This document shows positions 1 through 31,711 of a DNA stretch of 31,711 nucleotides, one piece after another (positions within the stretch are counted from its first letter, which is position 1; each line of letters starts with the position of its first letter). This DNA is from a virus. Below the pieces are notes generated by a model that was given only the letters and a program-made list of their open reading frames with translations, made no database searches and was not told the DNA's origin. The translations under genes and the position numbers were made by a program. Location: IMG/VR virus record IMGVR_UViG_3300022868_000068, positions 1 through 31,711 of that record; one strand, 5' to 3'.

Positions 1-671
1 ATCCTACTTTCGGGCAAGTTGAGCAGGTTGCTAAAGTTCTTGCCGCAATTATCAAATGTACCGATGAGATTCTAAGAGATTCGGCTATTAACTTAACTGC
101 ATTTCTAAGTGAGCTTGTGGCAGAAGCGATGGCTCTTGAAATTGAAAGGGTTGCGTTAGTTGGAAGAGTTGCTAGTGGTGACCCCTTCAACGGTATTGTT
201 TATGCCTCAGGCACAAATGTAACAACCATGACAGGTTCTACAGTTGTCTTTGATGACATTTCAAATCTGCTATTTTCACTTTCAGCGTCCTATGCTCAAG
301 GTGGAAAACTGATACTTTCAAGACTAGGATTAAAAAAACTAATCCAATTAAAAGATAATCAGGGAAATGCGATTTGGTCTCCTCCTGCTGGGAATGTTCC
401 TGCTACAATTTGGAATATTCCCTATGAGATAAGTTCTCAGATACCCGCAACTTTTGGACCAGGAGGCGATGAGACTTGTGCCATCTTCGGAAGGTTCGAT
501 AAATATCTCCTTGTTTCACCTCGTGAAGGATTAGCGGTCAAAGTTTCACAAGACGCTTATGATGGTTCTACTTCTGCGTTCCTAAATGACGAAACTTGGT
601 TGAGATTTGCTCAGGCACTTTCAATAGATGTATCAGTACCTAGTGCCTTTGGCTATTTGTTTTTCAAATAG
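1..671 (+). CDS. Major capsid protein, HK97 fold (5' truncated)
   Basis: The reading frame is open from the first complete codon at position 3, so the gene starts outside the window; the GTG at 117 is internal. About 222 C-terminal residues are visible. The pattern is that of HK97-type capsid proteins: an amphipathic helix with 'EILRDSAINLTAFLSELVAE' leading into 'ALEIERVALVG' (spine helix and dimer region), then a P-domain/A-domain stretch with 'IWNIPYEISSQIPA' and 'AIFGRFDKYLLVSPREG', ending with a short aromatic tail. It would build the icosahedral shell. Position before connector genes supports the call. The missing N-terminus may hold a delta domain or a protease site; this cannot be judged here. 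Confidence 0.88.
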   Translation, partial: PTFGQVEQVAKVLAAIIKCTDEILRDSAINLTAFLSELVAEAMALEIERVALVGRVASGDPFNGIVYASGTNVTTMTGSTVVFDDISNLLFSLSASYAQGGKLILSRLGLKKLIQLKDNQGNAIWSPPAGNVPATIWNIPYEISSQIPATFGPGGDETCAIFGRFDKYLLVSPREGLAVKVSQDAYDGSTSAFLNDETWLRFAQALSIDVSVPSAFGYLFFK

Positions 672-699
672 TTTAAAACTTTAATAGAGGTGAAAAGAA

Positions 700-1221
700 A
701 TGGAAAAATACAGAATTAAAAAAGTGTTTGCGAATTACAGTGTTGGCGATGTTGCTCAGTTTGATGTTGCGGACGCTGTGAAATTCAAGAACTACATAGA
801 AAAGGTGGGCGTTGTTTCAGATAAAAAAGGTATAGCAAAAGGGCTTAAATCCTTACTGCTTGCTTTTGGCTTTGTTGCAATGTTTGGGGTTGTTGCTGTT
901 GCGGGAGATTTGACTTCAGCTCCGGTTACAATATCCACATACCCGATTACAGAAGTGGCTACAATGGAAGCGGATATTGACGGGTTAATAGATGTTGAAC
1001 TGTTACAGTTGAGCGTAAGCACAGCTTCTAACTTAATCAGTATTTATGAGCTTTGCGGTTCCACAACCACAGTGACGCTATGGAAGATAATTTATATGTC
1101 TAGCGATACGCAAATGTCATTTGATTATTTAGGCAATAGTGCTTCTAGGCAAATTGTTGAAGACATTTGCTTTAGAAAGAGTGATACATCGGCGGCATAC
1201 GCAAACCTAGACTATAAATAA
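700..1221 (+). CDS. Post-capsid protein with internal hydrophobic/signal-like segment
   Basis: A 173-residue protein directly after the capsid gene, with a clear ribosome site (AGAGGTG) before the ATG at 700. Residues 1-45 (starting MEKYRIKKVFANYSVGDVAQ) resemble the short KYRVKK...VGD-type proteins often found next to phage capsid genes (an inference from memory). Residues about 48-68 form a hydrophobic run ending in AVAG, which looks like a signal peptide or membrane anchor, but it is internal. The remaining ~105 residues are Thr/Ser-rich and beta-like with two Cys. It may be a capsid decoration protein fused to an unrelated exported domain. No firm function can be given. Confidence 0.65.
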   Translation: MEKYRIKKVFANYSVGDVAQFDVADAVKFKNYIEKVGVVSDKKGIAKGLKSLLLAFGFVAMFGVVAVAGDLTSAPVTISTYPITEVATMEADIDGLIDVELLQLSVSTASNLISIYELCGSTTTVTLWKIIYMSSDTQMSFDYLGNSASRQIVEDICFRKSDTSAAYANLDYK

Positions 1222-1238
1222 ATTAGTCTATTTTGGAT

Positions 1239-1260
1239 AAGCTCATCTTCGGGTGAGCTT
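1239..1260 (+). terminator. Hairpin with UUCG loop, possible weak terminator
   Basis: AAGCTCATC (1239-1247) pairs with GGTGAGCTT (1252-1260), nine pairs including one G-T wobble, closed by a TTCG tetraloop. It is followed by TCTTG, a poor T-tract. It sits between the post-capsid gene and the connector gene and may partly reduce read-through or stabilise capsid mRNA ends. Confidence 0.5.
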
Positions 1261-1287
1261 TCTTGAAAAGATTAAGAGGAGATTAAT

Positions 1288-1857
1288 ATGGCAATTTCAG
1301 ATTATGCACTTGTAACTTTGGCTGATTTAAAAGTTTATCTAGGAATTTCAGGCACAGACTATGACACTAAACTGGAAGATTTAATTGATTCAGTTTCATT
1401 TGCTGTTGAAAACTATATAGGCGGGTACGGCGTTGTGCGTACCATTACCGAAGAGTTACACGACGGCGATGGGATATGCGAATATCTGCAATTAAGGCAC
1501 TATCCCATATCCTCAGTTACTTTAATTGAGGTGGGCGGTACAGAGGTATCAAGTACCTATTACACGGTGGATAAGCAAGCTGGGCTTGTTAAATATTCAG
1601 GCGGGTGGTCTAGTGGCGAGCAGAATATTGATGTGGATTATGTGGCTGGCTTATTTGCTGATACCGCAAGCGTAAATGATTCCTTAAAACTTGTTTGTAA
1701 AATGTGGATTGCAGACCTATATCAAAATACTAATCCCAATATAAAATCGGAAACTCTGGGGGATTATTCTGTTGCCTATTTACAATCAGCGGACGGTATT
1801 AGTCCAAAGATTAAAATGCTTTTAGATAATTATAAAAGAGTGAGCATACTCGGATGA
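1288..1857 (+). CDS. Head-tail connector protein (gp6-like)
   Basis: A 189-residue protein starting MAISDYALVTLADLKVYLGI. The N-terminal 'LADLKVYLGISGTDYDTKLEDLIDS' helix pair is the hallmark of the phage gp6-like/YqbG-type head-tail connector family (adaptor ring that binds under the portal). The middle 'LQLRHYPISSVTLIEVGG' beta segment is also typical. The ribosome site (AAGAGGAG) lies just before the ATG. Its stop overlaps the next start by ATGA (1854-1857), which couples it to the closure protein. Family usual length is 100-200 residues, so this copy is full length. The role is structural; no enzymatic site is expected. Confidence 0.82.
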   Translation: MAISDYALVTLADLKVYLGISGTDYDTKLEDLIDSVSFAVENYIGGYGVVRTITEELHDGDGICEYLQLRHYPISSVTLIEVGGTEVSSTYYTVDKQAGLVKYSGGWSSGEQNIDVDYVAGLFADTASVNDSLKLVCKMWIADLYQNTNPNIKSETLGDYSVAYLQSADGISPKIKMLLDNYKRVSILG

Positions 1858-2183
1858 GTTATAACAGTCTATTAATTTCAAGCTGTAAGGTTCAGACTAA
1901 GACTATCACTCATGATTCTGATACTAATCAGCAGATTGAATCTTGGGCGGACACAGCGACGCTAGCGTGTAGATTTAGTGATTTATCGGGTAGTGAAAAG
2001 ATAGTGGACAATATTAAATTTAAAGACGCTACACATAAATGCTATATCCTATATCGTAACATTTTATCTGAAACTCAGCGCATAGTTTTTAATAGTGAAA
2101 ATTACAGAATTTTAGGGGCTTGGAATATGGGAGGCAATCCTAACCGATATACCTGTATTTGGTTAGAGATAAATCGGCAATGA
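1854..2183 (+). CDS. Head-closure / head-tail adaptor protein
   Basis: A 109-residue protein that starts inside the stop codon of the connector gene. It has the size and layout of SPP1 gp16/HK97-type head-closure proteins (Phage_H_T_join family): an N-terminal 'KVQTKTITHDSDTNQQIESWAD' strand pair, a central 'CRFSDLSGSEKIVDNIKF' strand, and the 'CYILYRNILSETQRIVFNSENYRILG' segment that matches the usual 'dri.y.g..Y.I.gv' pattern. It would form the stopper ring that closes the head and joins the tail. Weak sequence conservation is normal in this family, so the call leans on position as well as pattern. Confidence 0.75.
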   Translation: MSYNSLLISSCKVQTKTITHDSDTNQQIESWADTATLACRFSDLSGSEKIVDNIKFKDATHKCYILYRNILSETQRIVFNSENYRILGAWNMGGNPNRYTCIWLEINRQ

Positions 2184-2638
2184 TTAAAGTTACCATAAAA
2201 GGAACTCCCTCTGTCAAACAGCTTGAGGCTAAATTTAAGAAATTCCCTGATAAGGTTTTAAGCAATGTAAGGGTTGCAATGGTTAAGACTGGCGGTGCTA
2301 TGGAGTTAGATTTAAAAAGGAAATTGAGCAAGGGCGGTAGAGGTGCAAAGGTTAAAGGGAAACGCCGTGTAACGCATTCTGGCATAGGACAGTATCCCTT
2401 TTTGCAATCAGGCGAACTCATGAATAGCATAGGCTCTAAGGTTTCAATAATTGGCAGTACCATTCTAATGATATTTGGTTCAATTCGTACAGGCGGGAAA
2501 CCAGTTGACTATGCCGAAGCTTTAGAAAAGAAATCGCCGCAGAAGGGCGGTAGACCGTGGTTGAGCAGAACGGTTAAGGATTGGTTGCTTAGAGTTAGGA
2601 AGTCTATAATTGAGGCGATTCACAGGACGGGGTTATGA
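2180..2638 (+). CDS. HK97 gp10-like tail completion/neck protein
   Basis: I place the start at the ATG at 2180, which overlaps the previous stop as ATGA; an upstream TTG at 2159 is in frame but has no reason to be used. The product is 152 residues, basic, with an N-terminal 'MIKVTIKGTPSVKQLEAKFKKFPDKV' helix and the motif 'GTGAMELDLKRKLSKGG'-like segment followed by 'THSGIGQYPFLQSGELMNSIGS' and 'YAEALEKKSPQKGGRPWLSRTVKD'. The 'sGeLmnSI' and 'rPwL...' elements are the signature of the HK97 gp10 family (tail completion, between closure protein and tail terminator). It sits in the expected gene order. Confidence 0.8.
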   Translation: MIKVTIKGTPSVKQLEAKFKKFPDKVLSNVRVAMVKTGGAMELDLKRKLSKGGRGAKVKGKRRVTHSGIGQYPFLQSGELMNSIGSKVSIIGSTILMIFGSIRTGGKPVDYAEALEKKSPQKGGRPWLSRTVKDWLLRVRKSIIEAIHRTGL

Positions 2639-3036
2639 TTGATTTAGATGTAATTGCATATTTAAAAGCAGATTCAGATTTAGATACTTTGCTAGGGTCA
2701 ACGGCAAGCAATGCTAAAATGTACCCGAATTATGTTCCTGAAAATGAAACATTGCCTTATATCGCCTATTATACCAATAGCGTTAGTTTTCAGGGGATAG
2801 TTGTAAATGAATGTAGTATGACTTTTGATTGCATGGCAAGCACTTATAAATCGGCAGGAATTATTGCCGATAGGTTAATTGTTTTGCTTTCAAAGCAAGA
2901 CCAAATAGAAATATCATCCGACACATTCCGAATCTTTTTTTGCGGTTCGTCTGGTGGTGCGGATGACTACCAAGATGAACTAGGAGTTTATAGTCGTTCT
3001 GTAAACTTCAATTTCAAATACAGGAGAAAAGAATAA
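2635..3036 (+). CDS. Tail terminator-like protein (DUF3168-type)
   Basis: A 133-residue protein coupled by ATGA to the gp10-like gene. It begins with 'IDLDVIAYLKADSDLDTLLG', then 'PNYVPENETLPYIAYYTNS', and a central 'CMASTYKSAGIIADRLIVLL' helix. This order (short N-terminal helix, a Y-P-x-x-x-P region with a 'lPyi.y' strand, and an 'a..ia..i..lL' helix) is typical of the DUF3168/tail terminator group that caps the tail tube. Expected length is 110-150 residues. The next gene starts at the final A of this stop codon (TAATG), so the two are translated together. Confidence 0.75.
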   Translation: MIDLDVIAYLKADSDLDTLLGSTASNAKMYPNYVPENETLPYIAYYTNSVSFQGIVVNECSMTFDCMASTYKSAGIIADRLIVLLSKQDQIEISSDTFRIFFCGSSGGADDYQDELGVYSRSVNFNFKYRRKE

Positions 3037-3911
3037 TGGGAACATTAAGTAAAATAGCATTTGGTTTAGTAGCCAGCAATAGCATTAAAGTCGGTGCGTA
3101 TGGAGCAGTGGAAGGCGATGCTGTTGCTTTGGGCTATTTATCAGGAAGTTTAGAAATTGAACACGGCGAGGAATCCAAAGATGTGCGGGTTGATCAGGTC
3201 ATAGGTATTATAAAAAAACATACCATTGATGAGACTATGAAGATTAGAATCACTGCGGCAGAAGTTAGCCTTGAAAATCTTGCCATAGCTTTTGGTTATC
3301 CTACCTCAGCAGTATCGGGTGGAAATACTTTGAATATCGGCGGAAAAACCTCTAACACTTATCGGACTGTTTATGTTAATGTAAACGGCGGTGATGGAAT
3401 TACCCGTAAATTTACTTTCCATAAATGCAAGCCGACTGGAGCAAGCACGCATAGTTATGGTCGTGAAAATGAGACTGTGGCTGATATGGAATTTGAGGTT
3501 ATAGTTGATACTACCAAAACTGCTGAACAGCAATTCGCAACAGTGGTGGATTCGGGAGCAGATACCACACCCCCAACTGTTGTGCTTACTACTCCTGCCG
3601 ACGGAGGCGAGGTAGCAAAGGACGCAAAGACAACGGTACTATGGACATTTACCGAAACCAATTTAATGGACGCAAATACCATTATTTACGGTGATACGGT
3701 ATTGATAATGAATACCACAACGCCGGCGTCAACGGTATTGGTTGCAGGCTCAATAGCTTACGATACATCTGCAAAGACTATCACATTCACACCTACTGAT
3801 AACTGGACAGGAGAAGATACATTACAGGCAATTGTAACTACTGGCGTTAAAGACCAAAACGGAAACGCTATGGCGGCAACTAAAATAGAACAGTTTGATG
3901 TTGCGGCGTAA
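3036..3911 (+). CDS. Major tail (tube) protein with C-terminal Ig-like domain
   Basis: A 291-residue protein with a good ribosome site (CAGGAGA) and a TAATG overlap with the upstream gene. Roughly residues 1-170 have the pattern of a siphovirus tail tube protein ('SGSLEIEHGEESKDVRVDQ' early, 'KFTFHKCKPTG' and 'ADMEFEVIVD' late). From about residue 175 a second domain starts with 'DTTPPTVVLTTPADGGEVAK' and contains 'ITFTPTDNWTGEDT' and 'GVKDQNGNAMA', the pattern of the Big_5 / SbsA-type bacterial Ig-like fold. Such domains decorate the outside of phage tails and may bind the cell surface loosely. One copy per tube subunit is expected, so the tail would be studded with them. Confidence 0.8.
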   Translation: MGTLSKIAFGLVASNSIKVGAYGAVEGDAVALGYLSGSLEIEHGEESKDVRVDQVIGIIKKHTIDETMKIRITAAEVSLENLAIAFGYPTSAVSGGNTLNIGGKTSNTYRTVYVNVNGGDGITRKFTFHKCKPTGASTHSYGRENETVADMEFEVIVDTTKTAEQQFATVVDSGADTTPPTVVLTTPADGGEVAKDAKTTVLWTFTETNLMDANTIIYGDTVLIMNTTTPASTVLVAGSIAYDTSAKTITFTPTDNWTGEDTLQAIVTTGVKDQNGNAMAATKIEQFDVAA

Positions 3912-3924
3912 TTATATATATAGG

Positions 3925-3961
3925 TATGGGGGGAGGTCTACTCCTTTAGCCTCCCCCTATA
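3925..3961 (+). terminator. Strong hairpin after the tail tube gene
   Basis: TATGGGGGGAGG (3925-3936) pairs with CCTCCCCCTATA (3950-3961), twelve pairs with one G-T wobble and a 13-base loop. It is followed by an A-run and the ribosome site of the next gene, not by T's, so it is more likely an mRNA end-stabiliser or attenuator after the highly expressed tube gene than a full intrinsic terminator. Confidence 0.5.
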
Positions 3962-3979
3962 AAAAAGGAGAATAATAAA

Positions 3980-4363
3980 ATGGAAGATACAATAAATGCT
4001 TTAGATGTTAAGAAATCAAAAGTAAAACTTAATGGCAAGGAATACGATGTAAAAAGTATTACGATAGGACAGCTTTTTAAATTAATGGGCTTGCTTAAAA
4101 ATAATATATCTGAAATTCAAGCAGAGATTAAACCTGAAACAAAAGACAGCGATTTGTTTTGGATAATCTTTGCGAAGGTTGAAGAGAAAGGATTGCTAAA
4201 AGAAGCATTGAGTATTATCCTTGGTAGCGATTTTTCAGATGATGATTTTATCTCAATACCAATAACCGATATTTCAGATTTAGCGACAACTCTTTTAGAG
4301 GTCAATGATTTTAAAAAGATATTCTCAAATTTTCAGATGGCAAAGTTGAATCTAAAAAAATAG
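3980..4363 (+). CDS. Tail assembly chaperone, short form (gpG-like)
   Basis: A 127-residue protein between the tail tube and tape measure genes, the fixed position of tail assembly chaperones. The N-terminus 'SKVKLNGKEYDVKSITIGQL' is a common chaperone beta-hairpin ('i.l.Gkey.l..lti.e...'). The ribosome site is AAAGGAG. The frame ends with codons CTA AAA AAA TAG, where the seven A's at 4354-4360 form a perfect A_AAA_AAA slippery site. The short form is expected to be made in excess over the frameshifted long form, and both act in tape measure-tube assembly without entering the virion. Sequence similarity is weak, so the call rests on position and the frameshift. Confidence 0.78.
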   Translation: MEDTINALDVKKSKVKLNGKEYDVKSITIGQLFKLMGLLKNNISEIQAEIKPETKDSDLFWIIFAKVEEKGLLKEALSIILGSDFSDDDFISIPITDISDLATTLLEVNDFKKIFSNFQMAKLNLKK

Positions 4364-4629
4364 ATAATGAGGTAGACCAGTTAGCTTTTGCCATAGGTAA
4401 GATAGCGTCTACATTTCCACAGTATTCTTTTGAGGATATACTTAACAAAACTCCTGATTGGCTGGAGTGGACAATCAAAAGGGTTATGGCTATTGAAAAG
4501 GAGAAAATGGATTTAATATCGGCTATCTTCGGCGGTGGCAAGAGTGAAAAGAAAGAGGCTACTGATTTAGAAATAAACAAGATGGGTATAAAAGTTATCA
4601 AGAAAGGAAGGCATTATGGCGGGCGATGA
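3980..4629 (+). CDS. Tail assembly chaperone, -1 frameshift long form (gpGT-like)
   Basis: Translation of 3980-4360 followed by a -1 slip continues as 4360-4629: after the two Lys codons the new frame reads 'IDNEVDQLAFAIGKIAST' and stops at TGA 4627-4629, 14 bases inside the tape measure gene. The fused product is about 216 residues (127 + 89). The downstream frame has no ATG, GTG or TTG start near its 5' end and no ribosome site, so it can only be reached by frameshifting. A +1 shift would hit TAA almost at once. The T-part includes a 'PDWLEWTIKRVMAIEKEKM' helix, and is expected to bind the tape measure protein, as lambda gpGT does. Confidence 0.8.
4354..4360 (+). promoter_or_regulatory. Programmed -1 ribosomal frameshift site
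   Basis: Heptamer A AAA AAA in the correct phase (X XXY YYZ), directly followed by the zero-frame TAG stop at 4361. It lies at the end of the chaperone gene, as in lambda and most siphoviruses. I see no strong stem right after it; the adjacent stop may itself add to pausing. Confidence 0.8.
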
Positions 4630-6859
4630 AAAACATTATGTAAATATAGTTTCAAACTTTGATAAAAAAGGAACTGATAATGCTGTCAATGCTTTTAAAA
4701 AAGTCAATGGCGGAACTGATAATGTTTCCAAAGGTTTAAAGAAAGTTAAAAAAGGGGCTGATACCGCCGCTAGGGGTTTAAAGGGTGTTGGTACTAAGGC
4801 TAACAGCACAACCAATGCCTTAAAATCAATGGCTAAAACTTTAATAGCTGGCTTTGGTATTTATCAAGCGATTAGAGGTATCCGTTCTTTAATTTCTGTT
4901 ACTGCTGATTTTGAAGAGCAAATGTCAAAGGTCGGGTCTTTGTTAGGCAATATGGAATCTCAACTATTGCCACAGTTTACCGAAGAGATAAGGCGGCTAT
5001 CGGTTGAAACAGGACAGGCTACTGGCGATTTGGCCGCAGGTTTATTTGATTTAGTATCAGCAGGCATGGATGCGTCAGAATCTTTAGACATAATAAGAGC
5101 CGCCTCAAAGTTAGCCGTCGGCGGTTTTACCTCTACAAACTTTGCTACTTCTGCATTGATAACGGTTTTACAAACTTTCAAGGGAGAATTAAAAGACGCG
5201 ACGGACGCCGCAGACTTTCTATTTGCCGTGCAGGAAGGCGGACGCTTAACTGTAGAGCAAGTTTCAAACGCAATAGGTATGTTTGCATCTACCGGCAAAT
5301 CAGCGGGCGTGGGGATAAATGATTTAGGGGCGGCATTTGCCACATTATCATTATCAGGCGAAGGCTCTCAGCGTTCGGCCACTCAATTACTTTCAATTCT
5401 AGTTTCATTGCAAAGAGACTCTGAAACAATGGCGGCAACAGCCAAAGAGCTTGGGCATGAAATAGATTTTAACAAACTTGCAACCGAAGGCTTAATTCCA
5501 TTTCTAGACCAATTCCTAGATTTAACTGGCAAAGAGAAAGCTCAAATATTTACTGAAAGCAGGGCTTTAAGAGGCATGAATACCCTGTTAGTAAACTCTA
5601 CCAAAGCAAAAGAAAAGTTAAATATTATTACCGATAGGACGGGGAAATCTACCGCCGCATACAAACGGAGACAAAAAGAGCTTAAACAACAATTGAAGGA
5701 AACTCTTGGAGTTATAAAAGATTTAGCAGTAGAAATTGGAAATTTCCTTTCACCTGCATTAAAAATAATATTGAGTATTTTAAAGGATTATTTAAGTGTT
5801 ATAAATAGTATTATGAAAAGTCTTGCTCCATTTCTTACAGTTTCTAAAGAAACAGAGGACGCTTTAAAAAGTCAAATGTCATTTTGGGAAAATCAATTAG
5901 ACCTTTTATATCAAACAGAAAAGATTTTTAAAACATTGCCGAATGGAACTGAGGTCTATGAAAATAGTGTTAAAAAATTAACCAAAAGCGAAGAGTTGCA
6001 AGCAGACGCTATTAGAAAAAACATAAGTGGGTTAAGAGATTTGATTAACCTAAGAGATACAGCGTCTAAACCCTCCCCGACTGGAAAAATAACAGTGACA
6101 GGTGTAAAACCAGCGGACAAAGAAGATAGATTACCACTTTTACCGCCATCCCTTTCATTGGGTTTTAATCTTCCTGACCCGACATTAGAAAGGGCTGAAT
6201 CTGTAAAAGCAATGCGGGAATCGTTTGATGAAGTTACAGAAGCCGCTAAAGAATCAGAAGGAAGTATATCAGCTTGGGGTTTATTTTTCAGAGACACCGC
6301 AGAGGGAGCAAGTAATTATGCTACTGAAAGTTTTAAATATTTCTTTGACACGGCAGGCAAAGGATTTTTAGATTTTGAGGAACTTGTTAATGGAGTTTGG
6401 AAATCAATATTGAAAGCTTTTTTAGATATGATTTCTAAGATGATGGCGAAGATGGTTATTTTTGGGATTATGGATATGTTTTTACCGGGCTCGGGAAGAG
6501 TTGGTAGTTTTTTAGCAGGTGGTGGCGGTGTTCCCTCCAAAGCAAAGGGGGGTTTCATTGACAAAGATATGCTTGCAAATTTACACGCTGGCGAATATGT
6601 ATTGCCAAAATCAGTAGTTGACAGTATCAAATCTAACAAAGCTCCTTCAACGCTACAGCCTAGTTTTGCAGGAGCAGGAGCAAACATATCAGTTAGTCCG
6701 AATATTAATATCACAGGCGGAATAAACAGCTCAATGGATGTTCAGAAAATAGCAGAGCAATTGGCGGAAGCTACAAAGCGTGGAACTACATGGGCGGTTG
6801 AGCAGGCAAAGGTAAGTTATAAAGTAGGTCAAAAAAGAAGTGATGAGGTATCATTATGA
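4616..6859 (+). CDS. Tail tape measure protein
   Basis: The longest tail gene after the tip protein, 747 residues, right after the chaperones. The N-terminal 70 residues are Lys-rich and helical with repeated 'GLKKVKKGADTAARGLKGVG'. Residues ~95-270 carry the conserved TP901-type tape measure domain ('FEEQMSKVGSLLGNM', 'LSVETGQATGDLAAGLFDLV', 'ALITVLQTFKGELKDATDAA'). The C-terminal part has a Gly-rich linker and 'AKGGFIDKDMLANLHAGEYV', a very common tape measure tail. The protein fixes tail length and enters the host during DNA injection; at about 1.5 angstrom per residue the tail would be near 110 nm (inference). The stop overlaps the next start (ATGA at 6856). Confidence 0.93.
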   Translation: MAGDEKHYVNIVSNFDKKGTDNAVNAFKKVNGGTDNVSKGLKKVKKGADTAARGLKGVGTKANSTTNALKSMAKTLIAGFGIYQAIRGIRSLISVTADFEEQMSKVGSLLGNMESQLLPQFTEEIRRLSVETGQATGDLAAGLFDLVSAGMDASESLDIIRAASKLAVGGFTSTNFATSALITVLQTFKGELKDATDAADFLFAVQEGGRLTVEQVSNAIGMFASTGKSAGVGINDLGAAFATLSLSGEGSQRSATQLLSILVSLQRDSETMAATAKELGHEIDFNKLATEGLIPFLDQFLDLTGKEKAQIFTESRALRGMNTLLVNSTKAKEKLNIITDRTGKSTAAYKRRQKELKQQLKETLGVIKDLAVEIGNFLSPALKIILSILKDYLSVINSIMKSLAPFLTVSKETEDALKSQMSFWENQLDLLYQTEKIFKTLPNGTEVYENSVKKLTKSEELQADAIRKNISGLRDLINLRDTASKPSPTGKITVTGVKPADKEDRLPLLPPSLSLGFNLPDPTLERAESVKAMRESFDEVTEAAKESEGSISAWGLFFRDTAEGASNYATESFKYFFDTAGKGFLDFEELVNGVWKSILKAFLDMISKMMAKMVIFGIMDMFLPGSGRVGSFLAGGGGVPSKAKGGFIDKDMLANLHAGEYVLPKSVVDSIKSNKAPSTLQPSFAGAGANISVSPNINITGGINSSMDVQKIAEQLAEATKRGTTWAVEQAKVSYKVGQKRSDEVSL

Positions 6860-7593
6860 GTTTACCGCAAGCAATGGAATTGTTAGGAGAGAATTGGATA
6901 AATGCGAATTGTAATATCGGAGTATCTGAAACTGATAAAGTATATATGTATGACCAAAAAAGAAGCACGCAATGGGTAAGCGAAAATTTAGCATTAACAA
7001 TGAATATACTATTCTATGACAATTTAGGTAATTCTGTTGAGAGAGATTTTAACAGGATTATATTAAATAATATGCAGACAGGTGCGAAGTCTATAGCTTT
7101 TAAATACCGCAAAGACGGTGCGTGGACTTACGCTGGCAAAATTCCAGTCGGCACAACAGACCTAGATTATGTGTTTTCATCGTCAGTTCCAATAATTGGC
7201 GACGGTGTACAATTACAGTTTTATGATTGCGACAATTTGCCTAGATTAGGCGAATTAAAAGTATGCAATAGTATTTTTGACATGGACGCTCTTACATCTT
7301 TTGAACGCAAGGATTATTCAAAACAGGGCAGTTATTATGTAAATTCAGGGAGCATAGTAAGGTGGAAAGAATTTGCAAAGAAATCAGGCATATTAAGTAT
7401 TGCCAATTTGAGCAAGACCGACAGGGATTTAGTTTACACCGCAATAGACGCTAATGATTTTTTTACTATTATTTTCTATGAGGATTATGACGCTAAAGAG
7501 ATTTACGAATATGCTTTAACCTCTATGCCGTCCGAAGTCTTTGACCGCAAGACACAGTTATTTTTAATGAGCTTGGATTTAACGGAAAGATAA
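6856..7593 (+). CDS. Distal tail protein (Dit-like)
   Basis: A 245-residue protein coupled by ATGA to the tape measure gene and followed with no spacing by the large tip protein. In siphoviruses this position is held by the Dit hub protein, whose hexamer joins the tube to the baseplate. The sequence has alternating beta strands with aromatic residues and 'SFERKDYSKQGSYYVNSGSI' in the middle, and no signal peptide or enzymatic motif. I cannot point to a sharp family signature, so the name follows from order, size and beta-rich character. Confidence 0.62.
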   Translation: MSLPQAMELLGENWINANCNIGVSETDKVYMYDQKRSTQWVSENLALTMNILFYDNLGNSVERDFNRIILNNMQTGAKSIAFKYRKDGAWTYAGKIPVGTTDLDYVFSSSVPIIGDGVQLQFYDCDNLPRLGELKVCNSIFDMDALTSFERKDYSKQGSYYVNSGSIVRWKEFAKKSGILSIANLSKTDRDLVYTAIDANDFFTIIFYEDYDAKEIYEYALTSMPSEVFDRKTQLFLMSLDLTER

Positions 7594-10077
7594 ATGATAG
7601 AAAATCAAACACTTGAAAAGGCTTTAGAGTACTCTGCTCCCGCTTATTATAAAAAGATTTATTTGGCTGTTCGGGCATGGGGCGGTGCGTCCTATTCTTA
7701 CGATACCGAAGTGGATATTACCGATGATTTAGTTTCAATTACAAATGTTAAAACAAAATTAGACTGGGAATCATACGGTGTGTGGGCGTTTTCAAATTGT
7801 ACCTTAACTTTTAGAAATGACAAAAACCAATGGAAACTTGGAAAGACCGACGGCTACTTTGGAACTGATAAAATAATATTCTTATCTAAAATCAGAATAC
7901 TTGCGGGCAGTGATGACACAGGGCAGACAATGTTTTATGGCTATGTAACAAATGAGCCAATTTATAATACTGAATCCCGCACAGTTTCAATTACGATAAT
8001 TGGACACATGAAATCTTTAGAACTTGCCAACGCTGAAAATGTTAGCACGCTGGTTGAAGATGAGCTTTTAGGTTCAGACGCAGGGGCAGTTTTCACTACA
8101 GCCGAAGATGGTGTTGGAATTGTTGTTGAGGTTGTAAAGGGTGCTACAGGCGACGGTGCTTCGTTAGCCACTGCATTAAAAGAGGATACGGAATATAAAG
8201 TTACTGATTTAAATGATAAAGATAATCCCGCTACGATAACTTTAACCGACGCCTTAACCGCAGGCAATTCGGCATGGGTAACTTATAGATATTGGTATCA
8301 AGACAAAACCATAGAATGGATTGTAACGCAATTAGTTCTTGAGGCAGGAATTACAAGCTATGAAATATCACCCGCTGTTTTTGTGGGAAATGTAGAAAAT
8401 ACTTTTGCTCAATTAACGGCTACAGACTTTGATTTAGGAACAGATGATGATACGATTCATACCGACGGCGATGTTTCAATTCTAACAGGTTTCCCTCCCG
8501 CCTTAAATTTAACTTGGACGCAATTTGAAGCATTTAATTCTTCCTATGCAGTTACGGCTACAAGTATAAAAGCTGGACATCTTAATGGGTGGGCATCTGC
8601 TTACGCAACGCAAACTTTAGCGACAGGAACATGGCAGTTTTCTATATATGCACAGCCTTCTGCGGATTCGGGAGCAAGGGTATTTTATTATTTTATATCA
8701 TCTACCGAAAATAGAAGCACGACAAACGGTTACTGTTTATCATTTTTTCAAACAACAAGTTATCAGGCATATTTTATTTTATATAAAGTTACAAGTGGCA
8801 CTCTTACTCAAATTTGGGCAAGCAGTTATAATAACGGGAATATAATAAATATATCAAATCCATTAACTTTTAGAATAGCAAGAAATTCAGATGGTGAGTT
8901 TACTATTTGGACTAATTATCCCGTAGGATATTGGGCTTGGGTTTCACATGGTTTAGTAGCTACAGACACTACACATTCCACATCTGCTAAATTAATCGTT
9001 GCTGGTTGGGATTTTACATCGCCAACGACTGGAGTATATTTTGGCATTACTGTAATTTCTGCACATGAGAAAGTTGGAACAGAAGTGGGCTCATATACAT
9101 ATTATCCTTACGGTCAATATTTAACTCCTACCATTGACGGCACAGGTGGTTTTTTGAATTGGGGAAAAATTGCAACAGTGGAAAACGCTTTTAGCGGTGC
9201 ATATTCAGTTATTGAAACTAGGGACAAGACCAACATTGGCGACGCTTGGGGTTTATGGGTACAGGTAAGTGTAACAGGTGATATTCTAAGCACAAAAAGA
9301 TATTTGCAAGTTAGATGGACAGGATATGTGGCAAGAAATTGTCATGGTGAAAAAAATCCAACACTGCAAAGCTGGACTATTTATTATTACACAACAGACA
9401 CGACAATTGAAATGGTAAATCTTACAAACCAAAATTGTTTTGACGCAATTTCAGAACTTGCAAAAATATTAACTTATGAAATAGGATTTGATTCTACTGA
9501 TAAATTTATATTCAGACCACGAACAACAACGCTATCACCTTCTGAGATTTTAGATGATTCAAAGATAATAAATATATTAAATTATTCAGACGGTACGGAG
9601 CGAGTTTATAATCGTATCAATACAGAGTTTGGGGATTATAGAAAAATAGCAGATTCTACAAGTGAATCGGAAAGCTCGCCGACCTCTATTGAAAAATATG
9701 GAACTAAAGAATTAACAATAACATCGGGTAATCTTTTGCCAGCGTCCAGCGTTAATCTTGCTTATGTCATATCCCCGACGGTCTTTGATTATACCTATTT
9801 ACCAAAGCGGAGATTGACCGCACGCTGTAGGTTCTTTTTGAAATTAGAACTTGGCGACACGATAACGGTTAAATATTCAGAAAGCGATATATTAAAAATG
9901 TGGCATTGGGGTGATTCTTTTGTTGCCTATAGCACGGCTAATCCTAACTATGTTTTTTGGAATGATAGTTATGCAGGTGGAAAATTATCAGTTTGGGGTG
10001 TAAACTTTAGAATTGAAGGTATTGAATTTGATTTAGAAAACTGGAATACTATATATGACTTGGTGGAGATTATTTAA
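7594..10077 (+). CDS. Large tail-tip / tail-associated protein
   Basis: An 827-residue protein following the Dit-like gene. The first ~170 residues look like a baseplate hub N-terminus ('DDLVSITNVKTKLDWESYG', 'YGYVTNEPIYNTESRTVSIT'). Residues ~300-480 form an inserted beta-rich domain with many Trp, Tyr and Thr ('ATQTLATGTWQFSIYAQPS', 'ISNPLTFRIARNSDGEFTIW'), similar to concanavalin-like carbohydrate-binding folds. The last ~200 residues return to hub-like sequence ('YEIGFDSTDKFIFRPRTTT', 'LELGDTITVKYSE'). It is likely the central tip protein with an inserted glycan-binding module that helps host recognition. No peptidase or hydrolase motif was recognised. Confidence 0.72.
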   Translation: MIENQTLEKALEYSAPAYYKKIYLAVRAWGGASYSYDTEVDITDDLVSITNVKTKLDWESYGVWAFSNCTLTFRNDKNQWKLGKTDGYFGTDKIIFLSKIRILAGSDDTGQTMFYGYVTNEPIYNTESRTVSITIIGHMKSLELANAENVSTLVEDELLGSDAGAVFTTAEDGVGIVVEVVKGATGDGASLATALKEDTEYKVTDLNDKDNPATITLTDALTAGNSAWVTYRYWYQDKTIEWIVTQLVLEAGITSYEISPAVFVGNVENTFAQLTATDFDLGTDDDTIHTDGDVSILTGFPPALNLTWTQFEAFNSSYAVTATSIKAGHLNGWASAYATQTLATGTWQFSIYAQPSADSGARVFYYFISSTENRSTTNGYCLSFFQTTSYQAYFILYKVTSGTLTQIWASSYNNGNIINISNPLTFRIARNSDGEFTIWTNYPVGYWAWVSHGLVATDTTHSTSAKLIVAGWDFTSPTTGVYFGITVISAHEKVGTEVGSYTYYPYGQYLTPTIDGTGGFLNWGKIATVENAFSGAYSVIETRDKTNIGDAWGLWVQVSVTGDILSTKRYLQVRWTGYVARNCHGEKNPTLQSWTIYYYTTDTTIEMVNLTNQNCFDAISELAKILTYEIGFDSTDKFIFRPRTTTLSPSEILDDSKIINILNYSDGTERVYNRINTEFGDYRKIADSTSESESSPTSIEKYGTKELTITSGNLLPASSVNLAYVISPTVFDYTYLPKRRLTARCRFFLKLELGDTITVKYSESDILKMWHWGDSFVAYSTANPNYVFWNDSYAGGKLSVWGVNFRIEGIEFDLENWNTIYDLVEII

Positions 10078-10322
10078 TGGCATATCCAACAACAATTTCA
10101 AACGGTGATATTCCCGATGCAGATATATTAACAGGCTGGCTTGATTGGTTTGCGAAGGGAAGAGGGATTAAAAAAGCTACTTATGCTTTGATTAAAACTG
10201 AGGCATTAACAGACCCTACATATCCGTTTATGGCATGGGCGACTGATACGGAACAGCTTGTATTTTACACAGGAGATATTACTATCGGCGATGTGGGTTT
10301 TATAACTATCGGCGGTGCTTAA
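10077..10322 (+). CDS. Small tail-region protein, unknown
   Basis: An 81-residue protein whose ATG shares the last base of the tip protein stop (TAATG), so it is translated with it. It starts with 'MAYPTTISNGDIPDADILTG', then has a 'WLDWFAKGRGIKKATYALIK' helix and a Gly/Ile-rich C-terminus. The phrase '...NG...DAD.......' at the start is common in small proteins that precede tail fibres. It may be a tip accessory or fibre attachment protein. There is no signal peptide and no known motif. Confidence 0.6.
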   Translation: MAYPTTISNGDIPDADILTGWLDWFAKGRGIKKATYALIKTEALTDPTYPFMAWATDTEQLVFYTGDITIGDVGFITIGGA

Positions 10323-10345
10323 AATATTACAGGAGAAAAAAGAAA

Positions 10346-10630
10346 ATGAAAAAAATATTAATAACAGCGGTGATTGGTTTTGCTCTAGCTTTCATAGGAG
10401 TAAGGGTAGGATTCTGTTTGCAAAAACTGTTTGGTTTTCAGCCTCAATTTATTGAATACACGGATGAAACCACAGTAAATTACTATGGTTTTGTACATGA
10501 AAATGGCGAGTGGTATATAATGAAATCCACTGGAGCGAATATAACTTATACACGGGGCTTATCTCTTTCAACCGCCGCATGGGTTCAGCGTACAACGCAA
10601 ACTTTTGTAAACTATGAAGATTTGTGGTAA
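10346..10630 (+). CDS. Membrane-anchored or exported tail-region protein
   Basis: A 94-residue protein with ribosome site CAGGAG. Residues 3-26 are a Lys-Lys start followed by a hydrophobic run (ILITAVIGFALAFIGVRV), which is either an N-terminal membrane anchor or an uncleaved signal. The rest, 'NYYGFVHENGEWYIMKSTGA' and the end 'STAAWVQRTTQTFVNYEDLW', resembles short soluble phage proteins found beside tail fibres (a 'GnWYI.r....yarG......aW..R..l.Y....e' pattern, from memory). It is the first of three consecutive genes with export signals, which is odd for tail components. Confidence 0.6.
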   Translation: MKKILITAVIGFALAFIGVRVGFCLQKLFGFQPQFIEYTDETTVNYYGFVHENGEWYIMKSTGANITYTRGLSLSTAAWVQRTTQTFVNYEDLW

Positions 10631-10660
10631 ATAAATTTATAAATTAACAGGAGATTTTAA

Positions 10661-11173
10661 ATGAAAAAACTAATTATAGGACTGCTTTTTTTAAGCACAT
10701 CGGCGTTTAGTGCGGATTTAAGAATGAATCCGTTTACTAAAACATTTGATTATTTTCAAAGTACAGCCACGCTTTCAAGTGATTTTCTTTTATTGAACGG
10801 TGGTAATTTTATGACTGGTCAATTCCAAACGGAAAGCTCCGCTACAGTTAAAGGTGATTTGGGAGTTGGGGGCGACGCTGATATTACCGGTTCGGCAACG
10901 ATTAAAGGTGCAGACGGTTTACTTGTTGACTATGAAGTCAAAGCTGGTAGTGCTAATATAACGGCAGAAACCACAGTAGGTGGACAATTAACCGTTAATT
11001 CTGCTGTTAAGTTTCATTCACAGACACAGGCGCAGATTGAAGTTTATGACCCGATAACAGTAGGTGAAATGTTCTATTGTTCGGACTGCACAGCAACAAC
11101 TTTGTGTATTTCCACAGGAACTGTAGTAGGAGATTTTTCAACAATACAAGATCCTACTTCAGCTTGTGATTAA
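10661..11173 (+). CDS. Secreted fibre-like repeat protein
   Basis: A 170-residue protein with ribosome site CAGGAG and a textbook Sec signal peptide: MKKLIIGLLFLSTSAFSA with cleavage expected after AFSA. The mature part starts with a short 'NPFTKTFDYF' and then runs through short beta repeats rich in G, T, V and A ('GDLGVGGDADITGSATIKGA', 'EVKAGSANITAETTVGGQLT'), as in beta-helical fibre shafts. The C-terminus has three Cys in 'FYCSDCTATTLCISTGT' and another at the last-but-one residue. It looks like a tail fibre shaft that has gained a secretion signal, or a secreted/pilin-like product. Role unknown. Confidence 0.68.
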   Translation: MKKLIIGLLFLSTSAFSADLRMNPFTKTFDYFQSTATLSSDFLLLNGGNFMTGQFQTESSATVKGDLGVGGDADITGSATIKGADGLLVDYEVKAGSANITAETTVGGQLTVNSAVKFHSQTQAQIEVYDPITVGEMFYCSDCTATTLCISTGTVVGDFSTIQDPTSACD

Positions 11174-11186
11174 GGAGCGATAATTA

Positions 11187-12074
11187 ATGAAAAAAATATT
11201 ATTTCTACTCTTTGCTTTTACTGGAAACTGTTGGGCTATCAGTCCATATTATGGCACAACGCTTTCAACAACAACAGGCAAGGCAAGCGGTCACATTTCA
11301 GGTGTCTATCAAGTGGCGGCCGGCTCAACGACTTATAGCACATACACGATTACACTTGACGGAAACGGTGGAAATATAAGCTCAAGTGGAACGCTCACAA
11401 CCAACGATATTGTAGCCGATGAAATAGACTGCTCAAGTGTTACCGCCCTTCATGGAATCATAACCGGAACTGTTGCAATTTCCACTGACACCTCATTCAA
11501 CAAAGGTCTTTCAATATATGCCATTTCGGCTAATGCCAGCGCCGATTCCACATTTAACATTCAAAGTTCTAGCAATTATGGCATGTTTTCTGTAATAAAT
11601 TATACAAGAGGAAATCAGGGTATATGTTTTGATTGCGATAAAGATACTAACAGTTGGGGTGAGGAATCACGCAATGCCACAAGTAACTTTATGATTAGCA
11701 ATAGCATAGCTAAGCTGAGATTCAGGGCGGCAAGTGGTATTGCTCTTGAAGGAAATCTATTAACTGAATGGAAAGACGCTATTATTATAGATAAAAATGG
11801 TGATATTTATCAGGGTGATACTGTTAATAATTCCACATTTTCATATACAACTGGAAATCAAGCAGTAAAATCATTGACTGTAGCCGACAACTCAATACTA
11901 GGAGGTATCAATATAATTGGTACTAAAACCACTGGCGAGATTCAAGCTTATTCTTGTAGTGGGCATGCAACAAATCCATGTGTGATTTATAATACGACGA
12001 ACAATGACCTTTACACCTCAACAGGTACGGCCGTAAGTCAGTTTAAATCACAGTTAGACGGGAGTGGGTTGTAA
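11187..12074 (+). CDS. Second secreted fibre-like protein
   Basis: A 295-residue protein 13 bases after its neighbour, ribosome site AAGGAG. The N-terminus MKKILFLLFAFTGNCWA is a signal peptide, most likely cut after CWA; the C in 'NCWA' is not in a proper lipobox. The mature part is Ser/Thr/Gly/Asn-rich and beta-like ('GNGGNISSSGTLTTNDIVAD', 'TGTVAISTDTSFNKGLSIYA'), with Cys pairs ('GICFDCDKD', 'YSCSGHATNPC') that could form disulfides outside the cytoplasm. The end 'LYTSTGTAVSQFKSQLDG' matches the 'STGT' pattern of the preceding protein, so the two are probably related in design. Confidence 0.68.
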   Translation: MKKILFLLFAFTGNCWAISPYYGTTLSTTTGKASGHISGVYQVAAGSTTYSTYTITLDGNGGNISSSGTLTTNDIVADEIDCSSVTALHGIITGTVAISTDTSFNKGLSIYAISANASADSTFNIQSSSNYGMFSVINYTRGNQGICFDCDKDTNSWGEESRNATSNFMISNSIAKLRFRAASGIALEGNLLTEWKDAIIIDKNGDIYQGDTVNNSTFSYTTGNQAVKSLTVADNSILGGINIIGTKTTGEIQAYSCSGHATNPCVIYNTTNNDLYTSTGTAVSQFKSQLDGSGL

Positions 12075-12075
12075 A

Positions 12076-12186
12076 ATGCTTAAACTATTTTACAAAATAA
12101 TTGACTGGATTTTCTATAAGCTAAATGGTAGTGATGACTGGGTACATCCTAATGATGTACCAAAGGATAATAATGGGATTCTTTAA
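12076..12186 (+). CDS. Small 36-residue protein, unknown
   Basis: An ATG two bases after the previous stop opens a 36-residue frame, MLKLFYKIIDWIFYKLNGSD and on to ...KDNNGIL, with an amphipathic, aromatic N-terminal helix. A possible ribosome site (GGGAG) lies a little far upstream. It overlaps the next gene by 14 bases. It could be a small membrane-active peptide in the lysis area, but coding is not certain. Confidence 0.4.
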   Translation: MLKLFYKIIDWIFYKLNGSDDWVHPNDVPKDNNGIL

Positions 12187-12622
12187 CTGGATATTTAAAA
12201 GCAAAGATTGGAAATCTTTAGGCTTAATACTTTCCGCTTTTGAATTAGAGCAGGCTTGCCTAGATGTTTACAATTCCGCTGAAAGCAAAACCGATGATAA
12301 GAATTACAAGCTGTTACAATACAAAGATATTATAGACCTATGCCAAAAGGCTATCTATCCCGCTAAAACGCATTTAGCAGAGGTGTGGGATTGCGATGAT
12401 ATAGCAAGGCAGGCATTATGCGATGTACGCAAGTATTGGGCTTTTAACGCCATGTGTGATGTGGCTTTGGCTTGCGGTAATGCGATAATTGAAACAAAAT
12501 CAGGCGGTGTTCATAGCCTCCCCTTCTTTGTAACAAATGAAAAACAAATTGTATTTTATAACCCGCAATCGGAAACCTTTTTTATTGATGCGAAAATTAA
12601 AGTTTATGAACTAAGATTCTAA
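12173..12622 (+). CDS. Phage protein with possible papain-like (Cys-Asp-Asp...His) core
   Basis: I start at the ATG at 12173 (AAAGGA upstream); an in-frame ATG at 12125 would add 16 residues that look non-native and lie within the upstream frame. The 149-residue product has 'AEVWDCDDIARQALCDVRKY', then 'ALACGNAIIETKSGGVHSLP' and 'IVFYNPQSETF'. The spacing of the Cys-Asp-Asp helix, a His strand and an Asn-Pro-Gln loop recalls phage proteins of papain/transglutaminase-like fold that sit close to lysis genes. The usual His-Ala-Trp motif is not present, so catalytic activity is doubtful. Confidence 0.6.
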   Translation: MGFFNWIFKSKDWKSLGLILSAFELEQACLDVYNSAESKTDDKNYKLLQYKDIIDLCQKAIYPAKTHLAEVWDCDDIARQALCDVRKYWAFNAMCDVALACGNAIIETKSGGVHSLPFFVTNEKQIVFYNPQSETFFIDAKIKVYELRF

Positions 12623-12637
12623 ATTGGAGCGTTACTT

Positions 12638-12922
12638 ATGGGAAATGATGATGATAAGCAAAATGTAGAACTGGCGAAAGCTAAAATTTTATTAGAGATT
12701 ACTAACAAAAGATTAGACGGTCATTCCAATTCAATAGAGGGTTTAAACCGAAGCATACACGGTTTTAATGGCACTGTTGGTCTTGTTGGAATAGTGGCGG
12801 CTAACAGCAAAAGTATCAGAGATGTGAAGAGTATGCTGTTTAAGGCGGTGTCCATGATCCTTGTTGCAATAATTATAAATATCGTAATCAGCGTGTTAAA
12901 ATTTTCTAAAGTGGGAGGCTAA
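12638..12922 (+). CDS. Membrane-anchored coiled-coil protein, lysis accessory candidate
   Basis: A 94-residue protein with ribosome site TTGGAG. Residues 1-60 are polar with heptad-like 'ITNKRLDGHSNSIEGLNRSI', and residues ~70-90 form one strong membrane segment (AVSMILVAIIINIVISVL), followed by a short basic tail. This tail-anchored layout is seen in phage hemolysin/XhlA-type proteins and some holin partners. It lies directly before the endolysin candidate with no gap. A holin or antiholin role is reasonable but unproven. Confidence 0.6.
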   Translation: MGNDDDKQNVELAKAKILLEITNKRLDGHSNSIEGLNRSIHGFNGTVGLVGIVAANSKSIRDVKSMLFKAVSMILVAIIINIVISVLKFSKVGG

Positions 12923-13396
12923 ATGCGAGAACTTGAAGATAAAAAGTATTTAAAATATCTTTGTAAGGATTTAATCACAAAAGAAAACTGGTATCCTAAA
13001 ATAAGATTCAAAAGCTGGGTTACATATTGCAATTTTGCAGTCAATTTTATAATGGAAAATTTTAGTTACTTTGAATTTAATAATAAATTTGCAAATGATA
13101 TAGTGGACATTATGACTGAAAGTCCAGTTTGGAAACCAGTGTCTTTTGTTGACGGTTTTATCTCTGCAAGAAGCGGTAAAATAGTTATTGCAAGTCAAAA
13201 AGGTTTAAAGCACGGTCATGTGGCTGTTTTATATCCGGCTGATTTTATGCAGGTCTCGGGTTCTTTTGGCGGTGAAGTTCCTATGGTTTTGAATATGGGA
13301 ATGACAGTGGGTATAGTCCATTTGGGCTTTGCTTTCAGTAAAAACCCCATGCCAAAACTTTATCTTTACGATTCAGAAAATTGTAAAACTATTTAA
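12923..13396 (+). CDS. Endolysin candidate, CHAP-like cysteine peptidase/amidase
   Basis: A 157-residue protein that follows the membrane protein with no spacer (AGTGGGAGGCTAA ATG). The likely catalytic Cys36 lies in 'SWVTYCNFAVNFIMENF', His99 in 'GLKHGHVAVLYPADF', and Asn124 in 'VPMVLNMGMTVG'. This Cys...GHVAV...N arrangement, with 'FANDIVDIM' after the Cys helix, is the CHAP/NlpC-like fold found in many phage cell wall lysins. No separate binding domain is present, so it is a single-domain enzyme. It has no signal peptide and would need a holin to reach the wall. Good support from motif and neighbours. Confidence 0.72.
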   Translation: MRELEDKKYLKYLCKDLITKENWYPKIRFKSWVTYCNFAVNFIMENFSYFEFNNKFANDIVDIMTESPVWKPVSFVDGFISARSGKIVIASQKGLKHGHVAVLYPADFMQVSGSFGGEVPMVLNMGMTVGIVHLGFAFSKNPMPKLYLYDSENCKTI

Positions 13397-13411
13397 AGAT
13401 TATGTTATACT
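13381..13411 (+). promoter_or_regulatory. Candidate extended -10 promoter
   Basis: TTGTAA (13381-13386), 19 bases, then TG-T-TATACT (-10 at 13406-13411). The TG at 13403-13404 makes an extended -10, which tolerates the weak -35 and long spacer. Transcription would start near 13418, just before two stable hairpins. It overlaps the end of the endolysin gene. Confidence 0.5.
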
Positions 13412-13417
13412 AGATTT

Positions 13418-13515
13418 AACACACCCGCCACACCTCTTAACAATGTGCAATTTGGGCGGGTAGGGCAGGCGGTAACGCTTGCCAAAATTTGAGGTTAAAT
13501 TGAAAGGAGAAAATA
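13418..13515 (+). ncRNA. Structured 5' leader RNA (two stacked hairpins)
   Basis: Stem 1: ACCCGCC (13423-13429) with GGCGGGT (13455-13461), seven perfect pairs, 25-base loop. Two bases later stem 2: GGCAGGCG (13464-13471) with CGCTTGCC (13476-13483), eight pairs with one wobble, closed by a GUAA (GNRA) tetraloop. The loop of stem 1 has ACCTC (13432-13436), which could pair with GAGGT (13491-13495) downstream. The structure ends just before the ribosome site of a 34-residue ORF. A short GTG ORF (13445-13492) also runs through it. It could be a cis regulator or a small RNA. Confidence 0.42.
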
Positions 13516-13620
13516 ATGGCAACTGTTAAACCTGATTTACTGGATTCAGAAAAATTAGATGATAGAATTCGTGCTTTCTTTGAATCTCTTGAAATGCAAA
13601 TTGAAATTATTAGATGGTAA
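13516..13620 (+). CDS. Small 34-residue protein, unknown
   Basis: ATG at 13516 preceded by an excellent ribosome site (GAAAGGAGA, eight bases away). The product starts MATVKPDLLDSEKLDDRIRA and ends in an amphipathic helix 'FFESLEMQIEIIRW'. It is acidic, with no membrane segment. It lies behind the structured leader and ahead of the second copy of the TTTGAGGTT motif. The strong ribosome site supports real translation; its role is unknown. Confidence 0.55.
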   Translation: MATVKPDLLDSEKLDDRIRAFFESLEMQIEIIRW

Positions 13621-13680
13621 TAAATAAATTGCTTAAAAAAATGTATCTATCCGCTAAGATTTGAGGTTTAAAATTAAAGC

Positions 13681-13707
13681 GAACTGTTCCAAAAATTGGA
13701 ATAGTTC
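13681..13707 (+). promoter_or_regulatory. Hairpin before the 13723 gene
   Basis: GAACTGTTCC (13681-13690) pairs with GGAATAGTTC (13698-13707), ten pairs with one wobble, seven-base loop AAAAATT. The AGGAG ribosome site of the next gene begins four bases later and there is no T-tract, so it may modulate ribosome loading instead of ending transcription. Confidence 0.5.
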
Positions 13708-13722
13708 AGAAGGAGATGCGTG

Positions 13723-13929
13723 ATGGAATTACCAAGACTACCAGAAAATAAAGATGAGGACTTGGTGGAAAAGGCACTGAGGAAAATTACAGAAGTAAGC
13801 CAATATCCAGTAAAAGTTATTGAATCATTTTGGAAATTGCTTGAATTTGCAAGACTCACATTGAGTCAAAGTACAGAACTAGGGGATCCTTGGGTCTGTA
13901 CACACTTTAAGGATGTACACGGAACGTGA
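13723..13929 (+). CDS. Small acidic helical protein, unknown
   Basis: A 68-residue protein. I use the ATG at 13723, seven bases after AGGAG; a GTG three bases upstream is too close. It starts MELPRLPENKDEDLVEKALR and continues with a long helix 'KITEVSQYPVKVIESFWKLL'. There are no Cys clusters apart from one C and no membrane segment. It is followed 13 bases later by the PP-loop gene, so the two likely form a pair. It could be a partner of that enzyme, but there is no family evidence. Confidence 0.6.
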   Translation: MELPRLPENKDEDLVEKALRKITEVSQYPVKVIESFWKLLEFARLTLSQSTELGDPWVCTHFKDVHGT

Positions 13930-13942
13930 ACAAGGAGAATTG

Positions 13943-14641
13943 GTGAACAGCATGGAAACAATATTAGCATGGTCAGGTGGTAAAGATAGCACAGCAACGG
14001 GAATACTAGCAAAGATTCACGGAATTAAGATTGATGAAATAGTTACGGTAATGCCAGACCCATTTGAGAAAGAATTTGAATTTATAGAAAGATTTGAGGA
14101 GTTTATGGGACAGAAGGTAACAATAATCAAGAGTCCGACATTTGAGGATTATTTTTATCGTGTAAAAAAGAGAGGATTGCATAAAGGAACTATATATGGC
14201 TTTCCCTTCACCATATATAAAACCTGTGCTAGGATTTTAAAGTGGGAACCGATGGAGAAGTACCTTGGCGGCAGGGAACGAAAGACGCTGATAGGGGTAG
14301 CAAAGGGTGAAAACAGAAAGCTCCATAAAGCTGAAAGCCTGTTAATAAAATATGGACTAACTGAGGATGACGCAAGGGAACTGTGTGTCAAGTATGATTT
14401 GCTAAATCCATTATATTCTTATTTTAAACGACTAGGTTGTGTTAGATGTCCGAAGCAGGGAAGAAAAGCATTAGAGGGAGTTAGAATGTTAGAACCAAAT
14501 AAATGGAACTGGCTGGTGGAACATGATTCAGAAAGCCCAGTGAAATTTAAACCGAATAAGACCCTAAAGGAATTTATGGGAGATAAGTTTAAAATTGCCA
14601 ATTCTAATAGAGTTTGTAAGTTTGATAATAAGGAGGCATGA
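13943..14641 (+). CDS. PP-loop (PAPS reductase-like) enzyme
   Basis: I choose the GTG at 13943, five bases after AAGGAG, over an ATG at 13913 that overlaps the previous gene. The 232-residue product begins with 'ETILAWSGGKDSTATGIL', the PP-loop (SGGKDS at residues 11-16) of the adenine nucleotide alpha hydrolase/PAPS reductase superfamily, which binds ATP or PAPS. Downstream Cys residues are in 'YKTCARILKW' (C95) and 'RLGCVRCPKQG' (C166, C169), the common GC..CP pair of phage COG0175-like proteins, possibly metal or Fe-S binding. Such proteins occur in many phages; sulfur assimilation, tRNA or DNA thiolation and base editing are all possible. Substrate unknown. Confidence 0.8.
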   Translation: MNSMETILAWSGGKDSTATGILAKIHGIKIDEIVTVMPDPFEKEFEFIERFEEFMGQKVTIIKSPTFEDYFYRVKKRGLHKGTIYGFPFTIYKTCARILKWEPMEKYLGGRERKTLIGVAKGENRKLHKAESLLIKYGLTEDDARELCVKYDLLNPLYSYFKRLGCVRCPKQGRKALEGVRMLEPNKWNWLVEHDSESPVKFKPNKTLKEFMGDKFKIANSNRVCKFDNKEA

Positions 14642-14682
14642 ACACGGAGGAGAATAGCTCAATAGGTAGTAAACTAGTTTGA
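14638..14682 (+). CDS. Possible 14-residue leader peptide
   Basis: ATG at 14638 has a near-perfect ribosome site (AAGGAGGC, immediately before it, spacing short) and overlaps the PP-loop stop (ATGA). It reads MNTEENSSIGSKLV and stops at the TGA inside the third TTTGAGGTTTAAAATT copy. It may couple translation to the next gene rather than make a functional peptide. Confidence 0.3.
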   Translation: MNTEENSSIGSKLV

Positions 14683-14714
14683 GGTTTAAAATTGACACCA
14701 CAAAAGGAGAACAT

Positions 14715-15137
14715 ATGAAAAAATTAGTATTACTCGCAGTCCTGTTACTACCAGTAAATGCATTTGCTTTACCGCAAATAGATATAGCTAAAATCTTCGG
14801 GGAAACAAGAGCCTCGTTATTATATACAACGCAAGGTAAAGATTATGCTGGGATATGTGTTCCAGTCATTTCTTATATGCCAAAAGAGAATCTTGAGCTA
14901 ATGAACATAAACGTGGGCTACGCTAACGATAATAGCAATGGTACAGGATACCCATTATTGGCTCTAGGCTTACGCATAGACAGTGTTTTGAAATTGGTAT
15001 CGGATTGGTCATGGGCTAAGAAATATTTGCTACTGGCGAAGCTGCCGGCGCTGGAAATAGGCACATTCGGCACGTTGATTAATGATCGGGGTGTGTACGG
15101 AGTAAGTATAAGCTATAAACTGGGCGGTTCTAAATGA
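14715..15137 (+). CDS. Exported small protein, outer-membrane-like
   Basis: I start at the ATG at 14715 (AAAAGGAGAACAT before it); an in-frame TTG at 14679 lies in the repeat motif. The 140-residue product has a classic signal peptide, MKKLVLLAVLLLPVNAFA, cut before LPQID. The mature part has alternating hydrophobic strands and Gly-rich turns, and ends 'GVYGVSISYKLGGSK', like a small beta-barrel or outer-membrane-associated protein. It is coupled by ATGA to the holin-like gene, so a role in lysis, surface exclusion or envelope change is possible. Not recognised as a named family. Confidence 0.65.
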   Translation: MKKLVLLAVLLLPVNAFALPQIDIAKIFGETRASLLYTTQGKDYAGICVPVISYMPKENLELMNINVGYANDNSNGTGYPLLALGLRIDSVLKLVSDWSWAKKYLLLAKLPALEIGTFGTLINDRGVYGVSISYKLGGSK

Positions 15138-15556
15138 TTGAACTTTTAAAAGGGTATGGAACAGGGATAGCAATAGGCTTTGCTTTAGCTTACGCAATTA
15201 AAGTAATTCCTGATTTGGTTTCAAAATATACACAGAATTATATTCAGACCCTTCTAAATAAAGGCGGTGTTTATGAGGATGTGCTTTTACTAACGCACAT
15301 TTGGTACGCGGAGCATTTAATCGGCAAGGGTGCTGGCAAGGATAAATTTAAAATCGTAGCCAATAAACTGATTGCAAGATTACCGGTATTTGTAAAAATA
15401 TTTATCACTAAAAATAATCCTAAAATCATAGAGTTAATAAATAAAACTGTTGCTAAGTTTTCAGTGGTTTTAAAATCAAATAGCGGAACGACTACTTTAA
15501 TCGCTATGCTAACCTCAATCAGAAATAAAGAAGCTGAGGAGAAAAAAAATAAATAA
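15134..15556 (+). CDS. Holin-like membrane protein (LLH-type candidate)
   Basis: A 140-residue protein coupled by ATGA to the exported protein. Residues ~5-28 form a membrane segment (LKGYGTGIAIGFALAYAIKV), followed by amphipathic helices 'LLLTHIWYAEHLIGKGAGKD' and 'KFKIVANKLIARLP'. The 'AE..iG.g.gkdKf..v...L' pattern recalls the phage LLH superfamily holins. The C-terminus is Lys/Glu-rich, as holins often are. It is the last gene before the strong terminator, closing the late transcript. A tail-region membrane role other than holin cannot be excluded. Confidence 0.58.
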   Translation: MIELLKGYGTGIAIGFALAYAIKVIPDLVSKYTQNYIQTLLNKGGVYEDVLLLTHIWYAEHLIGKGAGKDKFKIVANKLIARLPVFVKIFITKNNPKIIELINKTVAKFSVVLKSNSGTTTLIAMLTSIRNKEAEEKKNK

Positions 15557-15580
15557 TTTATCTCAGTCATTACTCCTCCA

Positions 15581-15609
15581 AGCCCTCCTTAACTGGGGGG
15601 CTTTTTTTT
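15581..15609 (+). terminator. Intrinsic terminator of the late transcript
   Basis: AGCCCTCC (15581-15588), loop TTAACT, GGGGGGCT (15595-15602), then eight T's to 15609. Eight base pairs with one wobble and a clean T-tract make a textbook rho-independent terminator. It separates the structural/lysis genes from the early promoter. Confidence 0.93.
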
Positions 15610-15687
15610 ATCTAGTTCTGAAAGCGTCCCGTTAGGGGACACTAAAAGCGTAAAGGGATTTTAGACTCTTGTCAAGGAGTATTTACC

Positions 15688-15721
15688 TTTAGCTAAACAT
15701 AGGTATTGACATTTAGCTAAA
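15688..15721 (+). promoter_or_regulatory. Two palindromic operator sites
   Basis: TTTAGCTAAA, a perfect 10-base palindrome, occurs at 15688-15697 and again at 15712-15721, both followed by CA (TTTAGCTAAACA), with centres 24 bases apart. The second copy fills most of the spacer between the -35 and -10 of the early promoter and the first lies upstream. A dimeric repressor binding here would shut the promoter. Candidate binders in the window are the HTH protein at 17278 and the ribbon-helix-helix protein at 17629. Confidence 0.72.
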
Positions 15722-15734
15722 CAGGGGTTATAAT
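15706..15734 (+). promoter_or_regulatory. Early promoter, full sigma70 consensus
   Basis: TTGACA (15706-15711), 17-base spacer, TATAAT (15729-15734). Both hexamers and the spacing are perfect consensus. The start of transcription would be near 15741, 36 bases before the first early ATG at 15777. This is the strongest promoter in the window. Confidence 0.92.
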
Positions 15735-15776
15735 ATATAAGGAAGTAAGTTAATTATCAAAAGCGAGGACAAAAAA

Positions 15777-15920
15777 ATGGAAAATAAAAAACACATAAAC
15801 ATGAATCCAAAAAACTATGCAGAGTATTGCAAAATGGAAGATTCGCTAAATGGCGGTTCAGCCGAAGAAATAGAAGAACGAGAGCAGGAAGACTTTGCCG
15901 AAGAGATTGAGCAAGCGTAA
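15777..15920 (+). CDS. Acidic 47-residue early protein, copy A
   Basis: The first gene after the early promoter. The leader carries ATCAAAAGCGAGGACA, with GAGGA as the ribosome site. The protein starts MENKKHINMNPKNYAEYCKM and ends with a strongly acidic segment 'SAEEIEEREQEDFAEEIEQA' (mostly Glu). A second, nearly identical copy lies at 16303. Small acidic proteins made first in infection are often inhibitors of host enzymes or DNA mimics, so host takeover or anti-defence is a fair guess, but there is no family match I can name. One Cys, no membrane segment. Confidence 0.75.
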   Translation: MENKKHINMNPKNYAEYCKMEDSLNGGSAEEIEEREQEDFAEEIEQA

Positions 15921-15928
15921 AATCAAAA

Positions 15929-15960
15929 ACCGCTTCGGCGGTCTACGGTTCAAAACCGTA
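15929..15960 (+). promoter_or_regulatory. Double hairpin, copy A (second copy 16455-16486)
   Basis: ACCGC-TTCG-GCGGT (15929-15942) is a UUCG-capped stem, followed directly by TACGGT-TCAAA-ACCGTA (15944-15960). Neither is followed by T's. The same pair is conserved without change at 16455-16486. They sit between the 47-residue gene and the variable gene and could set relative expression or protect mRNA. Confidence 0.7.
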
Positions 15961-15996
15961 CTGAAGAGGATTAAATTATCAAAAGAGGATGACAAA

Positions 15997-16233
15997 ATGA
16001 AAACTGAAAAAGAAACATTAAAAATACTAGACTGGGCAAAGGCACAAAAAGGATATTTTCAAAGTGATGAAGATAAAGCGTATCAGCGGGGGTATATTTG
16101 TGCTCTAGAATTTGCTTTAGGCATACCTAGTAAAAATGACTATATTCTGAAACTTAAACAAGATCGGGAACAGGAAGAATTTAAAAAACAGGAGGATTTA
16201 AAAATTAAAAGAGAAAATGAAAAATCTAATTAG
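15997..16233 (+). CDS. Variable cassette gene A, unknown
   Basis: I start at the ATG at 15997, behind ATCAAAAGAGGATGAC; the frame is open further upstream but only through the constant segment. The 78-residue protein begins MKTEKETLKILDWAKAQKGY, has 'KAYQRGYICALEFALGIPSK' in the middle, and a charged Lys/Glu helix at the end. Its last residues 'NEKSN' are encoded in the 3' constant segment, so only the core is cassette-specific. No family recognised. The layout suggests an exchangeable early accessory gene. Confidence 0.68.
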   Translation: MKTEKETLKILDWAKAQKGYFQSDEDKAYQRGYICALEFALGIPSKNDYILKLKQDREQEEFKKQEDLKIKRENEKSN

Positions 16234-16302
16234 CATCCAGTCTACATCCTCTTAATCGGGGGATGTGGGAAGGATACTAAATCAAAAAAGAGGATAAACG
16301 AA

Positions 16303-16446
16303 ATGAAAACCAAAAAATACATAAACATGAATCCAAAGAACTATGCAGAGTATTGCAAAATGGAAAATTCGCTAAATGGCGGTTCAGCCGAAGAAATAGA
16401 AGAACGAGAGCAGGAAGACTTTGCCGAAGAGATTGAGCAGGCATAA
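16303..16446 (+). CDS. Acidic 47-residue early protein, copy B
   Basis: Second copy of the early acidic protein, same length, starting MKTKKYINMNPKNYAEYCKM. It differs from copy A in the first residues (KTKKY for ENKKH) and at one residue later (Asn for Asp after the second Met-Glu). The acidic C-terminal half is identical. Ribosome site AGAGGA in the leader. Since the remaining base differences are mostly silent, both copies appear to be kept intact rather than decaying. See copy A for possible role. Confidence 0.75.
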   Translation: MKTKKYINMNPKNYAEYCKMENSLNGGSAEEIEEREQEDFAEEIEQA

Positions 16447-16524
16447 AATCAAAAACCGCTTCGGCGGTCTACGGTTCAAAACCGTACTGAAGAGGATTAA
16501 ATTATCAAAAGAGGAGTGGTAATC

Positions 16525-16728
16525 ATGGCATTTACAAAAAAGCAAATAGAAACAAGACTTTATAAAATATGTTCTCATTTATTAAACAGGGCTTCTAGGT
16601 CTTGTGTTCAATATAAGAAATATAAAAAAGTTGATGGCGGTGGATACTGGTTCGGCAATATGTGTGGTTTTAGTGAATCACATCATCAACTATGGAAATT
16701 ATTGCAAGACATAGAAAAATCTAATTAG
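16525..16728 (+). CDS. Variable cassette gene B, unknown
   Basis: I start at the ATG at 16525 (GAGGAGTGGTAATC upstream); a GTG at 16516 is too close to the ribosome site. The 67-residue protein is basic and begins MAFTKKQIETRLYKICSHLL, with 'SCVQYKKYKKVDGGGYWFGN' next and three Cys in total. The last codons come from the 3' constant segment. It has no similarity to the gene in the same slot of cassette A. A small DNA- or protein-binding early protein is plausible; no family is recognised. Confidence 0.65.
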   Translation: MAFTKKQIETRLYKICSHLLNRASRSCVQYKKYKKVDGGGYWFGNMCGFSESHHQLWKLLQDIEKSN

Positions 16729-16797
16729 CATCCAGTCTACATCCTCTTAATCGGGGGATGTGGGAAGGATACTAAAATCAAAAGCGAGGACATGAAA

Positions 16798-16977
16798 ATG
16801 AAATCAATAAATAACAGGGCAATATTTATTTTAGAAAACTCTAACGACGGCGATTCGCTAACTCCAAAAGAATTATGGATAACAGAAAATGCCATTAACG
16901 GATTACTAAACAACAATGGTATAAATACTTTTCATAGACTTTATGATAAGTATAAAAAACATAAACAAGGAGATTAA
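16798..16977 (+). CDS. Small early protein after the cassettes, unknown
   Basis: I prefer the ATG at 16798, seven bases after GAGGA, to the one at 16792, which is one base after it. The 59-residue protein starts MKSINNRAIFILENSNDGDS and ends in a Lys-rich helix ('LYDKYKKHKQGD'). Its leader, ATCAAAAGCGAGGACA, is the same as the leader of cassette A, so this gene seems to sit in the slot of a third, degenerate unit. Its function is unknown. Confidence 0.6.
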   Translation: MKSINNRAIFILENSNDGDSLTPKELWITENAINGLLNNNGINTFHRLYDKYKKHKQGD

Positions 16978-17034
16978 ATGCTAATAATATATATTTTGAT
17001 ATGCGTAATAGTTGCAAAAATTCTTGGGTACTGA
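16978..17034 (+). CDS. 18-residue membrane peptide
   Basis: ATG directly after the previous stop, with ribosome site AAGGAGA. The peptide MLIIYILICVIVAKILGY is entirely hydrophobic apart from one Lys and would span a membrane. The next gene has its own ribosome site overlapping the end of this one. Small hydrophobic peptides occur in phage early regions, but at this length coding could be chance. Confidence 0.4.
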   Translation: MLIIYILICVIVAKILGY

Positions 17035-17043
17035 GGAGAGGAA

Positions 17044-17274
17044 ATGATAAAATTAGCTAAAGAAGAAGTCCAAAGTATGGCTAAAAGTTTAGATAACGAA
17101 GATGTTTTATTAGATGTCTACCATTTCCCACATGAAATTATTTTTAGAAAAACACACAGAAATAACAATCTTGGGTTTGATGTTCGGGAATGGAAATGGA
17201 AAGGTCTAAAATCTTTGGCAAAAAAGAACTTGGATATATTAAATAAACTGATAGCTAAAGTGAAAAGGAGATAA
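17044..17274 (+). CDS. Small basic early protein, unknown
   Basis: A 76-residue protein with ribosome site GAGGAGAGGAA. It begins MIKLAKEEVQSMAKSLDNED, followed by 'VYHFPHEIIFRKTHRNN' and a basic C-terminal helix 'KNLDILNKLIAKVKRR'. There is no membrane segment and no Cys. It sits three bases before the HTH protein, so the two are probably cotranslated. No family recognised. Confidence 0.62.
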   Translation: MIKLAKEEVQSMAKSLDNEDVLLDVYHFPHEIIFRKTHRNNNLGFDVREWKWKGLKSLAKKNLDILNKLIAKVKRR

Positions 17275-17277
17275 CTA

Positions 17278-17454
17278 ATGAAAGATACAGTAACATTAAA
17301 AGAGTTCATAGAGCATTGCGGGTCACAAGAGCAGGCAGGGATAACACTTGGATATAGAAAGAATACAGTTTATTATTGGGTCAAAGGAACTTTTAAACCT
17401 AGTCTACAGGCTCAAAAGAGATTAAAAAAACATGGAATTGAGAGGTGGTGGTAA
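17278..17454 (+). CDS. HTH DNA-binding protein, Cro/YdaS-like
   Basis: A 58-residue protein starting three bases after the previous stop (GGAGATAACTA upstream). It has 'LKEFIEHCGSQEQAGITLGY' and 'RKNTVYYWVKGTFKPSLQAQ', a compact helix-turn-helix: a first helix, Gln-Ala-Gly for the turn entry, then a recognition helix with 'NTVYYWV'. This is the pattern of Cro and YdaS-type phage regulators. It is a good candidate for binding the TTTAGCTAAA operators at the early promoter 1.6 kb upstream, giving feedback control (inference). Confidence 0.72.
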   Translation: MKDTVTLKEFIEHCGSQEQAGITLGYRKNTVYYWVKGTFKPSLQAQKRLKKHGIERWW

Positions 17455-17456
17455 TA

Positions 17457-17615
17457 ATGAAAATAATCAGATGGGTAATTCGTGGTATGCCTAGATGTCA
17501 GCATTGCCGTAAGCGTCTAGATTACAAGAGGCACATAATCACCGGACGCTGTCATAACTGTGCGGTTAAAATTAACATAAACCTACGGCGTGAATTGAAA
17601 TCAAGGAATACTTAA
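17457..17615 (+). CDS. Small zinc-ribbon protein
   Basis: A 52-residue very basic protein starting two bases after the HTH gene stop. It has two Cys pairs, 'PRCQHCRKR' and 'GRCHNCAVK', spaced as a four-Cys zinc ribbon, with basic flanks that could touch nucleic acid. Such treble-clef or ribbon proteins are frequent in phage early regions; their targets are usually unknown. The ribosome site lies within the preceding stop region (GGTGGTGG), which is weak, so translational coupling is likely. Confidence 0.6.
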   Translation: MKIIRWVIRGMPRCQHCRKRLDYKRHIITGRCHNCAVKININLRRELKSRNT

Positions 17616-17628
17616 AGGAGATAAAATA

Positions 17629-17946
17629 ATGGGAAAAATACTTGAATTAAATAAAAAAATTGATGATATGAATAAAATGATTATTGATGTGAATGATAAA
17701 ATTATTGCCCTAAATAGGAAACCCAAAAAATCAAAGACTGTAAACAATACAGCTAAAGCGGGACTACATAAAGGCTATACAAGGGCTACATTTATATTGA
17801 GCGAGGATCTGCTAAATCAATTAAAAGATATTGCATATACCGAGCGAGCAACAATAAAAGAAATTGCTAATACAGCATTAAAGCAGTATGCGGACAATTT
17901 CAAAAGCAAGGATATATTAAAACGCAAAAAAATAAATTTGATTTAG
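17629..17946 (+). CDS. Ribbon-helix-helix regulator with coiled coil
   Basis: A 105-residue protein with an ideal ribosome site (AAAGGAG). Residues 1-30 form a heptad-like coiled coil ('LNKKIDDMNKMIIDVNDKII'), then a basic linker, then residues ~50-90 'TRATFILSEDLLNQLKDIAY' followed by 'TERATIKEIANTALKQYADN', which fits the ribbon-helix-helix fold (beta strand, helix A, turn, helix B) of CopG/ParG-type DNA binders. It may repress or partition DNA; as a dimeric binder of short palindromes it is an alternative candidate for the TTTAGCTAAA operators. Confidence 0.7.
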   Translation: MGKILELNKKIDDMNKMIIDVNDKIIALNRKPKKSKTVNNTAKAGLHKGYTRATFILSEDLLNQLKDIAYTERATIKEIANTALKQYADNFKSKDILKRKKINLI

Positions 17947-17998
17947 CCTGCAGATTTTAGTATTATTTATAAATCAAAATGGACAACAAAACTAAAAA

Positions 17999-18211
17999 AT
18001 GACAATGACATTTAATTTTGAATCGCCTGATAAAAACAATAATTTTGTTTGTGCCGAATGCGGACGGGTTAGTAATGGCAAAACCGAAGGCAGAGCAAAA
18101 ATAGATAATATCTGGTCAATTCTTTGCACCAAATGTGCAGTTGAATTTAGGCAAAGGATTGTAAATTATGCCAACAAAAAAACAGAAAAAGAAACTGGAT
18201 ATTATTTCTAA
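17999..18211 (+). CDS. Small zinc-finger protein
   Basis: A 70-residue protein with two Cys pairs, 'FVCAECGRVSNG' and 'ILCTKCAVEF', consistent with one zinc-binding site. The C-terminal helix is basic (RQRIVNYANKKTEKETG). No clear ribosome site precedes the ATG; a tiny frame (ATG 17979) overlaps its start and may aid initiation. Function unknown, probably nucleic acid binding. It precedes the recombination genes. Confidence 0.6.
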   Translation: MTMTFNFESPDKNNNFVCAECGRVSNGKTEGRAKIDNIWSILCTKCAVEFRQRIVNYANKKTEKETGYYF

Positions 18212-18225
18212 AAAAAGGAGGAGTA

Positions 18226-18960
18226 ATGGCAATAGAACTACCGACGGAAAATAGCAAACCACCAAAGGCAAATGAAGTGCCAAAAAATTACAGTATGGTA
18301 TTGTTTGGACAACCCAAAGTAGGCAAAACAACGCTTGCTACGGAATTTCCAAATAGTATTTTGCTTGAGTGTGAAAATGGAGGGGCAGAATACATAGCCT
18401 GCAAAAAAATTGACATTCAAAACCTTACAGAATTAAGAGAATCCCATAAACTCTTAATGTCAAATGAAACTTTTGAAACTGTAATTATTGATAGCATAGA
18501 TAAGGTCGCCGAATGGACAGAGGATGAGATTTGTAAAAGTTTAAAACTATCCTCAATGTTTGTTGGGAAATTCGGCTCTCAATGGGGCGAGTATAAATTA
18601 AAGATACTCAAAATAATCAATGCTTTTTTAATGCTAAATAAAAAGGTTATCTTTATAGGGCATTTAAAAAAAGCTGAAACTAACGGAAATGGAGGGATAA
18701 TTAATCCAAAGACAATAAACATTTATGGTCAAACCGCAATGCAGATTATCTCAACGGTTAGTAATGTGGGTTATATGTTTGCAAAAGAAGGAACTGATAA
18801 AAAAATCAAAAGGTACTTATCTTTTAAAGCGGGTGAAATGGTGGAATCAGGTAGCAGATGCCCTGCAATTTCAGATAAGGTTATTGAATTGCCACTTGGC
18901 AAAGGATATAAAGCATTTGAAAAGTGCTTTACAGAATACGGAAAAAAGGAGGGTAAATAA
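18226..18960 (+). CDS. Sak4-like recombination ATPase (AAA_24)
   Basis: A 244-residue protein with ribosome site AAAAGGAGGAG. The Walker A box 'FGQPKVGKTTLATEF' (Lys34) and Walker B 'TVIIDSIDK' (Asp89) are clear, and the 'SILLECENGGAEY' and 'KKVIFIGHLKKAE' strands fit the AAA_24 / Sak4 RecA-like core family of phage single-strand annealing ATPases. Its partner, a DUF669 protein, starts in its stop codon (TAATG). Together they would promote annealing and recombination of phage DNA, working with single-strand binding protein. No separate Erf or Redbeta-type gene is present. Confidence 0.85.
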   Translation: MAIELPTENSKPPKANEVPKNYSMVLFGQPKVGKTTLATEFPNSILLECENGGAEYIACKKIDIQNLTELRESHKLLMSNETFETVIIDSIDKVAEWTEDEICKSLKLSSMFVGKFGSQWGEYKLKILKIINAFLMLNKKVIFIGHLKKAETNGNGGIINPKTINIYGQTAMQIISTVSNVGYMFAKEGTDKKIKRYLSFKAGEMVESGSRCPAISDKVIELPLGKGYKAFEKCFTEYGKKEGK

Positions 18961-19400
18961 TGTTTCCATATAACACAGAAGGAATCTCTGAGGGCGGTTT
19001 TGAACCGTTGCCCGAAGGTAGGTATCGGTTAAGAATTATAAAGACCGAAGAGAAGGAATCAAAGAACGGCGATCCGCTTGTGAATGTAACGCTTGAAGTT
19101 ACCGAAGGAAAATATGAGAATAGAAAGTTATTTCATAATGTGACTTTCATGTCAAAAGAAAAAAAGGGAGCAGGAATTGCAAAGCGTTGGCTACATTGTA
19201 TCAATGAACCGTACGAAGGTGAGATTGATGTTAATCCAAAAAACTGGGATTGCGTTTTATTTGCCGATGTTATAATTGAGGAATATCAGGGCAAAAAGAA
19301 AAATGCCTTAACTCCTGTATTGCCGGAAGAGGCTCAGGATAAAGCAACAACAGCAGACCACGGCATAGAAGATGAAGCCGTGACAGGCGTACCATTCTAA
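18960..19400 (+). CDS. DUF669 single-strand DNA-binding-like partner
   Basis: A 146-residue protein translated by TAATG coupling with the Sak4-like ATPase. The start 'FPYNTEGISEGGFEPLPEGR' and the stretch 'RLRIIKTEEKESKNGDPLVN' are standard for DUF669, a family that pairs with Sak4/RecA-like phage ATPases and has an OB-fold-like pattern. The C-terminus is acidic and ends 'IEDEAVTGVPF', recalling the acidic tip of SSB proteins that recruits partner enzymes. Likely role: bind single-stranded DNA in recombination or replication. Good confidence in family, moderate in function. Confidence 0.82.
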   Translation: MFPYNTEGISEGGFEPLPEGRYRLRIIKTEEKESKNGDPLVNVTLEVTEGKYENRKLFHNVTFMSKEKKGAGIAKRWLHCINEPYEGEIDVNPKNWDCVLFADVIIEEYQGKKKNALTPVLPEEAQDKATTADHGIEDEAVTGVPF

Positions 19401-19410
19401 ATAAAAGGTG

Positions 19411-19429
19411 GGGGGGTGAAATTCCCCCC
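19411..19429 (+). promoter_or_regulatory. G/C-tract hairpin after DUF669
   Basis: Six G's (19411-19416) can pair with six C's (19424-19429) over the loop TGAAATT. The ribosome site GGAGA of the next gene follows a few bases later. No T-tract is present. It may adjust read-through or mRNA stability between recombination genes and the next gene. Confidence 0.5.
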
Positions 19430-19441
19430 TGCGGAGAGTTT

Positions 19442-19702
19442 ATGAGCTTTAAGATGAGTTACCCGATTTTAAATCAAATGAAGCCTAAAACGGCAGATAA
19501 GCCTAATACTAAGCAAGTTATTAAGTTTAAGGCAAGTTTGTTAAATTATAGAGGACTTGTTGATCGTAGCGTTAATATTACATTTGCTACTGGCGAAGAT
19601 GGAAATATGATAGCGGCAACAATTGCGAACTTGGGAAATATCGTTTTAGATATAACCGTAGCCCCTGAAAGCGATACTACAGAGTTTGGGGGTAGAGAGT
19701 AA
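19442..19702 (+). CDS. Small protein of unknown function
   Basis: An 86-residue protein with GGAGA upstream. It starts MSFKMSYPILNQMKPKTADK and has two beta-rich stretches, 'VIKFKASLLNYRGLVDRSVN' and 'NMIAATIANLGNIVLDITVA'. No Cys, no membrane segment. It lies between the Sak4/DUF669 pair and a structured RNA. No family recognised. Confidence 0.65.
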   Translation: MSFKMSYPILNQMKPKTADKPNTKQVIKFKASLLNYRGLVDRSVNITFATGEDGNMIAATIANLGNIVLDITVAPESDTTEFGGRE

Positions 19703-19710
19703 ATGAATCC

Positions 19711-19785
19711 TGCGTGTGGGATGTGGGTGTCCTTGTAAACCCGATAGCCACGCAACCGGCGGTTAAGTCATCCCTGCTAACCGCC
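19711..19785 (+). ncRNA. Intergenic structured RNA with loop-loop complementarity
   Basis: P1: TGCGTG (19711-19716) with CACGCA (19749-19754). Inside it P2: GGGT (19725-19728) with ACCC (19739-19742). P3: GGCGGTTA (19758-19765) with TAACCGCC (19778-19785), eight perfect pairs, 12-base loop. The P3 loop has CATCCC (19769-19774), an exact complement of GGGATG (19718-19723) in the P1 loop, giving a possible kissing interaction. It lies 22 bases before the ATG of a winged-helix gene, where a riboswitch-like element could act. No known class matched by eye. Confidence 0.52.
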
Positions 19786-19807
19786 CAAAATATCAAAGGA
19801 GGAAGTT

Positions 19808-20218
19808 ATGACAGTAAATCAAGCACAGTTGGACAGCTGGGAAAGAATTGAGAAAACTTTAAATAGGAGGCAGAAAAAAATATTAAATTTTTTCAAAGAG
19901 AATGAATTTAATACAAGTTATAGCATAGCATACGATTGTAATATTCCCATACATGAAGTTACGCCTAGAATAAGTGAATTAAAAGACAAGGGAATAATAA
20001 TAAATAGTGGCAGAACTATAGTTTGGAATAAAAAAACTTATACTCTTTGGAGGCGTGCTAGAACGATGATACCCCCCGAAAAGACTGTGGTGCTGAGGGT
20101 TACGGAGAACGAGTTAAAGGCACTAAAATATGGACTTGCGGAACAATTAGTGTATGATTATGACGGCTTGTATAACAAAATCAAAAAAGCACAGGCGAAA
20201 TTCGGAGGTGGAAAATGA
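19808..20218 (+). CDS. Winged-helix DNA-binding protein
   Basis: A 136-residue protein with a strong ribosome site (AAAGGAGGAAGTT). Residues ~15-75 ('RRQKKILNFFKENEFNTSYS', 'CNIPIHEVTPRISELKDKGI', 'TIVWNKKTYTLW') read as a winged helix: helix, helix, recognition helix 'VTPRISELKDKG', then a beta wing. The C-terminal third is a separate helical part ('VTENELKALKYGLAEQLVYD'). It may regulate middle genes or help replication. The structured RNA upstream suggests it is itself regulated. It is coupled by ATGA to the next gene. Confidence 0.65.
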   Translation: MTVNQAQLDSWERIEKTLNRRQKKILNFFKENEFNTSYSIAYDCNIPIHEVTPRISELKDKGIIINSGRTIVWNKKTYTLWRRARTMIPPEKTVVLRVTENELKALKYGLAEQLVYDYDGLYNKIKKAQAKFGGGK

Positions 20219-20607
20219 ACATATTCACAGACCTAGAAACCAGTAAGAAACTTGCTAAATATATTAAGCCGAAGGAAGACCATAAATTCTTTTGGTCAAA
20301 AGGAGACGGATTTGATTGCTTTAAAATGGTAATAGTTTCAAAAGTTGAAAACCATTTGTGTCCGTTAAATCGCCCTTCAATGATTCCATATACGGAAAAA
20401 CTTGTTGCTACTTACACCCTTGAGCAGATTCTTGAGGAGTTGAATAAAAAAACATGGGTACATCATATTGGTATTCATTTTAAGGAAATAGGAATACTGC
20501 CATATAAAATGGAAGGAGAATTAAAAGGTCAAACATTTAAATCCAAAACCCTCCTGCAATCAGCGGTAGATGCTCTTATTTGGGTGTGTGAGAATAAACA
20601 TGAATAA
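20215..20607 (+). CDS. Phage protein of unknown function
   Basis: A 130-residue protein starting in the stop codon of the winged-helix gene. It begins MNIFTDLETSKKLAKYIKPK and has 'SMIPYTEKLVATYTLEQILE', a pattern often seen in small phage proteins of unknown role that accompany replication genes ('...ya.ptl.ell..L'). The C-terminus has 'KTLLQSAVDALIWVCENKHE'. There is no membrane or metal motif. It overlaps the start of the first methyltransferase by eight bases. Confidence 0.65.
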   Translation: MNIFTDLETSKKLAKYIKPKEDHKFFWSKGDGFDCFKMVIVSKVENHLCPLNRPSMIPYTEKLVATYTLEQILEELNKKTWVHHIGIHFKEIGILPYKMEGELKGQTFKSKTLLQSAVDALIWVCENKHE

Positions 20608-21553
20608 TCTAATAGGCAAGGTAACGCAAGGGGATTGTTTGGATATTCTTAAAACTATGCCGGATAATAGCCTTGATTGCGTTATTACCTCGCCGCCTTA
20701 TTTTCAGTTGAGAGATTACAATTGGACTGGTCAATGGGGATTAGAGAAGACATATCAGGAATATTTAGAACATTTATGGTCTTTGATGGATGAGATTTAT
20801 CGTACATTAAAAGATACCGGCACAGTTTGGTTTAATTTAGGGGACACATACTCTACTTTAAGCGGTGGCATGGCTAGTGGTGATATGGGAATAGGCAAAG
20901 AGGAATCAATAGGAAATAGTAAACTTAAACAAACAAAGGATAATAATATCCCCAGTAAATGTCTAATGCTAATCCCTCACCGCTTTGCGATAGGATGTAT
21001 TGATAGAGGATGGATAGTCCGCAATGACATTATTTGGGCGAAGAGAAATGGTATGCCTGAATCGGTAACTGATAGATTTACAAAAAAGCATGAGTATATA
21101 TTTTTCATGGCAAAGAAAGATAAGTATTATTTTGACTTGAATAGTGTTAGGGATAATCCTTTAACAGAAAACATATTAAGAAATCGTGCAAAAGAGAGTT
21201 ATGGAATCGGTAGTGGTTCTTTTGGTGATGGAAATAGCATGACTAATTCTAATAATCCTTTAGGCAAAAATCCCGGGTCCATATCTGATTTTTGGGATAT
21301 ACCGACAAAGCCCTCAAGCGAGAAACACTATGCTACATTCAATTTTAATCTAATTGATAAACCGATATTGGCCGGTTGCCCTAAAGGTGGCATAGTGTGC
21401 GATATGTTTGCAGGAACAGGGACTACATTGGTAAGGGCAGAGCAGTTAGGCAGGAAGGTAATAGGTATTGAAGGTAATGCGGATTATTGCAAAAGAGCAA
21501 ATGAACTTTTAAAGAAAGAACAAGACCAATTGAAATTACCTATGGAGAATTAA
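20600..21553 (+). CDS. DNA methyltransferase 1 (beta class, SPPY type)
   Basis: I start at the ATG at 20600, inside the previous gene's end, because its product begins MNNLIGKVTQGDCLDILKTM, the same as the start of methyltransferase 2; an in-frame ATG at 20570 adds unlike residues. The 317-residue enzyme has 'VITSPPYFQLRDYNWTGQWG' (catalytic SPPY at 31-34) early and 'DMFAGTGTTLVRAEQLGRKV' (SAM-binding FAGTG at 270-274) late, the order of class beta N4-cytosine/N6-adenine methylases. SPPY is most often seen with N4-cytosine. No restriction enzyme is nearby, so it would protect phage DNA. Confidence 0.9.
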   Translation: MNNLIGKVTQGDCLDILKTMPDNSLDCVITSPPYFQLRDYNWTGQWGLEKTYQEYLEHLWSLMDEIYRTLKDTGTVWFNLGDTYSTLSGGMASGDMGIGKEESIGNSKLKQTKDNNIPSKCLMLIPHRFAIGCIDRGWIVRNDIIWAKRNGMPESVTDRFTKKHEYIFFMAKKDKYYFDLNSVRDNPLTENILRNRAKESYGIGSGSFGDGNSMTNSNNPLGKNPGSISDFWDIPTKPSSEKHYATFNFNLIDKPILAGCPKGGIVCDMFAGTGTTLVRAEQLGRKVIGIEGNADYCKRANELLKKEQDQLKLPMEN

Positions 21554-22293
21554 TGAATAACTTAATAGGCAAGGTTACACAGGGGGATTGTTTAGAGGTT
21601 ATGCAAGATATAGAGGATAAGTCTATAGACGCAATTATTTCAGACCCCCCTTATGGATCTACCGCTTGTAAGTGGGATACTATCATTCCATTTGAACCAC
21701 TATGGAAACAGTACAAGAGGATTATTAAAGATAATGGTGCTATAGTGTTGACTGCGAGCCAGCCATTTACTAGTAAACTTATAATGAGCAATATCGGAAT
21801 GTTTAAATATGAATGGATTTGGGATAAGAAAAAAGGGGGTAACATAATGAATCTGAAATCTCAACCGTATAAAGTACACGAGAATATATTAGTTTTCTCA
21901 AAAGAAAAACATAATTATTATCCAATAATGATAGACCAAAAAGAAAGAACTGGAAAGACTTATTCTAAAGGCGAGGCGAATGGTATCATCAATTATGGAG
22001 ATATAAGAATATATAATAAAAAATACCCTAAAAGCATATTAGAAAAAAGTAATGCTAATCAAAAAGATAAAATCCACCCCACACAAAAACCAGTAGCCTT
22101 ATTTGAGTATCTAATCAAAACATATACAAATGAGGGTGATTTGGTCTTGGATAATTGTATTGGCTCAGGTACTACCGCTGTTGCTTGCGAAAGACTAGGT
22201 AGACGCTGGATAGGAATAGAAAAGGATTTATCTTATTGTACTATAGCAAGGGAAAGGATTAAGGCAGAACAAGACCAGTTGAAATTGTTTTAG
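21553..22293 (+). CDS. DNA methyltransferase 2 (beta class, DPPY type)
   Basis: A 246-residue enzyme that starts at the last base of the stop of methyltransferase 1 (TAATG). It has 'IISDPPYGSTACKWDTIIPF' (DPPY at 31-34) and 'LDNCIGSGTTAVACERLGRR' (CIGSG at 202-206), again class beta; DPPY favours N6-adenine. Its first 14 residues and its end 'EQDQLKLF' match those of its neighbour, while the middle is quite different, including the target-recognition part. So the two arose by duplication or share exchangeable ends, and probably methylate different sites. Ends just before a new promoter. Confidence 0.9.
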   Translation: MNNLIGKVTQGDCLEVMQDIEDKSIDAIISDPPYGSTACKWDTIIPFEPLWKQYKRIIKDNGAIVLTASQPFTSKLIMSNIGMFKYEWIWDKKKGGNIMNLKSQPYKVHENILVFSKEKHNYYPIMIDQKERTGKTYSKGEANGIINYGDIRIYNKKYPKSILEKSNANQKDKIHPTQKPVALFEYLIKTYTNEGDLVLDNCIGSGTTAVACERLGRRWIGIEKDLSYCTIARERIKAEQDQLKLF

Positions 22294-22322
22294 TTGACAA
22301 TTAGATATACATTTAGTAGGAT
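22294..22322 (+). promoter_or_regulatory. Candidate middle promoter for replication genes
   Basis: TTGACA (22294-22299), 17-base spacer, TAGGAT (22317-22322). A perfect -35 and a four-of-six -10. Start of transcription is expected at about 22329-22330, which is the first base of a short leader frame (ATG 22329) and of the complementary segment of the next element. Confidence 0.6.
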
Positions 22323-22328
22323 TTAGTT

Positions 22329-22405
22329 ATGGAAACGATAAAATTAAAATAAACAATTTATGCCAACGGTCAAACCTAATCGTTTCCAGCCGTTGGCTCT
22401 CTTTT
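22329..22405 (+). promoter_or_regulatory. Attenuator-like leader with interleaved complementarity
   Basis: Stem b: GCCAACGG (22362-22369) with CCGTTGGC (22390-22397), eight perfect pairs, followed by TCTCTTTT, so terminator-like. Its 20-base loop carries ATCGTTTCCA (22379-22388), the exact complement of TGGAAACGAT (22330-22339) at the predicted 5' end. Both pairings cannot form in full at once (only one base separates the two 3' strands), so this could be a terminator/antiterminator switch or a partial pseudoknot. A seven-residue leader frame (METIKLK, 22329-22352) overlaps the first strand. It precedes the initiator gene. Confidence 0.55.
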
Positions 22406-22416
22406 AAAGGATAAAA

Positions 22417-23208
22417 ATGCACAGAGGATATATCAAGATTCATAGAAAGATACAGGATTCTTTCATATACAAGGATTCATTTGCTTTGCATTTATGGATT
22501 CACTTAATTTTGGAGGCAAACCACAAAGATAGGGAATTTATATTTAACAATAAAAAGCAGGTATGTAAGCGTGGTCAATTACTAACTGGCTTAAATTCTC
22601 TCGCCTGTGAAACGAAAATAAACCGAAGTAAAGTAAATCGTTTGTTGAAAATGTTCAAAAACGAAACTCTAATTGAAACTCAAAAGACAAATAGATTTAC
22701 GATTATTACCGTCTTAAAATATGGACAGTATCAAATTGTAAATGGCAAAAGTGAAACGCAAAACGAAACTCCAGTGAAACTCCAGCGAAACTCCAGTGAA
22801 ACTCCAGTGAAACCAAACAATAATGATAATACATTAAAGAATGTTAATAATGTTAATACTACTTCTCTTGTTCTACCCAAAGAGGCGGTAGAACTTGCAG
22901 ACCTACTATATACCAAAATCAAAGAGAATAACCCTAACGCTCTTTTAAAAGAATCTTTTAAGGCTAAGTGGTCTAATGACCTGCGGTTATTAAATGAGCA
23001 GGATAAACAGCCATATACGCTCATTAAACAGGTTTTATTATGGAGTCAGGCGGATGACTTTTGGTCAAAGAACATTTTAAGTGGTAGTAAACTACGCATG
23101 AAATGGAATCAGCTTTCAAGCAAAATGAATGGTAGTAAAAAATCAGACTTAATCGTAGCCGAAGCTGGCAAGTACGATAATATCAAGGAGTGGGATAATG
23201 GAAAATGA
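22417..23208 (+). CDS. Replication initiator-like protein
   Basis: A 263-residue protein with ribosome site AAAGG. Residues 1-110 ('YIKIHRKIQDSFIYKDSFAL', 'WIHLILEANHKDREFIFNNK', 'KRGQLLTGLNSLACETKINR') are the winged-helix domain of phage replication organisers (helix-turn-helix at 'SLACETKINRSKVNRLLKMF'). A linker then carries direct repeats at DNA level, and residues ~150-260 are helical, with 'KIKENNPNALLKESFKAKWS' and 'LLWSQADDFWSKNILSGSKL', like the C-terminal parts that contact helicase loaders. It is followed by a DnaC-like gene with 11 bases overlap. Origin recognition at the internal iterons is likely. Confidence 0.8.
   Translation: MHRGYIKIHRKIQDSFIYKDSFALHLWIHLILEANHKDREFIFNNKKQVCKRGQLLTGLNSLACETKINRSKVNRLLKMFKNETLIETQKTNRFTIITVLKYGQYQIVNGKSETQNETPVKLQRNSSETPVKPNNNDNTLKNVNNVNTTSLVLPKEAVELADLLYTKIKENNPNALLKESFKAKWSNDLRLLNEQDKQPYTLIKQVLLWSQADDFWSKNILSGSKLRMKWNQLSSKMNGSKKSDLIVAEAGKYDNIKEWDNGK
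22765..22814 (+). repeat. Iterons inside the initiator gene, candidate replication origin
   Basis: Four head-to-tail 11-base repeats GAAACTCCAGT at 22765, 22776 (last base C), 22787 and 22798, then a partial fifth (GAAACC, 22809-22814). The period of 11 is not a multiple of three, so the repeat is kept for DNA and not for protein. Immediately downstream 22815-22865 is AT-rich with repeated ATGTTAATA, a fitting unwinding region. The layout parallels lambda, where the origin iterons lie in gene O. Confidence 0.75.
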
Positions 23209-23755
23209 ACGCAAAGAGGACTTACTTAAAAGCATAATTAAATATTCAAATCTAACAAGTCATCAGTTAGGATTTAAACTAGGCGAGGGAGATAATGAAT
23301 ATAAAACCATTTTAGATAGCTATGTAAAAGGCGAATCTAACTGGTTTTTTACTGGCAAGGTCGGGACAGGAAAGACATATTTAGCAATATCAATGCTTAA
23401 TACCATGATGACTAAATATCTCAAATGCGGGCTTTATTATACCGTCCCTAGATTTTTAATGACAGCCCGTCATGAGATGGCAGGCGGTAGGGAATTTGAG
23501 TTTATAGAAAAACTTACAAATATACCCTACTTATTATTAGATGATTTATGCGTTCAGAGAATATCGGACTACTCCTCTGAAATGCTATATATAATTTTAG
23601 ATGACTGGATAAATAAAAATAAAAAGGGTCTTATTATAACCAGTAATTTATCTTTAAGTGAAATTGATAAAAAAATAGGCGAGAGGCTATCATCCCGAAT
23701 TGCGGGTATGTGTGAGATTAAGAAATTTACAGGCAAGGATAAGCGGTTGAAATAA
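23198..23755 (+). CDS. DnaC/IstB-like helicase loader
   Basis: A 185-residue AAA+ protein overlapping the initiator gene by 11 bases. Walker A is 'FFTGKVGTGKTYLAISMLNT' (GKVGTGKT at 53-60), Walker B 'YLLLDDLCVQ' (Asp115-Asp116), and 'GLIITSNLSLSEIDKKIGER' with 'LSSRIAGMCE' matches sensor 1 and the arginine finger region of DnaC and IstB. It would load host DnaB helicase at the phage origin, since no phage helicase is encoded here. Length is shorter than E. coli DnaC (245), lacking much of the N-terminal binding part. Confidence 0.87.
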   Translation: MENERKEDLLKSIIKYSNLTSHQLGFKLGEGDNEYKTILDSYVKGESNWFFTGKVGTGKTYLAISMLNTMMTKYLKCGLYYTVPRFLMTARHEMAGGREFEFIEKLTNIPYLLLDDLCVQRISDYSSEMLYIILDDWINKNKKGLIITSNLSLSEIDKKIGERLSSRIAGMCEIKKFTGKDKRLK

Positions 23756-23807
23756 ACAATAAGCTAAAGGGTGGAATCAAGGAAGTACCCAAAAAGGAGA
23801 TGAGATA

Positions 23808-23969
23808 GTGACAGAAAAAATAATAATGATAGGGGTTACAGAAAGAGAGTTGGATTTAATAGGAAAAGCTATAGATATGGAAAATCACTGGCTTATCAAT
23901 AGAAATCTTATAAAACCACTTGAAAGTAAAATACAAAAAGCACAGTGTGAATTTGAGGAGAATAAATGA
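23808..23969 (+). CDS. Small helical protein, unknown
   Basis: GTG start at 23808 with a strong site (AAAGGAG) and ATGA overlap with the next gene. The 53-residue product starts (M)TEKIIMIGVTERELDLIGKA, and is helical and charged. The pattern 'ERELDLIGKAI' resembles another small frame at 26859 ('SSEEVRLISRALNI'), which suggests a family of such short proteins in this phage. Unknown function. Confidence 0.5.
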   Translation: MTEKIIMIGVTERELDLIGKAIDMENHWLINRNLIKPLESKIQKAQCEFEENK

Positions 23970-24205
23970 AACCCAAAAAAACAGAAAACTTTCAATTGAC
24001 CTATATGGGATTAGATGTATCTGCAAATGTTAGGTTGGACATTATAACCGAAAATGGATATTACATTGAGAGTGTGTTAATTTTAAACAGCAAAGGGCAG
24101 GTAGTATTCCATGCCTCACCTGAGCAATGTGTAGAGATTCAGGCAGACAATGACATTCAAAAACAGATAAAGGATTTTCTTAAAATAGAGGGAAACAATG
24201 ATTAA
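23966..24205 (+). CDS. Small beta-rich protein, unknown
   Basis: A 79-residue protein coupled by ATGA to the gene before. It starts MKPKKTENFQLTYMGLDVSA and has 'LDIITENGYYIESVLILNSK' and 'QVVFHASPEQCVEIQADNDI'. Ribosome site GAGGAG. It overlaps the following zinc-ribbon frame by eight bases. No family recognised. Confidence 0.6.
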   Translation: MKPKKTENFQLTYMGLDVSANVRLDIITENGYYIESVLILNSKGQVVFHASPEQCVEIQADNDIQKQIKDFLKIEGNND

Positions 24206-24320
24206 AGAATACAGGTGTTGGCGGTGTGGGAAAATAGTAACAGAGTTATACAGTCAGGGTGTTTGTTATAATTGCCACGCTGAAAAGGCTAACACTTTGG
24301 AGGGAAGGGATGAAACTTGA
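24198..24320 (+). CDS. 40-residue zinc-ribbon protein
   Basis: ATG at 24198 with ribosome site GAGGG upstream. The product starts MIKEYRCWRCGKIVTELYSQ, and contains two Cys pairs, 'RCWRCGK' and 'VCYNCHAEK', a clear four-Cys zinc ribbon. It overlaps genes on both sides by a few bases (8 and 11), as do its neighbours, which supports real translation. Likely nucleic acid or protein binding; target unknown. Confidence 0.6.
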   Translation: MIKEYRCWRCGKIVTELYSQGVCYNCHAEKANTLEGRDET

Positions 24321-24519
24321 AACAATATTAAACTTGGCGACGATAGCAATGTTGACAATTTTATATTTAAATATTTTAGTTTGGAGGATAGATATAATAA
24401 TCAAAAAGAGCTTGGAAAATATAAAATTAAATATAGTACTTAACGAAAAAGACATTGATAAGGTTTTAAGAGCATTTATGGCTAAAATCGCAGAGGTGTC
24501 CGATGAAAACCAAACATAA
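24310..24519 (+). CDS. Small single-span membrane protein
   Basis: I use the ATG at 24310 behind TTGGAGGGAAGGG, not an upstream in-frame start that lacks a ribosome site. The 69-residue protein starts MKLETILNLATIAMLTILYL, so residues ~6-27 span a membrane, followed by a charged cytoplasmic helix 'EKDIDKVLRAFMAKIAE'. It overlaps the next membrane protein gene by 17 bases. Unknown role, perhaps superinfection or envelope related. Confidence 0.58.
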   Translation: MKLETILNLATIAMLTILYLNILVWRIDIIIKKSLENIKLNIVLNEKDIDKVLRAFMAKIAEVSDENQT

Positions 24520-24718
24520 ACTATCACCCTTATGGCTAATCATCTTTCCGCTATTTGTGGGTACATTACTATTCCTATTCGCTTATATGGAATCCAATAA
24601 TCGTAGAAAAGATATGGTTTATCAAGTTACAAAGATAAATGAAATTTGCAAGGATAAGTTTGAAAATTGCTATATCACCGCAATCAAAACTTTAAAGATG
24701 ACTTGGGAGGGGAGATGA
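24503..24718 (+). CDS. Small single-span membrane protein
   Basis: A 71-residue protein starting MKTKHKLSPLWLIIFPLFVG, with a membrane segment at residues ~10-28 after a basic start (N-terminus in the cytoplasm), then a polar domain with 'EICKDKFENCYITAIKTLKM' containing two Cys that could form a disulfide outside. It sits directly before a glycosyltransferase (stop overlaps its start region). A link to that enzyme is possible, but it does not look like the multi-span GtrA flippase. Confidence 0.58.
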   Translation: MKTKHKLSPLWLIIFPLFVGTLLFLFAYMESNNRRKDMVYQVTKINEICKDKFENCYITAIKTLKMTWEGR

Positions 24719-25575
24719 TGAAATTAAGTATTTGCATACCAACATGGAATCGTTGTAAAGATTTAGACAGGTGTTTAAATTCTATCATGGGACAAATTAC
24801 TCAAGAGGTTGAGATAATTGTATGTGATAATAATTCAACAGACGGCACGGAGAACATGGTAAAACAATATCAATTTCCTATTCGCTATTACAAAAATGAT
24901 ACCAATATAGGCGCGGAAGCTAATGCTCTAAAGGTTGCCAGTTATGCCATAGGAGATTATATATGGATTCTCGGCGATGATGATGTTCTAAAAGCTGGCA
25001 AGTTGGAACCAATACTAAATAAGCTAAATAATCATTCGGTATACTTTGTAAATTATGAGCAAAGAGGTATTAACATTAAAATAATAAATACTGTGCATGA
25101 TTTAGAATTCACAACAGGCAAAGAATATATTGATTTTTGCCTAGCCTGTTTCTCATTCAAGCAAATGGATTCTTTGAAACTAACATTCATATCCTCCATT
25201 ATAATTAAAAGAAAAGACTGGGACAGTGTTTGGAATAAAGACAAATATTTATGTTTCCAAGTACCATCTTCTCATATAATTTGGAATCACATGATCAATA
25301 AACCATTTTATATGATTAGCGATAGTTGCGTGGTTCAGAATGATGTACCGCAAAGGATTGAAAATGGCAAGAAATCCCTATACCTTTACAAAGAATGGAT
25401 TAAAATATATTGGCTCATGGCACGCAAGAGTGGCAATAGACTTGCATTTTTACCTATAATTTTAAAACAGTTATACAGTGAAATTTGTACAAGATTAAAA
25501 GAGAATGTGTGTCTAGGGTCTTTCCATATCTTGTCAAGAAATAATCACAATATAAAATCAGAGGAGACAAAATGA
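24718..25575 (+). CDS. Family 2 glycosyltransferase
   Basis: Two ATG codons follow each other (24715, 24718); I choose 24718, seven bases after GGAGG. The 285-residue enzyme starts MKLSICIPTWNRCKDLDRCL, the GT-A fold entry, then 'IIVCDNNSTDGTENMVKQY' (nucleotide-sugar binding) and 'YIWILGDDDVLKAGKLEPIL' (the DxD-type GDDDV at 86-90). It would move a sugar from a nucleotide donor. Targets may be host surface glycans (changing phage receptors) or modified bases in phage DNA. Its small membrane neighbours suggest the former; the DNA-modifying genes downstream allow the latter. Confidence 0.88.
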   Translation: MKLSICIPTWNRCKDLDRCLNSIMGQITQEVEIIVCDNNSTDGTENMVKQYQFPIRYYKNDTNIGAEANALKVASYAIGDYIWILGDDDVLKAGKLEPILNKLNNHSVYFVNYEQRGINIKIINTVHDLEFTTGKEYIDFCLACFSFKQMDSLKLTFISSIIIKRKDWDSVWNKDKYLCFQVPSSHIIWNHMINKPFYMISDSCVVQNDVPQRIENGKKSLYLYKEWIKIYWLMARKSGNRLAFLPIILKQLYSEICTRLKENVCLGSFHILSRNNHNIKSEETK

Positions 25576-25718
25576 AAAAGATAGAAATTATAGCGAAACT
25601 TGAAATAAAAATAAATAAGATTGAAAAAAGTATAACTTTTGCAGATAATTATGATATTGAGCATGGAAAGATTCTCGCTTATAGGCATACAATCAGGTTG
25701 TTAAAGGGTACAAAATGA
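25572..25718 (+). CDS. Small 48-residue protein, unknown
   Basis: ATG overlaps the glycosyltransferase stop (ATGA), with GAGGAGA as ribosome site. The Lys-rich product starts MKKIEIIAKLEIKINKIEKS, an amphipathic coiled-coil-like helix, and continues 'ILAYRHTIRLLKGTK'. It is in turn coupled by ATGA to the next frame. The chain of tight overlaps supports coding. Function unknown. Confidence 0.5.
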   Translation: MKKIEIIAKLEIKINKIEKSITFADNYDIEHGKILAYRHTIRLLKGTK

Positions 25719-25867
25719 CCCTTCATTTAGCAGTAGACCTATGGTGTAAAACATTTGGAATCTTGGCGGCATTTGCAATAGTGTTTCCAATAGGATTAAT
25801 AGTAACCGCCTATGTGGCAAATATGGTTAGAGAAATAATGTTGCATTTCAGTATTCATAAATGTTAG
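25715..25867 (+). CDS. Small membrane protein, unknown
   Basis: A 50-residue protein coupled by ATGA to the previous frame. It starts MTLHLAVDLWCKTFGILAAF and residues ~13-38 are hydrophobic (ILAAFAIVFPIGLIVTAYVA), a membrane span, followed by a short amphipathic tail ending in Cys. No family recognised. One of at least three small membrane proteins in 24.3-25.9 kb. Confidence 0.5.
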   Translation: MTLHLAVDLWCKTFGILAAFAIVFPIGLIVTAYVANMVREIMLHFSIHKC

Positions 25868-25877
25868 TATTAACAAT

Positions 25878-26273
25878 ATGAAAATAAACTTTACAGTCTT
25901 TGGGATTCCAAAAGCTCAAGCTAGACCACGCCTAGTAAGAAATAGAAACTTTGTATATTCTCCAAAGACAGATTGGTATTATAAAGTCCTTAATGAAGCA
26001 AAAAAATACAAACCATTAATCCAAATAGATAAACCAGTGTCATTGATAATATATTTTCACTTACCAAAACCAAAATCACTTAAAAAGAATATATTATTTC
26101 ATTCAAAGCGTCCTGATTTGGACAATTTAGAAAAGGCTGTTTTGGATGCCTGTACAAATGCAGGAATTTGGATAGATGATAGCCTTGTTTGTAATAAATT
26201 CTCAAGAAAAACATATAGTGATCATCCTGGAATTGAAATTTCAATAGAGGAAATTTTAAATGAAAAGAACTAA
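25878..26273 (+). CDS. rusA: RusA-type Holliday junction resolvase
   Basis: A 131-residue protein starting MKINFTVFGIPKAQARPRLV, the usual RusA N-terminus. The catalytic region is 'KRPDLDNLEKAVLDACTNAG' and 'IWIDDSLVC': Asp80, Asp82, Lys86 and Asp100/Asp101 fit the RusA active site (Asp70, Asp72, Lys76, Asp91 in E. coli). It resolves branched DNA before packaging, acting with the Sak4/DUF669 recombination genes. Length matches the family (about 120). No strong ribosome site is visible before the ATG. Confidence 0.9.
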   Translation: MKINFTVFGIPKAQARPRLVRNRNFVYSPKTDWYYKVLNEAKKYKPLIQIDKPVSLIIYFHLPKPKSLKKNILFHSKRPDLDNLEKAVLDACTNAGIWIDDSLVCNKFSRKTYSDHPGIEISIEEILNEKN

Positions 26274-26577
26274 AATTATAAAAAGAAAGTTTACCGATAA
26301 TAAAATTAAGATTTTAGACTTCTTTAAGGAGCAAGAAGCTAAGGGAGGATTAGCTTTGTTAAAATTGGACAAGGATTATGTGCATACATTGATCAGAGGA
26401 TACACGGTATACTTTGAGGTTAAATCAGATAGAGGTGTACAATCCCCATTTCAAAAAGAAATGCAATCTAAAATAGAAAACGCAGGCGGTTATTACTTCA
26501 TAGTCCGCAATGTTTTTGAAGTGATACAGAAAGTTAGATTTTTCTATAAGCAGAAGGAATTGGAAATGGTTTGTTAA
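26260..26577 (+). CDS. VRR-NUC domain nuclease
   Basis: A 105-residue protein starting 14 bases before the end of rusA, with GAGGA as ribosome site. The core 'YTVYFEVKSDRGVQSPFQKE' holds the ExK motif (Glu53, Lys55) followed by Gln65, then 'IENAGGYYFIVRNVFEVIQK', the pattern of stand-alone VRR-NUC (PD-(D/E)xK-like) phage nucleases, which cut branched or flap DNA. With RusA next to it, it probably serves in recombination or repair of replication intermediates. Confidence 0.82.
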   Translation: MKRTKIIKRKFTDNKIKILDFFKEQEAKGGLALLKLDKDYVHTLIRGYTVYFEVKSDRGVQSPFQKEMQSKIENAGGYYFIVRNVFEVIQKVRFFYKQKELEMVC

Positions 26578-26598
26578 AAAACTAAAGGAGAATGGGGA

Positions 26599-26802
26599 AT
26601 GAATAATATTTTAAAAAAAGCAAAGGTAATTTTTCATATTACTTGTATACTTGCAAGTCTTGATAAGAGGTTTAAAGATATACAACATAGGCTAGAAGAG
26701 GGCAGAACAAAAGATTATTCTAAGGGGGAATATGATGGCATAACTTTTGCTCTTATAGAATTAAGAAGGCTAAAGATGGAAATAGAACATTTAAAAAAAT
26801 AA
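26599..26802 (+). CDS. Small protein, unknown
   Basis: A 67-residue protein with AAAGGAG some 15 bases upstream and GGGGA closer to the ATG. It starts MNNILKKAKVIFHITCILAS and is basic and helical, with 'GEYDGITFALIELRRLKMEI', the sort of 'G...G...AL.elrrl' helix often seen at the ends of small phage proteins. Role unknown. Confidence 0.58.
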   Translation: MNNILKKAKVIFHITCILASLDKRFKDIQHRLEEGRTKDYSKGEYDGITFALIELRRLKMEIEHLKK

Positions 26803-26862
26803 ATGAAACCAAGAAAACCGCCTAAAGTTGAACAACCTAGAATGACTAAGGATTGGAAATGA
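26803..26862 (+). CDS. 19-residue frame, possible coupling peptide
   Basis: ATG follows the preceding stop at once (TAA ATG) and the frame ends with ATGA overlapping the next start. The product MKPRKPPKVEQPRMTKDWK is Pro- and Lys-rich. There is no separate ribosome site. It could be a bridge that carries ribosomes to 26859, or chance. Confidence 0.3.
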   Translation: MKPRKPPKVEQPRMTKDWK

Positions 26863-26999
26863 ATCACAAAATAGAACTAAGCAGCGAAGAGGTACGGCTA
26901 ATCAGTCGTGCATTAAATATTTGCATAGCAAGCGACATTATGAACGGCGAGCAAAATTCAGAGTTTAAAGATTTGCGTAAAAAGATAGGTATGATATGA
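26859..26999 (+). CDS. Small 46-residue helical protein, unknown
   Basis: ATGA-coupled at both ends (26859 with the frame before, 26996 with the ParB-like gene after). The product starts MNHKIELSSEEVRLISRALN and contains 'ICIASDIMNGEQNSEFKDLR'. The 'lsseEv.li..Al' pattern resembles that of the 53-residue protein at 23808. The double coupling is good support for translation. Role unknown. Confidence 0.5.
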   Translation: MNHKIELSSEEVRLISRALNICIASDIMNGEQNSEFKDLRKKIGMI

Positions 27000-27559
27000 C
27001 CACGAAAGACATTAAAATTGTAAAGGTTAAAATTAAGAATTTGAAACCCGCCGAATATAATCCGCGCAAGGCAAGTAAAGAGGAATGGGAACAGTTAGAG
27101 AGGTCTATAAAAACATTCGGACTGGTAGACCCGATTATAGTAAATTCTAATCCTGATAGAAAAAACATAATAATAGGCGGACACTTCCGCTGTAAGGTCG
27201 CAGAGGGTATTGGAATAAAAGAAATTCCGGTTGTTTACATTAATATTAAAGATATAAAAAAAGAGCAGGAGCTTAACCTACGGCTTAACAAGAACAACGG
27301 AGAGTTTGATTTAGACCTACTGGCGAATATGGATTTTGACCTACTGGGAGAGGTGGGTTTTGATTTGGCAGGACTTGGGGGAGATATAAAGCCATTGGAA
27401 GATTTTGAATTAGATGAATGTTTGGAAAATAACGATAGACATTTTCAGAATGAAATAAATAAAATAATTTCTAAAATAATGAAAAAAGAATCCATTACAA
27501 AAATAGAGGCACAGAATAAATTGTTGGATTTTATAAATGAAAAATATCCTATTGGTTGA
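26996..27559 (+). CDS. ParB/Srx-like domain protein
   Basis: A 187-residue protein. The N-terminal half is a ParB-type domain: 'VKIKNLKPAEYNPRKASKEE', 'LERSIKTFGLVDPIIVNSNP', 'NIIIGGHFRCKVAEGIGIKE' (GGHFR at 61-65 in place of GERR) and 'IPVVYINI'. The C-terminal part is acidic then helical. Phage proteins of this type are often encoded next to DNA methylases and have been linked to nuclease activity or, in some systems, to kinase-like steps in DNA base hypermodification. It overlaps the radical SAM gene by 23 bases, so the two are probably one functional unit. Confidence 0.82.
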   Translation: MTTKDIKIVKVKIKNLKPAEYNPRKASKEEWEQLERSIKTFGLVDPIIVNSNPDRKNIIIGGHFRCKVAEGIGIKEIPVVYINIKDIKKEQELNLRLNKNNGEFDLDLLANMDFDLLGEVGFDLAGLGGDIKPLEDFELDECLENNDRHFQNEINKIISKIMKKESITKIEAQNKLLDFINEKYPIG

Positions 27560-28679
27560 TTTAAAAAGTAATAAAGCTTCAGCCTATAATCAAAATGTAC
27601 CGCTGGCTTTGCTTAAAATTTCAACACTTGAAAAAAGTAGGGGTAATAGTGTTGAATTTAGAAATAGAGGTAAATTGCCACAAAGGACGCCTGATAAAAT
27701 TTGTTTCTCTCCCATATTTTTATTCAATATAAAAAATGATATTGCATATATTAAAGCGTATAAAGAGAAATACCCAAAAGCTGAAATAGAAATTGGCGGA
27801 ATTGTTGCTACATATACTCCTGATATTTTTAAAAAGCACACGCCGTTTGCAAAAATAACTGAAGGATTTGTCCGAGAAATAGAAATTCAAAAACCCGACT
27901 ATAGCATTGCAGGAATTGATTCTTCCTATGGATTCACTTCAAGGGGCTGTATAAATAAATGTCCGTGGTGCGTTGTGCCAAAGAACGAAGGAGATTTAAA
28001 AATCAATAAGACATGGGAAAACAACCTGGACAGTAAACATGATTTTTTTAAAGCTATGGATAATAATATATTGGCTTGCCCGATTGAGCATATTGAATCA
28101 GTTATGATGTGTATGAAAAAACGCAATATGCAAATTGACTTTAATCAGGCTATGGACTGCGTAAAGTTTGCAGAAAATGAAAATATAGCTAAAATGTTTT
28201 CTAAATATCCTAGAGCATTTAGACACATCCGCTTTGCATGGGATAGTCATAGACAAGACAAATCAGTTGAAAAAACTTTATCATTACTTAAAAAATATAA
28301 TCTAAAACCTAACGGCGGTAATAATATGTGGTATGTTCTTTATGGTTTTAGTGATAAATATGAAGATGTTTATTTGAGAATAAAAAAACTACTATCAGTA
28401 GAAGGCTATCATAGAATTAAGCTAATGCGGTATAGGGATATAAGAACAGGGTTATATTCTAACGCATGGAGCGGAATAGATAAATTGTTGTCAGATTTTG
28501 TTGCTACCGTTACTCCTACCGGAGTATTAGCTAATAATCATTTAGAAATGCTAGGAGATAATCCAAAAGATTTTATGAAAATAATGGAAGTGGCGATAGC
28601 TTATAAAAAGAAAACAAAGAGATTAATGGGAAAAATTGATAGAGCCAATCTTTTACAGGCGGTAAAGCAGAGAAAATAA
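27537..28679 (+). CDS. Radical SAM enzyme with B12-binding-like N-terminus
   Basis: A 380-residue enzyme. 'GFTSRGCINKCPWCVVPKNE' holds the radical SAM CxxxCxxC motif (Cys138, Cys142, Cys145), which binds a 4Fe-4S cluster. The N-terminal ~115 residues, 'KNILLVDLKSNKASAYNQNV' and 'PKAEIEIGGIVATYTPDIFK', resemble the Rossmann B12-binding domain of class B-like radical SAM proteins, though the cobalamin-binding DxHxxG motif is not evident. The barrel continues with 'KMFSKYPRAFRHIRFAWDS' and 'MWYVLYGFSDKYEDVYLRIK'. Phages encode such enzymes near DNA modification genes; the substrate is unknown. It is the last gene before the late promoter. Confidence 0.85.
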   Translation: MKNILLVDLKSNKASAYNQNVPLALLKISTLEKSRGNSVEFRNRGKLPQRTPDKICFSPIFLFNIKNDIAYIKAYKEKYPKAEIEIGGIVATYTPDIFKKHTPFAKITEGFVREIEIQKPDYSIAGIDSSYGFTSRGCINKCPWCVVPKNEGDLKINKTWENNLDSKHDFFKAMDNNILACPIEHIESVMMCMKKRNMQIDFNQAMDCVKFAENENIAKMFSKYPRAFRHIRFAWDSHRQDKSVEKTLSLLKKYNLKPNGGNNMWYVLYGFSDKYEDVYLRIKKLLSVEGYHRIKLMRYRDIRTGLYSNAWSGIDKLLSDFVATVTPTGVLANNHLEMLGDNPKDFMKIMEVAIAYKKKTKRLMGKIDRANLLQAVKQRK

Positions 28680-28692
28680 AGTAACCTACCTA

Positions 28693-28720
28693 TTGACATA
28701 ATCTCCTGCTCATGTATAAT
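28693..28720 (+). promoter_or_regulatory. Late promoter, consensus hexamers
   Basis: TTGACA (28693-28698), 16-base spacer, TATAAT (28715-28720). Transcription would start at about 28727, which is the A of the terminase small subunit ATG, leaving no leader. It would drive terminase, portal, capsid and tail genes round the circle to the terminator at 15581. Confidence 0.88.
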
Positions 28721-28731
28721 AATTGCATGAG
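28709..28731 (+). promoter_or_regulatory. Inverted repeat around the late -10 box, operator candidate
   Basis: CTCATG (28709-28714) and CATGAG (28726-28731) are exact reverse complements and lie directly on each side of the -10 hexamer; the second half contains the terminase start codon. A dimeric regulator there would block late transcription. It could also be a chance result of a six-base match. Confidence 0.45.
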
Positions 28732-29158
28732 TAAGAAAAAAAATCTAGGTGGCAGACCAAGAAAATTAGCTAATATTGATTTAAAGCAAGTTGAAATTCT
28801 TTCAGGTTTAGGATTGACCGAAGGGGATATTGCTGTTTTTTTGGGAGTAAAGAAAATCACTGTTATAAGAAATAAGAAAAAAGACCACAGTTTTGATACC
28901 GCTATAAAAAGAGGACAGATTCAAGGAAAGGTATCAATGACCAAAGCTCTATACAATAACGGTCTAACTGGCAATCTAGGAGCTCAATGCTTCTATCTCT
29001 GCAATAGGTTTCCTGCCGAATGGAAGAATGTACAAAAGATTGACACTACAGTTAAGATGGATTCCCCAAAGGTTATTACCTTGCTCCCCGACAGTACCCT
29101 TACCAAAAGACTACAAGACCCTAGTGATGACATTTCTAAACCGCCAGTGGTTAAATGA
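28727..29158 (+). CDS. Terminase small subunit
   Basis: I start at the ATG at 28727; an ATG at 28712 would lie inside the promoter. The 143-residue product starts MSKKKNLGGRPRKLANIDLK and has the helix-turn-helix 'LSGLGLTEGDIAVFLGVKKI', then 'KALYNNGLTGNLGAQCFYLC' and 'NRFPAEWKNV', all typical of small terminase proteins of this class (HTH, then oligomerisation helices, 'A..f.lkn..p..w'). It recognises phage DNA and directs packaging. No ribosome site can be transcribed before this ATG from the promoter, so leaderless translation is implied. Coupled by ATGA to the large subunit. Confidence 0.85.
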   Translation: MSKKKNLGGRPRKLANIDLKQVEILSGLGLTEGDIAVFLGVKKITVIRNKKKDHSFDTAIKRGQIQGKVSMTKALYNNGLTGNLGAQCFYLCNRFPAEWKNVQKIDTTVKMDSPKVITLLPDSTLTKRLQDPSDDISKPPVVK

Positions 29159-30351
29159 GTGAATTAATATTTACCCGTCTTTTTTACTGTAATCTAAAAT
29201 ATAAGAATCCAATTATTGTCCATGTTGGCGGAACTAGGTCTAGCAAATCATACAGCGTGGCTCAAACTATCTGCTATAAGTTTTTAAATGAATCTAAAAA
29301 AGATTTTCTAGTGGTACGCAAAACTTTCCCTGCTTTAAAGCGTACCGCTTATAAAGATATTATTGATGTGTTAAAAGAATGGAATGTTTATAATCCCTAC
29401 AATCATAATTTATCAGACCATACTATAAAGAATAAAGCTAACGGTAGTACTATAAATTTTGTTTCCATTGATGACCCTGAAAAGATTAAGTCTACTGGCT
29501 ATAATTATATATGGATTGAAGAGGCTATAGAATTTTCCATTGATGACTTTTGGATTTTACGCATGAGATTATCAGGCAAGAAATTAGAGCACGAAAAAAA
29601 TCAGATATTCATTACACTAAATCCCAGCGATGTTTACTCCTGGGTAAATACTAAGCTGAAAGATAATCCCGACGCTAAATTTATTTATTCAAATTTTGTA
29701 GACAATCCAACGCTTGATAAAGATTATACCGATATGCTCAGAAATTCAAAAAATGAGGATATGGATTATTATAGAGTTTATGCTTTGGGAGAATGGACTT
29801 CGCCACAGTCTTTGATTTACAATAACTACACGGTAATAAAAGATATTGACTTTCCTACAGAATTTGATGATACGATTTACGGATTAGACTTTGGATATAA
29901 TAACCCGACTGCTTTAATCAAGGTAGGAATTAAAGACCAAAAGAATTTATATATATCAGAGGAAATTTACCAAAGTCTATTGACTAATGCAGATTTAACT
30001 GCAAAAATTAAAACAGAAGTAAATGATATTGGTCATACAAGAATTTATGCGGACAGCGCAGAGCCGGACAGAATCTTTGAATTAAACAATGCCGATTTAA
30101 ATGTCTTCAATGCAGACAAAGGCAAAGGCTCAGTAGGAAATGGAATTGATTTTTTAAAGCGATGTAAGCTGTACATTAATGAAAACGCCGTTAGCGTGAT
30201 AAAAGAATTACAAGCTTACAAGTGGAAAAAAGATAGGGCGGGGAATGTTTTAGATGAGCCTGCAAAATTTAATGACCATGCGATGGACGCCATACGGTAT
30301 GCGATTTATACGCACAATTTAAACAGTGGAATAGGGATAAGCGTTTTATGA
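29155..30351 (+). CDS. Terminase large subunit
   Basis: A 398-residue packaging motor protein, coupled by ATGA to the small subunit. ATPase: Walker A-like 'HVGGTRSSKSYSVAQ' (residues 24-38), Walker B 'NYIWIEEAIEF' (Glu122/Glu123), 'IFITLNPSD' as the coupling motif. Nuclease: 'IYGLDFGYNNPTALIKVG' (Asp245), 'RIYADSAEPDRI' (Asp300) and 'FNDHAMDAIRYAI' (Asp374, Asp378). The layout and length agree with the Terminase_3 / SPP1 gp2-like family, often headful packagers. That would fit a circularly permuted genome, in line with this contig's cut point. Confidence 0.95.
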   Translation: MSELIFTRLFYCNLKYKNPIIVHVGGTRSSKSYSVAQTICYKFLNESKKDFLVVRKTFPALKRTAYKDIIDVLKEWNVYNPYNHNLSDHTIKNKANGSTINFVSIDDPEKIKSTGYNYIWIEEAIEFSIDDFWILRMRLSGKKLEHEKNQIFITLNPSDVYSWVNTKLKDNPDAKFIYSNFVDNPTLDKDYTDMLRNSKNEDMDYYRVYALGEWTSPQSLIYNNYTVIKDIDFPTEFDDTIYGLDFGYNNPTALIKVGIKDQKNLYISEEIYQSLLTNADLTAKIKTEVNDIGHTRIYADSAEPDRIFELNNADLNVFNADKGKGSVGNGIDFLKRCKLYINENAVSVIKELQAYKWKKDRAGNVLDEPAKFNDHAMDAIRYAIYTHNLNSGIGISVL

Positions 30352-31711
30352 AAAATCTATTACCAACTTTCAGCAAACTATTTTCAAAAGAAAACAAACT
30401 TTCAAATGCTCCTAGTAAATTATCTTTCTTTGCTCCAACAATAAGCGATTTATTTGGAAAGCAAAATACAAGACTGCCAGACCCAGCTAATCATCAATAT
30501 GAAAGATATGTAAATGCTTATGCAGACCAAGCGTGGGTCTATGCTTGCGTATCTGCAATTGTAAACACACTATCCGATTTAGAGTTTGTGATAAGAAATG
30601 AGAAGGGTGTTATTGTAGAAAATCATCCTGCTTTGAATTTGCTATATACTCCGAATTCTTTTATGACCATACGGCAATTATTTAATTATCTTTCAGGTGG
30701 ACTTGAACTTACTGGAAACGCTTATCTATTAAAAGATAATTTGACAGCAGGAAGACCGACTACACTATTCCCATTAATGCCTCAGTATATAAAAATAAAA
30801 CCTAGCGGAGACCCTGAGAATCCCATCAAAGAATTTCAATATAATATTAATGGCACAAAAAAACATTATCTATCCGAAGATGTAATCCACTTTAAATTTT
30901 ATAATGCCGCTGATTTTTACTATGGTCTTGCTCCTCTTGCGGCGGCGAGAACTCCTGCTGATACTTTGCAGGCTTCTGAGAAATACAACGAAGCATTTTT
31001 TAATAATTCAGCACGCCCCGACGGCATATTAAGCTCTGATAACCGTGTGGATGAGCCTAGTAAAAATAGAATGCTCAAGATGTGGAATGATAAATTTAGA
31101 GGTGAAGAGAAAGCACATAAAACTGTAGTGTTAAGCGACGGCGTTAAATGGCAACAGATGGGTATGAGCCAAAAGGATATGGAGTATATTCAAGGGCAGA
31201 AATTATCAAGGGAAACCGTGTGTGCTATTTTCGGCGTACCGCCTGCGATGGTGGGTCTATTTGAATTTGCTCCTCAGTTTAATACCAAAGAACAGCAAAA
31301 GATTTTTTACCAAAACACCATAATCCCGAAGGCAAAAGTCATAGCCGAAACATTAACTGAATTCTTATTGCCAGCTTTTGACAATACTAAAAAGCATTAT
31401 TTCAGTATTGACCTTTCTAATATTAATGTTTTAAGAGAAGACATAACCGAGAAAGCGCCTAGTGCTACTCTGTATCAGAAAATGGGATTTACCCGCAATG
31501 AGGTTACCGTCGCACTGGGTTTACCGTTTCCTATTACCAAAGATGGCGACATAAGACATGAGCCTGATTATATTATTACCTCGCCTACTGGAATATTAAA
31601 CGCTCCGAAGGCAGATAGTAAACTATTCACAATGGGTTCTAAGCGTTTGTCTAGGGTGCAAGTAACCCAATATATGAATGAGCGGGACGCTCTGCTTGCT
31701 ATTCATGGCAG
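30348..31711 (+). CDS. Portal protein (3' truncated)
   Basis: ATG at 30348 overlaps the large terminase stop (ATGA). The frame stays open to the end of the window, giving at least 454 residues. 'AYADQAWVYACVSAIVNTLS', 'ENHPALNLLYTPNSFMTIRQ', 'ELTGNAYLLKDN', 'FYNAADFYYGLAPLAAAR' and 'SRETVCAIFGVPPAMVGLFE' are typical of HK97-type portal proteins, including the Gly-Asn-Ala-Tyr and the 'IfGVPP.mvg' motifs. It forms the dodecameric ring at the capsid vertex. HK97-type portals are often near 400-450 residues, so this one is about complete or has a C-terminal extension. Confidence 0.95.
   Translation, partial: MKNLLPTFSKLFSKENKLSNAPSKLSFFAPTISDLFGKQNTRLPDPANHQYERYVNAYADQAWVYACVSAIVNTLSDLEFVIRNEKGVIVENHPALNLLYTPNSFMTIRQLFNYLSGGLELTGNAYLLKDNLTAGRPTTLFPLMPQYIKIKPSGDPENPIKEFQYNINGTKKHYLSEDVIHFKFYNAADFYYGLAPLAAARTPADTLQASEKYNEAFFNNSARPDGILSSDNRVDEPSKNRMLKMWNDKFRGEEKAHKTVVLSDGVKWQQMGMSQKDMEYIQGQKLSRETVCAIFGVPPAMVGLFEFAPQFNTKEQQKIFYQNTIIPKAKVIAETLTEFLLPAFDNTKKHYFSIDLSNINVLREDITEKAPSATLYQKMGFTRNEVTVALGLPFPITKDGDIRHEPDYIITSPTGILNAPKADSKLFTMGSKRLSRVQVTQYMNERDALLAIHG

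Follow-up and report, generated by a model that had tools for sequence, protein, structure and literature searches.

The DNA analysed here, referred to as the window, is a 31,711-nt stretch of sequence from an uncultured phage that carries two head-to-tail units directly 3' of an early promoter (unit 1, 15756-16281; unit 2, 16281-16776; Table 1). A first-pass annotation of the window had described these units as sharing a 197-bp segment with four differences and an identical 63-bp segment, and its coordinates are exact to the base: 15793-15989 in unit 1 corresponds to 16319-16515 in unit 2 (197 bp, four differences), and 16219-16281 corresponds to 16714-16776 (63 bp, none). The longest exact run common to both units is 73 nt, and outside them the 31.7-kb window contains no exact repeats of at least 25 nt. 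Between the shared segments lie two small genes, core A and core B, which the annotation had called unrelated; they exhibit neither protein nor DNA similarity beyond chance, while both have a GC content of 0.30. It had also noted that the constant 3' segment supplies the last codons of both cores, and each indeed ends in GAA AAA TCT AAT TAG (EKSN-stop), which is part of the constant 63 bp.

Upstream of the units, the palindrome TTTAGCTAAA occurs in two exact copies, the only ones in the window. The copies are 24 nt apart, with the second located just within the promoter spacer, adjoining the -35 box. Because two such palindromes are found at the promoter, a repressor is suggested, and the early promoter is probably shut off by a dimeric protein bound at these sites. 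Candidates for this role, based on their predicted families, are a 58-aa helix-turn-helix (HTH) protein and a 105-aa Arc-like protein encoded in the same operon.

Table 1. Features of the early region and of the downstream genes discussed in the text.
Feature	Position	Strand	Remarks
Palindromes TTTAGCTAAA	15688-15697, 15712-15721	+	both perfect; probable operators
Early promoter	15706-15734	+	TTGACA-17-TATAAT, 12/12 match, sigma-70-type
Leader 1	15757-15769	+	TCAAAAGCGAGGA
Gene a, copy 1	15777-15920	+	47 aa, acidic C-terminal half
Structured spacer hp1 + leader 2, copy 1	15918-15989	+	identical to copy 2
Core A	15997-16233	+	78 aa, helical, no family
Constant 63 bp, copy 1	16219-16281	+	EKSN-stop codons and hairpin hp2, z -4.8
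Leader 3	16282-16294	+	TCAAAAAAGAGGA
Gene a, copy 2	16303-16446	+	47 aa
Structured spacer hp1 + leader 4, copy 2	16444-16515	+	identical to copy 1
Core B	16525-16728	+	67 aa, no family
Constant 63 bp, copy 2	16714-16776	+	EKSN-stop codons and hairpin hp2, z -4.4
Leader 5	16778-16790	+	equals leader 1
61-aa gene behind leader 5	16792-16977	+	59 aa if from 16798
58-aa HTH protein	17278-17454	+	phrog_409, 1.5e-4; candidate regulator of early promoter
105-aa Arc-like protein	17629-17946	+	phrog_3180, 9e-4; second candidate regulator
Sak4-like single-strand annealing protein (AAA_24)	18226-18960	+	PHROG 124, E 3e-35

Conserved elements of the units

The shared 197-bp segment consists of gene a without its first codons, followed by a 72-nt spacer in which two predicted hairpins are combined with the following gene's leader. 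All eight coding differences between the units are located in gene a. The shared 197 bp contain few changes, four in all, but three of these are synonymous, which suggests that the 47-aa frame is a genuine gene under selection; a search of phage records with it gave one match, at E 8, as expected by chance. Of the eight differences in gene a, four are concentrated in its initial 18 nt (P 0.01), the preceding leaders differ as well, and identity jumps at ~15793. To judge from the sequence, this jump looks like the edge of a conversion or crossover tract, although selection on the strength of the start site could give the same pattern.

The spacer hairpins, termed hp1, are moderately structured, with z-scores of about -2.1 to -2.4 that fall to about -0.8 when longer flanks are included. 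A tRNA or tRNA-like origin, considered for the T-arm-like element TACGG-TTCAAAA-CCGTA, was rejected when ARAGORN returned no match. The hairpin of the constant 63 bp, hp2, has a stem of ~20 bp with one internal loop and a folding energy of about -23 kcal/mol in 51 nt, which places it in the top 0.07% of the window's 51-nt windows. An intrinsic terminator was ruled out for hp2, which is not followed by a T run, and no Rfam element reached its gathering score in 15500-17100. Both hp1 and hp2 are folding predictions, and their copies, being invariant, offer no covariation signal. The hairpins between cistrons probably serve to process or stabilize the mRNA. Elsewhere in the window, the strongest local hairpin (-24.6 kcal/mol, 3913-3963) is situated directly 3' of a 291-aa gene and likewise has no T run, and a 516-nt region (13397-13912) upstream of a PAPS-reductase-like gene has a strong hairpin at 13852 and, as its sole ORF, a doubtful one of 69 aa.

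The pattern TCAAAA(G/A)..GAGGA is found exactly five times in the window, in each case just 5' of one of five successive genes, in agreement with the earlier report of a leader recurring before each of them; ordinary GGAG-type sites precede the remaining genes of the window. The first four of these five genes are each followed by a structured spacer of 69-78 nt, whereas most genes in the window are closer together. The 16-mer ATCAAAAGCGAGGACA at 15756 recurs at 16777, before the 61-aa gene, where the first-pass annotation had proposed a decayed third slot. The 16-nt repeat is present as described, but no trace of a unit extends past those 16 bases.

Across the 135 nt of structured segments the two copies are identical, while the coding part of gene a differs at 8 of 141 (Fisher P 0.007). 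In view of this imbalance, the RNA elements would appear to be under stronger selection or to have been homogenized more recently. The constant flanks claimed earlier exist, but as flanks they are incompletely described: a complete 47-aa ORF accounts for most of the 197-bp part, and structured RNA occurs in both parts. They are more than recombination flanks, and a paralogous gene, ribosome-binding leaders, and RNA hairpins provide a simpler cause of their conservation.

Origin of the tandem units

Because two near-identical units enclose unrelated cores, the sequences imply at least one replacement (or insertion) of a core between conserved ends. The preferred explanation, to which we assign a probability of about one half, is tandem duplication of an early module of two genes, after which one core was replaced by recombination at the repeated elements. 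The ancestral module would have comprised the 47-aa gene, the structured spacer, a small accessory gene, and the terminal hairpin, with its tandem duplication suggested by the two copies. The accessory gene of one copy would then have been exchanged through crossovers in hp1 and its leader on one side and in the last codons and hp2 on the other, the identical 72- and 63-nt elements serving as homology arms. Retention of the constant elements may reflect their role in the mRNA, in which each gene would receive a strong ribosome-binding leader and the hairpins probably function in processing or stability, with transcription apparently driven by the single perfect promoter seen in the sequence.

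The replacement may have been promoted by the phage's Sak4-like annealing protein, whose gene lies 2 kb downstream of the units; the phage also encodes an SSB-like protein. Sak4 of phage HK620 is described as annealing single strands (PMC5928155), and phage annealing recombinases are described as acting on diverged sequences and feeding phage mosaicism (PMC2327257, PMC5499656).

A different history, which we consider unlikely, is that the repeated elements themselves moved, in the manner of PeSL-like regulatory cassettes (see below), so that gene a with hp1, and hp2, were copied beside two genes that already differed, and no swap took place. In favour of such movement, conservation within the units is highest in the noncoding elements, and similar leaders precede all five genes, including the one outside the units. 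Both cores are nevertheless bracketed by the elements in one common order and orientation, and each core's last four codons belong to the copied sequence; duplication plus replacement is the simpler account of this arrangement.

We think it quite improbable that no gene was imported and that, after perfect tandem duplication of one unit, one core diverged rapidly while selection or gene conversion kept the flanks alike. The cores are alike in their low GC (0.30), length, and end codons, but they are wholly different in protein and DNA while the adjoining sequence is 96-100% identical. Their predicted secondary structures also differ, a comparison tempered by the poor model of core B. AlphaFold2 run without an alignment modelled core A as three helices (pLDDT 88), whereas its model of core B was too poor for use (pLDDT 54). 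A fold search with core A returned only weak matches, to small uncharacterized phage proteins. Neither core had a family above chance in Pfam, PHROGs, NCBIfam, or PADLOC or a relative in 50,697 phage records, and searches of plasmids and known defence families gave no match. Early regions are where phages gain host-takeover and anti-defence genes, and the position of the cores at the head of the early operon suggests such roles for them.

One relative of the window was found, IMGVR_UViG_3300023257_000134 (G001), a 22.4-kb IMG/VR contig of the same phage from another metagenome. It is 99.9% identical to the window over 13.9 kb and identical over 15600-17100 (1501 bp). The possibility that two strains were collapsed or falsely joined during assembly is very remote: repeats could mislead an assembler, but the 1501 bp recur unchanged across both units in this independent contig, and the longest exact common run, 73 nt, is shorter than usual short reads. 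Before 20617 the window and G001 show 13 differences, nine of them clustered within 76 bp (7497-7572) at the end of a tail-region gene; the cluster resembles a small recombination tract.

Scans of viral and genome contigs with the hairpins, the leader, and gene a yielded no contig with the early region beyond G001, and the Sak4-like protein, used as a tracer, led only to G001 among viral contigs and to none among genomes. Five contigs with pattern matches were rejected as relatives: in L006 the leader match lies within an ORF, in L012-L015 the hp2 stem is absent, and none of them matches the window. The sole relative carries the same two cores and thus shows no exchange; none of the scanned collections yielded an alternative core between these flanks.

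These results bear on the landing platform, with exchange at fixed flanks, that the first-pass annotation had envisaged. The implied replacement, the Sak4-like gene, and a parallel at a methyltransferase locus are in its favour, while the identical cores of G001 are not. At 20570-22293, two tandem DNA methyltransferases have common starts (MNNLIGKVTQGDCL) and ends (EQDQLKL) and different bodies, a second instance of constant ends with a swapped core in this phage. G001 matches the first of these genes up to 20616 and from 20617 continues into a third, different methyltransferase body, the start of which resembles the window's second methyltransferase; the contig stops before the other edge. 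Because G001 departs from the window at this point, gene bodies behind conserved starts do differ within the same phage population, as read from these two contigs. A true platform, whose slots are replaced often and for which many alternative cores circulate in the population, would fit the two discordant cores in one genome, the recombinase gene, and this gene-body difference at another locus. It is likewise quite improbable, given that the collections scanned hold no alternative core and that the only relative is identical at the units. Duplication followed by a single replacement remains the preferred reading of the two units.

Relation to known early cassettes

The nearest known kinds are the PeSL cassettes and the SAS/ESAS elements; any likeness in how the locus works is partial at most, and it belongs to neither. 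In T4-like phages, PeSL (promoter early stem-loop) cassettes place repeated stem-loops between small early genes and are proposed to allow gene shuffling by recombination (PMC4503421, citing Arbiol 2010, Comeau 2014). A stem-loop lies in the intergenic repeat here too (hp2, z -4.8 and -4.4). Each PeSL element has an early promoter, in contrast to the present repeat, which holds only a 9/12 site; promoter-like sites in the region as a whole number 14 against 15.0 expected. The repeats here also include leaders and a paralogous gene, and they occupy one locus in a genome of ~34 kb that is not T4-like.

In Cluster K mycobacteriophages, a conserved start-associated sequence (SAS) with a Shine-Dalgarno core precedes several genes, about half of the copies have an inverted repeat just upstream, the genes behind vary between phages, and RNA pairing was judged unlikely (PMC3203893). 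The five leaders described here (5/5) similarly place a conserved Shine-Dalgarno-containing motif right before start codons, although the sequence is another one: the consensus GGGATAGGAGCCC had one match, with three mismatches, which is below chance expectation. The present locus further differs in its extended, predicted RNA-like hairpins and in the duplication of whole units. In phage T7, early promoters are followed by small cistrons separated by RNase III sites, which are hairpins of ~20 bp containing an internal loop. Similar predicted hairpins separate small early cistrons here, but the genome is not T7-like, and units with a repeated gene are absent from the T7 layout.

The layout is real and modestly unusual; it is one example so far, with no swap observed. 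We regard as doubtful the broader idea that the early region is a row of exchangeable slots in which leaders and hairpins act at once as expression signals and homology arms. If it were true, any incoming small gene would be expressed correctly. Recombination arms that are also expression signals would account for the exchange of small unknown genes and their immediate expression. The unit ends could then be used to catalogue such genes in metagenomes.

In a further contig, L010, the end of the window (30162-31708) is linked with its start (1-6349) by 2028 bp that the window lacks. Because of this link, the genome is taken to be circular or permuted, with a length of about 33.7 kb.
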